This document shows, one piece after another, positions 1 to 64,000 of a stretch of DNA of 64,000 bases. The stretch is from positions 1-64,000 of the forward strand of contig JADFZQ010000002.1 in assembly GCA_015232455.1 (NCBI GenBank). The letters run 5' to 3'. The notes under the pieces are model-generated. The model was not told the origin of the DNA and ran no database searches. It saw nothing but the letters and a program-made list of their open reading frames with translations. The position numbers and the translations under genes are program-made. The stretch is from Desulfamplus sp. (GTDB lineage: Bacteria > Desulfobacterota > Desulfobacteria > Desulfobacterales > Desulfobacteraceae). The first letter of the stretch is position 1; each line of letters opens with the position of its first letter.

Positions 1-110
1 TCAAAAACATAGCCATTAACATCTGTCGTGAAATTGGCTTTGATTCCATCAAAGCAGCGTCAATTTATTTTGCAAGTAATGTCAAAGAGCTTTTAAAAAA
101 ACTAGTGTAG
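1..110 (+). CDS. C-terminal end of a gene, possibly a transposase
   Basis: Open from the window edge to a TAG at 108-110, giving about 35 residues (frame starting at base 3). The tail contains NIAINICREIGF and SIKAASIYF and ends in a lysine/leucine-rich stretch. This pattern resembles the C-termini of some DDE transposases of the IS4 group, but the visible part is too short for a firm family call. The next gene starts 121 bases downstream, so it is probably not co-transcribed. Confidence 0.35.
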   Translation, partial: KNIAINICREIGFDSIKAASIYFASNVKELLKKLV

Positions 111-119
111 AACTTAACA

Positions 120-195
120 GCCCTGCCCGCCCTCCCCAAGGGGAGGGAGTATATTATTTCCCTCTCCCGAGGAGAGGGGTTAGGGGTGAGGCAAG
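120..195. repeat. G/C-rich palindromic intergenic repeat
   Basis: Two short imperfect palindromes made of CCCTCCCC and GGGGAGGG-type arms (about 124-148 and 160-195) stand out in AT-rich surroundings. This is the form of a dispersed intergenic repeat found in many bacterial genomes. A related sequence occurs at 51341-51377, inside the coding region of the megaenzyme. It lies between the gene ending at 110 and the dGTPase-like gene and could also act as a weak terminator. Confidence 0.5.
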
Positions 196-231
196 TAATA
201 TAACAAAGTAGAAATAATAGTTGGTTATTCT

Positions 232-1380
232 ATGGAAAATATTCTCAATCAAAAGAGTAGTCTAAACCAAAAGGAGAGGCTATTTTTCTCACCTCTTGCT
301 ACTTTTAGCGACAGTGCTATCAGAAGAGAGTATGACGCAAGAGCAGAAGATGGCTATAGACAAAATTTTAGCGTTGATGCGGATCGCATCTTACACTCGC
401 TTGCCTATACCCGCTATATTGATAAAACCCAAGTATTTTCACTTATAAAAAACGACCATCTCACCCACAGAGTCCTCCATGTTCAGCTTGTTTCAAGAAT
501 TGCAAGAACCATTGGGCGATACCTTGGATATAACGAAGATTTAATTGAAGCAGCAAGCATGGGGCATGACCTTGGACACCCGCCATTTGGACATGATGGT
601 GAAAAGATACTCTCAGAGCTTACACAGCAAAATGGTGCTGGATATTTTCACCATAATGTTCAATCTGTTCAGATTCTTGACCATATAGAGCAGAAAGGGA
701 AAGGTTATAACCTTACACTCCAAACTCTTGATGCTATTTTATGCCATAATGGAGAACTTCACTCAACAACCATTGAACCAGCCAAAGAGAGAACTTTTGA
801 AGAGCTAAATAATATCATATACAAGATGAAGCGGGCTGAGAAATATGATGCTATCCCAATGAGTATGGAAGGTTGTGTTGTTAGGGCATCAGATACAATC
901 GCCTATATTGGCAGAGATATTGAAGATTCAATAAGGCTTGGGTTAATTAAAAGAGATGAGCTACCGCTAGAGTGCGTTAAACTTCTTGGGAATACCAATG
1001 GCACTATTGTCTATAACCTTGTAACTGACCTTATTAACAACAGCTTAAGTAAACCATATATCTCATTTAGTGATGATATATCCAATGTTCTTAACTCCTT
1101 AAAATCATTTAACTACGAAAGAATCTACGGTAATCCTGCCATAAAAAAACATCTAAACTCAGTCCGCAAGATTTATGCACATCTTTTTGAGCTATTTTTA
1201 AATGATCTTGAAACAGAAAATAGAGATTCAATTATTTACCGCAATTTTATTCATGATTTTGCAGAAAACTACAAACAGAATCACTCTAATGTTGAGATTG
1301 TAAGAGATTTTATAGCTGGAATGACTGACTCTTTTTTTATATCATTAGCTCCTAAATCAATTCGTCCAAAACACGTTTGA
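232..1380 (+). CDS. dgt: dGTPase-like HD-domain triphosphohydrolase (first copy)
   Basis: 382 residues. The family (Dgt/SAMHD1-like HD hydrolases) cleaves dGTP or other dNTPs to the deoxynucleoside and triphosphate. The metal site is visible: H79 in THRVLH, the HD pair H112-D113 in MGHDLGH, further histidines H116 and H121 (PPFGH), and a downstream Asp in ASDTIAYIGRDIED. The N-terminal DADRILHSLAYTR segment is typical of the family. The start is ATG at 232. It is followed after about 30 bases by the UPF0280 gene and may be co-transcribed with it. A second, only moderately similar paralogue lies at 6488-7684. Cytoplasmic. The substrate is not predictable from sequence. Confidence 0.85.
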   Translation: MENILNQKSSLNQKERLFFSPLATFSDSAIRREYDARAEDGYRQNFSVDADRILHSLAYTRYIDKTQVFSLIKNDHLTHRVLHVQLVSRIARTIGRYLGYNEDLIEAASMGHDLGHPPFGHDGEKILSELTQQNGAGYFHHNVQSVQILDHIEQKGKGYNLTLQTLDAILCHNGELHSTTIEPAKERTFEELNNIIYKMKRAEKYDAIPMSMEGCVVRASDTIAYIGRDIEDSIRLGLIKRDELPLECVKLLGNTNGTIVYNLVTDLINNSLSKPYISFSDDISNVLNSLKSFNYERIYGNPAIKKHLNSVRKIYAHLFELFLNDLETENRDSIIYRNFIHDFAENYKQNHSNVEIVRDFIAGMTDSFFISLAPKSIRPKHV

Positions 1381-1411
1381 TTCTATTTTATTAGTGTTTT
1401 TAGGAAAACCA

Positions 1412-2206
1412 ATGTTTCAAAATAGAGAATACAGAACAAAATCTCACAGACAAGGGCTTACTCCCTTTATTGTTACTGTTAAAGAGACAGACCTTCATAT
1501 ACAAGCTGAATCTGATTTATCAGAGATCGCGTTAAGAGAAGTTCTTGCTTTACGAGGTTTTATAGAAACATACATATCAATTCACCCTCAATTTAAGACA
1601 TCTTTTATTCCCGTTGAACCTATCTTGCCAATTGTCCCTCAAATAGTTGCAGATATGATTGATGCCGGCAAAAAAGCAAAAGTTGGTCCAATGGCAGCAA
1701 TTGCTGGAGCAATTGCCCAACATACAGGGCAAGAGCTTCTAAAATACTCATCAGAGGTTATTGTTGAAAATGGTGGAGATATTTTTTTTAAAACCAATTC
1801 AGATACGATTTTTAGCATATTTGCAGGAAAGTCTCCATTGAGCATGAAAATAGGCGTGCGTATTGCTCCGCAAAAATTTAATTATAACTCTAATTCAGAA
1901 GCGGACAATTCAAGTATAAAGAGTTTAAGTATAGATAAAAGAGGGATGGCTATCTGCACATCATCAGGAACAGTTGGACACTCGATAAGTTTTGGTAAAG
2001 CTGATGCAGCAACAGTAATTTCAAAATCATGCAGCATTGCAGATGCAGCAGCCACAGCTTTGGGCAATATTGTCAAAAAAGAGTCTGATATTGAGAAGGC
2101 AATTGAATTTGGACAAAACATTGAAGGAGTTGATGGGATTATCATTATTAAGGGGGGAAAACTTGGAGCGTGGGGAGACGTTGAACTTGTGAAAGTCTCC
2201 CCATGA
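1412..2206 (+). CDS. UPF0280 family protein (ApbE-like fold)
   Basis: About 264 residues. The conserved centre GPMAAIAGAIAQ, the ENGGDIF segment and the CTSSGTVGHS motif identify the UPF0280 family, which is structurally related to the FAD-binding/FMN-transferase protein ApbE. No defined reaction is established. I chose the ATG at 1412 because AGGAA lies at 1402-1406; an in-frame GTG at 1394 is possible but has no ribosome binding site. A hydrophilic stretch rich in N, S and D (NSNSEADNSSIKS) interrupts the usually short link between VRIAP and the CTSSGTVGHS motif. It follows the dGTPase-like gene by 31 bases. Confidence 0.8.
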   Translation: MFQNREYRTKSHRQGLTPFIVTVKETDLHIQAESDLSEIALREVLALRGFIETYISIHPQFKTSFIPVEPILPIVPQIVADMIDAGKKAKVGPMAAIAGAIAQHTGQELLKYSSEVIVENGGDIFFKTNSDTIFSIFAGKSPLSMKIGVRIAPQKFNYNSNSEADNSSIKSLSIDKRGMAICTSSGTVGHSISFGKADAATVISKSCSIADAAATALGNIVKKESDIEKAIEFGQNIEGVDGIIIIKGGKLGAWGDVELVKVSP

Positions 2207-2251
2207 ATCTATCTCTAAAGCTAATTATTTTAACACAATCAAAAAAACTCC

Positions 2252-3460
2252 TTACTTAAATTTCTCTATAACCCTTTTAAATGCTGGAATTGATTTTTTT
2301 ATAGTTTCATCTTCTACGCAAAAGGCAAGCCTAAAATGTCCTGGTCCTCCAAATCCACTTCCCGGAACAGCAAGAATAAGCTCCTCTTGAAGAGCTTGAA
2401 CAAATTTCACATCATCTTCAATTGGTGAACGTGGAAATAGATAAAATGCACCGGGTGGCGTTGTAAAAGAGTATCCAGCACTTGCAAGACCTTCACAAAA
2501 AATATCTCTCTTTCTTCGATATGCGTCAATATCTACACTTGCATCTTTAAGAAAAGGAAGCACCCTTTGCATTATTGCTGGAGCATTTACAAATCCCAAA
2601 ATACGGTTAGTTAGAGCCATTGCCTGCCTTAGTTTATCTCTATATTTTGCGTTTGGATTGATTGCAAGATAACCAATCCTTTCACCCGGCAAAGAGAGGT
2701 CTTTTGAGTGTGAAGTTGCAACAATACTTTGATCATAATATGGAAATATAGAGGGAACATTAACATTATCAAATACAATCTTACGATAAGGTTCGTCAGA
2801 TACAAGATAGATAATTGCCCCATATTCATCACTTTTTTTCTCTAATATCTTACCAAGAGCTTTAAGGCTTGCTTCTGAATAAATCTGACCTGTTGGGTTG
2901 TTAGGAGAGTTTATAAGCATAACTCTTGTCTTAGGTGTAATTGCCTTTTCGATCTCATCAAGGTTAAGAGTAAAATCTTGGTTTGATGGGACAGTTTTTA
3001 AAACTCCTCCATGGTTGTCTGCATAAAAAGTATATTCAACAAAAAATGGACGGCTGACTAACACCTCTTCACCCTGATTAAGAAGAGCTTTGAATACAAC
3101 ATTAAGACCACCAGCAGCACCGCAAGTCATTACAATATCATCAGCATTAATATCTTTTATAATCTGCTCTGCTGCTGACTCTTTGGCTGACTCAGCTTTG
3201 ATCTTTTCAGCAACAAACTCACGAACAAATAGAAATCCGCTGTTTGCCATGTATCCATGCAGCGATTTATCCTTTTGCGAAGCTACGGTTTCAAGTGCAT
3301 TTTGAAACGCCTCAGGAGGCGGTAGATTTGGATTTCCAATGCTAAAATCAAATACATTTTCACTTCCATATTGTGCTTTTAAGCGAGTGCCTTCCTCGAA
3401 CATTTTACGTATCCATGATGATTTTGAAATGGTCTGTTCAATTTTTGCTGCTATGGTCAT
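2252..3460 (-). CDS. PLP-dependent class I/II aminotransferase (AspB-like)
   Basis: 402 residues, the usual length for fold-type I aminotransferases. PLP contacts are visible: N187 in SPNNPTG, D222 and Y225 in SDEPY, the Schiff-base lysine K253 in SHSKDLSLPGERIGY, and an arginine in the C-terminal HFRLAF segment that would hold the substrate carboxylate. The N-terminal FSIGNPNLPPP motif matches the aspartate-aminotransferase-like branch. The amino-acid specificity is not predictable. The gene stands alone, reads leftward, and has a palindromic repeat element (3502-3579) in its upstream region. Confidence 0.85.
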   Translation of the reverse strand: MTIAAKIEQTISKSSWIRKMFEEGTRLKAQYGSENVFDFSIGNPNLPPPEAFQNALETVASQKDKSLHGYMANSGFLFVREFVAEKIKAESAKESAAEQIIKDINADDIVMTCGAAGGLNVVFKALLNQGEEVLVSRPFFVEYTFYADNHGGVLKTVPSNQDFTLNLDEIEKAITPKTRVMLINSPNNPTGQIYSEASLKALGKILEKKSDEYGAIIYLVSDEPYRKIVFDNVNVPSIFPYYDQSIVATSHSKDLSLPGERIGYLAINPNAKYRDKLRQAMALTNRILGFVNAPAIMQRVLPFLKDASVDIDAYRRKRDIFCEGLASAGYSFTTPPGAFYLFPRSPIEDDVKFVQALQEELILAVPGSGFGGPGHFRLAFCVEDETIKKSIPAFKRVIEKFK

Positions 3461-3501
3461 AGGTTATCTCCATGTTTCTGGTTGTTTTAATTTTCTTTAC
3501 A

Positions 3502-3579
3502 TTTGACCTCCTGCAAAACCCATCTTCTATCCATTAAACTCAAGGGGTCAGTTCAAATTTTGCAGGAACTCTATTGTAA
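3502..3579. repeat. MITE-like intergenic repeat, copy 1
   Basis: About 78 bp bounded internally by inverted repeats CCTGCAAAA (3510-3518) and TTTTGCAGG (3558-3566), with CTCAAGGGGTCAGTTCAA in between. A clearly related copy with the same terminal inverted repeats lies at 29259-29332, upstream-side of a different gene. It has no coding capacity. It looks like a small non-autonomous element or REP-like repeat. Confidence 0.7.
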
Positions 3580-3580
3580 G

Positions 3581-4783
<1,203 letters not shown>

Positions 4784-4816
4784 TCAAGAAGTTCCCAATA
4801 ATTTGTTCATTATGGA

Positions 4817-5611
4817 TTATTGCTTATAAATATCATCTCTTCGGGCATTTATTGCAGGAATTGCATTGCGAAACTCTTTTACTCTATTAATATCTATTTC
4901 ACAAACAATTAGCTCTTCAGTATCACTGCTTCCTTCAACTATAAGATCGCCAGTCGGTGAGATAGCTCTGCTTCTCCCATTAAATGTCAGTTTATCATCA
5001 GTTCCTACTCTGTTCACGCCTATAAAAAAGGCTTGATTTTCAATAGCTCTGGCACACGTTAGATGATCCCAATGAGAGGGTCGAGTGATAGGCCATGCAC
5101 TACAATTTAGTAAAACAACAGCTCCGTTAAGAGTTAGATAGCGATAAATTTCAGGAAATCGTAAATCAAAACAGATAGATAATCCAAACTTAATACCTTC
5201 AATATCTATTGTAGAGAACAAGTCTCCAGCTCTAAAGCATTTATCTTCACAAACAGGAAACGGAGAAAAAAGGTGTGTCTTTCTATAACTTCCTTTAAGT
5301 TCGCCATTTGTATTAAAATAGGCAATTGAGTTATAAATATTATCACCCACTTTTTCTGAGATTCCGCAAATAAGGTTAATTGAATTAGAACTGGCTGCAT
5401 TAGAAGCTCTTATGTAAGGTTTACCTAATTTAGACCAAGGTTGAGCGACTTTTGGAATTAGAGAGGTTACATACCCAGTATCAGACATCTCTGGAAAGAT
5501 TACAACTTCACACCCTAAACTCTTTGCTTGAAGAGCAAACTCATCAAATTTTTTAATATTGCTATCTATATCTCCAGGCACACAATCAATTTGAGCCAAA
5601 CCAATTTTCAA
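4817..5611 (-). CDS. Carbon-nitrogen hydrolase (nitrilase superfamily, omega-amidase-like)
   Basis: 264 residues with the Glu-Lys-Cys triad of the nitrilase superfamily: E41 in FPEMSDTGY, K111 in YRKTHLF and C147 in LSICFDLRFPEIYR. Length and motifs place it in the single-domain amidase branch (omega-amidase / NIT-like). The physiological substrate is unknown. It reads leftward and is followed closely by tgt. The upstream 85 bases contain a short inverted repeat (CACGTC/GACGTG) near 5646-5662. Confidence 0.85.
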   Translation of the reverse strand: MKIGLAQIDCVPGDIDSNIKKFDEFALQAKSLGCEVVIFPEMSDTGYVTSLIPKVAQPWSKLGKPYIRASNAASSNSINLICGISEKVGDNIYNSIAYFNTNGELKGSYRKTHLFSPFPVCEDKCFRAGDLFSTIDIEGIKFGLSICFDLRFPEIYRYLTLNGAVVLLNCSAWPITRPSHWDHLTCARAIENQAFFIGVNRVGTDDKLTFNGRSRAISPTGDLIVEGSSDTEELIVCEIDINRVKEFRNAIPAINARRDDIYKQ

Positions 5612-5696
5612 AATTAACCTCCTAATTTATTAGAACTTTAAAACCACGTCATCTGGACGTGTATAGATCGATTCAAGCGATTTTTTTTAAATTATA

Positions 5697-6362
5697 CTAT
5701 TTTTTAAAATTTTGAGCTTTTATCATCTCCTCAAGAGTGTATTTTTCAAGAAGGCTATCTTTCCAGTATAAATTATCTTTTTTTGAGAAAAAACGAGCAA
5801 AAAGTTCAAGACTCTTATATCTTAAAACATGAGGAATAACGCTTATTCCACTATCTCGATAAAGTGGCGATAGGGAGTTTAAATCACAAGATGTTCCACC
5901 ACCCATAGGGTCTTCAAATGAATATACAATCTTTTTTATTCCAGATAGAATAATAGCACCAAAACACATAAGGCAAGGCTCCATTGTGCAGTAAAGGGTG
6001 CATTGTCCAGGCATTATCTTTGATCTGTTAATAAGCTCGTATTGTTCAGATATTCTCTTTGATCTGCTAATTTTGCCTATCTCACCACAAACACCTATTG
6101 TCTCATAATTATTTATCCCGTCATAATGTTCTGTTATTCCATCAGAAATAGAACTTTCAAATGATTGCAATGCCCTAATTTCAGCGTGGTAAATTTCGCT
6201 TGGATATTTTTCATTTGAAGTTGTTCCTAACCTTGATCCACTTGCAACTATTGTGTCATTGCAAATAATGACACACCCTACTGGAAACTCTCCTTGATCA
6301 AAAGCCTTATTTGCCTCTGCAATTGCAAGCTCCATATATTTTTCATCTTTTGATAACTCCAT
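5697..6362 (-). CDS. TadA-like nucleoside/tRNA adenosine deaminase
   Basis: Zinc-dependent cytidine/deoxycytidylate deaminase fold. The signature HAE lies in the YHAEIRAL segment and the metal cysteines in the EPCLMCFGAI segment (PCxxC). The N-terminal MELSKDEKYMELAIAEA and FPVGCVI segments resemble TadA, which makes inosine-34 in tRNA, but the protein is longer (about 221 residues). A roughly 50-residue hydrophilic insert separates the HAE motif from the PCxxC motif, so a guanine deaminase or other nucleoside deaminase is also possible. I prefer the ATG at 6362 over an in-frame TTG at 6389, because a GGGA lies just upstream of the ATG. Confidence 0.75.
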   Translation of the reverse strand: MELSKDEKYMELAIAEANKAFDQGEFPVGCVIICNDTIVASGSRLGTTSNEKYPSEIYHAEIRALQSFESSISDGITEHYDGINNYETIGVCGEIGKISRSKRISEQYELINRSKIMPGQCTLYCTMEPCLMCFGAIILSGIKKIVYSFEDPMGGGTSCDLNSLSPLYRDSGISVIPHVLRYKSLELFARFFSKKDNLYWKDSLLEKYTLEEMIKAQNFKK

Positions 6363-6487
6363 ACTATTCCCATAATATGCTTTGAACAATCTATTTAATG
6401 AACCATCTAAGTTAAGAAAGTCCTTTACAAAATTTGAACAGTATGCACAATGTTTTTTTCATATTTAACACATCAGAAAGGTATTTT

Positions 6488-7684
6488 ATGGACACAACTT
6501 CCTTTTCGGTTTCCCAAGGCTATTCCACTTATGAACACTCTTCAACCCGCGAAATTCCATCTATTTGTGAAATATATCAAGAGCGGGAAAAACGGTTTCT
6601 CTCTCAATATGGTTGCCCAAGTGCTAATGCAGGTCCTCGATTTAAAGAAGAGAGTGTTTGCAGTATTAGAACCCCATTTCAACTTGACAGAGACAGAATA
6701 GTCTATTCAAACGCATTCAGAAGATTAAAACACAAAACTCAAGTCTTTCTCTCTCCTCTTGGAGATCACTACAGAACACGCCTTACCCACACTCTTGAAG
6801 TCTCTGAAATTGCAAGAAATATAGCAAGAGCAATGCGTCTTAACGAGGACCTTGCAGAAGCAATTGCCCTTGGACACGATTTAGGACACACACCATTTGG
6901 TCATGGTGGTGAAACAGCTTTAAAAGAGATATATTCTCGCCACTTCTCCCATAACTCCCAAAGTCTCAGAGTTGTTGATAAGTTAGAAAAACGGGGAGAC
7001 GGATTAAATCTTACTTATCAGGTCAGAGATGGAATTTTAAAACACTCAAAAGGTTTTGGCGAGATTATGCCATCTACTCCCGGTAATACTGCTATAACTG
7101 TAGAGGGTAAAATTGTAAGAATTGCTGATATTATTGCCTATTTAAACCATGATCTTGATGATGCTTTAAGAAGTAAAGTTATTACAGAGAGCGAAATTCC
7201 TGAAATCTGCAAAAAACAACTTGGAAAAACTCACTCTGAAAGGGCAAGAACTATGATGCAAGATATTATTAGCAACAGTGGTGAGAAAAATATAGGCACA
7301 GAGACAAAAAAAGTAAAAGTGAATAAATCTAAAGATTTTACAGATAATAATATTGGCAATGAATATAAATTTATCCTCTATATGGGAGATGAGACCTACT
7401 CTGCAATGACCATATTAAGGCAGTTTCTTTATAACAAAGTCTATCGTGCCCCATCTGTTCATCAAGAGTTTGTTAAGGCAAAAAAAGTGCTAATTGAGCT
7501 TTACAATAGATTTATGGTTGATGTTGATCTGCTTCAGGCAGAACTTGAAAAGATGGAGATGGCTCCATGGGATCCCGAAAAAAACTCTTTAGAACGCTCA
7601 GTTTGTGATATAATTGCAAGTATGACAGATAGGTATGCACTTGAACTTTATACAAGACTCTTCTTCCCAAGACCAAGGGTGTAA
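6488..7684 (+). CDS. dgt: dGTPase-like HD-domain triphosphohydrolase (second copy)
   Basis: 398 residues from the ATG at 6488, which has AGAAAGG at a good distance; an in-frame ATG further upstream (6434) lacks one. HD metal site: H101 in LTHTLEVSE, H130-D131 in GHDLGHTPFGHGGE. The N-terminal RTPFQLDRDRIVYSNAFRRL and the C-terminal MTDRYALELY segments are typical of bacterial deoxyguanosinetriphosphatase-like proteins. A lysine/asparagine-rich insert (TETKKVKVNKSKDFTDN region) breaks the C-terminal half. It is more family-typical than the copy at 232-1380 and shares only the catalytic core with it. Confidence 0.88.
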   Translation: MDTTSFSVSQGYSTYEHSSTREIPSICEIYQEREKRFLSQYGCPSANAGPRFKEESVCSIRTPFQLDRDRIVYSNAFRRLKHKTQVFLSPLGDHYRTRLTHTLEVSEIARNIARAMRLNEDLAEAIALGHDLGHTPFGHGGETALKEIYSRHFSHNSQSLRVVDKLEKRGDGLNLTYQVRDGILKHSKGFGEIMPSTPGNTAITVEGKIVRIADIIAYLNHDLDDALRSKVITESEIPEICKKQLGKTHSERARTMMQDIISNSGEKNIGTETKKVKVNKSKDFTDNNIGNEYKFILYMGDETYSAMTILRQFLYNKVYRAPSVHQEFVKAKKVLIELYNRFMVDVDLLQAELEKMEMAPWDPEKNSLERSVCDIIASMTDRYALELYTRLFFPRPRV

Positions 7685-7713
7685 TTATACCTGTTTTGTT
7701 AAAATTTAAGTGT

Positions 7714-7804
7714 TATTAACAAGTCGTTCGAGCCGACCGCGTGAACGGGAGGTGTGACGTTTTCCGCAAGAGATGTTGGTGCGGCTGTTTTAACGATAAA
7801 GTAT
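7714..7804 (+). other. attC-like imperfect hairpin (degenerate integron recombination site?)
   Basis: The left arm TTAACAAGTCGTTCGAGCCG (7716-7735) followed by ACC looks like the left half of integron attC sites. The right arm GGTGCGGCTGTTTTAACGAT (7778-7797) pairs with it imperfectly: GCCG and ACC pair with one extra G in the right arm, then TCGTT with AACGA after a spacer. The outer boxes are poor matches (TATTAAC against RYYYAAC; GATAAAG against GTTRRRY), so it is probably a fossil. It is followed directly by AGGAGG and a short gene remnant, the order expected of an integron cassette. No integron integrase gene is in the window. Confidence 0.35.
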
Positions 7805-7819
7805 AGGAGGTTATAAAAA

Positions 7820-7894
7820 ATGATTTGTGATGTTGTGTTGACCCAGAAAGATAAAAAATTTATTGCAAGACTCTATCGAATCTCGGTGTTTTAA
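7820..7894 (+). pseudogene. Truncated small gene with strong RBS, HicB-like start
   Basis: AGGAGG at 7805-7810 precedes an ATG at 7820. The 24-codon frame begins MICDVVLTQKDKKFIARLYR, which resembles the first strand of small HicB-like/antitoxin-type proteins, and stops at 7892-7894. The truncated size and lack of a continuation suggest a broken cassette gene. The family assignment is tentative. Confidence 0.3.
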
Positions 7895-8227
7895 CTTACC
7901 GTAACTATTACGGAACAACTCTATTCTCAAATTAGATGAATCGTGTGGAAAAAAAGCAATCTGAAACTTTTGTATGGATATTCATATATTGCAAATAAAA
8001 ATATCGCAAATTGTTTTAAAAATAACATGGAAAAAAGGGCAGCAAAAACATCATTGTTTTAGGGACGGGCGACAATTTTCTTGATATTCATCGGCTACCA
8101 ATGCTGACATAAATGGAGCAATAGGCATAATGAGCGTGGTATAGCAAAAATTTGCAAATAGAAAGCCTCCTATATTCTGTTCAGGAATTTGAATATAAAC
8201 ATTAAAAGGTTAAAAATAGTATAAAGC
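7895..8227. other. Non-coding stretch upstream of the ABC importer
   Basis: No open frame of useful size, no clear promoter hexamers and no terminator that I can support. In many BMP-type importers the gene for the substrate-binding lipoprotein sits here; it is absent. Presumably the region contains the promoter of the operon starting at 8228. Confidence 0.4.
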
Positions 8228-9745
8228 ATGAAAAAAATCCAAAAACTTGAAATGGTCAATATCTCAAAATCATTTCATGGTAACTTTGCTAATAAAGACA
8301 TAAATCTTCACATAAATTCTGGTGAAATACTTGGGCTTCTTGGCGAAAATGGAGCTGGTAAAACAACTTTAATGAATATTTTGTATGGACTCTACCAGCC
8401 AGATTCAGGAGAGATAAGAATCAATGAAAAACATATAAAGATTAACTCGCCTATAGACTCCATACATCACGGTATCGGCATGGTACATCAACATTTTATG
8501 CTGATACAAAACCACTCTGTTATTGAAAATATTGCACTTGGCTACGAAAAAACCCCATTCTTTTTTCCAAAGATAAGAATACACGACAAAGTTGTTGAGT
8601 TTTCCGAAAAGTTTAACTTTGCCATTGAGCCTTATAAAAAGGTGTGGCAGTTATCAGCAGGAGAGCAACAGAGAGTTGAGATTATCAAAGCACTTTTAAA
8701 TGGTGCTGATCTTTTGATTTTAGATGAACCAACATCAGTTCTTACCCCTCAAGAGATAAAAGAGCTTTTCAGAATTTTAAAGGATATGAAAGCACAAGGA
8801 CACATGGTTATTATCATAAGCCATAAATTAGATGAAATTATGGAGATATGCGATAGAGTAACAGTGCTTCAAAAGGGACGAATTTCAGGTCATGCTGACA
8901 CTGCCCTTATGGATAAAAGGTCTCTTGCAAGAATGATGATTGGAAGAGAAGTGTTGTTTAATGTCAACCGAGAACCATTGCCAAAAGGCGAGCTTGTTCT
9001 TAAAGTATCCAATTTGCATGTAGTTGGTAATAAAGGAGTGCCAGCAGTTAAAGATATATCGTTTGATATTTATGCAAATGAGATATTTGGGATCGCAGGA
9101 GTTGCGGGCAATGGTCAAAAAGAGCTTGCAGAGGCGATAACTGGAATCAGACCTGTTAAATCAGGAAGCGTCTTTGCTGGTAGTAAAAATATCACCAATA
9201 TGTCCCCAAGAAAAATTTACGATCATGGAGTTTCGCATGTTCCAGAAGAGCGTATTAAATTTGGTATTGCCCCGGGACTTTTTCTCTATGATAACGCCAT
9301 CTTAAAACAGCATCACCTTGATAAGTTCTCCAAAAACATCTTTTTAGAGTATGGCAGAATTAAAAAACATACCCGCTCTCTTATTGATAGTTACAGGGTA
9401 GCCACACACTCAATAGATGTTCAGATTAAAAATCTTTCAGGTGGCAATATCCAAAAGCTGATTCTCGGACGTGAGATAAGCGAAAATCCTCCGCTTCTTG
9501 TTGCATCTCACCCAACTTATGGCTTAGATGTTGGAGCAACTGAGTATCTGCGAGAGCAGCTGCTTAAAAGAAGACGCGAGGGCGGTGCTGTGCTTCTATT
9601 TTCTGAAGATTTAGATGAGATTTTTGAGCTATGCGATAGAATTGCAGTTATGTTTCAAGGCGAATTTACAGGAGTTCTTGACTCATCTGAAAGGGAAAAA
9701 CTATCTGATATTGGTTTGATGATGGCAGGAGCTATTCGTTATTGA
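8228..9745 (+). CDS. ABC importer ATP-binding protein, tandem NBD (nucleoside/simple sugar type)
   Basis: 505 residues with two ATP-binding cassettes. First: Walker A GENGAGKTT (39-47), signature LSAGEQQRVE, Walker B LLILDEPTS. Second: a degenerate P-loop region GVAGNGQKE and signature LSGGNIQKLILGREI, with Walker B LLVASHPTYGLDVGA, in which the usual Glu is replaced, as is normal for this family. This is the NupO/YufO/MglA-like ATPase that powers the permeases encoded at 9926 and 11056. The first NBD should carry most of the ATPase activity. Cytoplasmic face of the inner membrane. Confidence 0.9.
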   Translation: MKKIQKLEMVNISKSFHGNFANKDINLHINSGEILGLLGENGAGKTTLMNILYGLYQPDSGEIRINEKHIKINSPIDSIHHGIGMVHQHFMLIQNHSVIENIALGYEKTPFFFPKIRIHDKVVEFSEKFNFAIEPYKKVWQLSAGEQQRVEIIKALLNGADLLILDEPTSVLTPQEIKELFRILKDMKAQGHMVIIISHKLDEIMEICDRVTVLQKGRISGHADTALMDKRSLARMMIGREVLFNVNREPLPKGELVLKVSNLHVVGNKGVPAVKDISFDIYANEIFGIAGVAGNGQKELAEAITGIRPVKSGSVFAGSKNITNMSPRKIYDHGVSHVPEERIKFGIAPGLFLYDNAILKQHHLDKFSKNIFLEYGRIKKHTRSLIDSYRVATHSIDVQIKNLSGGNIQKLILGREISENPPLLVASHPTYGLDVGATEYLREQLLKRRREGGAVLLFSEDLDEIFELCDRIAVMFQGEFTGVLDSSEREKLSDIGLMMAGAIRY

Positions 9746-9925
9746 GAATCTTTTGATTGCAAAGCTCGGGATCATACCGCGTCTTTGGGGCGTTGTAATG
9801 TTTTTAAGATACCCCTCCGCACGGCAGAGCTTTATTAATAATTTTTTTTAAATTCTTGATAATGTAATTTCAATTGTTTAGAACACAATTAACTAAAATT
9901 TAAGGGGTCAATTAAGTTAAATAAT

Positions 9926-11035
9926 ATGTTAAAAATAAATGTTTATGACAGAGATTCAATAACTCCGCTTCGATCTCTTATGACAAATATAGGTTCTCTT
10001 TTGGCTTCTTTGTTAGCCATTGGCATTGTCTTTTTTCTGTGCGGTGTTAATCCTCTCTATGCAATTGCAAAGATATTTACTGGCTCTTTTGGCTCAATGT
10101 ATGGATTTAAAGAGACTATAACCAAAGCAATACCTCTAATATTGATTGGCGGAGGTCTTGCCCTTGCATTTAGAGCAAAGTTTTGGAATATCGGTGCTGA
10201 AGGTCAGCTTCTTATGGGGGCATTGATGGGAACATGGATTGGACTCACATGGGGTTCTTCTATTCCCTCGTCTATCTTGATTCCTATCATGTTTGCAGCG
10301 GGTTTTATTGGAGGAGCATTTCTTGGGCTTATTCCAGCAATATTAAAGATAAAGTTTTCTATTAATGAAGTTATCTCAACTTTAATGCTCAACTATATCT
10401 GTGCTGAACTTATAACCATGCTAATTGTTGGACCTTGGAAGGGCAATACCCGTTTTGGATTCCCCGGGACAAACAACCTTAATGATGCTGCACTTCTTGG
10501 AGTTATATCAGGGTCAAGAATACACTATGTTACTTTGATTATAGCAATTATATCTATTTTAATACTATCAATTATTGTATATAGAACACGATTTGGATAT
10601 GAAGTTAGAGTTATTGGTGAAAACCCAGAGGCAGGGAAGTATGCTGGAATTGATTTTTTTAAGACAACACTTGTTATTATGACTTTAAGCGGAGGTCTTG
10701 CAGGTGTTGCAGGTGTTGGTGAACTTGCTGGTATCCACCACTATCTTGGCTATCCTGCATCAATATCTTCAGGATATGGATTTACAGCAATTATCGTTGC
10801 ATGGCTTGCCAAACTTAATCCAATTTATGTATTAGTTTCTGCTTTGTTTTTTGCAGGTATTCTTGTAGGCGGTGATGCAATTCAAATATCTTTAGGATTG
10901 CCCGGTGCAACTGTCCAGATTGTAAATGGAATTTTGCTGGTTTTTCTTATTATGGGGGACTATTTTTTGAAACACAAAGTTATTGTAAGTTTTGCAAATA
11001 ATGACTCTAAAATAGCCTGTGCAGCAAAAAAATGA
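9926..11035 (+). CDS. ABC importer permease (NupP/YufP-like)
   Basis: 369 residues and strongly hydrophobic, with about eight to ten membrane segments. Motifs FWNIGAEGQLLMGAL and INEVISTLMLNYI are characteristic of the BPD_transp_2 permeases in nucleoside and sugar importers. It lies 180 bases after the ATPase gene and 20 bases before the second permease gene, so the three probably form one operon. The gap before it contains GGGGTCAATTAAGTT just upstream of the start, which resembles part of the MITE-like repeats at 3502 and 29259. Confidence 0.9.
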   Translation: MLKINVYDRDSITPLRSLMTNIGSLLASLLAIGIVFFLCGVNPLYAIAKIFTGSFGSMYGFKETITKAIPLILIGGGLALAFRAKFWNIGAEGQLLMGALMGTWIGLTWGSSIPSSILIPIMFAAGFIGGAFLGLIPAILKIKFSINEVISTLMLNYICAELITMLIVGPWKGNTRFGFPGTNNLNDAALLGVISGSRIHYVTLIIAIISILILSIIVYRTRFGYEVRVIGENPEAGKYAGIDFFKTTLVIMTLSGGLAGVAGVGELAGIHHYLGYPASISSGYGFTAIIVAWLAKLNPIYVLVSALFFAGILVGGDAIQISLGLPGATVQIVNGILLVFLIMGDYFLKHKVIVSFANNDSKIACAAKK

Positions 11036-11055
11036 AAAAAGGAATATAAAGATAG

Positions 11056-11976
11056 ATGGAAGATGTTGTAATTTCGGTTTTGCATAGAACAATGGTGGCT
11101 GGAACTCCACTGCTTCTTGGAACTGTTGGCGAGGTTATTTGTGAGCGTTCGGGAATATTGAATCTTGGTGTTGAGGGTGTTATGTCTGTTGGTGCTGTTG
11201 TAGCATTTGTTGTTACATATACCACTGGAAATCCATGGCTTGCACTTATAGCTGCCATTTTGGCTGGCATGATTATCTCTCTAATTCATGCTTTTGCATC
11301 TATAACACTTATGGCAAATCAGGTTGTATCTGGTCTTGCTTTAACTATGATAGGTCTTGGACTTTCTGGTATGGTTGGCAAACCTTATGTTGGCAAGCCA
11401 CTTGCAGTAAAGATGAACGATTTTGCAATACCTTGGCTTTCAGATATTCCATTTGTAGGACCACTGTTATTTAAGCAAAGTCCTTTTTTTTATATGGCAA
11501 TTCTTTTGGCACTTGCTGCATGGTTCTTTCTTGAAAGAACACTTGCTGGTATAAAAGTTCGCTCAACAGGAGAGAATCCAAGGGCAACTGAGACACAGGG
11601 TGTTAATGTTACTCTCGTAAGATATATCTGCGTAATTACTGGAGGGGCTTTTTCAGCTATGGCAGGGGCACATCTTTCAACATCATACAGCAAATCGTGG
11701 ATTGAAGGTATGACAGCGGGAAGAGGTTGGATTGTTATTGCCTTAACTATATTTGCACTATGGAACCCGGGAAAGGCAATTTTTGGCTCTTTTCTTTTTG
11801 GAGGAGTCTTTGTGCTTCAATATCTTCTTCAACCTGTTGGAATATCGCCAAACTTTCTTGCAATGCTTCCATATATTGCTACACTTTTGATTCTATTTGG
11901 TATGGGATTAAGGGATCGCAGAAGATTAAACGCTCCAGCACAACTTGGAGAGCCATACAAGAGAGGGGAAAGATAA
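11056..11976 (+). CDS. ABC importer permease (NupQ/YufQ-like)
   Basis: 306 residues and hydrophobic throughout. The N-terminal motif GTVGEVICERSGILNLGVEG is diagnostic of the second permease of BMP-family nucleoside/simple-sugar importers. It forms the membrane heterodimer with the permease encoded just upstream (20-base gap). The operon ends here, followed by three palindromes (12021-12098). No BMP-type lipoprotein gene is adjacent on either side. Confidence 0.9.
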   Translation: MEDVVISVLHRTMVAGTPLLLGTVGEVICERSGILNLGVEGVMSVGAVVAFVVTYTTGNPWLALIAAILAGMIISLIHAFASITLMANQVVSGLALTMIGLGLSGMVGKPYVGKPLAVKMNDFAIPWLSDIPFVGPLLFKQSPFFYMAILLALAAWFFLERTLAGIKVRSTGENPRATETQGVNVTLVRYICVITGGAFSAMAGAHLSTSYSKSWIEGMTAGRGWIVIALTIFALWNPGKAIFGSFLFGGVFVLQYLLQPVGISPNFLAMLPYIATLLILFGMGLRDRRRLNAPAQLGEPYKRGER

Positions 11977-12020
11977 TTTATTAACCGAGCGATAAATCGC
12001 ACGGCTAAGGATTGTAAAGA

Positions 12021-12098
12021 AGTCCACTAAAGTGGACTGTAATAATAGTCGGGGCTGCCGACTTTTTGTTATTTTAGCCCTGAAATTTATTTCAGGGC
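12021..12098. repeat. Triple-palindrome intergenic element between convergent genes
   Basis: Three palindromes in a row: AGTCCACT/AGTGGACT (12021-12038), AGTCGG/CCGACT (12047-12063) and GCCCTGAAA/TTTCAGGGC (12077-12098). The second is followed by TTTTT. The set resembles dispersed intergenic repeats found in other bacteria. It lies between the convergent permease and lytic transglycosylase genes, where it probably terminates transcription in one or both directions. Confidence 0.6.
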
Positions 12099-12106
12099 GT
12101 GAACTT

Positions 12107-13066
12107 TCAAATAGAAGAGTTATTTTTCAACAGATCAGAAATTTTCAAAAGTGTCTCAACATAGGGGTTGCTGTGGTTATACTTGTAGAGAACCTGAAAA
12201 GCCTCTTCTCTATTCAAATTTTGTTTCCAACCATGTTTCTTTAGGTAATTTGCAATGCTGTGTATCGCGTCTGCGTGGTTAAATAGATCAACCTTACCAT
12301 CTAAATTGCCATCTTTTGCAAGTGTCAAAGCATTGCTTGGCATAAATTGCGAGATACCCATAGCACCCGCATAAGACCCCTTTATCTCAACTGGATCAAT
12401 CCCCTCTCTTGCTGCATATTTTAAAAAAGCCTTTAATTCGCTATATGCCCATTTTGATTTTGAGGCTGCCTTTTTATCAAATTTATCTCGCTCTATCCTC
12501 TTCTCTTCTGACAAAAAGTTCCAAAGCCTCTCTTTTTCGGCAGTATCAGATAAAGCACTCATTGTTGAGAGAATATTTATAACTTCACGGTTGCCAAGAT
12601 ACGTTCCAAGACGAGTTTCAACAAGCATTATGGCTGTGATTATCGTTTTATCAACTCCATATATTGCTTGGGCATTGTCTAATTCTGATTGATGTTGTTG
12701 TATGTAGGCTGCGGCACTGTTAATTGATTTATCTGATAAAAACTGCTCATAATTGGCTTTAGACTCTGAGTGGACAAAAAACAGAGAGACCCCTTTAAGC
12801 TCAAGTGAAACTTTAGGGTTACTATATATTTTACCAATTTCGTCAACTGAAAATCCATCTTTAATTAAACGCTCTGTTACCGCGTTAAATGGTAGTTGAG
12901 CTGTTTTGGTGTTTAGAGCATACTCTTGACCAAATGTTGGGTTTGAATAAATAAATGATAATATAAAAATCAGATTGCACACCATCAAAAGCCTAAAGAA
13001 TCTAAAACACGATAAAGACAATCTGTAGGTAGTATAAATATTTTGTTTCAAAATATTGTATTGCAT
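12107..13066 (-). CDS. Lytic murein transglycosylase, MltB family
   Basis: 319 residues. The N-terminal 45 residues contain a hydrophobic run (FFRLLMVCNLIFILSFIY) that is a signal peptide or membrane anchor. The catalytic Glu lies in MLVETRLGTYLGN, matching the family motif VETxxG, and the C-terminal part holds GSYAGAMGISQFMPS, the SLT_2/MltB signature. Cleaves the MurNAc-GlcNAc bond of peptidoglycan in the periplasm to give 1,6-anhydro products. Single gene, convergent with the ABC permease and 31 bases downstream of dctM on the same strand. Confidence 0.88.
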   Translation of the reverse strand: MQYNILKQNIYTTYRLSLSCFRFFRLLMVCNLIFILSFIYSNPTFGQEYALNTKTAQLPFNAVTERLIKDGFSVDEIGKIYSNPKVSLELKGVSLFFVHSESKANYEQFLSDKSINSAAAYIQQHQSELDNAQAIYGVDKTIITAIMLVETRLGTYLGNREVINILSTMSALSDTAEKERLWNFLSEEKRIERDKFDKKAASKSKWAYSELKAFLKYAAREGIDPVEIKGSYAGAMGISQFMPSNALTLAKDGNLDGKVDLFNHADAIHSIANYLKKHGWKQNLNREEAFQVLYKYNHSNPYVETLLKISDLLKNNSSI

Positions 13067-13097
13067 AAAAACTCCAATTGTTTTGTTTATTTATACA

Positions 13098-14411
13098 TTA
13101 ATACATAAAATTAGGGAGAAACAGAACAATTTGTGGGAAAATCATTAAAATTATGATCCCAACTATTGTTGCAACTAAAAATGGAAAAATTCCCTTAAAG
13201 ATAGATTCAAGAGGTATCTCACCAACAACGTTTTGTGAGACCCCATAGACCACATAAACATTTATCCCAACAGGCGGAGTAATAACACCCATTTCAGTAA
13301 CAAGCACAATAATAACCCCAAACCAAATAGGATCGTAGCCAAGGTTCATTACAACTGGATAAAATACAGGAATCGTCAGCATAATCAGCCCTAAAGAGTC
13401 CATAAAACAGCCACCGATAAAGTATATTCCTACGATAATGCCCATTATCATATATGGAGGAAGATCAAATCCAGCAACCCATGTTGCTACGTCAAATGGT
13501 ATTCTTGTTACAGCAAGAAATTTGCCAAAAATAACAGCCCCTGCAATTAAAAACATTATCATGCTTGTAGTTTGCAAAGTTTCATAAAGAGATTTTACAA
13601 ATCCACCCCATGTTAGCTGTTTTCTGATTAAAGCAACGCTAATAATCCCAAAGACACCCACAGCAGCAGATTCAGTTGGGGTAAAAAATCCCCAGAAAAG
13701 ACCACTCATAACAAGGACAAAAACAGCAAGAGTATCCACAAGCCCTGTTATAGATTGAATTTTTTGTGCAATGGTGAATTTCTCTCCTTTGGGTCCATGT
13801 TCAGGATATATTTTGCATGTGATGTAAATTGAGGCTATAAAAAGGAAGGTCATCAAAATTGCTGGAAATATTCCAGATACAAATAATGCTCCAATAGATT
13901 GCTGCGTTAATATTCCATAGATAATAAGCACAATGCTTGGTGGCATAATCATTCCAAGTCCTCCGCCAGAGGCTACAGAACCTGCAGATAAAGAGTTTGA
14001 ATAACCAAATCTTTTCATTTCAGGCATTCCAACGGTCGCCATTGTAGCAGCAGTTGCTGGGCTTGAGCCGCAGACAGCACCAAAAGCTGTGCATGATGCA
14101 ACAGTTGCCATTGCAAGTCCGCCTTTTGTATTACCTAAAAAAGTGTAAGCGGTGTTGTAAAGTTTTCTGCTTATACCGCTGTTAAATGCAAGTTGACCCA
14201 TCAAGACATATAGAGGAATAGTTGAAAGATCGTAGGATATAAATGATTCATAAAAATTGCTTGGTAGAAGATTAAGAGATCCTTCAAAAGATATAAGAAT
14301 ACTAAAACCCACAAACCCCACCATTGTCATCACATAAGCTACCGGCATTTTAGTCATAAACATTGCAACCATTATAACAATACCGATAACACCAATTAAA
14401 GTAGGGTTCAT
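13098..14411 (-). CDS. dctM: TRAP transporter large permease DctM
   Basis: About 437 residues with some 12 to 13 membrane segments. Motifs SSPATAATMATVGMPEM and MIMPPSIVLIIYGI are typical of the large subunit of C4-dicarboxylate-type TRAP transporters. The ATG at 14411-14409 overlaps the dctQ TGA (ATGA), so the two are translationally coupled; this is the reason for preferring it over an upstream in-frame start. It uses the ion gradient to import an organic acid delivered by DctP. Confidence 0.92.
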   Translation of the reverse strand: MNPTLIGVIGIVIMVAMFMTKMPVAYVMTMVGFVGFSILISFEGSLNLLPSNFYESFISYDLSTIPLYVLMGQLAFNSGISRKLYNTAYTFLGNTKGGLAMATVASCTAFGAVCGSSPATAATMATVGMPEMKRFGYSNSLSAGSVASGGGLGMIMPPSIVLIIYGILTQQSIGALFVSGIFPAILMTFLFIASIYITCKIYPEHGPKGEKFTIAQKIQSITGLVDTLAVFVLVMSGLFWGFFTPTESAAVGVFGIISVALIRKQLTWGGFVKSLYETLQTTSMIMFLIAGAVIFGKFLAVTRIPFDVATWVAGFDLPPYMIMGIIVGIYFIGGCFMDSLGLIMLTIPVFYPVVMNLGYDPIWFGVIIVLVTEMGVITPPVGINVYVVYGVSQNVVGEIPLESIFKGIFPFLVATIVGIIILMIFPQIVLFLPNFMY

Positions 14412-14896
14412 CTTTTTTTGTTTTCTCCTAAAAATAAAATTATATCTTTCAACATAAATAAAGAAAAAATTAAAAAACAAACTCCCAATATATAGGCAAA
14501 ATAGTACATTGGAAGTTGCAAATTCATAGAACTCTCTCCAGACTGAGATCTAACCTGTGCAAAAATAAATATACGCCATGATACTATAGCCATAAGTATT
14601 GCAGAGAGGGTGTTTGTAATAAATTTTATGATAGCCTGACTCTTTTTTGAAAATAGTCTTATAATTATCTCAACTCCAATATGAACACCTTGTTTATGAG
14701 AATAAGGCAGAGATAAACCCATAGCAAGAATAGCAAATATAGATACAAGCTCTTCTGAACCAAATATTGGAGAGTTAAATGCGGTTCTTAGAAAAATATC
14801 GCTGCATGTAATTGCAGCCATTGCCACAATACAGGCAGCCGCCCCTTTTTTCATGTAATCTTGAACTTTATCAATAAAAAACCAAAATGAATTCAT
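14408..14896 (-). CDS. dctQ: TRAP transporter small permease DctQ
   Basis: 162 residues and four hydrophobic segments, the expected size for DctQ. The SDIFLRTAFNSPIFGSEE segment matches the family (FxxRxxxxxPxxxxEE). It overlaps dctM by four bases and lies 92 bases downstream of dctP, from which it is separated by a perfect 16-bp hairpin. Confidence 0.9.
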   Translation of the reverse strand: MNSFWFFIDKVQDYMKKGAAACIVAMAAITCSDIFLRTAFNSPIFGSEELVSIFAILAMGLSLPYSHKQGVHIGVEIIIRLFSKKSQAIIKFITNTLSAILMAIVSWRIFIFAQVRSQSGESSMNLQLPMYYFAYILGVCFLIFSLFMLKDIILFLGENKKR

Positions 14897-14921
14897 ATAA
14901 TACCTTGTGTTCTAAATATGA

Positions 14922-14956
14922 AAGATTTGACAACTTTCAAAAAGTTGTCAAATCTT
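14922..14956 (-). other. Perfect intercistronic hairpin between dctP and dctQ
   Basis: 16-bp perfect inverted repeat: AAGATTTGACAACTTT (14922-14937) and its complement (14941-14956) around a three-base loop. On the transcribed (minus) strand no T-run follows, so it is more likely an mRNA-stabilising or partial-attenuation structure than a full terminator. Such a structure would leave the binding-protein mRNA more abundant than the permease mRNA. Confidence 0.7.
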
Positions 14957-14988
14957 AATCTTGATACTTTAATAAATTGACAACTAAT

Positions 14989-16068
14989 CTACTTACTACT
15001 CTCAATTGATTTTTTAATAAAATCTACAACTTCTGTTCCCTTAAAACCTTTTGTGTTTAGCTCTTGGGCATAAGAGTTAATTGCAGGTGCAACTGCATTT
15101 TTCCATTTTTCTGACTCTTTAGCATCAAGAGTTATTATTTTATTTCCAGCTTCTGTAAAATATTGTTTACCAGCCAGATCAATCTCGTCCCATGCCTGAC
15201 CATGTTTTAATGTCCACTCTTTATTGATCTCAGAGATTGCCTTTTGAATTTCAGGAGATAAAGATGCCCATTTAGCCTTATTCATTGTTACAACCATAGT
15301 AGCAGTATAGCCAACTGAATTTTCAGCAACACAGTAGTCAAGAACTTCAGCAAGTTTCCAACCTTTGTTTGACTCTATTGGGTGTGTGCTACCATCTACA
15401 ATACCTTTTTGAAGGCTTGTGTAGGTCTCTTGCATACTTTGACCCACAGGTGTTCCGCCAAGTGCATTGACAAGATATGTGCTCATTCCAGTTGATCTTA
15501 TTTTAAGCCCTTTTATATCTGCTAAAGTTTTTATCTCTTTCTTCTTTGTGTGGATATAACCTGGACCGTGTGCATGGAGAAACATCACTTGAGTATCTTC
15601 AAACTCTTTAGGTTTAAACTCTTCCATAACAGCATTGGCAACCTTTGTTGCTACAACTCCATTGGTATAACCCATAGGCAGATCAACTGCACCCATAACT
15701 GGAAATCTTCCCCTTGTATAGGCTAAAACTGTCATACCAATATCTGCAACTCCTAAAGCAACGCTCTCATATATTTGAGGGGCTTTTGCTAAAGTTCCTC
15801 CTGGATAGTAATCAATCTTAACTGCACCATTGGTTCTTTTTTCAACCTCTTTGCACCAAGATTCAGCAAGCTGAGATTGAACATGAACAGGTGGGAAAAA
15901 ATTAGCGTATGTAAGTTTAACAGGATCAGCAGCCTTTGCGGTTTGGGTAAATATACCACCAATAAAACAACTAATAATAACAGCTATAACTGTTAGAGAG
16001 GATATAACAACTGCCTTTTCACTACTACTTTTTCTACTGTGAATCATCTTTAAAATCTCCTTTGTCAT
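14989..16068 (-). CDS. dctP: TRAP transporter substrate-binding protein DctP
   Basis: 359 residues. The N-terminal hydrophobic segment (VVISSLTVIAVIISCFIG) followed by TAKA is a signal peptide, so the protein is periplasmic. The DctP domain includes LTYANFFPPVHVQSQLAESW and the KGLKIRSTGMSTYLVNALGG segment with the conserved arginine that binds substrate carboxylate. First gene of the dctPQM operon. The ligand (C4-dicarboxylate, other organic or aromatic acid) is not predictable. Confidence 0.92.
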   Translation of the reverse strand: MTKEILKMIHSRKSSSEKAVVISSLTVIAVIISCFIGGIFTQTAKAADPVKLTYANFFPPVHVQSQLAESWCKEVEKRTNGAVKIDYYPGGTLAKAPQIYESVALGVADIGMTVLAYTRGRFPVMGAVDLPMGYTNGVVATKVANAVMEEFKPKEFEDTQVMFLHAHGPGYIHTKKKEIKTLADIKGLKIRSTGMSTYLVNALGGTPVGQSMQETYTSLQKGIVDGSTHPIESNKGWKLAEVLDYCVAENSVGYTATMVVTMNKAKWASLSPEIQKAISEINKEWTLKHGQAWDEIDLAGKQYFTEAGNKIITLDAKESEKWKNAVAPAINSYAQELNTKGFKGTEVVDFIKKSIESSK

Positions 16069-16535
16069 TAAAATAAGTTTCTGGAAATTAAGATTTCCGA
16101 AGAATTAAGGCTACCCAATATGGTTACCTCGGATTACTAAATAGTTCAGGATACACAAAGACTATCTCAACTAATTTAGTAAAAACAAAGCCCTTTATAA
16201 ATAGAATATGACTCTCTTTGCAATAAAAATTATGATGATGAAAAAACTTGGCATTATCTATGGTCAGATATAGTACTAAACTTTATCAGTTATTATTCTT
16301 ACTTGGTTGAATAATATATCGCCTATTAAATCAAATGGTTGATATATGATATCAAGTTCAATTTTGTAAGTAAGTAGTGTTCTCTCAAGATTTAACTGTT
16401 AGATATAATCGCTTTAATTTTACCCCTGCATTTTTGTTAGTAGATCCATAATCAATCTTAGAGATATTTTCATTTCTGGTTTCATACCAATTGGTAACTT
16501 CAAAATCTTTATTTAATCAAAGGATATAATTTTTT
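16069..16535. other. Divergent intergenic region between dctP and cas3
   Basis: 467 bases, very AT-rich. It must contain the dctPQM promoter (leftward) and the cas promoter (rightward). I see no hexamer pair strong enough to annotate, and no coding frame. An AAAGGA lies about 11 bases before the cas3 ATG. Confidence 0.4.
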
Positions 16536-19382
16536 ATGAAATCCCCTAAAAGAAAAACTGACACTACAAAATCATTTTTGTCGGATATTGATTTTCTTGC
16601 CAAAACTATCCGTTTGCCAAACAACCAAGTTTCAAAGGGTGTTGATGTTTATACTCACTGTAAAGTTGTTGGGCTTGTTGCTAAAGAGTTGATTAAACGA
16701 ATGCCTTTATGGCTTAGACAAAAACATTTTACACAAGGAAGCGAACTTGTAGCAGCAGTTCACGATATTGGAAAAATCAGTCCGGGATTTCAAAAGAAAA
16801 TTTACAGGGGCATTGTTAAATCTGTGGATATAGAGTCCACACAATCCTTTATAAAATCTCTTGATTTTGTACCAGATAATTTTGACAAAGAAGTTGGATA
16901 CCATTTTACAGTCAGTAAGATAGCTCTTGATGGTATTATCCCTCTTGATATTAGAGGACGCGATTTTATTTGCGAAATTGCTGGTCGTCATCATGGCAGA
17001 TCCATATCAAGTTCTGGTCAACCAAATGGCTCAAACTATGGCGGAGAAATATGGCAGGAAGCACGAGCAAAAGTTATCTCCCAACTTCAACACTATTTTA
17101 GTGTTGATTGGTCTGATATTGCTATTACTTCTGATTTTCAGGCAGACATCCTTTCTGGACTGACAACTGTTGCTGATTGGATAGGATCAGGCAAAGATTT
17201 TGACAATCTAAAGATTAAAGATATTTCTGATTCTGCTTTATGTTCTCTTGTTTCAGATGCCTTAGATAAAGCTGGATTTGTCTGTCCTGAAATATCTAAA
17301 GGCTTATCTTTTGGAGATATTTTTAAAGATAGCAGCCCGCCATATTCCCCATATACTCCTCACCCATTGCAAGAAAAAATGATAGAGGCAGTTACTGCTC
17401 AAGGAGTTTATGTTGTTGAGGCTCCAATGGGTCTTGGGAAAACAGAAGCAGCACTCTTTGCAGCTTACAAGATGCTTGAACAAAATCTTGCCACTGGTAT
17501 CTATTTTGCCCTTCCTACCCAATTGACATCAAATAAAATGGTTGAGCGTATGAACGAATTTTTAGAAAATATTTTGTCAAAAAGTTCACCACACAGAAAC
17601 TCTCTACTTTTACATAGTAACGCATGGCTAAGAGAAACAGAGATGGGCGAAGATTGCAAACCTGGTGGTTCATGGTTTGACTATCGCAAAAGAGGGCTTC
17701 TTGCTCCATTTGCCGTTGGAACAATTGATCAGGCTTTAATGGCAGCTATGAACGTAAAACATGGTTTTGTCAGAACTTTTGGTCTTGCTGGTAAAGTAGT
17801 AATTTTAGATGAGGTTCACTGCTACGACTCATATATAGGCACTATTATTGACCATTTAGTAAAAGTTTTAAGAGAAATCAACTGCACCGTGATCATCTTA
17901 AGTGCAACTCTTTCTGTAAATCGTAGAAAAGCTATTATTGGCACACTGGATAACAGCCCAAGTTATAATGAATCTATAAAGCCTACATCTCAAGAATCTG
18001 AATTTGCATACCCGCTTATCTCTGCTTTGCCTTTAGGAGATAGCCAAAGTTTACTCCCATTATCAGAAAACAGCCAAAAGCCAGAACTACTATCAGCAAT
18101 TAGCCAAAAGCCGATACCTCTATATTTTTCCGCCCCAGCAGTTGAAGAGCCAGAAATTTTAATCTCTGTTTGTCATAAAGATGAACTTGCTATTGAAGAA
18201 GCCCTTATTCGTGCAGAGCATGGAGAGTTAGTTTTATGGATTGAAAACAGCGTTGCAGAGGCTCAAGAGTTTTTTAGAATAATAGGTGCAAGAGCATCTG
18301 AAATTGGTGTTGAGTGCGGTCTTATTCACTCTCGTTTTACAAAAATAGATAGAGCAGCTAATGAAAATAGATGGGTAGGAATTTATGGAAAAAATGGGCG
18401 TAAGAGTAGAGCTAACCACTCAAAATCAGGCTGTATCCTAATTGGGACTCAGGTTCTTGAACAATCTTTAGATATTGACAGTGATTTTTTGGTCTCCCGC
18501 ATAGCTCCAGTGGATATGATACTGCAAAGAATTGGAAGATTGTGGCGTCATAGAACCAACGATCCACTAAGACCTAAACAGGCAAAAAGAGAGGCTTGGA
18601 TATTGTCGCCTTTGCTTGAAGATACAATATCGGATCCTGATAAATTTGGGAATAGCCGTTGGGTTTATGCACCTTATGTGCTGTATCGTAGCCTTGAGGT
18701 ATTGCTCAATGAAAATATTTTAGTAATTAACTGTGGAGATTCTGTTGGCTCACTTGATAGCCATATTATTAAATTAAATGGCATTAAAATAAGAGAACTT
18801 ATTGAAGCAACATATTCAGAGAGAGATGAAATTGAGCTTATGTCCAAATACAAATACAATCTTGAAAAAAATAAAGAGAAATTAAGAGGTCTTGCAAGAG
18901 TTGGGCTATCCAAAGGCGGAAAGACTCTGCCAGAGACCAATGCTTCAACCCGCTATTCTGAAAGAGAAAGCACTACTGTTGATCTGCTTTTGATCTTAGA
19001 AAAATGGAATGATGATAATGGTGTCAATCTTAAGCTTTATGATGGCTCAACTTTGCGATTATCTGATGATATTTCACTTAATCGAAAAGGGACAAAAGCG
19101 TGGCGTGAAATTGCAGTTGCTTTACAGAAAAATTGCGTAGCTGTGCCTGTTGATAAATCTCCCGCTTATTTTGAAATGAAATTTTTAGGAAATTTTGTCT
19201 ATCTTGGTAACGATAAATATGATACTGATAACAATGAAGCAAATCACCCCTTTCGTGCAGCAATAGTTAAAAGTAGCGGCACAATTGTTGGTCTTGGGCA
19301 GCGTGAGGCATCAGATAAATATTATCTACACTATGATTCATTGATTGGGTACGTTGCTCAAAAAAAGAGTTCTGAAAAATAG
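16536..19382 (+). CDS. cas3: Type I-E CRISPR helicase-nuclease Cas3
   Basis: 948 residues. N-terminal HD nuclease: H41 in YTHCKVVG, H76-D77 in AAVHDIGKISPGFQ, and HHGRS around residue 150. SF2 helicase: motif I APMGLGKTEAALF, motif II LDEVHCYDSY, motif III LSATLS, and motifs V-VI in GTQVLEQSLDID and LQRIGRLWRH. All key residues are present, so the protein should unwind and degrade DNA marked by Cascade. First gene of the cas operon, with casA starting 135 bases after it. Confidence 0.95.
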   Translation: MKSPKRKTDTTKSFLSDIDFLAKTIRLPNNQVSKGVDVYTHCKVVGLVAKELIKRMPLWLRQKHFTQGSELVAAVHDIGKISPGFQKKIYRGIVKSVDIESTQSFIKSLDFVPDNFDKEVGYHFTVSKIALDGIIPLDIRGRDFICEIAGRHHGRSISSSGQPNGSNYGGEIWQEARAKVISQLQHYFSVDWSDIAITSDFQADILSGLTTVADWIGSGKDFDNLKIKDISDSALCSLVSDALDKAGFVCPEISKGLSFGDIFKDSSPPYSPYTPHPLQEKMIEAVTAQGVYVVEAPMGLGKTEAALFAAYKMLEQNLATGIYFALPTQLTSNKMVERMNEFLENILSKSSPHRNSLLLHSNAWLRETEMGEDCKPGGSWFDYRKRGLLAPFAVGTIDQALMAAMNVKHGFVRTFGLAGKVVILDEVHCYDSYIGTIIDHLVKVLREINCTVIILSATLSVNRRKAIIGTLDNSPSYNESIKPTSQESEFAYPLISALPLGDSQSLLPLSENSQKPELLSAISQKPIPLYFSAPAVEEPEILISVCHKDELAIEEALIRAEHGELVLWIENSVAEAQEFFRIIGARASEIGVECGLIHSRFTKIDRAANENRWVGIYGKNGRKSRANHSKSGCILIGTQVLEQSLDIDSDFLVSRIAPVDMILQRIGRLWRHRTNDPLRPKQAKREAWILSPLLEDTISDPDKFGNSRWVYAPYVLYRSLEVLLNENILVINCGDSVGSLDSHIIKLNGIKIRELIEATYSERDEIELMSKYKYNLEKNKEKLRGLARVGLSKGGKTLPETNASTRYSERESTTVDLLLILEKWNDDNGVNLKLYDGSTLRLSDDISLNRKGTKAWREIAVALQKNCVAVPVDKSPAYFEMKFLGNFVYLGNDKYDTDNNEANHPFRAAIVKSSGTIVGLGQREASDKYYLHYDSLIGYVAQKKSSEK

Positions 19383-19517
19383 AAACCTTACTTTGTCTGA
19401 ATCACGGATTTTTCATTGATTAAGTGATTGCACGGATTAAAAATCAGTGCAATCGGTGTAATCAGGTTAATCAGTAATTCAGACATCCTAATTTTTAATC
19501 AGGATTGGAGGAAAGAG

Positions 19518-21080
19518 ATGAAAAAAGAACCTGCAAGACAATTTAACCTTGTTGATGAAGATTGGATTCCAGTGGCTGGAGAGGGGAAGGTCAATTTAAA
19601 GAGAATTTTTACTGATCCTACCCTTAAAGCTCTTGGTGGAAATCCTATTGAAAAGATAGCTCTAACCAAACTGCTTCTTGCAATTGCCCAAGCAGCATAC
19701 ACACCAAAAAGTGATGAAGATTGGAGAGAATTAGGGGCAAAAGGCATGGCAGAAAAAGCGTTAAATTATCTTGAAGAAAAAAAAGATTGTTTCTGGCTGT
19801 ATGGAGATAAGCCTTTTTTACAGATGCCTTCGATTAATAAGGCACAAATACAGAGTTTTAGTGCTGTACTTCCTGATATAGCAACGGGCAATACAACAAT
19901 CCTTATTGAAAGTCAGGTTGAAAGAACATTAAAAAATGATGAAAAAGCCCGCCTTCTTGTGTTTTTATCAGGTTTTGCTCTTGGAGGTAAAAAGACAGAC
20001 AACAGCGTTGTTTTGACAAAAGGGTACTCTGGAAAAACAAATGACAAAGGAAAACCTGCTACAGCTAAACCTGGTCCATCAATTGGATTTTTGGGTTATC
20101 TGCATTCATTTCTTTGTGGGAACTCTATTTGTGAAAATATCTGGCTTAATTTAGCAACACAACAAGATATTAAAAATATTGGTCAGTTTAATAAAGGAGT
20201 TGGAATACCGCCTTGGGAGCGTGTGCCAGAAGGTGAAAACTGTCCCGCAGCAATTGAACTTAAATCAACTTTAATGGGAAGACTTATACCGTTATGCCGC
20301 TTTACATTACTTAGTGATAATGGAATGCACTATTCAGAAGGAATTGCATACCCAAGCCACAAAGAAGGAGGCTTTGATCTATCAATTGCAGTAGATTTTT
20401 CCAAAAAAAATTCAAAAGCAATATGGGTTGATCCTGATAAAAGACCATGGCGAGAATTGACATCACTTCTTTCATTCTTTTCATCAGAAGGTGATGCGAA
20501 ATTTGATTGTCCGCAGCTTAGGCTTTCGATCTATCGAGCAAGAAAAGCAGTAAAGCAGTTCAGTATATGGTCTGGTGGTCTTAAAGTGAGCAGCAATGCA
20601 GGAGAACAATTTGTCTCTGGTAGTGATGATTTTGTTGAATCTGAAGCTCTTCTTAAAGCTGAGTGGTTAGGAGAAATTTGGTTTACCAAACTAAAACAAG
20701 AAATGGAGATACTTCAAGAGGTATCCAAAAATCTGTATGGCTCAACCATTTCATATTTTAAGCATCAAAAAGCTGATGGAAAAAAACAGGCAGAACAATC
20801 AACCCACCTATTCTGGCAACTTAGCGAACGAAGATTTCAGGAACTTATTGATTCCTGTGGTGATACAAGCGGAAATGAAACCAAAGCAATGCGTTATTTT
20901 TTCATAGAATATGCAAATCAGGCATACAACACATTCTGTCCAAGAGATACAGCACGGCAAATTGATGCGTGGGCTGCCTGCCGACCAAAATTATCAAAAT
21001 TTATGCCTGATTTACCAAAAAACATTACAGACCATAAAAAGGAGAGCGTAGAACAATGGGAACAGATGGAGATGTTTTAA
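19518..21080 (+). CDS. casA: Cascade large subunit CasA (Cse1/Cas8e)
   Basis: 520 residues from the ATG at 19518, preceded by GGAGGAAAG; an upstream in-frame ATG at 19428 lies in AT-rich non-coding sequence. The N-terminal FNLVDEDWIPV motif and the following KLLLAIAQAAY segment are diagnostic of Cse1. In the complex it recognises the PAM and recruits Cas3. It overlaps casB by 25 bases. Confidence 0.93.
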   Translation: MKKEPARQFNLVDEDWIPVAGEGKVNLKRIFTDPTLKALGGNPIEKIALTKLLLAIAQAAYTPKSDEDWRELGAKGMAEKALNYLEEKKDCFWLYGDKPFLQMPSINKAQIQSFSAVLPDIATGNTTILIESQVERTLKNDEKARLLVFLSGFALGGKKTDNSVVLTKGYSGKTNDKGKPATAKPGPSIGFLGYLHSFLCGNSICENIWLNLATQQDIKNIGQFNKGVGIPPWERVPEGENCPAAIELKSTLMGRLIPLCRFTLLSDNGMHYSEGIAYPSHKEGGFDLSIAVDFSKKNSKAIWVDPDKRPWRELTSLLSFFSSEGDAKFDCPQLRLSIYRARKAVKQFSIWSGGLKVSSNAGEQFVSGSDDFVESEALLKAEWLGEIWFTKLKQEMEILQEVSKNLYGSTISYFKHQKADGKKQAEQSTHLFWQLSERRFQELIDSCGDTSGNETKAMRYFFIEYANQAYNTFCPRDTARQIDAWAACRPKLSKFMPDLPKNITDHKKESVEQWEQMEMF

Positions 21081-21607
21081 AAAGAAAAGGACGAGGTGAA
21101 CGTTTTGCAGATTATGTAATTCAACGAATAAACGGCAAAGAGCATGGTTTAGGTAAAGATAATGCCTTTGGAGCAATATTAAGAAGAGCTGATAATCCTG
21201 CTACTGAATATCAGGCGTGGGAATACCTTATCTCATTTGGATGCGACATTGAAAAACCTTGGGAACGCCTGCCATTTTGCACAATTGGTGCAGCTTTGGC
21301 ACGAGCAAAACCTGAAAAAGACGGAAGGTTTGGAATTGGTAAAAGCCTTGCCTCTTGTTATGAAGATGGAAAAGATTCAGACCCTGCTAAAGCTAAATTA
21401 AGAAGGCTTCTTGCCTGTGATTCTATAGAAGAGGTTTGCAGCATCTTAAGACCATTATTAAGCCTTATTCAATCAAACAGTGTGCCTCTTTGCTATGGTA
21501 GGCTGTTAGATGAACTTCTATATTTTGGCGATGGTTCTAAAAAGAAAATCCTCTGGGCATCTGATTTTTATGGAAGGAGGTCAGATGATGATTCTCTCAA
21601 TGCTTAA
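21056..21607 (+). CDS. casB: Cascade small subunit CasB (Cse2)
   Basis: 183 residues, the normal length. The segment WEYLISFGCDIEKPWERLPF and the arginine-rich helical C-terminal half (KLRRLLACDS) fit the Cse2 family, which forms the dimer along the belly of Cascade. The start lies within the end of casA and the end overlaps cas6e by 23 bases, showing translational coupling. Confidence 0.92.
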   Translation: MGTDGDVLKRKGRGERFADYVIQRINGKEHGLGKDNAFGAILRRADNPATEYQAWEYLISFGCDIEKPWERLPFCTIGAALARAKPEKDGRFGIGKSLASCYEDGKDSDPAKAKLRRLLACDSIEEVCSILRPLLSLIQSNSVPLCYGRLLDELLYFGDGSKKKILWASDFYGRRSDDDSLNA

Positions 21608-22256
21608 ATTGAGCAGGGCTGACTGTAATGCTTTAAACATCAAAGATATATATAGCATTCACAAAGTTATTTATTCTCTTTTCCCACAACCTGACAATGA
21701 AAATACTCAGCAGCAAAAAGAAGAACAACCTTATGGAAATAAGCCTCATACAGATAAAGCAGAAAAATTATCTTCTCGTGATTTTCTGTTTGTTGATAAA
21801 GGCGGAGACTTTCATGCAAGAGAGATTTTAATTTTATCCTTGTCTCAACCTGCTTTGCCTGAATATGGAGAAATTTCTTCAAAAATAATACCAGAATCAT
21901 TCTTGCAAATGGACAACTACGGTTTTGAGGTAGTTCTTAATCCTGTTAAACGAGATAACAAAAGCGGTAAATTGATCTCTGTTAGAGGCAGGCAAAATCT
22001 TTTGCAATGGTTTATTGATAAAACAGAAAAAGGAGAACTTGGATTTACAGTTGATTCTAAAACGCTCCAAGTAAACCGTGAAGGTGTGCTGCGTTACCAA
22101 AAAAATGGAGCAACCTGCACACACAATACAGCAACATTTAAAGGTAAACTCAAAGTTACAGACCGTTCCAAATTTATCCAAACTTTTGAAAAAGGGATTG
22201 GTCGGGCAAAAGGGTTTGGATTTGGGCTTTTGCAGATTGTGCCTATAACTATTTAA
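21585..22256 (+). CDS. cas6e: crRNA-processing endonuclease Cas6e (CasE/Cse3)
   Basis: About 223 residues. The start is at 21585 (two ATGs in a row) because GGAAGGAGG lies four bases upstream. H26 in IHKVIYSLFP sits where the catalytic histidine of Cas6e is found. The C-terminal glycine-rich motif GIGRAKGFGFGLLQIVPI is diagnostic. It cuts the repeat hairpin and would leave an 8-nt 5' handle (GTGTTTCY). The gene lies before cas7 and cas5, unlike the E. coli order, where it follows them. Confidence 0.92.
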   Translation: MMILSMLKLSRADCNALNIKDIYSIHKVIYSLFPQPDNENTQQQKEEQPYGNKPHTDKAEKLSSRDFLFVDKGGDFHAREILILSLSQPALPEYGEISSKIIPESFLQMDNYGFEVVLNPVKRDNKSGKLISVRGRQNLLQWFIDKTEKGELGFTVDSKTLQVNREGVLRYQKNGATCTHNTATFKGKLKVTDRSKFIQTFEKGIGRAKGFGFGLLQIVPITI

Positions 22257-22368
22257 AATTTTATCGCCATTTAGCTTTAATTCATAGATGGCAAGTTGAG
22301 TTATAAATAAATTGAAGTGTTTTTATACACATTTAAAATCTAAACAAAAAATTAAGGAGATCTCTGTA

Positions 22369-23544
22369 ATGAACGCTAATAATCCATACCGCAATGTCCG
22401 CATTGAATTTCATATTCTTCAATCTTTTCCTGTATCTTGTTTAAATCGTGATGATGTAGGTGCACCAAAAACCGCAATGATAGGCGGAACTTTAAGAGCC
22501 AGAGTTAGCAGCCAGTGCTGGAAAAGAAGTATTAGACTTACAATGAAAGAGCTTGGCATTTCAATTGGAGATAGAACAAAATTGATTAACAAACTTATCT
22601 CTGATGAGTGCAAAGCATTAGGAGCAACTGACGAACAGGCTGAAAAGTGCGGTAGAGAAGTTGCAGCAGTCTTTATTAAAGAAAAAAGCGATAGCAAGCA
22701 AAAAAAAGGAAAGAAAGAGGAAATTGATGAAGATGATAATGTTGGTTCGTCAGAAGAATCTTCTGGAAAAAGTGATGCATTGCTTTTTATCAGCAAAGAC
22801 GAGGTAAGAACTATTTCACAAGCACTAAAAGATAACGGCTTTAATACAGAATTTTCAGAGGATAAAGTTGACTCTAAAGGAAAGGCTAAAACATCTAAAA
22901 TTGATATTAAAAAGAAGATAGAGTCTCTTATTGGAAAACCTAAATTTTCATTAGATGGTTTGGACATAGCACTATTTGGAAGAATGGTTGCTCAAGCTGC
23001 TAATCTAAATGTTGAAGCTGCATCATCTTTCAGCCATGCAATATCTACCCATAAGGTAACTAATGAAGTGGAATTTTTCACAGCACTTGATGACTGCAAC
23101 ACAGAACAAGGTTCAGCACACATGGGAAGTCTTGAGTTTAATTCAGCCACATATTACCGCTACATCTGTCTTGATATGGGGCAGCTTTGGGAAAATCTTG
23201 GCGGACAATCTATATCTGAAGCTGTAGAGGCATTTGTAAAATCTATTTACCTTGCTGTTCCCTCTGCACGCCAAACCACTCAAGCAGGATATTGTCCTTG
23301 GGAATTTGCAAAGATATTTGTTCGTAAAGGTCAGCGGTTGCAGATGCCTTTTACAACTGCTGTAAAACTTAAAAACAATGGATTTATTGATTCAAGCAAA
23401 GAGGCATTGTGTGAATATCTGAGCAAAAAAGAGAAACTTGCTGGCTCATTGTTTGGCAAAATTAAAGATTTTACCTTTGGAGAAGATGAAAATTTCAATA
23501 TTGATAAGCTCATTGAATCCATTCAAACAATAATTAAAAAATAA
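22369..23544 (+). CDS. cas7: Cascade backbone subunit Cas7 (CasC/Cse4)
   Basis: 391 residues from the ATG at 22369, with AAGGAGA at 22354-22360. Conserved segments: FHILQSFPVSCLNRDDVG, SSQCWKRSIR, the FSHAISTH motif and the C-terminal PSARQTTQAGYCPWEF. It forms the six-copy filament on the crRNA. An inserted K/E/D/S-rich loop lies at about residues 106-136 (KQKKGKKEEIDEDDN and following), in a region that is shorter in typical members. Confidence 0.93.
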   Translation: MNANNPYRNVRIEFHILQSFPVSCLNRDDVGAPKTAMIGGTLRARVSSQCWKRSIRLTMKELGISIGDRTKLINKLISDECKALGATDEQAEKCGREVAAVFIKEKSDSKQKKGKKEEIDEDDNVGSSEESSGKSDALLFISKDEVRTISQALKDNGFNTEFSEDKVDSKGKAKTSKIDIKKKIESLIGKPKFSLDGLDIALFGRMVAQAANLNVEAASSFSHAISTHKVTNEVEFFTALDDCNTEQGSAHMGSLEFNSATYYRYICLDMGQLWENLGGQSISEAVEAFVKSIYLAVPSARQTTQAGYCPWEFAKIFVRKGQRLQMPFTTAVKLKNNGFIDSSKEALCEYLSKKEKLAGSLFGKIKDFTFGEDENFNIDKLIESIQTIIKK

Positions 23545-23697
23545 CCTTACCACATATATTCTTAACGGTCATAAATTTAGTTTTTTTTATTCAATCCTTC
23601 AGCCGTGGGGTTAGTGCATAAAAGAAGCCCTTTTAAGAGGGCTTGGGTAAAAATTAGCCCGTAGCTTTAGCTTAGGGCGTAAAGAAAGGTGTAAGAT
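23545..23697 (+). other. Hairpin-containing gap inside the cas operon
   Basis: 153 bases between cas7 and cas5, unusual in an otherwise overlapping operon. It contains AAGCCCT/AGGGCTT (23625-23644) and a second imperfect hairpin GCCC..GGGC just after (about 23658-23680). The second resembles the GCCCTGAAA-type palindrome at 12077-12098. No T-run follows either, so full termination is unlikely; it looks like a repeat insertion or a point of partial attenuation. Confidence 0.5.
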
Positions 23698-24426
23698 ATG
23701 GAAAACAATAAATATATACTTCTCTGGCTTGAAGCTCCCCTCCAATCATGGGGTTCAGATTCCAAGTTTGGGCGTAGAGATACTCTGCCTTTTCCTACAC
23801 GATCAGGGGTGCTGGGTATTGTTCTTTGTGCACTTGGAGCGTCAGGAGAGCAAAAAGAGCTTCTTGCACGTATGGGACTGCCGCTTCGCCAGACTGTAAT
23901 ATCTTGTATATCGGCAAAAGAGACCAAGCAAGGTGTTACAAAAAGAGAGCGAGACCCTTTTTTAACTGATTTTCAGATGGTTGGCAGCGGATATGATGAT
24001 AAAGACCCTTGGGAGAAATTGCATATCCCAAAAACAAACGATGGAAAACCTGCTGTAGGTGGCGGAACAAAGCTGACTTACAGATACTATCTTCAAAACG
24101 CTGTATTTGCAGTGATTATGGAGACTCCTTCTGACCTTGCAGAATCTTTTGCCTTTGCATTGCAAAATCCTGTTTATGATCTCTATCTTGGTCGCAAAAA
24201 CTGTGTTCCTACAGAATTTATATATCAAGGAACATTTGACAGTGAAAAAGATGCAGAATCTCGTGTTTTATCATTTATGGAAGATAAAAATCTGATTGAG
24301 GATTTTCGTGTTTTAGATGGCGAACAGAGTGAAGGTGATATGATGATGACATTAAATGATGTCCCTGTCCAGTTTGGAACTGTAAAAAAATACAGAGACA
24401 GACGTGTTACGGTGGTGCGATCATGA
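23698..24426 (+). CDS. cas5: Cascade subunit Cas5 (CasD)
   Basis: 242 residues. The N-terminal LWLEAPLQSWGSDSKFGRRDT and TRSGVLGIVLCALG segments are the Cas5e signature. It binds the 5' handle of the crRNA. Its TGA overlaps the cas1 ATG (ATGA). Confidence 0.93.
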   Translation: MENNKYILLWLEAPLQSWGSDSKFGRRDTLPFPTRSGVLGIVLCALGASGEQKELLARMGLPLRQTVISCISAKETKQGVTKRERDPFLTDFQMVGSGYDDKDPWEKLHIPKTNDGKPAVGGGTKLTYRYYLQNAVFAVIMETPSDLAESFAFALQNPVYDLYLGRKNCVPTEFIYQGTFDSEKDAESRVLSFMEDKNLIEDFRVLDGEQSEGDMMMTLNDVPVQFGTVKKYRDRRVTVVRS

Positions 24427-25382
24427 ATATAAACGATAGAGAGTTGGAGCTAAATAAAATTTCATCTGATGATGAGCTATTTTCGGCATTACAACTAACT
24501 AATGCCGAAAATAGCTACAAACACGAAGGTAAAAAAAGGCTATTTGTCAAAATAACAAGAAATAGTCTTCCACAAATAAAAGACAAATATCCCTTTCTCT
24601 ATCTTGAACACGGTAGATTATCAATTGATGATAGTAGCGTGAAATGGGTTGATTCCGATGCTAACGTAATTCGTCTTCCTATTGCCACAATCAATACTAT
24701 TCTTTTAGGACCTGGAACAAGTATAACTCACGAGTCAGTAAAAGTTATGGCTGCTGCTAATTGCTCAATCTGCTGGGTAAGTGAAGATGGTCTGGTGTTT
24801 TATGCTGTTGGTCAAAGCCCTACATCTGATTCAAGAAATATGAGAACACAAATGCAGATAGCTTCCGATCCAAAAAAATCTTTAGAAGTTGCAAGAAGAA
24901 TGTATGCCAGAAGATTTCCAGACCAAGATTTAAAGGGAAAAAATCTTAAAGAGATGATGGGTATGGAAGGTCATAGAGTGAACCATTATTATGCTGAAAT
25001 GGCTGAAAAATATGGCGTTGGGTGGAAAGGTCGTGTTTATAAACCCGGTAAGTTTGAGCTAAGTGATATAACAAATAAAATATTAACTTCCTCAAATGTT
25101 TCATTATATGGGATTTTAACATCAGCGATTTATAGTATGGGATACTCTCCACATATTGGTTTTATCCATTCAGGGAGTCCATTACCGTTTATCTATGATA
25201 TGGCAGATTTATATAAAGATAAGCTCTGTATTGACCTTGCTTTTGCATTGACTAAAAAAATGGGAGGCAGATACAGCAGGGAGCTTGTTGAAGAGACATT
25301 TATAAATAGGGTCATTGAAATGGATATACTTGGAATAGTTGGCAGAGATATTAAAGCAATGTTGGAGGGAAGTGATAAATGA
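24423..25382 (+). CDS. cas1: CRISPR integrase Cas1 (type I-E)
   Basis: 319 residues. Metal ligands align with E. coli Cas1: E182 in MEGHRV, H249 in FIHSG, D259 and D262 in IYDMADLYKD, with the same spacing between the last three. The N-terminus has about 40 extra residues compared with E. coli Cas1. The ATGA overlap with cas5 supports this start. With Cas2 it inserts new spacers at the leader end of the array. Confidence 0.94.
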   Translation: MNINDRELELNKISSDDELFSALQLTNAENSYKHEGKKRLFVKITRNSLPQIKDKYPFLYLEHGRLSIDDSSVKWVDSDANVIRLPIATINTILLGPGTSITHESVKVMAAANCSICWVSEDGLVFYAVGQSPTSDSRNMRTQMQIASDPKKSLEVARRMYARRFPDQDLKGKNLKEMMGMEGHRVNHYYAEMAEKYGVGWKGRVYKPGKFELSDITNKILTSSNVSLYGILTSAIYSMGYSPHIGFIHSGSPLPFIYDMADLYKDKLCIDLAFALTKKMGGRYSRELVEETFINRVIEMDILGIVGRDIKAMLEGSDK

Positions 25383-25681
25383 TTGTAGTTATCGCCAATG
25401 ATCTACCGCCAGCAGTAAGAGGAAGAATGAAGCTTTGGTTTATTGAGCCGCGTCCAAATGTGTTTGTCTCTGGCATTAAAGATTCAGTTGCTGATAAGGT
25501 AGTTGATTATCTCATGGAACATTGTCCGCCAGAATCAGGAATTATCATTTTTCAACGAATTAATATCCCTCCGTTCTATAAAATAAGGGGCTTGGGTGAT
25601 CATATTAGAACTTTGGCTGAAATCAGTGGGATGCAATTAGTTCAGGAAAAAGACGGTATTGCCAAAACCACAACATCTTGA
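25379..25681 (+). CDS. cas2: CRISPR adaptation protein Cas2 (type I-E)
   Basis: 100 residues, typical for Cas2e. MIVVIANDLPPAVRGRM and RPNVFVSG are diagnostic. It overlaps the end of cas1 by four bases (ATGA), and its stop lies only 33 bases before the first CRISPR repeat. Structural partner of Cas1 in spacer integration. Confidence 0.94.
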   Translation: MIVVIANDLPPAVRGRMKLWFIEPRPNVFVSGIKDSVADKVVDYLMEHCPPESGIIIFQRINIPPFYKIRGLGDHIRTLAEISGMQLVQEKDGIAKTTTS

Positions 25682-25714
25682 TATAAAGCTGCAATGTGAT
25701 GTCAAACTGTTGGT
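25682..25714 (+). promoter_or_regulatory. Very short CRISPR leader with IHF-like site
   Basis: Only 33 bases separate cas2 from repeat 1, so any longer leader must extend into cas2. TGTCAAACTGTTG (25700-25712), two bases before the repeat, matches the IHF consensus WATCAANNNNTTR at all but one position. IHF bending of the leader guides integration in E. coli type I-E; the role here is inferred. Confidence 0.4.
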
Positions 25715-27753
25715 GTCTTCCCCACGCCCGTGGGGGTGTTTCTGGTAGCAGGTATGGTAGCAAAAAATAAAAAAGGTCTTCCCCACGCCCGTGGGGGTGT
25801 TTCTAAAACAAACATCACGGTCAAGGAGACAGATGCAGTCTTCCCCACGCCCGTGGGGGTGTTTCCCCAGGATGCAAAAAAAAGCACTGCCAAGAGTAGG
25901 TCTTCCCCACGCCCGTGGGGGTGTTTCCCAAAGGATTGCGTAAACGTATCGTTGACAAAAGTCTTCCCCACGCCCGTGGGGGTGTTTCTCAGCATCTTGT
26001 AACACTTCTTGAGATGATTCAGTCTTCCCCACGCCCGTGGGGGTGTTTCTATCTGAAATATCGTATTGAGTCCAACCAGCTTGTCTTCCCCACGCCCGTG
26101 GGGGTGTTTCTCAGAATCCTGCCTGCAACCTTTTTTACGGGCAGTCTTCCCCACGCCCGTGGGGGTGTTTCTTGAAAGCAGAGCAGATGAGCTTATTGAT
26201 AAACTGAGTCTTCCCCACGCCCGTGGGGGTGTTTCCATCAGCTATGATTTTAGTTACATAATGAGTCTGGTCTTCCCCACGCCCGTGGGGGTGTTTCTGG
26301 AATGAAAGTAAATTTAAAAGTAGAAGGAAAGTCTTCCCCACGCCCGTGGGGGTGTTTCCTTCATTGTCAAAGCCAGTGCCGCATTCTGAACGTCTTCCCC
26401 ACGCCCGTGGGGGTGTTTCCAATATTTGCTTTGGTAAAGTTGATAGGCAGGTGTCTTCCCCACGCCCGTGGGGGTGTTTCCCAAATCCTCCCAGTCAGCC
26501 AGTGATTTTTTGGGTCTTCCCCACGCCCGTGGGGGTGTTTCTATATACCAGAAATTCTTCTTACTCAGTGGCTGGTCTTCCCCACGCCCGTGGGGGTGTT
26601 TCCGGTTTATCGCTTCCTGTTATCTCTGTTTCCGTGTCTTCCCCACGCCCGTGGGGGTGTTTCTATCTTCAAGATGTTTATAGTTTTTATTAAAAAGTCT
26701 TCCCCACGCCCGTGGGGGTGTTTCCATTAAAGAGTTTGACGCTGAAGAATGGTCGTTGTCTTCCCCACGCCCGTGGGGGTGTTTCTTTGAAGGAAGTTTT
26801 ATAATGCAAGAGACAATGGTCTTCCCCACGCCCGTGGGGGTGTTTCCTCTGTCATGGAGTTGGATTATCTTATCAAGCAGTCTTCCCCACGCCCGTGGGG
26901 GTGTTTCCTGCAACCGTATTGCTGATCTGAAAAAAGAGCTGTCTTCCCCACGCCCGTGGGGGTGTTTCCAGCATGGACAATATCAAGAAAAGCAGCAGCA
27001 ACGTCTCCACGCCCGTGGGGGTGTTTCCAAAAGGGGCAAAGCCGATATGTCAAAAAAATGGTCTTCCCCACGCCCGTGGGGGTGTTTCTTATGAAGATGG
27101 TAGTAATAGCAGTATGATTGCTGTCTTCCCCACGCCCGTGGGGGTGTTTCCACAAAGCAGAAAAAAGAAGTGTTGACAGTTGAGTCTTCCCCACGCCCGT
27201 GGGGGTGTTTCTTGAAGAAAATCCTCTTCTTTTGCCACAGATACGTCTTCCCCACGCCCGTGGGGGTGTTTCTACAGCATTTGATAGATACGGTCTTGAT
27301 ATGTTGTCTTCCCCACGCCCGTGGGGGTGTTTCCAGATGTGAGTCTCACAACAAATCATCAGGAGGGTCTTCCCCACGCCCGTGGGGGTGTTTCTTGTGG
27401 TGGGTTTTCTATTTGTATTATATTGGCAGTCTTCCCCACGCCCGTGGGGGTGTTTCTAAATCCTGTGTTTTCTCATTATAACCATTATAGTCTTCCCCAC
27501 GCCCGTGGGGGTGTTTCTGCAAGTTGTGTTGAAAGAGACGGGAAACTCTAGTCTTCCCCACGCCCGTGGGGGTGTTTCTAAATCTGAATCAGAAATCTCA
27601 ATCCCATTTTCTGTCTTCCCCACGCCCGTGGGGGTGTTTCTCCCGTTAATGATAGTGTTGTTCCTGATGCCGAGTCTTCCCCACGCCCGTGGGGGTGTTT
27701 CTTGTTTTTGGTGGAGCTAAGGACTACCAAAATAGGTCTTCCCCACGCCTGTG
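25715..27753 (+). CRISPR. Type I-E CRISPR array, 33 repeats plus a degenerate 34th
   Basis: 28-bp repeat starting GTCTTCCCCACG and ending GGTGTTTC, with the palindrome CCCCACG/CGTGGGG. Repeat starts run from 25715 to 27736, mostly every 61 bases (some 62, one 64, one 58). There are 33 spacers, of 33 bases in most cases counting the invariable pyrimidine after the repeat. Repeat 22 (27003-27027) has lost three bases. The last (27736-27753) keeps only about 18 bases with a C-to-T change and then diverges, marking the trailer end. Orientation (hairpin then 8-base handle) and the degenerate far end place the leader next to cas2. Confidence 0.98.
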
Positions 27754-27784
27754 TCAGAGCTATTATAAATAATTATGTATTACT

Positions 27785-29050
27785 TTATTCTCTGCTCTTT
27801 TCTACTTTCATCAGCAAAAAAGCACCTGCCATAAACAGAAAAAGAAGACTCAGAACACCCCATCGACTCTCACCTGTTATTCTGCTCACCACTCCCATTA
27901 GAAATGGTCCCGTAATAGCTGCAAACTTGCCAAATATATTGTAAAATCCAAAGAACTCACCACTCTTTTCAGGTGGAATAAGAGATGCAAAATAGCTTCG
28001 GCTAAGTGCCTGTAATCCTCCCATAGATGATGCAACAAGAAAGGCGATAAGCCAAAATGCAGCAACCTGAAGAGTCGAATCAGTTATTGAAGGCAATGCA
28101 AATGCAATACATGAGACAATGCAGTAAACAATAATCCCTGTCATAATCATATTTCTGGTTGAAAATCTCTTTGCAAGTCTGCCATAAAGAAGTGCAAAAG
28201 GAAATGCCACAATCTGAATGAAGAGAATAACAACAATAAGCAGAGTAACACTGAATCCTAAATCCCTGCCATAAGCACTGGACATGCTGATAACAGTATC
28301 AACACCGTCAATATAGAAAAAATAGGCTGCTAAAAACAGAAACGCTTGCCGATGACAGGTTTTAATCTCTTTAAATGTTCGAGCTATACGTTTGAAGCTG
28401 TCTGAAATAGGAGACAAAGATGCTGGAAGAGAGTTTTTCTGTTTAACATTTTTTATCATGGGTATTGAAAAGACAGCCCACCAGATAACAACGATAATAA
28501 ACCCTGCCTTTGTTTGAAAAACAGGTAATGTCCCTGTTGCAGAGTCTTTCCAGATGATAAGTGAAATAATAAACAGAAATGGAATTACACTGCCAATATA
28601 TCCCCAGGCATAACCCATTGATGAAACTTGATCCATTCTTTCCCTGCTTGATGCCACATCTACAATAGCAGCATCATAAAAGATATTGGAGCCAGCCCAC
28701 CCAACCCGTGCAAGAACAAAGAGTATCAAGGAGATAAGCCACATTCCCTCACCTACAAACACAAGTGAAAAGCTAAACAGCAAACCAATAGAGAGGAAAA
28801 ATCTAAATAACTTCATCTTCTGGTCTTTGTAATCTGCAAGCGTTCCTAAAATAGGAGAGAGCAATGCAAGAATCAGAGAAGCTGATGAATTGGCAAATCC
28901 CCAGTTGGCAGTTGAAACAGCATCAGCTATACCTTTTGATGAATAATCCTTAAAAAAAATAGGCATGATGGCGGTTACCATCACAAGAACAAATGCAGAA
29001 TTTCCAACATCGTAAAGTATCCAGCTTTTCTCTTCTCTGGTTAGTTTCAT
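27785..29050 (-). CDS. MFS transporter, UMF1/Atg22-like family
   Basis: 421 residues with about 12 membrane segments. The N-terminal EKSWILYDVGNSAF motif and GGLQALSRSYFASLIPP in the C-terminal half are diagnostic of the UMF1/Atg22-related branch of the major facilitator superfamily. The substrate is unknown; in fungi Atg22 exports amino acids from the vacuole. The gene ends 31 bases from the trailer end of the CRISPR array and reads towards it. Confidence 0.85.
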   Translation of the reverse strand: MKLTREEKSWILYDVGNSAFVLVMVTAIMPIFFKDYSSKGIADAVSTANWGFANSSASLILALLSPILGTLADYKDQKMKLFRFFLSIGLLFSFSLVFVGEGMWLISLILFVLARVGWAGSNIFYDAAIVDVASSRERMDQVSSMGYAWGYIGSVIPFLFIISLIIWKDSATGTLPVFQTKAGFIIVVIWWAVFSIPMIKNVKQKNSLPASLSPISDSFKRIARTFKEIKTCHRQAFLFLAAYFFYIDGVDTVISMSSAYGRDLGFSVTLLIVVILFIQIVAFPFALLYGRLAKRFSTRNMIMTGIIVYCIVSCIAFALPSITDSTLQVAAFWLIAFLVASSMGGLQALSRSYFASLIPPEKSGEFFGFYNIFGKFAAITGPFLMGVVSRITGESRWGVLSLLFLFMAGAFLLMKVEKSRE

Positions 29051-29258
29051 AAGAACTTCGCATCCGTCTCTTCTGACAATCTATCAAAAAGTATAAGTAG
29101 TTGTTTCAATATTGCCTATTTTTGTTTAACGCCTTTGACTTTCAAATCTCATGGGAACAGCAATAGGTATTGTTGAACAGATCAGGTAAAAGAACATAAG
29201 CAGCTTTGCTGCCATTATTGTTGAATTGAAATTCCTGAAAAATAAAATTAGATGTAAA

Positions 29259-29332
29259 TTTGAACTCCTGCAAAACCCATTTTTTATCCAGTAAAATCAA
29301 GGGGGCAATTCAAGTTTTGCAGGGATTCTATT
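29259..29332. repeat. MITE-like intergenic repeat, copy 2
   Basis: Same element as at 3502-3579: inverted repeats CCTGCAAAA (29267-29275) and TTTTGCAGG (29315-29323), with ATCAAGGGGGCAATTCAAG between. It lies just downstream of the penicillin-acylase-family gene stop. The rest of the 29051-29338 gap shows nothing else that I can support. Confidence 0.7.
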
Positions 29333-29338
29333 ATATCT

Positions 29339-32098
29339 TCATTGATTCAATGGGAAACTTCTATGTTGAAATCCATCATAAACATCAGACATGCTGAAGA
29401 AATTGGGATCAAATTGAGGTTTGCCATCAGCTCCCATAAGAATATTACCAGATTCACCAAGAGGTATCATGCTCTCAACTCTGATAGGTCCTGAGCTTCC
29501 CATCTCTACACAATGTGCATATGTTGATCTTGATGAGGTAGGAATTTGATGCAGAACACCTAATATTTCGTGCTTATAAGAAATATTACCTCGTTTATCT
29601 GTTCCCCAAGGCATTTCACCCAATTTTGTCAACGCATTGTCTAAGGCAGCAACAATAATAGCATCAAGTGTCTGGGGTGCTGTTTCATCTACTTTATTTT
29701 CAAACCAATTGTAATTATTCTTAATAGTTGAATTTAAGTTTGGTAATCCATGTAAAAGAAGATTAAAAAGAACAATTCTGTTTTCAGTAACACCAAGTTC
29801 GTCTTCAAATGTCAATCTAAGAACTTCGCTTATCCATTGATTCATTAAAATCCAAGCATCTGAACGATCGTTGCCGTTAGCCCAGTTAGATTCTCCTCCA
29901 TCAACAAAATGTCCATCCCATTCATTAAGTAAAGATATAGCATTTATACGAGTATCAGTTTTTGCAGATTCAACCGCAGGAATAAAATCTGCCTTAACAT
30001 ATTTCCATGGATTACCACCATCTCCGTAAGTCTCAAATTTAGATGATAAATACTCATTTCTAACAGAATCTGTAGTTGAGATATACATAGCAAGATTTCT
30101 TACATCTTCAAAAGTAAGATTGTCATGTGTTGATAAATAATCTTCAAGAACATGTGCCCTGTGAAATGGACCAAAGTAATATGTAGGTGTGTTTGATGAA
30201 TTCATATAGTCATGGCTTGATCTACTATTCCATCCGCTATAAAAACCTCTTGCTGCATTCCGAGAATGCGATCTTGGTTTATATACTACAGGGTTAGACC
30301 ACTCAGCCGTACCATCACCCGGCTGTGGAAATCTTGAGTCAATACCTTCTGGTCTTACAGGATCAAAACCAGACATCCAGTATGCAATATTACCATCATT
30401 ATCTGCGTAGCAGTAATGTTGAGAAAGAGATACTCTGTCAATAGCATCACCAAACTCGTCCATACTTTGTGCTCTTGCAAGATCAAGATAGGTCTTTACG
30501 ATTTCAAACTCTTTACCCCAATGTGAATATTTCCATGATATTACAGGTTCAGAATTAATTACAGGTCCGTGGGAAGTCCTATAAATCGGCAATTTAACAT
30601 CTTCTTCACCAGCAACCTTTATGGTTTCTGTACGATGCAAAAATATAGCTGAAGGCTCTTCAATATAGTAGTCAACGGTATGTGCATGTCCTACTTGCAT
30701 TGACCATGCGTGGTGAGGAGTTCTTCCTATAACAATTGCTGGCATACCAGGGATTGTCATTCCTGAAATATTTAGACCAGCACCTTTTATAGAACCTTCT
30801 GTAACAATAGATGGTGCTGAAAAATTAAAAGCATGATCCATTTGGGGACCTGAATAAAGTATTGGATTACCACTGGCTGTCTTAGTTCCTGAAACAACCC
30901 ATGCGTAACTTCCAATCTTTACATAGGCATTTATCTCTTTGAGATTTGAAACAATCTCTTCATTTTTTGCTTTCATATAATCTGCAATTTCTTGAAAATC
31001 ACAGTTTTGATCAATGTTATTTGCATAAATATAATTCTTGTTTTTATCTTTATTGCTAGTTTGAGGCTCTGATTCTTTTGCAATGTAGGTTACTGCATCA
31101 GGATCATCTTGCCATCTTAAATCTTGGAACATTGTCAAATAATCATCTGGAAACTGTGCTTTTAATTTTTGCAATAGAGCAATATTTTCAATTTGTCCCT
31201 GTTCAGTTGCTTCACCATCAAAAAAACGCAGCATATTGGTTGCCCATGCTAAGACATCTGTTGTAGTCCAATCTTCAGGAACAAAATCAATGCCAAGTTT
31301 TTTACCAAGTATATGGAATTCATAAGGCAATTTACTGCGGTCACTCTTCACCTCAGCAATTCTGCGATTAAAACCCGCCACATATCCATTAATAGCGGAT
31401 TTTGATTCAGGATCAAGGGCATTAAAGCCTTGTTGGTACTCTTCATCAGAATATCCTGTCGTTCTAACCAAAATATCGCTTGAAAGCTGAGTTGAACCAA
31501 AAATTTCAGCAAGTCTGCCTCTTCCAACTCTTCTGTATTTTTCTGCCTGCCAAAGACGATCTGTAGCTACAGCATATCCCATTGCTTCAAAAACAGTGTA
31601 AGTGTCTGTTTTATCGTCTCCTGTTATAAACCACACCCCCTTATCATCTCTTGAAGTAGTTACAGGTAGCTTAAGTGATTCAAGAGAATCAATATCAAGT
31701 TTCCACAAAAGTTCAGAACCTGAAGTTGCGTTATTATAAGGGAGTAAGCGGAACTTAAGGTGTGTGCCATAGTAATTTGCACAATCTACTGTCAAAATAA
31801 GATCAGATGGAACTGCAAAAGGGGCAGCACAAGCTTGTTCTAAAGCTGTTTGAGAAGAGTCAATTACTAAGAAAGAGTCAAGTTTCCAAAGAAAATCAGA
31901 CTGCATATCACTATTTGGATTATTATATGGCTTCAATGTAAACTTAAATGACACATCGCCATATTTTGCACATGGCACAGAGAAACTTAAATCTTGGTTT
32001 ATGCTAATACAATTAATGCCAGCTATTGCATTAACTGCAATAAGCAAATTAAAAAACACCATCATCAATACAATTACTTTTTGAGTCTTTTTCATCAT
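29339..32098 (-). CDS. Secreted penicillin acylase family (Ntn) hydrolase with N-terminal duplicated module
   Basis: 919 residues. Signal peptide at residues 1-27 (hydrophobic VIVLMMVFFNLLIAVNA). Then come two copies of a roughly 50-residue module (about 30-79 and 90-137), each with two cysteines (C30/C43; C90/C106) and ending in PYNN..LWKLD. The acylase part starts near residue 150, with the TVFEAMGYAVATDRLWQ motif of the alpha chain. The likely self-cleavage site and N-terminal nucleophile is S397 in IGSYAWVVSGTKTASG. Family members hydrolyse amides such as penicillins or acyl-homoserine lactones in the periplasm or outside. Substrate unknown; single gene. Confidence 0.85.
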   Translation of the reverse strand: MMKKTQKVIVLMMVFFNLLIAVNAIAGINCISINQDLSFSVPCAKYGDVSFKFTLKPYNNPNSDMQSDFLWKLDSFLVIDSSQTALEQACAAPFAVPSDLILTVDCANYYGTHLKFRLLPYNNATSGSELLWKLDIDSLESLKLPVTTSRDDKGVWFITGDDKTDTYTVFEAMGYAVATDRLWQAEKYRRVGRGRLAEIFGSTQLSSDILVRTTGYSDEEYQQGFNALDPESKSAINGYVAGFNRRIAEVKSDRSKLPYEFHILGKKLGIDFVPEDWTTTDVLAWATNMLRFFDGEATEQGQIENIALLQKLKAQFPDDYLTMFQDLRWQDDPDAVTYIAKESEPQTSNKDKNKNYIYANNIDQNCDFQEIADYMKAKNEEIVSNLKEINAYVKIGSYAWVVSGTKTASGNPILYSGPQMDHAFNFSAPSIVTEGSIKGAGLNISGMTIPGMPAIVIGRTPHHAWSMQVGHAHTVDYYIEEPSAIFLHRTETIKVAGEEDVKLPIYRTSHGPVINSEPVISWKYSHWGKEFEIVKTYLDLARAQSMDEFGDAIDRVSLSQHYCYADNDGNIAYWMSGFDPVRPEGIDSRFPQPGDGTAEWSNPVVYKPRSHSRNAARGFYSGWNSRSSHDYMNSSNTPTYYFGPFHRAHVLEDYLSTHDNLTFEDVRNLAMYISTTDSVRNEYLSSKFETYGDGGNPWKYVKADFIPAVESAKTDTRINAISLLNEWDGHFVDGGESNWANGNDRSDAWILMNQWISEVLRLTFEDELGVTENRIVLFNLLLHGLPNLNSTIKNNYNWFENKVDETAPQTLDAIIVAALDNALTKLGEMPWGTDKRGNISYKHEILGVLHQIPTSSRSTYAHCVEMGSSGPIRVESMIPLGESGNILMGADGKPQFDPNFFSMSDVYDGFQHRSFPLNQ

Positions 32099-32560
32099 AA
32101 TCTCCTCTTAATTTAACAGGTTATCATTTATTTACTTCACCGTGTAAAATAACTCCCCAACTTTCAGGCAAAAGTTAAGGGCTAATTTTAAAAGCCAATG
32201 CTCATAGTTAATCAGTAATGGATTTTAGAAATAGTTGAAATTATTTTAATTGTCCATAGAAAAAAAAGAGACTTTAATTTTTTAAAGGATAGTTAGTTTT
32301 TTTACAATTCTTCATTATCTATATTCCTATAAATATTTAAGGATCGCTCCTTTATCATGGAAGTTAAAAGTCCCTTTATCCCCGAAAAATTTACAACCAT
32401 AGGTTTTTTAAACACATAACCATTACTGTATTTACATTTCAGGAGAACATCTGTGATAATTTCCTTGAGTTTCGGAATTGAATTGAAGTAAACTCCTCTT
32501 GGTTATTAGGTTTTTGTATCATCAGGTGTCAGGTTAATTACAGGGCAATCACATGAAATC
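32099..32560. other. Non-coding stretch between the acylase gene and the IS remnant
   Basis: About 460 bases. It should hold the leftward promoter of the acylase gene. A minus-strand frame of about 70 codons without a good start (ending near 32302) is visible but unrecognised and without RBS; I do not call it a gene. Confidence 0.35.
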
Positions 32561-32760
32561 TTATATTCCAAGAAGTTGTGAAAGATATTTGTTATCCCAT
32601 CCCGCCCTTTTACGCATAACTTTCCACCTTTTTGTTTTATCAGACTTTATAAGGTTAAGTGCAAAATATCTTATTATGTCAAGGTTTGTTGGTGCATGAC
32701 CCTGTGAATACGGTTATCATTTTCCCTGAAAGTTACATCAAGAATCCAGTGCAAACTATT
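32561..32760 (-). pseudogene. ISAs1-family transposase remnant (C-terminus, frameshifted)
   Basis: On the minus strand the segment from 32760 reads NSLHWILDVTFRENDNRIHR, the conserved ISAs1 (H-repeat) transposase motif with its catalytic region. After a frameshift near 32690 it continues in another frame as IIRYFALNLIKSDKTKRW and ends AGWDNKYLSQLLGI followed by TAA at 32561-32563. The N-terminal two thirds are missing. The remnant ends only a few bases before the ribosome binding site of the enoyl-CoA hydratase gene. Confidence 0.75.
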
Positions 32761-32778
32761 TAGATAGGAGTCAGCAAC

Positions 32779-33561
32779 ATGGACAAAGTGCTTTATGAAA
32801 AACGTAACAAAATTGGTTACATTACTCTGAATCGCCCAAAAGCCCTCAATTCGCTCGACGATGATCTTAACGAGGAACTTTGGAAGGTCTGGGAGGATTT
32901 CGCAAGCGATGATTCACTTGATGTGGCAATTATCACTGGAGCAGGTAGGAGCTTCTGTTCTGGAGCAGACCTTAAAACGTTCATTCCCAAATGGGAAAAG
33001 GCAAATATGCTGGATGTTCGGAGGAATGTTCCAAATGGCATTGGCGGTGGAATAACAAGAGGGCAACATAGGATAACAAAGCCTGTTATAGCTGCTATAA
33101 ATGGATATGCCATTGGGGGTGGTTTCGAGTTGGCTTTAGCCTGCGACATTCGTATAGCTTCGGAAAAAGCCAAATTCGGCGTATTCGAAGTTCGCTACGG
33201 TCTTCATCAAGGTGACGGCGGAATTGTAAGGTTAATTGCGATTGCGGGACTCGCAACCGCTTTAGAACTTACGCTAACTGGGCGCGAAGTCGATGCAGAA
33301 GAGTCTTACCGTTTACGATTGGTCAATAAGGTAGTACCGCACGAAAACCTCATTGAGGAGGCAGAGCAGTATGCATCAATGATAATGAACAATAGCCAAC
33401 AGGCTATAAAATCTGCAAAGGAAACGATCCTTGATGTAATTGGTCATACGCTGGACGATGCACTCCGTATCGAAACCCTTAATGCATACTCCAGTCTGGG
33501 TGATTTCAGTGAGGCTAGAGAGCGGTTATCCCAATTCTATTCAAAGGGACAAACAAAATAG
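32779..33561 (+). CDS. Enoyl-CoA hydratase/isomerase (crotonase family)
   Basis: 260 residues. CoA/oxyanion-hole motif SFCSGADLKTF and the GYAIGGGFELALACDIRIA segment are diagnostic. Both hydratase glutamates appear to be present (GGGFELA and GVFEVRYG), so hydration of a 2-enoyl-CoA is plausible; isomerase or hydrolase activity cannot be excluded. RBS AGGAG at 32765-32769. Base composition is clearly richer in G+C than the neighbours (CGC, CTC, TCG and CGT codons), and the gene lies between a transposase remnant and a 14-bp inverted repeat, so recent acquisition is likely. Confidence 0.85.
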   Translation: MDKVLYEKRNKIGYITLNRPKALNSLDDDLNEELWKVWEDFASDDSLDVAIITGAGRSFCSGADLKTFIPKWEKANMLDVRRNVPNGIGGGITRGQHRITKPVIAAINGYAIGGGFELALACDIRIASEKAKFGVFEVRYGLHQGDGGIVRLIAIAGLATALELTLTGREVDAEESYRLRLVNKVVPHENLIEEAEQYASMIMNNSQQAIKSAKETILDVIGHTLDDALRIETLNAYSSLGDFSEARERLSQFYSKGQTK

Positions 33562-33567
33562 ATGGAC

Positions 33568-33621
33568 TAACACCACTAATTTAGATGATCCACTTGCCAC
33601 GCTGCTTAATTAGTGGTGTTA
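33568..33621 (+). terminator. 14-bp inverted repeat after the enoyl-CoA hydratase gene
   Basis: TAACACCACTAATT (33568-33581) and its exact complement (33608-33621) around a 26-base loop, followed by TATTA. It could be a terminator with weak T-tract or the end of an inserted element. It begins seven bases after the stop codon. Confidence 0.45.
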
Positions 33622-33725
33622 TATTACCATAGGCAATCTTTAGCTCTGTCTTTGGAAAATGGTCAGGTCTATTGATATGCAGCAGACCAAAATAAAATGA
33701 AAGAAACAGGCTCATCTGTTTACTG

Positions 33726-34540
33726 TCAACTATCTCCTGACAGATTAATGAAGTAATCTTCAAAGTAATGGTGGATATTTTTGAATACTTTGATAATTTC
33801 AGGATCAAAATGAGAACCCGCTGACTCTATAATCATTTTACAGGTTTCAAGATGGGATTTTTCAGGTTTATAAACTCGTTTGGAACGCAGTGCATCATAG
33901 ATATCGGCTAAAGCCATTATTCTCGCTTCAATAGGAATAGCTCATGTAAAGGGCTTGAAAGGAATATATTATCAATAAATTCTTCATTAATAGAACTGCA
34001 ATAATCAGGGTGCGTCCGCATTGCTTCAGCGAGAAGTTTGCAAAAAATCTGCACTCTTTCAATATGCTTGCCTGTGTCATCATCACGAGATTCAGCGAGC
34101 TTGGCAAGTGCAAATATAGTGGACATGTTCGCCTCAAGAATCTCAGCCTGTTTTTTCCGATCTTCAAGTTCCGCAGCAACAGATATATCTTCAACAGTGA
34201 ATGCCAGACGATTTTTATTAAGCACCGAGCATTTAATCCTGATTCTTCTTACTCCGTGCCTGTCCACAGCAATATCGTAATTATTGAAAATAAATTTAAC
34301 TCCCTTATCAATCCCTGATTTGACATTTGTTTTGAGGCTGCTATCAAAGGAGTTCAAGACTTCGATCAAATTTGGAATCTCCGTTCCGTCATAAATATCA
34401 ATGATTTTCATAATCAATTGAACCATAAACGGATTCAGACGGAGAACTTTTCCGTTTTCATCGGTTTCGCATATACCTATAGGAGTCTGATAGATGAACT
34501 CCAACAGTTCATCGTTCAAATTATCGTTTGATGAGCACAT
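33726..34540 (-). pseudogene. PAS / HD-GYP phosphodiesterase broken by an internal deletion
   Basis: The upstream frame (34540-33917) has a PAS-type domain (LEFIYQTPIGICETDENGKV), a linker helix and the start of an HD-GYP domain (SRDDDTGKHIERVQIFCKLL), up to LSSPLHE. Normally HDIGK, a long helical core and the GYP motif follow. Here the sequence jumps to PIEARIMALADIYDALRSKR, which is the region after GYP, in a different frame. Roughly 65 residues including the HD aspartate and GYP are missing. The second part could still be made from the ATG at 33917, which overlaps the first stop (TAATG). Cyclic-di-GMP hydrolysis should be lost. Confidence 0.8.
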
Positions 34541-34877
34541 AATTTAATTGTAACTCTTTGTTTTTAATTAAACGCAATTGCACTTTAATAGGTTTGACCT
34601 TGAAGCTCAAAATGTATGGTATTGTCTCATCAAACTCTTTTTTTTCATCAAACTTCAAGGCAACTAAATAGTTATTCATACATGGTGCTACATCTAAAAA
34701 AATATGTTTATTGAGGATAAACTCCTTTGAATAACCCGAATTATCCGATTCTGTCTTGTTGTATTCCCTAATGATTCCGTTGTTATCAAACCCAATAATC
34801 CCAAATGGGCAGCTATCTTTTTCCTCCTGTTTTGCGGACTCAATTTTTACCCCAATGAATTTATCTTCAAAATCCAT
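34521..34877 (-). CDS. Photoactive yellow protein-like PAS protein
   Basis: 118 residues from the ATG at 34877 (AGGAG nine bases upstream). It aligns without gaps, at an offset of three, to the chromophore region of Halorhodospira PYP (125 residues). Cys66 in DVAPC corresponds to Cys69, which carries p-coumarate; Tyr39 (REYN) to Tyr42; Glu43 to Glu46; Ser47 replaces Thr50; Tyr49 replaces Arg52. The C-terminal IKVQLRLIK and NYVLIKR match TKVKVHMKK and YWVFVKRV. It overlaps the PAS/HD-GYP gene by 20 bases and is 60 bases downstream of the chemoreceptor gene. A blue-light role is inferred; enzymes for making p-coumaroyl-CoA are not in the window. Confidence 0.7.
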   Translation of the reverse strand: MDFEDKFIGVKIESAKQEEKDSCPFGIIGFDNNGIIREYNKTESDNSGYSKEFILNKHIFLDVAPCMNNYLVALKFDEKKEFDETIPYILSFKVKPIKVQLRLIKNKELQLNYVLIKR

Positions 34878-34936
34878 GATATTCCACTCCTGACTGGGCA
34901 TTATTTATCTGTTTTCTAAACCATTTTAATATAGTG

Positions 34937-37000
34937 TTATTTCGTTGTTTTGAATTTCCCCAATATTGTTTGAAGCTCTTCCCCAATTTGCTTGAGCTTT
35001 TGAGCTTGCATCTTCAACTGTGCCGAACCTTTTGCTCCTTCGCTTGCAGCACTATTAACTTTTTCAATATCTTTACTTATGCTTACTGAAGCAGTTGAAG
35101 ATTCTCCCACATTACGGTTTACCTCATGAACACCATCTGCAACTTGAGCAATATTTGAAGAGATTTCAGAAGTGGTTACAGACTGTTCTTCCACTGCCGC
35201 CGCAATTGTGCTGATGATATTGTGAATATCCTCTACAACTGAGGTTATACTATTTATTTTTTCAACAGAGCTTTGTGTTCTCACTTGAATAGTATCAATT
35301 TTTATTTTTATATCCTGAGTAGCGTTTGCGGTTTGTGCTGCAAGGTCTTTAATCTCATTTGCTACAACTGCAAAACCTTTTCCAGCAGATCCAGCTCTTG
35401 CTGCTTCAATGGTTGCATTTAATGCCAAAAGATTAGTCTGATCAGATATTTCGTTAATGACCTCTGTAACCTTACTTATTTCAAGAGCTGCTTTTCCCAA
35501 CTCTTCTATCTGATTTGAAGTCTCTTTTGCTTGAGTTAAGGCATTATCCGAGATATTTCTTGCCCGTTCAGAGTTTTTTGTAATCTCATTAATAGTTGTG
35601 GTCATTTGTTCAGAAGCACTTGCAACCATTGATAAATTTACTGAAGATTGCTCCATTGAAGCTGCAACAGCACTTAAATTATTTGTCATCTGTTCTGTGG
35701 CACTGCTAACATTCATGGAAAGCGAAGAGGTTGTTTCTGTTCCTTTTGCAAGAGTATATGCAATATCAAGAAGCTCAGATGACGACTTATCCATAACGTT
35801 TGCATTTTTTACACTCTCTTTAATAATGCCTTGCAGATTCTCCATAAACTTGTCAAACCAGTTGGCAAGCTCACCAATCTCATCACTGTTTTTTATATCA
35901 AGCCGTTTTGTTAAATCTCCTTCTCCTTCGGCTATATCCTTAAGTCCTGATATAACTTTTCTAATCGGTCTTACAATTGAGCTACTGACAAGAAGCATTA
36001 CAATACCGCAAATTAACATTCCAAAAATAGCAATTGTGATAATTGACAAGGTAAGTTCATTAGAATTTTTCTCTATTTTATCCATAGGGATACTTACAGC
36101 AAAGCTCCATGGTGTTATAGATTTTCCAATATTAAATGGAGTTATTACAAAATAGTTATCAGTTCCTTTTACAATGCTCTTTTTATGAAAAGTATATTTT
36201 TCTCCTTTTAAAACAGCTTCTCTAAATGAATCTTGAATCTCTTTAGGCTGGCGTTGGACAGCATCTTTACCAATAGAATCAGAATCAGGGTGGGCAGCCA
36301 TAACCGCACTGTTGGACATCACAAAAACATAACCTGTTTCATAGGGTTTAATTTTTTCTGCCAACTCTTGAAACAGTGTAAGTGTAATATCAACGCCTGT
36401 TACTCCAACTACTTTGCCTTTTACTTTAATAGGCACAACAACACTTGTTATAAGAACCTTTTTTCCAGCTACTGGGTAGAGATACGGTTCCATGATAGTT
36501 TCTAAACCACTTTTTTTAATAGGAACATAATAACCGCTGCCATCAGAAGTTTCATAATCAACAAGAGGCTCAACTGCGATTATTCCAGCTCCGCGATTCC
36601 AATACGGCACATAACGCCCTGTTGAGTCATGCCCTGGTTTATTTATAAAATCAGTGTCTCTGCCGTCAAGGGCATTTGGTTCCCAGCATGTCCAAACAGC
36701 TAAGAAATCAGGATTCATCTCAAGAACCTGTTTAAGAATATTATCCATTACATTACGGTAAAGATTACCATTTTGTTTCATTCCTTCAAAAGTATGGGCA
36801 AGGGTTCTGGTTGCGTCCATTGCAACCTCCAAATTAGCTTGCAGCTTTGTTCCATAACGGTATGCCATCTCTTCGGCAAGCTCTTCTCCTGTGTGATTTG
36901 CCATTTTTCTTGCTTCAAAATTAACAAACACAATTGTGCTACCAAAAGTAAAAAACACTACCATACCAACAATAAAAATAAGTTTTGTTCTGATTTTCAT
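34937..37000 (-). CDS. Methyl-accepting chemotaxis protein with double-Cache sensor
   Basis: 687 residues. TM1 about residues 7-27 ([19 protein letters not shown]), a periplasmic dCache domain (contains [15 protein letters not shown] and [13 protein letters not shown]), TM2 near 310-335, HAMP, then the cytoplasmic signalling coiled coil with the conserved hairpin tip ([31 protein letters not shown]). dCache domains of this type often bind amino acids or other small organic molecules. It is probably co-transcribed with the PYP-like gene (60-base gap). Confidence 0.92.
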
Positions 37001-37290
37001 AATATCTTGCTCTCTTTTTTTTATAATTTTTTTTGATTAACTGTGAGTGAGTGTTGGATTATCAAAATTAGCTTTTGACTTGATAAATTTTATTTTGAGC
37101 GATTGAAAAGATTGAAGCTTTTCTCATTGCTTGTTTTACGTTCCATTTTAGATAATCTTTGCAATACAAAATTTTCAAATTTCATTTAAGAAGAAAATTT
37201 AAATTTATTCAAATACTAAAAAATATAGGCTTATCAATAGCTTATTCTTATATAAGGCAAATGTTTGCCTCTAGAAAATATTTGCTCGTC
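37001..37290. other. Non-coding stretch upstream of the chemoreceptor gene
   Basis: Very AT-rich; it should hold the leftward promoter for the chemoreceptor. I looked for a flagellar sigma-28 type promoter and found no convincing match. Nothing else seen. Confidence 0.4.
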
Positions 37291-37334
37291 AAAAATAAAA
37301 GAGGGATGAAAAATTGATATTTTCCACCCCTCTT
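37291..37334 (-). terminator. Rho-independent terminator of the cold-shock gene
   Basis: On the minus strand, an AAGAGGGGTGGAAAA stem pairs with TTTTTCATCCCTCTT and is followed by TTTTATTTTT. It lies about 90 bases downstream of the cold-shock gene. Confidence 0.75.
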
Positions 37335-37420
37335 GTTTACTATATTTCTTCTTCTAAAGAATTATATGAACTTCAATTACAGAATCGATAACTTCACAAT
37401 AGATATTGTTGCGGAGGAAT

Positions 37421-37621
37421 CTACTTTTTTACCACATTTTTGGCTGCAGGTCCCCTGTCGTTCTGTTCAATGTCAAATGTTACTCTATCTCCCTCCGAAA
37501 GGGTTTTAAATCCTGACATCACAATTGCTGTATGATGAACAAAAACATCACTACCGCCATCTTGTTCAATAAATCCAAATCCTTTTTTGTCGCTAAACCA
37601 TTTTACTGTTCCTTGTGCCAA
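37421..37621 (-). CDS. Cold-shock domain protein (CspA family)
   Basis: 66 residues, the usual size. RNA-binding motifs [17 protein letters not shown] (RNP1) and DVFVHHTAI (RNP2) are complete. Single-stranded nucleic-acid chaperone. An AAGGAGG-type RBS precedes the ATG, and a strong terminator follows. Single gene between the terminator and qmoC. Confidence 0.95.
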
Positions 37622-37726
37622 AACTCTACCTCCTTAAAAATATCATCTTTCGGCTTTTACACCAACAACTCCCTTTATTACTTAATAGAAAGGGATATAC
37701 CATAAAATACTGCTACAATAGCTTTA

Positions 37727-38902
37727 TTATTTTCTATTTCCATACTCTGCATAAGAGAGTGCAACTAATCTGTAAACTAAATGAGCCATTTTTGAGAATG
37801 GTAAAAATGCAAACAGATTAAAAATAGCAATTAAATGCAGATAGTAGATAAAATATGATAGATATTCAGAACCCGCAAGCCTTGTCATCTCTGTTAAAAG
37901 ACCAGTTAAACCAAGAGCCAATACAAGTCCTAAAATATACCAATCTTTATATGAAGATACCTGATCTTTTTTCTCAAGCCTGTTTTTAATCATCAATGCA
38001 CTTCCAATGACAAGAGCTGCACCACTGATATTTGCAAGCCATTTTACAGGGTTAAGCTGTGAGTATGGTCCTGGAATATGGAAAATATAGAGAACCACAA
38101 AAAAGATATTAGTAACTACAAAAAGAGCAATAAAAGAGTATAAAACCATCATGTGAGCTGTAGCTCTATCTTGATTAGCTTCACATTTATTAAATTTATC
38201 ATGTTTAAGAATTGTTGGAACAACTTTAATAAGAGCCTGTAAAAATCCTTTAGGATCAATGTTTTCTTTATCAGTTTTACCTTCTGCAACAGCATTTGCA
38301 TGTATATCTCTTACAAATCTGTGAAGACCAAGTGCAAAAACAATTACCACAAATCCAGCAAGTGGAACAAAGGTTAGATCAACAAGCCAAGTTGAGACAA
38401 AATTGGCATGGGCAATTACATCGTGTCCACCATGAGACCACTCTAAACCAATATTGTGGAAAAGTTTTGTCATGGTATCACCACCAACCATAGTAATCCA
38501 AGCAAGAATCGCAAACCAGATAGCTGGAATTCCAAGCAGGAATGGAAGTTTTTGTGGGTCTTTTACCGCATTTGCAAGAAATTTTGGTTGAGCATACTCG
38601 TTAATCGCTGCATATCTTACAGCAGAAAGCACATCACCAGGTCTTGCACCTCTTGGACAAAGTTCAGAGCAATCCCCACACTCATGGCAAAGCCATATAT
38701 CAGCATTTGGAAGCAGCTTATCTTTTAATCCCCACGATGCTGCAATCATCTCTTTTCTTGGGAAAGGGCTATTTTCAGGGGCAATTGGACATGCAACCGA
38801 ACAAGTTGCACATTGGAAACATTTTTTAAGGGTCTCTGCACCTAAACCTGTTATCTCGTCTATGAATTTTAGATCAGGCTGAACAAAATATTTTTCACTC
38901 AT
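37727..38902 (-). CDS. qmoC: Quinone-interacting membrane-bound oxidoreductase subunit QmoC
   Basis: 391 residues from the ATG at 38902, preceded by AGGAGG; an upstream in-frame start would add 50 non-homologous residues. The N-terminal domain has two four-cysteine clusters (CFQCATCSVACP and CHECGDCSELCP), as in HdrC. The C-terminal half has about six membrane helices with heme-b-type histidines (HdrE/NarI-like). It passes electrons from menaquinol to QmoAB and then to APS reductase. It is separated from qmoB by 190 bases containing a perfect hairpin. Confidence 0.95.
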   Translation of the reverse strand: MSEKYFVQPDLKFIDEITGLGAETLKKCFQCATCSVACPIAPENSPFPRKEMIAASWGLKDKLLPNADIWLCHECGDCSELCPRGARPGDVLSAVRYAAINEYAQPKFLANAVKDPQKLPFLLGIPAIWFAILAWITMVGGDTMTKLFHNIGLEWSHGGHDVIAHANFVSTWLVDLTFVPLAGFVVIVFALGLHRFVRDIHANAVAEGKTDKENIDPKGFLQALIKVVPTILKHDKFNKCEANQDRATAHMMVLYSFIALFVVTNIFFVVLYIFHIPGPYSQLNPVKWLANISGAALVIGSALMIKNRLEKKDQVSSYKDWYILGLVLALGLTGLLTEMTRLAGSEYLSYFIYYLHLIAIFNLFAFLPFSKMAHLVYRLVALSYAEYGNRK

Positions 38903-39040
38903 ACTGCTATAACCTCCTAAGTCAGTATATGGTAGGTTTTCTAACGTAGAGAATATATTCAAATTAAACAAATAGAAAACCACTATTATTAAATAATACA
39001 ACAATTCAACATCAACCACTATTAAATGGGGTGGTACCCA

Positions 39041-39078
39041 ATAACCTTTCAAACCAATTAATTAGTTTGAAAGGTTAT
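39041..39078 (-). other. Perfect intercistronic hairpin between qmoB and qmoC
   Basis: 14-bp perfect stem ATAACCTTTCAAAC (39041-39054) with its complement (39065-39078) and a 10-base AT loop. It lies 15 bases downstream of the qmoB stop. On the transcribed minus strand no T-run follows, so it may protect the upstream mRNA or attenuate qmoC. Confidence 0.65.
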
Positions 39079-39092
39079 TTTATTTCAAAGAA

Positions 39093-41432
39093 TTAGAATC
39101 CCTTAAATGGGCTTGGACCTAAATCTTCAAGTTCTTTTACAAAAGAGCTAAGAAGTTCGGGAAGTTTGTCATATTCATCAATAGCAATCTCTTCAAAACG
39201 AACACGCTCCTCTTCAAGAGCAAGGCTTGCAAGGGCATCACCAATCTTTTTTAGCCTTACCTGTGCAAGTTCGCTGCCTTTGACAAAATGGCACTGGTAG
39301 TCATCGCCATGTTTGCAACCAATGAGTATAACGCCGTCCATACCTTGAGCCAAAGCATCTTTTATCCATATCGTGTTGACTGAACCAAGGCACCTAACAG
39401 GTATAACTCTTACATCAGGTGAATAGTCAATTCTATTCATACCAACCATATCAAGAGCTGGATAAGCGTCATTTTCGCAGATAAGGGCAAGAATTCTAAA
39501 AGGTGGCTCATCAAAGTCATCTTCAGATGGCACTTTGATAGCTTTAACTTGAGAACCGATACTGTCAATGCTGTAATCAGCAAAGCTGATAATTCTTTCA
39601 GGGCAAGCACCCATACAAGTTCCACAACGTCTGCAGCGTGTTGGATTTGCCTTTGGAGTTCCTTTTGCATCGTCGTCTAATGCACCAAATGGACACTCAA
39701 CTGTGCATCTTTTACACTGTGTACATCTTTGGAAGAAGAATTCAGGGAATGACATATCGCCTGATCTTGGGTGAACTGCAACACCTCTGTTTGCAGACTC
39801 TATACATTGAATAGCTTTAAGAGCTGCACCAGCAGCATCTTCTATAGATTCATCAATTGTCATGCTTCTTCTTATTGCACCAGCAGCATAAATACCAGTT
39901 CTCTGGGTCTCATAAGGAAAACAGATATAATTTGAGTCAGCATAACCACCAAAAATTGCATTATCTCTAAAACCTGGACCTTGTCTGTATGCAAGGTTGA
40001 TAACTGGATCATCAACAGTTACAGGTACCATACCAGCAGCAATGACAACAAGGTCTGCTTTGATATTGAGATTCTTGCCAAGCAAAGTGTTTTGAGCTTC
40101 AACAATAAGCTCGCTTCCACTTTGGGTAACGCTGGTTACAGCACCTTTAGACATAAAAATTCCATTGTCTTGCTGCATACTTTTGTAGAAATTTTCCTGA
40201 AGACCTGGGGTTCTCATGTGCTGATAGATGATGTATGCTTTACCGTCAGTATAATCATTTCTTACATATTTTGCCTGCTTTAAGGCAACCTGACTTGTAA
40301 CAGAACCACAGTATGGAAAATCTGCGTCATCTTCGTCTTTTCCCGGAGATTGAATAAATACAACTGATTTTGCCTCTTTACCGTCAGATGGTCTTACGAT
40401 TTTACCTTTAGCAGCGATTTTCTCAAACTGATCGTTTGTAATAACATCGGGAAGATCAACTCCAAGATGAGAGTAGGCATTATTACCTTTTATATCATCT
40501 GGACGCCAGCCAGCAGCTAAAATTACAGCTCCGTATAACTCTCCATTAGGATCAAGAGTTAAAATGTCTTCTTTACCTTTATTGAACTCAAGATATTTGA
40601 CGTGTTGAGCCTCTGCATCAAGCTCTTTTCCTTTTTCATCAACAAGCATCTCTGGTGGAAGTGGGAATGGAACGTCAAATGGGACTTTTTCACCAGGTTT
40701 TTTAAAAGTTACTGTAAACTCACCTGGTTGACCAGCTATACGGGCAACCTCAGTTGAAGTTTTTACTTCAATATTTGGATATTGCTGAAGTTCTGCTATC
40801 TTTTCATCAATTACAGAAGGAATAAGCTGTTCATAAGGAGCTTGAACAGGCATCTGGCTTCTCATGTTAGCAGCGTAACCGCCAAGTTTATTTTGTTTTT
40901 CAACAATAGTTACTTCAAACCCTGCTTTTGCAGCATCAAGAGCAGCAGAAATACCTGTAATTCCACCGCCAAGAACCAAAATTTTTCTTGAGAAAGTTTG
41001 TGTTTTATATGGTTCTGGAAGTTTTACTTTTTCAATACGAACCATTCCCATTCTGATATAATCAGACGCTTTCATCTGAATACGATCACAATAAGCACTA
41101 TCATCTTTTTGATCTTCTGTAAGAGCAGGATATTTTTCACGAGAATGTGGCCAAACAACGCCTTCTCTTAGATTAACCCTCTCAACAATACAGCCGTTAA
41201 AATTAAAGACATCAAAATTGACTCTTTTAGAACATGCACCAATAACCATAGCATTTACTTTGCCATCATCAACATCTTTTTGAATCATGGCAACACCCTC
41301 TTTACCGCAGAGAAATTGGTGGGTTTTACAATTAACACCTTCATCATCAGGTATTTCAGTTAAGGCATCAATATCTAAGGTATCACCGATTCCGCATCCT
41401 GTGCAGATATATACGCAATATTTCTTACTCAT
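39093..41432 (-). CDS. qmoB: QmoB, FAD and iron-sulfur subunit of the Qmo complex
   Basis: 779 residues, HdrA-like. FAD-binding GGGITGISAALDAA near residue 155. Two four-cysteine [4Fe-4S] motifs follow (CTQCKRCTVECP and CRRCGTCMGACP), and then an MvhD-like C-terminal domain with conserved cysteines (ALICENDAYPALD and VRCLGSVNT). It starts five bases after the qmoA stop, so the two are coupled. Confidence 0.95.
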   Translation of the reverse strand: MSKKYCVYICTGCGIGDTLDIDALTEIPDDEGVNCKTHQFLCGKEGVAMIQKDVDDGKVNAMVIGACSKRVNFDVFNFNGCIVERVNLREGVVWPHSREKYPALTEDQKDDSAYCDRIQMKASDYIRMGMVRIEKVKLPEPYKTQTFSRKILVLGGGITGISAALDAAKAGFEVTIVEKQNKLGGYAANMRSQMPVQAPYEQLIPSVIDEKIAELQQYPNIEVKTSTEVARIAGQPGEFTVTFKKPGEKVPFDVPFPLPPEMLVDEKGKELDAEAQHVKYLEFNKGKEDILTLDPNGELYGAVILAAGWRPDDIKGNNAYSHLGVDLPDVITNDQFEKIAAKGKIVRPSDGKEAKSVVFIQSPGKDEDDADFPYCGSVTSQVALKQAKYVRNDYTDGKAYIIYQHMRTPGLQENFYKSMQQDNGIFMSKGAVTSVTQSGSELIVEAQNTLLGKNLNIKADLVVIAAGMVPVTVDDPVINLAYRQGPGFRDNAIFGGYADSNYICFPYETQRTGIYAAGAIRRSMTIDESIEDAAGAALKAIQCIESANRGVAVHPRSGDMSFPEFFFQRCTQCKRCTVECPFGALDDDAKGTPKANPTRCRRCGTCMGACPERIISFADYSIDSIGSQVKAIKVPSEDDFDEPPFRILALICENDAYPALDMVGMNRIDYSPDVRVIPVRCLGSVNTIWIKDALAQGMDGVILIGCKHGDDYQCHFVKGSELAQVRLKKIGDALASLALEEERVRFEEIAIDEYDKLPELLSSFVKELEDLGPSPFKGF

Positions 41433-41437
41433 GGTAA

Positions 41438-42712
41438 TTACCTCCTCACCAATGTCTGAATGGCTTTAAGAGCCATGCCGGTTGCATTCTGGTTAGATGA
41501 GACAACATCAGCCGGCTTATTGGCACATCCTGCAGCAAACATGCCGCCTTTTTTAAAGTCATTGATAACAAAACCATCTGGATTAAACTGTAAGTCAGCA
41601 TTCGGTTTATCATCAGATAAACTTGGCTGCATTCCAGTTGCAAGTACCAACATATCAACTGTTTGTCTCACCTTTTCTCCAGATAATGTATCTTCAGCAA
41701 CAAGATTTATATTGCCTGTAGAGCTGTCTTCACTCACTTCAGCAACTTTTCCCTTAACAAAGAAGACATTTTTGTCTTGTTTAAGTTTGCTGTAGAAATT
41801 TTCATATTTTCTGCCAGGAGTTCTTAAATCAATGTAATAAATATAAATTTTTGCATCAGGATATTGCTCTCTTATGTATGTTGCATGTTTAAGAGATGCC
41901 ATGCAGCAAATATATGAGCAGTAAGGAAGGTGATTTTCGTCTCTTGAGCCTGCACACTGAACAAAGGCAATTGTTGCAGGTGCTTTGTCGTCAGAAGGTC
42001 TTACAATTTTACCTTGAGTTGGACCATTTTTTGATGCAAGTCTCTCAAGCATCATGTTGGTTACTATATTTTGGTATCTGCCAAATCCTAAATTGTCTAT
42101 TCGTGCAGCATCGTAGGGTTTCCAGCCAGTTGCCCATACTATAGCACCAACTTTAAAAGTAAGATTTTTTGACTGCATATCAAAATCAACTGCGTCAAAT
42201 TTACATACCTCTTTGCATTTTGCCCTATCATCAGCACTCATGGAGGGAGCCATAACATAACGTGATGGAAATGCCATGTTGTGAGGAAGATAAGCAGCTT
42301 TTTTTCTGTTCATACCAAAATTGAATTCATCTGCTATCTCAGATTCACAAACTTTGGCACATTCACCGCAAGCTGTGCAGTTTTCGTTTACATATCTTGG
42401 GCTTATCTTAACGTCAACTGTATAATTACCCGCAGTTCCCTCAACTTTTTCAATCTCAGCCATAGTTATGACTTTGATTTTAGGATTATCCTTGATTCTC
42501 TTGTAATTAATTTCAAGTCCACATGTAGGCGGACAAAGTTTTGGAAAATAGTGCTTAAGCTGAGATACTCTTCCACCTAATGAAGGTTCTTTTTCAATAA
42601 GAAGCACCTCATACCCTACCTCGGCAGCTTCTAAAGCAGTGGTAATGCCACTTATTCCACCACCAACTATCATGATGCTTCCGCTGGTCAGGGCTGATTT
42701 CTCTATTGTCAT
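41438..42712 (-). CDS. qmoA: QmoA, FAD-containing HdrA-like subunit of the Qmo complex
   Basis: 424 residues. FAD-binding GGGISGITTALEAAE at the N-terminus, a cysteine motif CTACGECAKVCESE near residue 95, and a conserved cysteine-containing segment LPYCSYICCMASLKHA. Cytoplasmic partner of QmoB. First gene of qmoABC, about 370 bases downstream of aprA and separated from it by a strong terminator, so it probably has its own promoter or relies on readthrough. Confidence 0.95.
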   Translation of the reverse strand: MTIEKSALTSGSIMIVGGGISGITTALEAAEVGYEVLLIEKEPSLGGRVSQLKHYFPKLCPPTCGLEINYKRIKDNPKIKVITMAEIEKVEGTAGNYTVDVKISPRYVNENCTACGECAKVCESEIADEFNFGMNRKKAAYLPHNMAFPSRYVMAPSMSADDRAKCKEVCKFDAVDFDMQSKNLTFKVGAIVWATGWKPYDAARIDNLGFGRYQNIVTNMMLERLASKNGPTQGKIVRPSDDKAPATIAFVQCAGSRDENHLPYCSYICCMASLKHATYIREQYPDAKIYIYYIDLRTPGRKYENFYSKLKQDKNVFFVKGKVAEVSEDSSTGNINLVAEDTLSGEKVRQTVDMLVLATGMQPSLSDDKPNADLQFNPDGFVINDFKKGGMFAAGCANKPADVVSSNQNATGMALKAIQTLVRR

Positions 42713-42949
42713 GCTATCCCTCCGTGCATACGTAAAGATGTTAAAAAAAATAATTTAAAGATGTAGGAATTTTTTAATATCACCCACTATCCCGTGTCCT
42801 TTTTAAATTTGAGATTCGCAAACTAAAACTCGAAAATAGCATAATAATTCTACTTTCATTTCAAATTGCAGCTTCCAACTCTCAATTTAATTTATTAAAA
42901 AAGCACATTTAACTCTTAAAAGGCACGGGCGTTAAAATTCATACACCAA

Positions 42950-42996
42950 AATTTTAAAAAACCTCCAAGCACAAACATAAGTTGCACTTGGAGGTT
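42950..42996 (-). terminator. Strong Rho-independent terminator after aprA
   Basis: On the minus strand AACCTCCAAGTGCAA (42996-42982) pairs with TTGTGCTTGGAGGTT (42974-42960), a 15-bp nearly perfect stem with a 7-base loop, and TTTTTAAAAT follows. It lies 87 bases after the aprA stop. The remaining bases up to qmoA (42997-43082 and 42713-42949) show no gene. Confidence 0.85.
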
Positions 42997-43082
42997 ATAT
43001 CTATTAACTAACGCAATCCATTTTGATCTGACAGTTGCTCAATCGTTTTTTGATCTAAGCACACAGCCATTTTCCTCATTAA

Positions 43083-45041
43083 TTAAGAAATGATCTTGTG
43101 GTAAGGTTCTTTTTTCATTGTCCATTCATTTGTCTTTTTGTCATACTTAGAGTTGACAAAGCAGAACCACTCTGCATCATTCTGTCCCATAAAGTCGCCT
43201 CTGTAATAGAAACCAGGATATCTGGTCTCTTCACGGAATTGAATATGACGGGTATGTGCCTGAACTGTAAAGAGACGATGGAAAATTTCCCATGCTCTCA
43301 TAAGCTCATGGAGATCGCCAGCAGCTATTTTATCAAGGTCTTCACGGAACATTTCAAATTTTTCCATGAGGATTTCAAGGTTTTTGCCAGAGGTCATGTA
43401 GTAAGTACCAACACCTGCACCATACTCGTTGGTCATCTTCATCAGACGCATAGCCATACCAGCAGGTTTGCAGTAATTTGGGTTAACATCTTGAGCTGTA
43501 GTATATCCGCAGTGATCAAGATAGTTGCGTACGGGTTTGTAAACCAAATCAACAAGCTCTTGATCTGTCTCAGCAAAGCCAGTAACTTTATCGCCTTCAG
43601 CTTTCAAATACTGAACCATTGATTTTGCAACAATACGACCTTCTGCATGAGAACCAGATGAGAATTTATGGCCTGAACAACCAACACCATCACCAGCAGT
43701 AAAAAGACCGCGAACAGTAGTCATTCTGTTATAGCCCCATTTATAAGAAGCTGGAACCCAATCTTCTTCTGGACCTGAACACCAGATACCGCAGCAGCCA
43801 GAGTGTGAACCAAGAAGATACGGTTCAGTTGGCATAACCTCTGAGTCAACTTTTTCTGGCTCGGTGTTTGTTGCACACCAAAGACCTGCCTGACCTACTG
43901 ACATGTCAAGAAAATCTTCCCAAGCTTCAGACTCAAGATGTTTGAGCTCTTTCTTATCCATGGTCTTGCCAAGTTCTTGAAGAGCTGCAGAAGTTTTCAT
44001 GATGATAGGACCGCGACCTTCTTTATATTCATTCATCATGAGATGGTTTCTTAAACAGGTTGGGGTAACAGCAGCAGTTCCATAAGGAGCATATTTCTCA
44101 AGCTCAGCTTTTGCAGCATCGCTTGCAGCATAGTTTTCGCCAAGACCGTTAACAGTTTTAGCTTTAAAAAGAAGGAACCATGCACCAACAGGTCCATAAC
44201 CATCTTTAAAACGAGCTGGGGTGAAACGGTTTTCCATCATAGAAAGTTCTGCACCAGCACGAAGTGCCATAGTATATGTTGAGCCAGCATTCCATACAGG
44301 ATACCATGCACGACCTTTACCTTCAGCAACTGAACGTGGCTGATAAATGTTAACAGCACCACCGCAGGCAACCATCATAGTTTTAGCAGAGATGATGTAA
44401 ACTTTGTTCTCACGTACAGAAAAACCTACAGCACCAGCTATTCTGGTTGGATCAGCTTTGTCGTTAAGAAGCTCAACGATAAAGCATCTTTCTAAAATAT
44501 TGTCAGCTCCAAGAGCCTTTTTACCAGCTTCGGCAACGATTCTTTTGTAAGACTCGCCGTTGATCATTATCTGCCATTTACCGGTACGCACTGGAGTTGC
44601 ACCAGCTTTTAAAGTACCCTGTTTCTGACCTTTTTTACCATCAAGGTTCTTGTTGTCTTCTGTCTTTTTCCATACAGGAAGTCCCCACTCTTCAAAAAGA
44701 TAAACAGAGTCATCAACATGGCGACCAAGGTCATAGATAAGGTCTTCACGAACAATACCCATAAGGTCATTACGAACCATACGGACATAATCTTCACATT
44801 TATTCTCGCCAATGTATGTATTAATAGCAGAAAGTCCCTGTGCAACAGCACCAGATCTCTCAAGAGCAGCTTTGTCGCAAAGAAGAATTTTTGTATTAGG
44901 ATCTGCCCATTTTTTAATTTCAAACGCTGTACCGCAAGCCGCCATACCGCCGCCAACAATAAGGATATCAACGTCTCTCTTTTCAACTGCTGGGTCTCTA
45001 ACGACCTTTAATTCACCAACAGGTTTGTTAGGTAATGCCAT
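43083..45041 (-). CDS. aprA: Adenylylsulfate reductase alpha subunit
   Basis: 652 residues, the usual length. Reduces APS to sulfite and AMP in the cytoplasm, using FAD. FAD-binding VDILIVGGGMAACGTAFEI at the N-terminus, and long conserved segments such as RSGAVAQGLSAINTYIG, PVRTGKWQIMINGESYK, and SGCCGIWCSGPEEDW. It lies 57 bases after aprB, as in nearly all sulfate reducers. Full-length with no sign of decay. Confidence 0.97.
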   Translation of the reverse strand: MALPNKPVGELKVVRDPAVEKRDVDILIVGGGMAACGTAFEIKKWADPNTKILLCDKAALERSGAVAQGLSAINTYIGENKCEDYVRMVRNDLMGIVREDLIYDLGRHVDDSVYLFEEWGLPVWKKTEDNKNLDGKKGQKQGTLKAGATPVRTGKWQIMINGESYKRIVAEAGKKALGADNILERCFIVELLNDKADPTRIAGAVGFSVRENKVYIISAKTMMVACGGAVNIYQPRSVAEGKGRAWYPVWNAGSTYTMALRAGAELSMMENRFTPARFKDGYGPVGAWFLLFKAKTVNGLGENYAASDAAKAELEKYAPYGTAAVTPTCLRNHLMMNEYKEGRGPIIMKTSAALQELGKTMDKKELKHLESEAWEDFLDMSVGQAGLWCATNTEPEKVDSEVMPTEPYLLGSHSGCCGIWCSGPEEDWVPASYKWGYNRMTTVRGLFTAGDGVGCSGHKFSSGSHAEGRIVAKSMVQYLKAEGDKVTGFAETDQELVDLVYKPVRNYLDHCGYTTAQDVNPNYCKPAGMAMRLMKMTNEYGAGVGTYYMTSGKNLEILMEKFEMFREDLDKIAAGDLHELMRAWEIFHRLFTVQAHTRHIQFREETRYPGFYYRGDFMGQNDAEWFCFVNSKYDKKTNEWTMKKEPYHKIIS

Positions 45042-45098
45042 TTAATATACCTCCAAAATTTTTATTTATGTTCAGAAATGAGTTAGGATACCTATAAA

Positions 45099-45536
45099 TT
45101 AAGCTAGTTCAGTCGGAGTGATCAGAACTTTGCCGTCAGCTTCCTGTGTGGAAAGTAAGCCAGAATACAGGTCTTTACCTTTAAGATCATCATAAGAGTT
45201 AGCTTCACCCTCAGCAGTGGTTCTAATGGGGAATTTGAAGCGTTTGACAACACCGTTTCTGAATTTACATGTCCACATGATATCTTCTGTTCCCATCATT
45301 GGCTGTACAGAAGCTCCCATTGGTACAAAGTCAGAGTAACCTCTTACTTCAATTGCCTGTGAAGGACAAATTTTAACACAAGAATAGCATTCCCAGCATT
45401 GATCAGGTTCTTGGTTATAAGCTTTCATAGCATTTGGATCAAGAACCATCAGGTCATTTGGGCAGATGTACATACATGCTGTTTTGTCACCGCCCTTACA
45501 GCCGTCACATTTTTCTGCAATTACAAAAGATGGCAT
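45099..45536 (-). CDS. aprB: Adenylylsulfate reductase beta subunit
   Basis: 145 residues. Two [4Fe-4S] clusters: CDGCKGGDKTACMYICP and CWECYSCVKICP, with the long insertion in the first motif that is typical of AprB. The C-terminal tail wraps AprA. First gene of the block; candidate promoter at 45687-45715. Confidence 0.97.
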   Translation of the reverse strand: MPSFVIAEKCDGCKGGDKTACMYICPNDLMVLDPNAMKAYNQEPDQCWECYSCVKICPSQAIEVRGYSDFVPMGASVQPMMGTEDIMWTCKFRNGVVKRFKFPIRTTAEGEANSYDDLKGKDLYSGLLSTQEADGKVLITPTELA

Positions 45537-45686
45537 TAAAAATACCTCCCTTAATTAAATGTGCTGATACCGTTTAGTTTCAGCAACTTCTGTTAATGAT
45601 ACACGACATCTTAACTATGTCGTTTTAATTATACACATTAGGACACAATACTGTGACCTGTTCATCCTTTCATATAAAACGCGAGA

Positions 45687-45715
45687 AAAGTAGCATTGGC
45701 AAATATCCTTGTCAA
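45687..45715 (-). promoter_or_regulatory. Sigma-70-type promoter for aprBA
   Basis: On the minus strand a perfect -35 TTGACA (45715-45710), a 17-base spacer and -10 TACTTT (45692-45687). It lies about 150 bases upstream of the aprB start and leaves a long 5' untranslated region. Confidence 0.6.
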
Positions 45716-46072
45716 GAACTTTTGCCATGATGTTTTATGATAATTCTTTATCTAAAATCTATATTACCAGCCATATCACTAAATGTCCATACAATGTTCA
45801 ATTTATGTATATCCTCACAAAACAACATTAATACAACAAAAGTTAATATAAAATAAATAATATCTTTGTATTTCAGCAATATAGTATAATTATTTATTGC
45901 ATGGCATATTTTTTGTCTATCTTTTTTAATTCTTTAATTCTGAACTACTTAATTACGCCATAACTATTCAGGCAAATGATTATAAGGAGACATTAAAGAA
46001 TAATAGTGTAAAAAATAACTATCGCAACTAAATATAATGTAGAAAAATAGACGAATCAGATGGAGAAAAAAC
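45716..46072. other. Divergent region between aprBA and the megaenzyme gene
   Basis: Very AT-rich. A TATAAT at 45885-45890 on the plus strand could be a -10 element for the gene at 46073, but no good -35 is at the right distance. GGAG lies just before the ATG at 46073. No coding frame seen. Confidence 0.4.
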
Positions 46073-49000
46073 ATGTTTACAAGAATACTAAATTCTCGAC
46101 TACCATTAATTATCTATAACCCATCAAAACTCTTTTCCCTTAATTTTTTTAAAGCTGTGTTTAATGCTGGAGGCTTACCTGTATTTGACACTGAATTTAT
46201 GTCATTACACGAGATTCTTGAAGGCGTTAAAGCACTTATCAGGGCAGATATTCTTTTTGGGATTAGACTTATCGATCCTGACAAGTTTCTTCTTGCTCAA
46301 ATAGAAGAGCTTCAACCATCACGCTTAGACACTCTTGTTTTGTCAATCGAAACTGACAAACAATCATTAAGTGATAAAGATTCTTCAACTGACAATCAAT
46401 CATCTATTGGAAAATCAATTAGAAGATGGTCTAACCAGACAAAAATTATCCTTGAAGTTCGGGAGATTAACATAAACGATAGGATAAAAGATATTGATCC
46501 TCATGCACTTATACTTAAAGGCAATGAAGCAGGCGGAAGAGTCTCAAACTACTCATCATTTATACTTATGCAGTGGTATCTTAAAAACAGTGAATTTCCA
46601 ATTTTCATTCATGGCGGTGTAGGTAGAAATACTGCATCAGGCATGTTTGCGGCTGGAGTCAGCGGTGTTGTTTTAGATAGTCAAGTATGGCTTGCTGAAG
46701 AGTCTCCATTATCTGAAAATTTCAGAAATCTTTTATCAAGCCTTGATGAGAGCGATTCGCTTGAAATTATAATTGATAATAAACATATCTTTCGCGTGTT
46801 TGCAAAATTAGGAACTAAAATTGCAAAAGAGCTGAAAGAGAAGGCGATTTTGATCTCTGACAGTTATATTGATGATAAATCTGATTACAAAGATACGAAA
46901 ACAAATTTAATCAATGATGATAGTATTAATGATGATAAATCTAATCCTGAAAATAGTGAAATAAATAGAAATAATGTTTTCCAGATTTATAAAGAGATTG
47001 GGGACAATATAACACCTCTTGACAAATCAGACGCTAAAGCTGTCCAGTCTCTCTTTTTTATTGGGCAAGATGGATTTTTTGCCAAAAATTTTGCCCTTAT
47101 CTCTTTTAGTAATAATCTAAATAAATCCACTTCATCTTCTTCAAAGCAACTACCTTCAAATGAGCCATCTTCAAATCAATTTTTTCCCAATCTTAAAGAT
47201 ATGATTTCAGGATTTTTTAAGGAGATAGGAGAACAACTTAGCTATGTTGATGCTTTTGATCCAATGAAACCTGACTCTGCAATGGCAAAGGATCATGGCA
47301 CACACCTTCCTTTGATTCAGGGACCTATGGCAAATGTGAGCGATAACGCTGATTTTGCAGCAAAAGTTTTGGAAGCTGGGGCATTGCCATTTTTTGCAGT
47401 AGGCAGTCTCCCTCCAGCTCTTGCCGAAACTATGCTCAAAAATGGGTCTGAAAAAGTCTCTGTGTTTGGTGCTGGACTTGTGGGAATTGAGGCATTTAAT
47501 CCAGCAGTTGAAAAGCATCTTGAGCTTGTAAGAAAATATAAAGCACCGTTTGCTCTATTTGCTGGTGGTATTCCATCTCAAGTTATTGAGCTTGAAAAAG
47601 CTGGCACTAAGACATATCTGCATACGCCTTCAATTTCTATGATGGAAAATGCAATAAAAAGTGGCTGCACACGCTTCATCTTTGAAGGCAGAGAGGCTGG
47701 AGGTCATGTGGGATCACTTTCAAGCCTTGTGCTGTGGGAAGCTGCAATTGGAAAATTAAAAGAGAAATTAGCAGCAACCGCTCAATCAATGGAGAGGACA
47801 GATTCAGTTTTAACTCCTTCAGTTGAGGAAATTAGAGGAGTTAATCAATTAAGTTTGGTTTTTGCCGGCGGAATATCGACCTGTTTTGCATCATGTTTTA
47901 TCTCTGGCATTACATCTTGCCTTGCTGCTAAGGGGATTAAAATTGGTATCCAAGTTGGAACTGCATATCTTTTTTCAAAAGAGATTGTTGAGACAAAAAG
48001 CATAAAAGAGCAGTATCAAACAATTTTGTGTGAAGAGAATGAAACCGTTGTCATTGGAAATAGCGTTGGACTTGCTTCAAGAACAGCACCAACAGATTTT
48101 GCCAAAATGATGGTTGAAAAAGAAAAAGAGATGCTGAAAAAAGGCGAAAAGTTAGAAGATCGCAAAAAAGCATTTGAAAGAAATAATATTGGCTCTCTTT
48201 TGATTGGTGCAAAAGGATTTTTGCCAGATTTTAAAAAGGCTGGAGAAGAGAATTACACTTGGTTTGAAGGAGAAGAACACAAAAAACGGGGTAATTTCTT
48301 ATCTGGCGATGCTCTTGCATTTTTTAAAGAGAAAACTACTGTTGATCAAATTCACTCAATGTTTTTTGATATGGCTCTTCCTAAATCATCTAATGCCCAC
48401 ACCTATTTACCTAATGTTAAAGCCACTCTTGTGAGTAACCTAAATCGCCTTGAGGTCTTATCTTCTGAGACAAAAAGTATTAATGACGAAATAGCTGTAA
48501 TTGGTATGGGTTGCATCTTGCCTGATGCCAAAAATCCAGAAGAACTTTGGGAAAATATACTCTCAAAACGTTACTCAATAAGAGAGATGGAAGATAGCAG
48601 AATTAGAAAAGACCTTTACTACGATCCTGATAAAACAGCAGAAGATAAATCTTACACAATGCTTGCTGGCTATATCAAAGATTTTGTCTTTGATTATGAA
48701 CGTTTTGGTTATGATGAAAATAAGGCTAACCGCCTCTCAAGAAGCCAACAAATTCTTCTTATGGCTGCCTATCAAGCTGTTGAAAATGCAGGATATTTAG
48801 ATGAAAATCTTCATTTTGGAAAGAGAAACTCTGCCCTTGCAAGCCTCACCGTTGGAGAAAACTTTCCAACCAACGGGAGAAAAATAAGTGGAACATCTCC
48901 TGAGAAAACAGCAGTAATTATAGCAACTTGTCTTGGAAATGAGCTTGGAAATGAGCTTCAACTTAAATATCACTTTCCAGAAGTTCTATCCATGTTACGA

Positions 49001-52000
49001 AGAACCGAAGAGTTCAACAAACTAAGTGAAGATGAGAAGTCAGTGGTTATATCAGAGCTTCAAAAAGGTATGGAGGGCAGACATCAAGGTTATGACCCTG
49101 TTCATGGTATGCTTTTAAATATTGAAGCATCAAGAATAGCAAAACATCTTGGTATTCGCGGAGTGAATTACGTTGTTGATGCTGCTTGTGCATCTTCATT
49201 TAGTGCTATTGATGCTGCTATTAAAGAGCTTCTATCTGGTGATTGCGATCATGTTATTGTTGGAGGTGTCAACACTCATCTTGCACCAGAATCGTTTGTT
49301 GGATTTTGCAAAATGGGTGCATTATCTGCAAAAGGCTCTTTTCCGTTTGATGAAAGAGCAGATGGCTTTGTCCTTGGTGAAGGAGCTGCGGTTTTTGTGC
49401 TAAAGAGAGTCAAAGATGCTCTGCGGGATAATGACAATATTATAGGTGTAATTAAAGGGATAGGCGGAAGTTCAGACGGTAGAGGCAAAGCTATTGCAGC
49501 ACCAAATGTAAAAGGTCAGATTCTTGCATTAAAGCGTTGTTATGAAAATATGGATAACAGAGTTTCACCAAATGATATTGGATTTATTGAGGCTCACGGC
49601 ACTTCAACAATCATGGGAGATCAGGCAGAACTTCAAACTCTTAAAGAAATTTATGCTGTCAGCAACCTTTCTGTCGTCCAAAATAGAGGTGGTTCTTCTC
49701 ATTTACCCACCAATGGGGGAAACGTAGATAGCTTAAAGAAAATAGGTATCAGCTCTGTAAAATCTCAGATTGGACATCTACTTGGTGGTGCTGGTGCTGC
49801 TGGACTTGTTAAGGCTTTGCTTGCTGTTCAAAAAGGAATTTTACCTCCTAACGCAAATTTTGAGAAACTTTCGCACAACCACGACCTTGCAGGAACAGGG
49901 CTTTATGTGATTGAGAATCCAGAACCTTGGATTACCCCTGAAAATAAGACAAGAATGGCGGCTATCAGCTCCTATGGTTTTGGTGGAATCAACTACCATC
50001 TAGTTATTGAAGAGTTCCGTTTAGCAGATACTATTTCAAACTTGCTCTGTAGCTCAACAAATGAAGAGAAAGATTCCTCGTCATCTTATTCATATATCGC
50101 ACTACCTCGCAAAATATTTGCAAATCCTGATTACGATTTTAATGAAGATCGTATTGTTATTGCTGGCTTGGGGGTATGTCTGCCCGGTGGACGTGGAGTT
50201 AATCATTTTTGGGAAAATCTAAAATCAGGACAAAAGCAGTTATCAGAAATCCCAAAAGAGCGTTTTGACAATCAATCTTATGCACAATTTGACAAAAAAT
50301 CTCATTTTCACCTGCCAATGGTCAAAGCTGGTGTAATTCAAGATTTTAAATTCAACAACATCAAGTATAGAATGCCTCCATCAATTGTGAGATCGTTAGA
50401 TCGTTCACAGTTGCTTGGATTAGATGCAGCAGATGAGGCAATAAATTCGTCAGGGCTTTCAAAGTTTATTCAATCGTCAGCTACACAATCAGCACAAACT
50501 AAATCACACCTATCTAAATCTATGGTGAGAGATTTAAAATCTATCACAGTTGCTTCATCTCAAGGGCAATCCAATAAAATCGGCGTGATTCTTGGCACAA
50601 TTCAAGGGGAGAGGCAGAGTAAAAATATTTTAAGAGTGCGAAAAAATTTTATCGCTGAAATAATTGAAAAAAGCGGTGTCATTGATTCTGACAAATCAAA
50701 AAAGATTGCATCTGAGCTTGTTCAAGCAATAAGGCAGGAAATTCCTGAAAATAACGAAGATACAACACCAGGGCTTTTATCAAACATCATATCAGGGCGA
50801 ATTGCCAACCACTTTGGTTTAAATGGAGTCAACTATGTGGTTGATGCATCTTGTGCATCTTCAGTTATAGCGATTCGTAATGCCATGAGAGATATAGCAT
50901 CAAAACAACTTGATTTTGCCCTTACAGGCGGAGTTGATGCAAACCTTTATCCTGCTGTTTTAATGGCATTCAAAAGATTAGGGCTTCTATCATCTACAGA
51001 GCCAAGATTTTTTGATTCAAGAGCTGATGGCTATGCAATGTCAGAAGGTGCAGCAATTCACGTTTTGACAACTTTAAAAAAAGCAAAAGATGCTGGAATG
51101 GAGATTTTAGGAGAGTTAAGCGATTGCGTAGTTAAATCAAGCGTTCCTGATCATCTTCTTGCCCCATCTGAACAGACTTTTGTCTCCACAATAAACGAGT
51201 GCTACATAAAAAATGGAATAAGAAAACAAGATGTTGGCTATCTTGATCTCTTTGCATTTTCAAATATTATGGGCGATATGGTTGAAAAACAGGTGGTTGA
51301 AAAGTGTTTTGACCATATAAATAAATTGGCAATTCCTATTAGCCCCACCCCCGTCCCCCTCCCCAATGGAGAGGGGCAAAATAATTATCTGGAAAGCTAT
51401 AGAGAGCTATATTTTGGGAATATCAAAACCCAATTTGGATATTTTAAAGCTGCTAATCCTGCTGTTGCTTTGGCAAAAATGGTTCTGATGAATAAAAATA
51501 GAACTCTTCTGCCAAATTTTGATTACGATCCACAATTCTCAACTCTTAAAAACCCAATCATTGCTGGAAAAAACTATAACGCACCATCGCGGTTTGCTTT
51601 TAATGTAAATGGAATTGGTGGAAACCACTGCCATGCAGTTTTGAGTATGGTAAATCTTGAACTTATTTTTGGAACAGAGTCAGGAGTTGTGCAATCAACC
51701 GCGATTAAAGACACAGAGCTTAGAGAAAAAGAGGGTGCAATCTCTTATAACGTTCAACAACCTGAAATTATGAATCCAAAAAGAGAAAATATTGTAGCAC
51801 TTTTGTCAGGTCAAGGTTCTCAAAGCTCTGGAATGATGAAAGAGATATTTGAACGTGATCAAGATATTAGACAGGTTATGGAGCGTGGCGAGGCAATATT
51901 TATAGCCAAACGAGGCTATTCTCTATTAAATATTATGTTTAGCCAAGATGACAATAGAATAAATCTTACAGAAAATACTCAACCAGCGGTGTTTTTATCG

Positions 52001-55000
52001 TCAGCAGCAATATTTAGCAAATTGCAAAAAGATAGAGATTTTAACCCTGATTTTTTTATTGGTCATAGTGTCGGTGAATATACAGCCCTTTTTTGCAGCG
52101 GGATTTTAGATTTTGATGATGCCATGAAGTTAATCATTAAACGATCAGATTTAATGAAAGAGGCGGCTATTGAATATCCCGGCAGAATTATGGTTGTTTT
52201 TGGCAATGAAAAAGAGACAGCTTCACTTATAAAAGAATCTGGTGCATCATGGCTCTATATTACAAATAAAAACAGCGAAAAACAGACTGCAGTGTCAGGC
52301 AGTGAACAAGATATTGAGATTTTCTGTAAATTTTTAACATCAAGAAATGTTGTATATAAGCGGCTTAATCTCTCTGGGGCATTTCACACTCCTCTTTTTA
52401 GCAACGCTTCTGAGAAGCTAAAGAGTTATCTAAAAAATATAACCTTTAATGAGGTTGATTTTTCTCGTGTCATATCTAATGTTACTGCAAAACCATATCC
52501 TCAAGATGCAAACGAGATTAAAGAGCTTCTTGCAAAACAGATAACCACACCTGTTGAGTTTATAAAATCAATTGAATATGTGCATGGAGTTGGCAATAGT
52601 AGAGATACCCATTTTATTGAGATTGGACCACGCAAATTGCTGGTTAATCTCCTTAAACATATCAACATTAAAGATTATACAATTTCCGTTGCTTTAGATT
52701 CGATAGCCTCTGTTAAATCTGAAAAAGAGTTTTTATCAACTGTAAATGAGAATGCAATCTTAATTTCTGGTGTATCTGTTGGACTTCCGGGAAAAGCAAG
52801 ACGTGTCTTTTCATCTGATAATTTTGATATGATCCTTGATGGACGAAACTTTATTGAACCTTTAACATTAGAAGATCAAGAAAAGATCGTTGATAAAAAT
52901 ATCACCAGAATTTTAAAACAGCCTGACGGCAATGCCCGTTTTGTTGAGATTACAAAGACTGAAGATGTAATTCATCTTGCGGGTCAGCTTGGATATTTTA
53001 ACCTTAATGAAGAGTATGGAATAAAGGCACAATATGACATAAGCATGGCGTTGGCGGTTGCGGCTGGAATTGAAGCGTTAAAAGATGCGAGTATTCCGCT
53101 TGTAATGAAATATAAAACTCCATCAAGGTTTAAAGAATTTATTGCTGGAAAAACAGATTCAACAAATTTAAGTTTAACAAACTCAAGTTCAGGAGGTAAT
53201 TTCTCAAGTTCAGGAGCAGCTTTTGAGCTTATTCCTGATGGTTTTGCTCTTCCTGAAGAGATGCAAGATGAGACTGGTGTTATCGTAACTTCGCTATTTC
53301 CAAGCAACGAAACATTGATAAATGAGATGGAAAAATATTTCTACGATAGGCTCTTTCTAAAACCTTATGAGGAGTTTCAGAGTATCTATTTCTATCTTAT
53401 GGAAAATATAAAAGAGCCAGCAGTAAAAGAGCAGGTTACAGATTGGTTTTTTAAGATCAGGAAACGGAAAAGAGAAGAGCTTGGATTATACAAGTTTGAC
53501 CGCAATTTTATGGTTAATGCCTGTCCTTTAGGTTCTGCTCATCTTGCCCAAATTATAAAGGCAAAAGGTCCCAACACCCTTATAAGCAGTGCTTGTGCAT
53601 CAACAACGCAAGCAATTGGAATTGCTGAAGATTGGATAAAACTTGGACGGTGCAAACGGGTAATTGTCATTGGTGGTGAAAATGCGACATCTCCAGCACA
53701 AAATCAGTGGATTGGTTCAGGATTTTTAGCTCTTGGTGCTGCAACAGTTAAAAAACGTGTATCTGAAGCTGCCAAACCTTTTGACAGCGACCGCAACGGC
53801 ACGATTTTGGGTGCTGGTGCGGTGGGTCTTGTGGTTGAAAAAGCGTCTGAAGTTCATGCAAGAGGCATGAGGGGACAGGCAATTGTCCTTGGAACTCACA
53901 TGGCAAATAGTGCTTATCACACCTTCAACATTGATGTTGACCACATGGCAAGCCAGATGAAAAAATTTATCTCAAAGATGGAGAGAGAGCATAACCTAAA
54001 GCAATCTGAATATGCAGATAAACTCTTGTTTATGTCGCATGAAACTTATACTCCAGCTCGCGGTGGTAGTGCTGATGCTGAAGTTACTGCTCTAAAAACC
54101 GCATTTGGTCAGAATCTAAAAAACATCTGCATAACTAACACAAAAGGCTTTACAGGTCATACGCTTGGGGCAGCAATTGAAGATGTTGTTATGGTAAAGG
54201 CTCTACAGAAACGAAAAGCTCCGCCAATCGCCAATCTTGTAAATATTCCAGAGCATTTTAGAGAACTTAATTTTGCAACTATAAACGCAAGTGGTTCTAA
54301 CGTTAATTTAAGTAATTCTGGCTATACTGCTGCATCTTTAGATTCTGCTGGAGGACGCGGGGAAAAAGCAGAATACGGGCTGCATCTTGCTGCTGGTTTT
54401 GGTTCTCATTTTGCGTTTTTGTTTATCAGAAGGATTGAGGAGAGAGTTCACTCTGAATCTTATAATTCATGGCTCAAAAAAATTAGCGGAAGCGATAAGC
54501 CAGAACTAAAAATTATTGATAATATGCTCTGTGTTGTTGGAGAGAAAGCAACAAAACCTCTAAAACTGCCTGAACCTTCTATCCAAATCAAAGAGAAAAC
54601 AGATGCACAATTGCCTTCTTTCCAGATAAAAGAGGCTAAAATAACTCCAATCGCTTCTTTACCCGTTAAACATGGGAATGAGGTAATGCAGGTGGTTACA
54701 GATATAATTGCCAAACAGACGGGCTACACAGCAGATATGCTTGAACCAGAACTTGATCTTGAGGCAGACCTTGGCATTGATACGGTTAAACAAGTTGAGA
54801 TTTTTGCAAATGCAGCCTCTCATTTTGGCTTTGCAGTTCCAGAAGACCTAAAGTTGAGAGATTTAAACACCATCTCCAAACTTGCAAGTTATATTGACTC
54901 TAAAATAGGCTCTAATAGTATCTCTTCAACATTATTGCCAATCGCACAACATAGTGAGGTTGAGGTAGCATCTGCCCAAAATAGAGAGTCAATAATTGCT

Positions 55001-58000
55001 CCAACACCTATAAAAGATGGTCAAGAGGTTGTTCGAGTGGTTACAGATATAATTGCCAAGCAGACGGGCTACACAGCAGATATGCTTGAACCAGAACTTG
55101 ATCTTGAGGCAGACCTTGGAATTGATACGGTCAAACAAGTTGAGATTTTTGCAAATGCAGCCTCTCATTTTGGCTTTGCAGTTCCAGAAGACCTAAAATT
55201 GAGAGATTTAAATACAATTGCAAAACTTGCAGCTTACATTGATTCTAAAATAGGGAATTTTAATAATGACTTATTAACAAATAGCCAGATAATAGATGAG
55301 AAAGATAGCTCTATAATAGAAAAAGACAGCTCTCTAATAGTGGAAGAGGCTAAGAAGATTGAACAAGTTAAAGTGCAAGATAAAATTGTTGTTAAACATG
55401 AACAACATGGGATTAAACGCCTTGTTCCTGTGTGGAGAAAAACAGGGTTGCCATTAACTGAAAGATGGAGCTTTGCGGGTAAAACAGTCGTAATTGCTGG
55501 AGATGATATTTATGGCATTGCTGATTTCATAAAATCTGATAATGGCATTGTATTTCAAATTGATGCTCATTATTTAAATCAAGTTGAATTAATGCCGCAA
55601 ATTGAGTCAATACCAGATGCAGATGGCTTAATATTTATTTCACCATTTGACGTAAAATCATTTTTTCTCATTTTAAAACAGATGTTTGTATCGTTAAATC
55701 AACCCAACAAATTTATTGCAGCGTTTCGTGGAGATTTAGCAAATTCTATAGACTCGGAAGATTCAAAAGATTCAATAAACTTCAAAGATTCAACAGATTT
55801 GATAAGCAATGATCCATCTTTTGCTGGAATATGCGGTATGATGAAAAGCCTTGCTAAAGAGATGCCAAATACTGTAGCCAAAGCAGTTTCAATCTTTAAC
55901 ACTCCAAAACCTGTTCAAGTTTTTATGGACGAAATAAGATCAAAAGACCCAAGAGTTGAAATATCTTATCGTAACAGCGAAAAATATGTAGTTTATCTTG
56001 AAGATCGCCCATTAAATGAATCTCAATTTGCTGGTAATGATAGTAATGAGATTAATAACAGCAAACATAACAAAGGATTGATTCAAAAAGGCGATACCAT
56101 TCTTGTAAGTGGCGGGGCAAGAGGAATCACATTTGAAATCCTTAAATCAGTTGTCAAAAAATATCAGGCAAACCTTATCATACTTGGAAGAAGCCCAATT
56201 TATAATATTGATGGGCTTTATGATGCTATTGCTGATATTAACAACCTTGTCTCTATTGATGAAACAGCAATAATGGAGAGACTAAAACAAACCATGAAGG
56301 GAGCAAAGCCTTTGGAGCTTAAAAAAGCAACAAAGCGTATTGTTTCAGCTTTGGAATCTAGAAAAAATATTGAGATTCTCAAATCATTTGGAAGCTATGT
56401 AACCTACATTGCTGTAGATGTTGCAGATAGAGAAGCTGTTATCTCTGCCATTCAATCTCTTGATGTTGACTGTATTGATGGTGTTATCCATGCTGCTGGC
56501 GTTGAGGAGAGTATGCCATTTGAGAAGAAAAACCTTGATTCGTTTGAAAGAGTTTTCAACACAAAAGTTAAAGGATGTTTAAATGTAATTGAAGCTCTTA
56601 AAGGTAAAAGTGTAAAATTCCACGTTGGATTCTCTTCAGTAACAGCCAAATTCGGCAATGAAGGTCAGACAGATTATACTGCTGCAAATGAGATGATGGC
56701 GGCGATTTTGCTCAATTTAACTCACGGTGTCCAATCCAATAGTGAAAATAGAGATAGTAAACCTGAAGCTTTTTTAGATTCTCAGAAGAGTTCACCTAAA
56801 TGCAAGATAATTGATTGGACAGCATGGAGCGGTGCTGGCATGGCAACCCGTGAGACAGTCCAGAAGGTTTTGACTGAAAGAGGTCTTAAATTCTTGCCAT
56901 TAGAAGCTGGCGTTCAGTTTTTTATGAATGAGATGGAAGATTCAACAACTCCAGAGGTTGTTATCACTGGTTTGGATCAATCATTTGATAGAGATGGAAT
57001 CCTTAAAATTGCTCCCTTCTTAGACTCTGTTTCATCAATTCAAACTGAAAGCATTTCATTTACAAGACAACTTGAAATAAAACGAGATAGATTCTTGCTT
57101 GACCATGCTATGGATGGAACACCTATATTTTTAGGTGCAACTGGAGTTGAAACTATGGCAGAAGCGGTTATAGCTACTCAAATAATGAGTTATGAACAAC
57201 CTCCAAAACAAGTAGAAATTAAAGAGATCAAAAATTTTTCAATCCCTTATGGAATAAAACTTCTACAGAACAAACCTAAAGATATTACAATCACTGTAAG
57301 TTTGAATGAAGATGAAAGTAGTAATAAAGAAGATAAAATTATTAATAAAAATGATATGAATAAAAATCAAAATGTTAGCAAATGCACAATTACCTCTCAA
57401 TTTGTAAACAGTGCTGGCGTAGTTATGGGTGAACCTAAACTTCATTATCAGGCTGAATTTGTAATTGGTGATAAAGATGAATCTGTAAAGCACGATAAAC
57501 CAGTAATTGAAGAGAAATCTATAAAGCAAATTCAATCTATAACACCAATTGATCTTAAAAAAATAATCAACTTCTCTCCTATTACTTCTAATGTCAAAAA
57601 AATAGATAATAAATTTGCCAATCTTATCTACCACCCGCAGCGGCTATTTATGGACGGTCTTTTCAGAACAATTGAAGAGCTTATCTCATTTGATGGAAAG
57701 AGTTTAATCACAAGAGTTGCAGATAGAAGCAAAGCAGCCTTCTTCGCAGACGATCCTTGCCCCATCTTTTTAACTGATGTTGTGCTTCTTGATGCAATGT
57801 TCCAAACTGGTGGAGTGTTTGAGTTTCTAACTGACAGCTATATTGTGCTTCCATACAAAATAAAAAGCCTTAAATTTTTCAAAAGAGCAGTTAAAGATAG
57901 AGATTATTTTTGTATTACCAACCGCATAGATTCTAACGAAGAGACAGACACATTCAATATTGATCTTGTTGATGAGTCTGGAGATTACCTTATGGAGCTT

Positions 58001-58063
58001 GCGGGGTTTGAGATGGTGAAACTTAATAGGTTATCTGATGAGATGAAGATTATCGTAAGTTAA
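46073..58063 (+). CDS. PUFA-synthase-like megaenzyme (ER-ER-KS-KS0-AT-KS-ACP-ACP-KR-DH)
   Basis: 3996 residues, start with GGAG seven bases upstream. Domains in order (approximate residues): FabK/nitronate-monooxygenase-like ER 10-230 (NEAGGRVS near 150); second ER 405-680 (GREAGGHVG near 539); KS1 804-1315 with C1039, H1175 and H1235; KS2 1358-1860 with C1594 but F1727 and Y1790 where the two histidines belong (chain-length-factor-like); AT 1906-2200 with S1999 (GHSVGEY) and H2105; KS3 2227-2790 with C2508, H2656 and H2696; ACP1 and ACP2 with T2904 and T3019 at the usual serine; KR (GGARGI near 3344, S3522, Y3535, N3539); PS-DH with H3678 and D3907. This unites PfaA/PfaC/PfaD-type functions on one chain. 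Product unknown: probably an unusual fatty acid or polyketide lipid. No phosphopantetheinyl transferase in the window. Confidence 0.88.
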   Translation: MFTRILNSRLPLIIYNPSKLFSLNFFKAVFNAGGLPVFDTEFMSLHEILEGVKALIRADILFGIRLIDPDKFLLAQIEELQPSRLDTLVLSIETDKQSLSDKDSSTDNQSSIGKSIRRWSNQTKIILEVREININDRIKDIDPHALILKGNEAGGRVSNYSSFILMQWYLKNSEFPIFIHGGVGRNTASGMFAAGVSGVVLDSQVWLAEESPLSENFRNLLSSLDESDSLEIIIDNKHIFRVFAKLGTKIAKELKEKAILISDSYIDDKSDYKDTKTNLINDDSINDDKSNPENSEINRNNVFQIYKEIGDNITPLDKSDAKAVQSLFFIGQDGFFAKNFALISFSNNLNKSTSSSSKQLPSNEPSSNQFFPNLKDMISGFFKEIGEQLSYVDAFDPMKPDSAMAKDHGTHLPLIQGPMANVSDNADFAAKVLEAGALPFFAVGSLPPALAETMLKNGSEKVSVFGAGLVGIEAFNPAVEKHLELVRKYKAPFALFAGGIPSQVIELEKAGTKTYLHTPSISMMENAIKSGCTRFIFEGREAGGHVGSLSSLVLWEAAIGKLKEKLAATAQSMERTDSVLTPSVEEIRGVNQLSLVFAGGISTCFASCFISGITSCLAAKGIKIGIQVGTAYLFSKEIVETKSIKEQYQTILCEENETVVIGNSVGLASRTAPTDFAKMMVEKEKEMLKKGEKLEDRKKAFERNNIGSLLIGAKGFLPDFKKAGEENYTWFEGEEHKKRGNFLSGDALAFFKEKTTVDQIHSMFFDMALPKSSNAHTYLPNVKATLVSNLNRLEVLSSETKSINDEIAVIGMGCILPDAKNPEELWENILSKRYSIREMEDSRIRKDLYYDPDKTAEDKSYTMLAGYIKDFVFDYERFGYDENKANRLSRSQQILLMAAYQAVENAGYLDENLHFGKRNSALASLTVGENFPTNGRKISGTSPEKTAVIIATCLGNELGNELQLKYHFPEVLSMLRRTEEFNKLSEDEKSVVISELQKGMEGRHQGYDPVHGMLLNIEASRIAKHLGIRGVNYVVDAACASSFSAIDAAIKELLSGDCDHVIVGGVNTHLAPESFVGFCKMGALSAKGSFPFDERADGFVLGEGAAVFVLKRVKDALRDNDNIIGVIKGIGGSSDGRGKAIAAPNVKGQILALKRCYENMDNRVSPNDIGFIEAHGTSTIMGDQAELQTLKEIYAVSNLSVVQNRGGSSHLPTNGGNVDSLKKIGISSVKSQIGHLLGGAGAAGLVKALLAVQKGILPPNANFEKLSHNHDLAGTGLYVIENPEPWITPENKTRMAAISSYGFGGINYHLVIEEFRLADTISNLLCSSTNEEKDSSSSYSYIALPRKIFANPDYDFNEDRIVIAGLGVCLPGGRGVNHFWENLKSGQKQLSEIPKERFDNQSYAQFDKKSHFHLPMVKAGVIQDFKFNNIKYRMPPSIVRSLDRSQLLGLDAADEAINSSGLSKFIQSSATQSAQTKSHLSKSMVRDLKSITVASSQGQSNKIGVILGTIQGERQSKNILRVRKNFIAEIIEKSGVIDSDKSKKIASELVQAIRQEIPENNEDTTPGLLSNIISGRIANHFGLNGVNYVVDASCASSVIAIRNAMRDIASKQLDFALTGGVDANLYPAVLMAFKRLGLLSSTEPRFFDSRADGYAMSEGAAIHVLTTLKKAKDAGMEILGELSDCVVKSSVPDHLLAPSEQTFVSTINECYIKNGIRKQDVGYLDLFAFSNIMGDMVEKQVVEKCFDHINKLAIPISPTPVPLPNGEGQNNYLESYRELYFGNIKTQFGYFKAANPAVALAKMVLMNKNRTLLPNFDYDPQFSTLKNPIIAGKNYNAPSRFAFNVNGIGGNHCHAVLSMVNLELIFGTESGVVQSTAIKDTELREKEGAISYNVQQPEIMNPKRENIVALLSGQGSQSSGMMKEIFERDQDIRQVMERGEAIFIAKRGYSLLNIMFSQDDNRINLTENTQPAVFLSSAAIFSKLQKDRDFNPDFFIGHSVGEYTALFCSGILDFDDAMKLIIKRSDLMKEAAIEYPGRIMVVFGNEKETASLIKESGASWLYITNKNSEKQTAVSGSEQDIEIFCKFLTSRNVVYKRLNLSGAFHTPLFSNASEKLKSYLKNITFNEVDFSRVISNVTAKPYPQDANEIKELLAKQITTPVEFIKSIEYVHGVGNSRDTHFIEIGPRKLLVNLLKHINIKDYTISVALDSIASVKSEKEFLSTVNENAILISGVSVGLPGKARRVFSSDNFDMILDGRNFIEPLTLEDQEKIVDKNITRILKQPDGNARFVEITKTEDVIHLAGQLGYFNLNEEYGIKAQYDISMALAVAAGIEALKDASIPLVMKYKTPSRFKEFIAGKTDSTNLSLTNSSSGGNFSSSGAAFELIPDGFALPEEMQDETGVIVTSLFPSNETLINEMEKYFYDRLFLKPYEEFQSIYFYLMENIKEPAVKEQVTDWFFKIRKRKREELGLYKFDRNFMVNACPLGSAHLAQIIKAKGPNTLISSACASTTQAIGIAEDWIKLGRCKRVIVIGGENATSPAQNQWIGSGFLALGAATVKKRVSEAAKPFDSDRNGTILGAGAVGLVVEKASEVHARGMRGQAIVLGTHMANSAYHTFNIDVDHMASQMKKFISKMEREHNLKQSEYADKLLFMSHETYTPARGGSADAEVTALKTAFGQNLKNICITNTKGFTGHTLGAAIEDVVMVKALQKRKAPPIANLVNIPEHFRELNFATINASGSNVNLSNSGYTAASLDSAGGRGEKAEYGLHLAAGFGSHFAFLFIRRIEERVHSESYNSWLKKISGSDKPELKIIDNMLCVVGEKATKPLKLPEPSIQIKEKTDAQLPSFQIKEAKITPIASLPVKHGNEVMQVVTDIIAKQTGYTADMLEPELDLEADLGIDTVKQVEIFANAASHFGFAVPEDLKLRDLNTISKLASYIDSKIGSNSISSTLLPIAQHSEVEVASAQNRESIIAPTPIKDGQEVVRVVTDIIAKQTGYTADMLEPELDLEADLGIDTVKQVEIFANAASHFGFAVPEDLKLRDLNTIAKLAAYIDSKIGNFNNDLLTNSQIIDEKDSSIIEKDSSLIVEEAKKIEQVKVQDKIVVKHEQHGIKRLVPVWRKTGLPLTERWSFAGKTVVIAGDDIYGIADFIKSDNGIVFQIDAHYLNQVELMPQIESIPDADGLIFISPFDVKSFFLILKQMFVSLNQPNKFIAAFRGDLANSIDSEDSKDSINFKDSTDLISNDPSFAGICGMMKSLAKEMPNTVAKAVSIFNTPKPVQVFMDEIRSKDPRVEISYRNSEKYVVYLEDRPLNESQFAGNDSNEINNSKHNKGLIQKGDTILVSGGARGITFEILKSVVKKYQANLIILGRSPIYNIDGLYDAIADINNLVSIDETAIMERLKQTMKGAKPLELKKATKRIVSALESRKNIEILKSFGSYVTYIAVDVADREAVISAIQSLDVDCIDGVIHAAGVEESMPFEKKNLDSFERVFNTKVKGCLNVIEALKGKSVKFHVGFSSVTAKFGNEGQTDYTAANEMMAAILLNLTHGVQSNSENRDSKPEAFLDSQKSSPKCKIIDWTAWSGAGMATRETVQKVLTERGLKFLPLEAGVQFFMNEMEDSTTPEVVITGLDQSFDRDGILKIAPFLDSVSSIQTESISFTRQLEIKRDRFLLDHAMDGTPIFLGATGVETMAEAVIATQIMSYEQPPKQVEIKEIKNFSIPYGIKLLQNKPKDITITVSLNEDESSNKEDKIINKNDMNKNQNVSKCTITSQFVNSAGVVMGEPKLHYQAEFVIGDKDESVKHDKPVIEEKSIKQIQSITPIDLKKIINFSPITSNVKKIDNKFANLIYHPQRLFMDGLFRTIEELISFDGKSLITRVADRSKAAFFADDPCPIFLTDVVLLDAMFQTGGVFEFLTDSYIVLPYKIKSLKFFKRAVKDRDYFCITNRIDSNEETDTFNIDLVDESGDYLMELAGFEMVKLNRLSDEMKIIVS
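51341..51377 (+). repeat. Dispersed G/C-rich repeat inside the megaenzyme coding sequence
   Basis: AGCCCCACCCCCGTCCCCCT followed by CCCC and, after AAT, GGAGAGGGGC. It is similar to the intergenic repeat at 120-195. It is translated in frame as SPTPVPLPNGEG within KS2, between the positions of the two missing catalytic histidines. G/C content is strikingly above that of the surrounding gene. Confidence 0.75.
54667..55265 (+). repeat. Tandem near-identical ACP-coding units
   Basis: Two units 345 bases (115 codons) apart are almost identical over about 200 bases (54689-54890 and 55034-55235), differing mainly at third codon positions. The linker between them (55 to 60 codons) is unrelated. This points to recent duplication or gene conversion of the ACP domain. 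Confidence 0.85.
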
Positions 58064-58156
58064 GATTCTACCACTTTTCTACGATATTTCAGAATAAACA
58101 CAACATGGTATTTGCAATCCCATTTAGTATAGTTTAAAGTAAACTATATTCTCCAT

Positions 58157-58203
58157 AAAAACTCCTTTTGCCGAACATTTTAGAGTTCTAATAAAGGAGT
58201 TTT
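58157..58203 (+). terminator. Hairpin after the megaenzyme gene
   Basis: AAAACTCCTTT (58157-58167) pairs with AAAGGAGTTTT (58193-58203), followed by CTTC. A shorter palindrome, TATAGTTTAAAGTAAACTATA, lies just upstream (about 58128-58149). Together they probably terminate or attenuate transcription before the DUF6909-like gene at 58350. Confidence 0.55.
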
Positions 58204-58349
58204 CTTCATATTCCCGTATATGTCAAAATGTGGTAATCTTTCAGCAAATTTAGAGGATTACTTATTCCAATTATGGTATTGATATTGACTAAGCAACAAT
58301 AGCTCAATTGATAACTATTCATATAAATTAAAAATTAGAGGATATAACA

Positions 58350-60227
58350 ATGCTTGAACTTACCAATTCTCAGCGTGCAAGAAGTGCAATAAGAGAATTT
58401 AAAACAATCACAGAATCTCTTGCGATTAGAGGCTTTTATCGTCCTTCAGGAAGATTTGGGAAAGCTCTTGAAAACTGCTTGCGAGAACTTAGCCCTGAAA
58501 TATACGGCACAATGAATGATCCAAGAATTGTTGAACTCAAAGGACTTGAGTATGTTATTGACCGTCTGCCTCAAGGAATAGAGCAAGCCACAAAGATAAT
58601 TTTAACTGACGAAGATCAATTTGATAACACACCATTTATTAAAATTGAGCCTTTAAAAAGAAGAAGAAAATCTTACCGAATCAACAACAACGAACTTTGC
58701 TTTATAATTTCAAGAGGTATAAGTGAAATATACGACATAATTACACACATGACTTTTTTAAATATTGAGGCTAAAAAAATATTTAAAAGAATGCACGATG
58801 ATTATGGAAACATAAGGGCAGAGTGGAGCAAACTTGAGAAAGTTGTCCTTAAAACAGACCGCCGTTTAAGTTCAACATCAGGAAGACAGGACGCTTGTTC
58901 AACCAAACATGCGACAACTGAAGCTGCCGAGCTTACTCCAGAAGAGCTTGATTCTGCAATCTGGAACATGAGCATAATACTTGGCAGACCATACAACGAG
59001 ACAAGAGAACTCTACGAATATTTAGAGAAAAATAGAGTTGAGCATCAAAGCAGCAATGGACTTTTTTCTTTGATCTATCATCTTGGTAAACGGCTTCAGC
59101 GAGATCAGCAGTCAAGAGATGATGCCTTAGTAATCTATTTTACTCCTTCTCTTATGAGTATTATTGGGCATCAAAGATATGGAAAACTTTGGGCATCAAG
59201 AATTGACCATGAAATTTCTGCTTTAAACCTTCAACACCGCCCTTTACATATTATAAGTGCAAATCTTCACAGTGTTGTAAATCTGATTTATGGCTATGCA
59301 GCAATTAAAAATCTTAGCAAACATTGTGAACACAAAAAAAATCTAAATAAAGATATTGTAATCAAAGAACAAAATGCCCATATCAATGAAGACATATATA
59401 CCTTTTGTGCATCATTAAAAGATAAAACTAACCAAATAATTGAATTCGCAACTTCAAGAGGTTTATATCTTCTACCTGATAAATCAGGTGCAAATATTGA
59501 TTGCCAGCTTATTGATACCGCTTTGCTTGGAGATATTGAATTTTATCCAAGTTTAAAAATTGATATAGCACAGATGAAGGATAAACCTTTGATATTGGTA
59601 ATGGATTATGCTTTTGGAGCACAGGCTTTTGAAGCAATGGAGCAACTTTTAAAGCCATTCGAGCAAAATGGAGCTAAAAAAGCATTGACAAACGGCTCTA
59701 TCTCAATCATGGGAAAGGCTGGAATTTTGCCCGGAGATAAAGGCGATATAATGCTTGCAACCGCCCATGTTTGTGAAGGAACTTCAGATAACTATATTTT
59801 TGAAAATGACTTAACCCCTTCAGATTTTGATCCCGAAGTTAGCGTCTTTGTTGGACCTATGGCAACTGTTCTTGGAACATCTCTTCAAAATAAAGATGTT
59901 CTTAGGATGTTTATGTCAGATTGGAAAGCAGTAGGACTTGAAATGGAAGGCGGGTATTATCATAAGGCGATAAACGCCTCGATTATAAAGGGAAATATCC
60001 CCCTAAATACAAAAGTTAGATATGCCTACTATGCTTCTGACAACCCTCTAAAAACTGGAAGCACGCTTGCTGCTGGAGCAATGGGCAAAGAAGGGATTAA
60101 GCCTACTTACATGATAACAAAGGTGATTTTGGAAAAAATTTTTGTCTCTCCTAAAGAAATTCCAAAACTTGAAAATCTATCTAAATCAGAAAATATTACA
60201 AAATCAGACAAAGATTCTAATAAGTAG
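58350..60227 (+). CDS. DUF6909-like protein with nucleoside-phosphorylase-like C-terminus
   Basis: 625 residues. The N-terminal part (SARSAIREF-like start, RGFYRPSGRFGKAL, LSPEIYGTMNDP, GLEYVIDRLPQGIEQ) matches my recollection of the DUF6909 family, of unknown function. The last 200 residues (about 420-610) contain SISIMGKAGILPGDKGDI, VFVGPMATVLGTSL and LEMEGGYYHKA near residue 530, resembling the EMEGG nucleoside-binding motif of purine nucleoside phosphorylases and AMP nucleosidases. No catalytic claim beyond that. It lies 286 bases after the megaenzyme gene and its stop overlaps a palindromic repeat. Confidence 0.6.
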   Translation: MLELTNSQRARSAIREFKTITESLAIRGFYRPSGRFGKALENCLRELSPEIYGTMNDPRIVELKGLEYVIDRLPQGIEQATKIILTDEDQFDNTPFIKIEPLKRRRKSYRINNNELCFIISRGISEIYDIITHMTFLNIEAKKIFKRMHDDYGNIRAEWSKLEKVVLKTDRRLSSTSGRQDACSTKHATTEAAELTPEELDSAIWNMSIILGRPYNETRELYEYLEKNRVEHQSSNGLFSLIYHLGKRLQRDQQSRDDALVIYFTPSLMSIIGHQRYGKLWASRIDHEISALNLQHRPLHIISANLHSVVNLIYGYAAIKNLSKHCEHKKNLNKDIVIKEQNAHINEDIYTFCASLKDKTNQIIEFATSRGLYLLPDKSGANIDCQLIDTALLGDIEFYPSLKIDIAQMKDKPLILVMDYAFGAQAFEAMEQLLKPFEQNGAKKALTNGSISIMGKAGILPGDKGDIMLATAHVCEGTSDNYIFENDLTPSDFDPEVSVFVGPMATVLGTSLQNKDVLRMFMSDWKAVGLEMEGGYYHKAINASIIKGNIPLNTKVRYAYYASDNPLKTGSTLAAGAMGKEGIKPTYMITKVILEKIFVSPKEIPKLENLSKSENITKSDKDSNK

Positions 60228-60280
60228 AGACGGCACAGCCGTGCGTCTCTAACATTTAAGATTATATTGAAATTTCTGAG
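60222..60280. repeat. GTAGAGAC-type palindromic repeat, copy 1
   Basis: GTAGAGACGGCAC and GCCGTGCGTCTCT form a palindrome (60224-60250), followed by an AT-rich tail with ATTTAAGATTATATTGAAAT and TTCTGAG. The TAG stop codon of the preceding gene lies inside the repeat. A related copy including the tail is at 62585-62642. Confidence 0.7.
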
Positions 60281-60302
60281 TAAAAATAATGAGAATAATA
60301 TA

Positions 60303-61388
60303 ATGAAAAAAGCACTGATTACAGGAATAACTGGTCAAGATGGTGCATATCTTGCTGAATTTTTGCTGCAAAAAGGGTATGAAGTTCACGGCATAAAAAG
60401 ACGTGCATCTTTGTTTAACACAGATCGTATTGATCACCTTTACCAAGACCCGCATGAGACAAAAAGAAATTTTGTTCTCCACTATGGCGATCTTACAGAT
60501 TCAACCAACCTCATACGGATTTTGCAATTAGTTAAGCCTGACGAGGTTTACAACCTTGCTGCTCAGAGCCATGTTCAAGTCTCGTTTGAATCTCCAGAAT
60601 ATACAGCAGACACAGACGCACTTGGCACAATGAGGCTTCTTGAAGGGATAAGACTTTTAGGATTTGAGAAAAAAACAAGGTTTTATCAAGCATCAACATC
60701 TGAACTTTATGGCAAGGTGCAAGAGATTCCCCAAACAGAGAAAACTCCTTTCTATCCACGCTCACCTTATGCCTGTGCAAAACTATATGCCTATTGGATA
60801 ACTGTAAACTATCGAGAAGCATATAACATCTATGCCTGTAACGGTATCCTATTTAACCATGAATCTCCATTAAGAGGCGAGACCTTTGTAACAAGAAAAA
60901 TTACAAGAGCTTTGTGTAGAATTTATCTTGGAATGCAAGAGTGTCTTTATCTTGGTAACATGAATGCCCTACGTGATTGGGGTCATGCTAAAGATTATGT
61001 TGAGATGCAGTGGCTTATGCTTCAGCAAGAGACACCAGACGACTATGTTATTGCAACTGGTGAGCAGCACTCTGTTCGTGAATTTGTAGAACTTTCTGCA
61101 AAAGAGCTTGGAATTTCAATAAAATGGGAAGGAGAAGGAGTAAACGAAAAAGGAATTAACATTGAGAATGGAAAGACCATTGTCGCTGTTGATCCAAGAT
61201 ATTTTCGCCCTACAGAAGTTGAGACCCTTCTTGGCGATCCATCTAAAGCAAAAGCCAATCTTGGCTGGCAACCAAAGATTACCTTTAGAGAGCTTGTATC
61301 AGAGATGGTAAAAGCAGACCTTGAAGAGGCAAAAAAAGATGCTTTATGCCAGAGGGCAGGATTTCAGGTTTATAGCTATAATGAATAA
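60303..61388 (+). CDS. gmd: GDP-mannose 4,6-dehydratase
   Basis: 361 residues from the ATG at 60303 ([20 protein letters not shown]); an upstream ATG at 60267 would add 12 residues from the repeat tail. NADP-binding GITGQDG, catalytic STSELYG with the T/S and E, and Y..K in [12 protein letters not shown] are all present. Converts GDP-D-mannose to GDP-4-keto-6-deoxymannose. It forms a pair with fcl, 96 bases downstream, for GDP-L-fucose synthesis. Confidence 0.95.
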
Positions 61389-61484
61389 ATGAGCTGTAAT
61401 TCTAATTGTCAAGAAAGTTAGCATATAAAAAATTGATTTTTTTTAACAAATGGATATATAGAAACAGAATCGTGGAAAATAATA

Positions 61485-62579
61485 ATGGATAAAAATAGCA
61501 AAATATTCATAGCAGGGGCAACTGGAATGGTTGGTAGTGCCATTATTAGAAAACTTCTTAAAAATGGATTTAAAAATCTTGTTGGGAGTTTTAACTCTCA
61601 TCTTCCTAAACCAGATATGTTTATTAATCTGTCAGAGTCAAAAAAGATGATTACATCAGCAGAAAGTTCAAAGATAATTCCAAAGGAGTTATCTGAATTA
61701 ATGCCAAAAGAGTTGAGCCTTGTTAAGGTTGATCTTACATCTCAAAATAGTGTCAGCCAATTTTTTGAAGAGCAAAAACCAGACTATGTTTTTCTTGCTG
61801 CGGCAAAAGTTGGTGGAATTAATGCAAACAACAGATTTCCAGCACAATTTATAAGAGAGAATCTAAATATTCAGACCAATGTTATCCACGCAGCGTATCA
61901 AGCTAAAGTTAAAAGGTTGCTATTTCTTGGCTCTTCTTGCATCTACCCTAAATTGGCACCTCAGCCCATGAGAGAGGAACATCTTTTAACAGGAGTGCTT
62001 GAACCAACTAATGAGCCTTATGCAATTTCCAAGATAGCTGGCATAAAGATGTGTGAATCATACAATAGAGAGTATGGGACACAATTTATTGCTGTGATGC
62101 CAACCAATCTTTACGGACCAAATGATAACTTTGATCTTGCAAATTCTCATGTTATTCCAGCACTTATAAGAAAATTCCATGAGGCAAAATTATCTAATTC
62201 ACCTGAAGTTGTTGTTTGGGGAACAGGCTCTGCTCGCAGGGAATTTCTCCATGTAGATGATATGGCTGATGCTTCTATATTTGTTATGAATCTCGATGAT
62301 TTAGTAATTACTGAAACTTTTTTAAGTTATCCTAAACCTTGTTTTGTAAATGTTGGTGTAGGTATTGATTTTACAATAAAAGAGGTTGCAGAAAAGATAA
62401 AAGAGGTTGTTGGCTATGAGGGTAAATTATCTTTTGACACATCAAAGCCTGACGGAACGCCTCAAAAACTTCTTGATATTACAAGGTTAAAAGATATTGG
62501 CTGGAGTGCAAAGATTGATCTATTACAAGGCTTATCTAATGTCTATAAATGGTATTATAAAACTTTACTAACATCATAG
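61485..62579 (+). CDS. fcl: GDP-L-fucose synthase
   Basis: 364 residues. NADP-binding [11 protein letters not shown], the AAAKVGGI motif, catalytic GSSCIYPK and Y..K in [10 protein letters not shown]. Epimerises and reduces the Gmd product to GDP-L-fucose. Family members are usually near 315 residues; the excess is mostly one hydrophilic insert of about 40 residues after GFKNLVGS ([20 protein letters not shown] and following) before the VDLT strand. Confidence 0.92.
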
Positions 62580-62584
62580 AATAT

Positions 62585-62642
62585 AAGTAGAGACGCACGA
62601 CCGCACATCTCTACAATTTAATATTGGATTGAGATTCCTGAG
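62585..62642. repeat. GTAGAGAC-type palindromic repeat, copy 2
   Basis: GTAGAGACGCACG and TCTCTAC arms (62587-62614) followed by AATTTAATATTGGATTGAGA and TTCCTGAG, a degenerate copy of the element at 60222-60280. The two copies flank the gmd-fcl pair. It may act as a terminator for fcl. Confidence 0.65.
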
Positions 62643-62670
62643 CAATAAATTATTAATTAGAGTGAAAAAA

Positions 62671-64000
62671 ATGGATACCTTGAAGAGTTACTTTAAAAAA
62701 ATATTGCAGATAATTCAGAAAGTCATGCCATTTTCATATATGAATAGCAGTAAAACTTACTCTTATATACATAATACAATCCAGAACTATAAAGACGATA
62801 TTACCAATCTCAAAAAGCTCTCCCTTGCAATTGAAGAAAATCCTTGCATTATTTTAATTACAGATAAACACGGCATAATTGAATATGTGAACTCTGCATT
62901 CACAAGAATTACAGGTTACTCAAAAGAAGAGGCAATTGGTAAAACACCAGCTATTATTGAATCTGGCTTACAATCTCCTGAATTTTTTAGAGATATGTGG
63001 GATACCATTCTAAAAGGAGAACTTTGGCAAGGAGAAATTCTAAATAAAACAAAACAAGGGGATTTGCAGTGGCAATTTGTAAGGATTGCCCCAATGAAAG
63101 ACATAGCGGGTAACATTGTCAATTATGTTGGAATTCAAGAAGATATAAGCAAACATAAACATAATGAACTCCAACTTAGGATTCTACAAAAGGCAGTTGA
63201 ACAAAGTCCTGTTTCTATAATTATAACGGATAGATATGGTAATATCAGCTATGTGAATCCCCATTTCACAAAGATAACAGGATATACCTATAACGAGGCA
63301 ATAGGTAATAATCCAAAGATTCTTAAAAGTGGGAAAAATTCTGCTGATTACTATCAAAATTTATGGAAGACGATCTCAAACGGAGAAGTTTGGCAAGGTG
63401 AGCTGTGTAATATAAAAAAAAATGGTGAAGAGTTTTGGGAACAGGTAGTAATTACCCCTATTTTAAATAATCACAATGGAATTCAGTTTAATGTAAAAAA
63501 GAGTTATGGAGAGAATAAGCCATCTGATTATGAAAATGGAGATATTAAACATCAAGGCAGTATTAACAATCAGAATAATATTGACCATAATTCAGGAAAA
63601 ATTGAGCATTATGTTGCGGTTAAATTAGATATTACTGATGCAAGAAGAGCTGAACAGGTAATCAGAGACAGTGAGTATCGCTTTAAAAGCATAATCGCCT
63701 CAATGGAGCAGGGATTTTGGATGGTTGATAAGAAGTGGAGAACCATTGAAGTAAATACTGCTGCATGTGAAATGGTTGGTGTTTGTGAAAAAGAACTTAT
63801 TGGAAGAAGTATTTATGACTTCTTTGATGAGGAGCATAAACATAAAATTAAGACATATATCCGTCATTGGAGTCCAAGCTCAAGAAGCAGTTTTGAGGTG
63901 GTGCTGCTTCGTCCTGACGGTGGTCGTGTCCACTGCCTTATAAGCCATACACCAATTTTTGACCAGAAACATAGACGAATTGGGGCATTTGCAGTTATTA
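62671..64000 (+). CDS. Multi-PAS sensor protein, N-terminal part (runs off the window)
   Basis: ATG at 62671, open to the window end (443 codons). After a roughly 50-residue lead come PAS 1 (NPCIILITDKHGIIEYVN, TGYSKEEAIGKTP), PAS 2 (SPVSIIITDRYGNISYVN, TGYTYNEAIGNNP) and PAS 3 (GFWMVDKKWRTIEVNTAA), each followed by a PAC-type segment. No membrane segment is seen, so it is probably cytoplasmic. The output domain (histidine kinase, GGDEF or other) lies beyond the window. A hydrophilic insert (SYGENKPSDYENGDIKHQGS) follows the second PAS domain. Confidence 0.8.
   Translation, partial: MDTLKSYFKKILQIIQKVMPFSYMNSSKTYSYIHNTIQNYKDDITNLKKLSLAIEENPCIILITDKHGIIEYVNSAFTRITGYSKEEAIGKTPAIIESGLQSPEFFRDMWDTILKGELWQGEILNKTKQGDLQWQFVRIAPMKDIAGNIVNYVGIQEDISKHKHNELQLRILQKAVEQSPVSIIITDRYGNISYVNPHFTKITGYTYNEAIGNNPKILKSGKNSADYYQNLWKTISNGEVWQGELCNIKKNGEEFWEQVVITPILNNHNGIQFNVKKSYGENKPSDYENGDIKHQGSINNQNNIDHNSGKIEHYVAVKLDITDARRAEQVIRDSEYRFKSIIASMEQGFWMVDKKWRTIEVNTAACEMVGVCEKELIGRSIYDFFDEEHKHKIKTYIRHWSPSSRSSFEVVLLRPDGGRVHCLISHTPIFDQKHRRIGAFAVI

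Follow-up and report, generated by a model that had tools for sequence, protein, structure and literature searches.

A divergent photoactive yellow protein gene and its proposed, unnamed PAS-fold partner domain in a Desulfamplus genome

Locus and family assignment

The stretch of DNA analysed here, called the window, comprises 64,000 nucleotides of a Desulfamplus sp. contig and carries an intact 118-codon gene on its minus strand (34521..34877, read from 34877 down to 34521). Its product is recognised by TIGR02373, the model for photoactive yellow protein (PYP); its predicted fold is that of PYP, and a tree groups it with clade-C-like sequences of that family. A first-pass annotation had proposed a 118-residue PYP-like protein at this position, and its coordinates do hold such a frame, on the minus strand. 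On our reading of the sequence, an AGGAG ribosome-binding site (within CAGGAG) precedes the ATG by about 10 nt and lies in the 59-nt gap (34878..34936, minus) between this gene and that of a methyl-accepting chemotaxis protein on the same strand (34937..37000, 687 aa; dCache, HAMP and MCPsignal domains by Pfam). At its other end, the PYP gene shares 20 nt with the start of a further minus-strand gene (33917..34540, 207 aa), which encodes an unnamed PAS-fold domain (residues 1-140; assigned by HMM, blastp and predicted fold) followed by the initial ~60 residues of HD-GYP. A 3' remnant of HD-GYP is found in another frame (IPIEARIMALADIYDALRS...; 33726..33938, minus), as identified by tblastn of an intact partner and by frame translation.

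The reading of the host as a sulfate reducer is sound, since the window also carries qmoC (491 bits against a cut-off of 300 bits) with adjacent qmoA/B-like genes (HdrA-type matches). GC3 is 37-38% in the PYP gene and its partner and 23-29% in their neighbours, a weak hint of acquisition; the viral contigs searched yielded no relative of the PYP. Elsewhere in the window, a same-strand row of reading frames (16536-25382) resembles by eye a type I CRISPR-Cas operon, a 919-aa reading frame (29339-32098) resembles by eye a penicillin-acylase-type amidase with no NCBIfam match at 1e-10, and a single reading frame of 3996 codons (46073-58063) encodes a giant multidomain protein.

The window gene encodes a true though divergent relative of PYP. 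TIGR02373 (photo_yellow) matches residues 6-118 with 59.6 bits (E 3.1e-16), compared with 16.9 bits (5e-3) for the generic PAS model of the same library, and a model built from 15 canonical PYPs only gives 51.6 bits. PDB sequence matches at E <1e-3 are confined to PYPs and to FAST tags derived from PYP. When the predicted model (pLDDT 89.6) is laid over crystal structures of PYP, Z is ~18 and the rmsd 1.8 over 117 residues, and the best non-PYP chain reaches a Z of 12.6. As the first-pass annotation had stated, Cys66, Tyr39, Glu43, Ser47 and Tyr49 align with Cys69, Tyr42, Glu46, Thr50 and Arg52 of Halorhodospira halophila PYP; the gap-free offset of three that it also reported holds up to about residue 77, beyond which three residues are missing and the offset becomes six. 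The window protein is a PYP homologue with Cys69, which is how the family is defined in PMC9664959, and it keeps the equivalents of Tyr42 and Glu46. The earlier view of a PYP-family protein, as opposed to an ordinary PAS domain, is therefore borne out by the PYP model, the structure and the retention of all three chromophore residues. Chance resemblance of an ordinary PAS domain to PYP, for which one might cite a weak Pfam match (20.9 bits for the best PAS model), can be dismissed, as PYP models and structures lie far ahead and none of 1000 shuffled versions of the protein exceeds 7.4 bits.

The protein shares with the canonical PYP of H. halophila the fold, the chromophore triad and the VAPC motif, but is only ~27% identical to it, replaces Phe62, Arg52, Phe96, Tyr98 and Met100, and is not encoded in an operon with p-coumaroyl-CoA ligase and tyrosine ammonia lyase (TAL). 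It also scores below the equivalog cut-off of TIGR02373 (143.05 bits), a model that covers only ~20% of PYP homologues according to PMC9664959.

Branch of the family and distribution

The window PYP is non-canonical and belongs to a divergent single-domain branch that fits the published "clade C" (Xing, Gumerov and Zhulin 2022, PMC9664959), for which reason we call it clade-C-like. The marks of clade C in that paper are the loss of Phe92, Phe96 and Trp119, an occurrence mostly in Burkholderiales, and adjoining GGDEF genes. The window protein carries Ile, Leu and Tyr at these three positions, and shares with clade C the retained Cys69, Tyr42 and Glu46, the single-domain architecture and an adjoining c-di-GMP gene. 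It differs from the clade as described there in having Ser50, Tyr52 and a Val where the clade conserves Met100, in a partner output of HD-GYP (truncated) as opposed to GGDEF, and in its anaerobic sulfate-reducing host. Our comparison set consists of six plasmid relatives and 80 genome loci, with residue counts taken over 87 clade-C-like relatives; Met100 is found in 83 of these 87, and the Desulforhopalus (L088) and Spirochaetes (L090) proteins have Val as the window protein does. The plasmid relatives and the 80 loci share a CMNN motif and very often carry Leu96, Ile/Val/Leu92 and Tyr/Phe119. Several of the relatives are annotated as "phosphonate transporter", as is also remarked in PMC9664959. 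The replacement of Arg52, which had been singled out earlier, is common in the family: Tyr occurs at this position in 4/87 relatives, and the consensus residue given in PMC12826048 is Leu.

The nearest sequences come from metagenome-assembled genomes (MAGs) of Desulforhopalus and Geobacteraceae (56% identity each) and of Spirochaetes (51%). In our tree, the clade-C-like sequences including that of the window are split from canonical PYP at 100/100, and the window protein pairs with Desulforhopalus (99/88) within a clade that includes the Geobacteraceae and Spirochaetes MAGs (99/99); this tree has long branches, is built on a short alignment without clade B sequences, and is not a reproduction of the published one.

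The first-pass annotation considered such a protein unexpected in a sulfate reducer. At the level of the group it is not wholly so, as Thermodesulfobacteriota are already listed among PYP-bearing phyla in PMC12826048, where they make up <1% of 984 PYP homologues, and 12 other genomes of the order carry a PYP. Including that of the window, PYP is present in 13/389 sampled genomes of the order. Eleven of these PYPs are canonical (L046-L056), ~59-66% identical to the canonical PYP of Indioceanicola, and four of the eleven (L052, L054, L055, L056) have an adjacent p-coumaroyl-CoA ligase. No PYP gene is present in the nine further genomes of the genus. In a phylum-wide search with TIGR02373, the window gene alone stands out (60 bits), with matches of <=32 bits in the other 183 genomes; these are mostly pieces of long multidomain PAS proteins and were not counted as PYP.

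The overlapping gene and its proposed partner role

The chemoreceptor named as a neighbour by the first-pass annotation is real, 59 nt upstream and on the same strand. The overlapping gene (34540-33917), which that annotation missed, is the more informative neighbour. Pfam gives no match to its product at 1e-3. By blastp, its first ~140 residues match the N-termini of all six of the six GGDEF proteins encoded directly after the plasmid PYPs, with E values down to 6e-14. An HMM built only from proteobacterial GGDEF partners, excluding the window and its near relatives, recovers the window partner at E 2.9e-16 and also finds the partners at L045, L088, L089 and L090. Structure prediction (pLDDT 92.4) gives the domain a PAS fold flanked by an N-cap helix and a C-terminal coiled coil, an architecture that, as modelled, would be typical of dimeric signal relay.

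We use the term PYP-partner PAS domain for an N-terminal domain of ~140 aa encoded directly downstream of a clade-C-like PYP, a set defined here, and the window gene belongs to it. Across four phyla, the domain starts no more than 100 nt downstream of the PYP stop codon in 75/80 related loci, one of the five remaining loci being a contig end, and it often also begins the following gene. The outputs that come after it vary: most are GGDEF, with GGDEF-EAL, EAL, histidine kinase (HisKA; by Pfam in L045, by motif in L090, L092 and L098) and HD-GYP (by motif in L088 and L089) also present. In the plasmid operons of Caballeronia, Rhizobium, Methylobacterium and Indioceanicola, the PYP is of the window's type and the downstream protein opens with the same partner domain; the output there is GGDEF and a p-coumaroyl-CoA ligase is often nearby. 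The Desulforhopalus and Geobacteraceae loci have a homologous partner and the same 20-nt overlap. In the Spirochaetes MAG, a CheW-like reading frame (L090 3438-3935, minus) lies divergent from the genes for the clade-C-like PYP and its partner histidine kinase.

The domain follows this type of PYP closely. Among the 389 genomes of the order, strong scores are confined to the two with a clade-C-like PYP, and three further genomes reach only ~6e-6. It was found neither beside canonical PYPs nor elsewhere in the genomes that carry them. The Geobacteraceae MAG (L089/G771) has three PYPs and five partner domains, three of the latter directly after clade-C-like PYPs. A search of the genus for orthologues of the partner gave matches mostly to its HD-GYP half and no full-length copy in a sister genome. 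We propose that the domain is the dedicated receiver of clade-C-like PYP. The argument for contact between the two proteins is drawn from gene order only, and a co-inherited two-gene cassette would look similar.

The two recent surveys, in their available parts, describe neighbouring GGDEF/EAL and kinase genes and no shared partner domain (PMC9664959; PMC12826048). PYP together with HD-GYP is likewise not mentioned in the literature searched, which covers part of the published record. Given this coverage, the partner domain is likely, rather than certainly, new to the literature.

Chromophore, output and alternative readings

The reading we favour, at a probability of roughly 0.6, is that of a p-coumarate-binding blue-light sensor that signals in trans through the unnamed partner PAS domain to an interchangeable output. 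The ligand attached covalently to Cys66 would be p-coumarate or a closely related phenolic acyl group, its phenolate held by Tyr39 and Glu43. Under blue light the chromophore would isomerise and the surface of the PYP would change; the PYP would signal by docking in trans on the PAS-fold domain of the overlapping gene, and this domain would couple the signal to whichever exchangeable output follows. In two Desulfobacterota MAGs, this output is an HD-GYP domain with both motifs intact, of the class that degrades c-di-GMP, and the signal would presumably affect c-di-GMP.

In the window strain itself, this output is probably dead. When the intact 376-aa partner of the Geobacteraceae MAG is compared with the window by tblastn, its residues 1-201 match in one frame and 277-339 in another; ~75 residues that span both the HD and the GYP motifs are missing, and there is a frameshift in addition. 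The HD and HHExxDGxGYP catalytic motifs are thus absent from the window partner, unlike in L088 and L089, where the HD-GYP domain is complete. In this region of the partner gene (33726-33941), the 3' remnant is intact up to its stop. The deletion could be either a mutation or an assembly error. Because the catalytic centre is lost, the pathway here is probably cut or decaying, unless a different protein is the target of the truncated partner. A PYP gene that is itself a relic, within an operon decaying after the loss of its output and encoding a protein with no present function, is the alternative that survives best, and we consider it possible though unlikely. The internal deletion and frameshift would fit it, as would the absence of PYP from the nine other genomes of the genus. 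However, the PYP frame and its ribosome-binding site are undamaged, as are the pocket residues and the partner's entire PAS domain, and the deletion may be recent, if it is not an assembly error.

As for the chromophore, the window PYP likely binds one, as its pocket suggests. Tyr42 is present in 86/87 and Glu46 in 87/87 clade-C-like relatives, and in an alignment of 38 sequences both columns are among only 14 invariant ones of 118. These two residues were outside our search pattern; Cys69 was part of it, and its conservation in the 80 loci is therefore by construction. A search for TAL and p-coumaroyl-CoA ligase, as the first-pass annotation had suggested, came out negative in the window's genome, which has no canonical pyp operon in the sense of dedicated ligase plus TAL. 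The best match there to the dedicated ligase model TIGR02372 is 43.8 bits, against 285-300 in positive controls, and the dedicated ligase of a relative used as query gave no match. The single aromatic ammonia lyase of the genome lies in a hut cluster, with neighbours that we take to be hutI, hutU and a GntR regulator, and carries an SH motif, presumably the mark of histidine lyases; we read it as HutH. The surroundings of this hutH are odd in that two trimethylamine-methyltransferase-like (MttB-like) genes appear, by eye, to flank it (G000:C81; L044 6858-11612).

Dedicated ligases were also not found in the genomes of the nearest relatives, and the Geobacteraceae MAG with its three PYPs lacks an aromatic lyase as well. 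These absences lend some weight to a second alternative, in which the fold and the cysteine are kept while light sensing is lost, the protein instead binding some other ligand of the thioester or thiol type, such as an aromatic acyl group derived from CoA, or serving as a redox or chemical sensor. We regard this as unlikely, and somewhat more so than a relic. The near invariance of Tyr42 and Glu46 is what p-coumarate phenolate would lead one to expect, and a redox role is further opposed by the lack of a second cysteine near the pocket, unlike in the proposed redox Ppr. Moreover, since published pyp operons mostly come without TAL (present in 5%), the missing ligase and TAL lower the case for p-coumarate and do not remove it. 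In Proteobacteria, p-coumaroyl-CoA ligase is often <=4 kb away from clade-C-like PYPs, and on a plasmid of Indioceanicola profundi (L057 1429-6574) a single run comprises pyp, p-coumaroyl-CoA ligase, an aromatic lyase, a clade-C-like PYP and a partner-GGDEF gene, an order that ties the two PYP types to a common chromophore supply. Together, these arrangements support p-coumarate. According to PMC9664959, no clade-C PYP had been photochemically characterised at the time of that survey.

A working blue-light sensor could instead signal through the chemoreceptor 59 nt upstream and give rise to phototaxis, as has been proposed for Leptospira and for MCP-PYP fusions. We consider this improbable. 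The shared strand, the short gap and the absence of a predicted terminator within it are compatible with such a route, and PYP-MCP links exist in published work; promoter-like matches in the gap are weak, and the scans for promoters and terminators do no better there than on shuffled sequence. However, the window receptor carries a dCache sensor of its own, in contrast to the sensor-less chemoreceptors adjacent to the clade B PYPs of Leptospira, and here another conserved partner exists. In the three nearest relatives, the surroundings of the PYP gene showed no chemoreceptor, and all three keep the partner domain. As a conserved partner of PYP, the chemoreceptor is thus rejected, the overlapping PAS/HD-GYP gene being found there in its place.

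Returning to the p-coumarate-binding sensor that signals in trans, how single-domain PYPs hand over their signal has been open since their discovery, and the two recent surveys describe the partner as unknown and infer it from gene neighbours (PMC9664959; PMC12826048). An unnamed domain found after clade-C-like PYPs in several phyla, with a changing output behind it, is a likely docking partner, and makes PYP signal transfer testable with two small proteins. More speculatively, and in our estimate quite unlikely, clade-C-like PYP and the partner PAS domain may form a modular two-protein sensor with freely swapped outputs that, in strict anaerobes without chromophore-making enzymes, reads environmental aromatic acyl groups besides or instead of light, an example being p-coumarate from lignin, which general CoA ligases would activate. 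In any case, the anaerobic members invite one to ask what role in sediment bacteria falls to a light sensor that lacks a chromophore pathway of its own.
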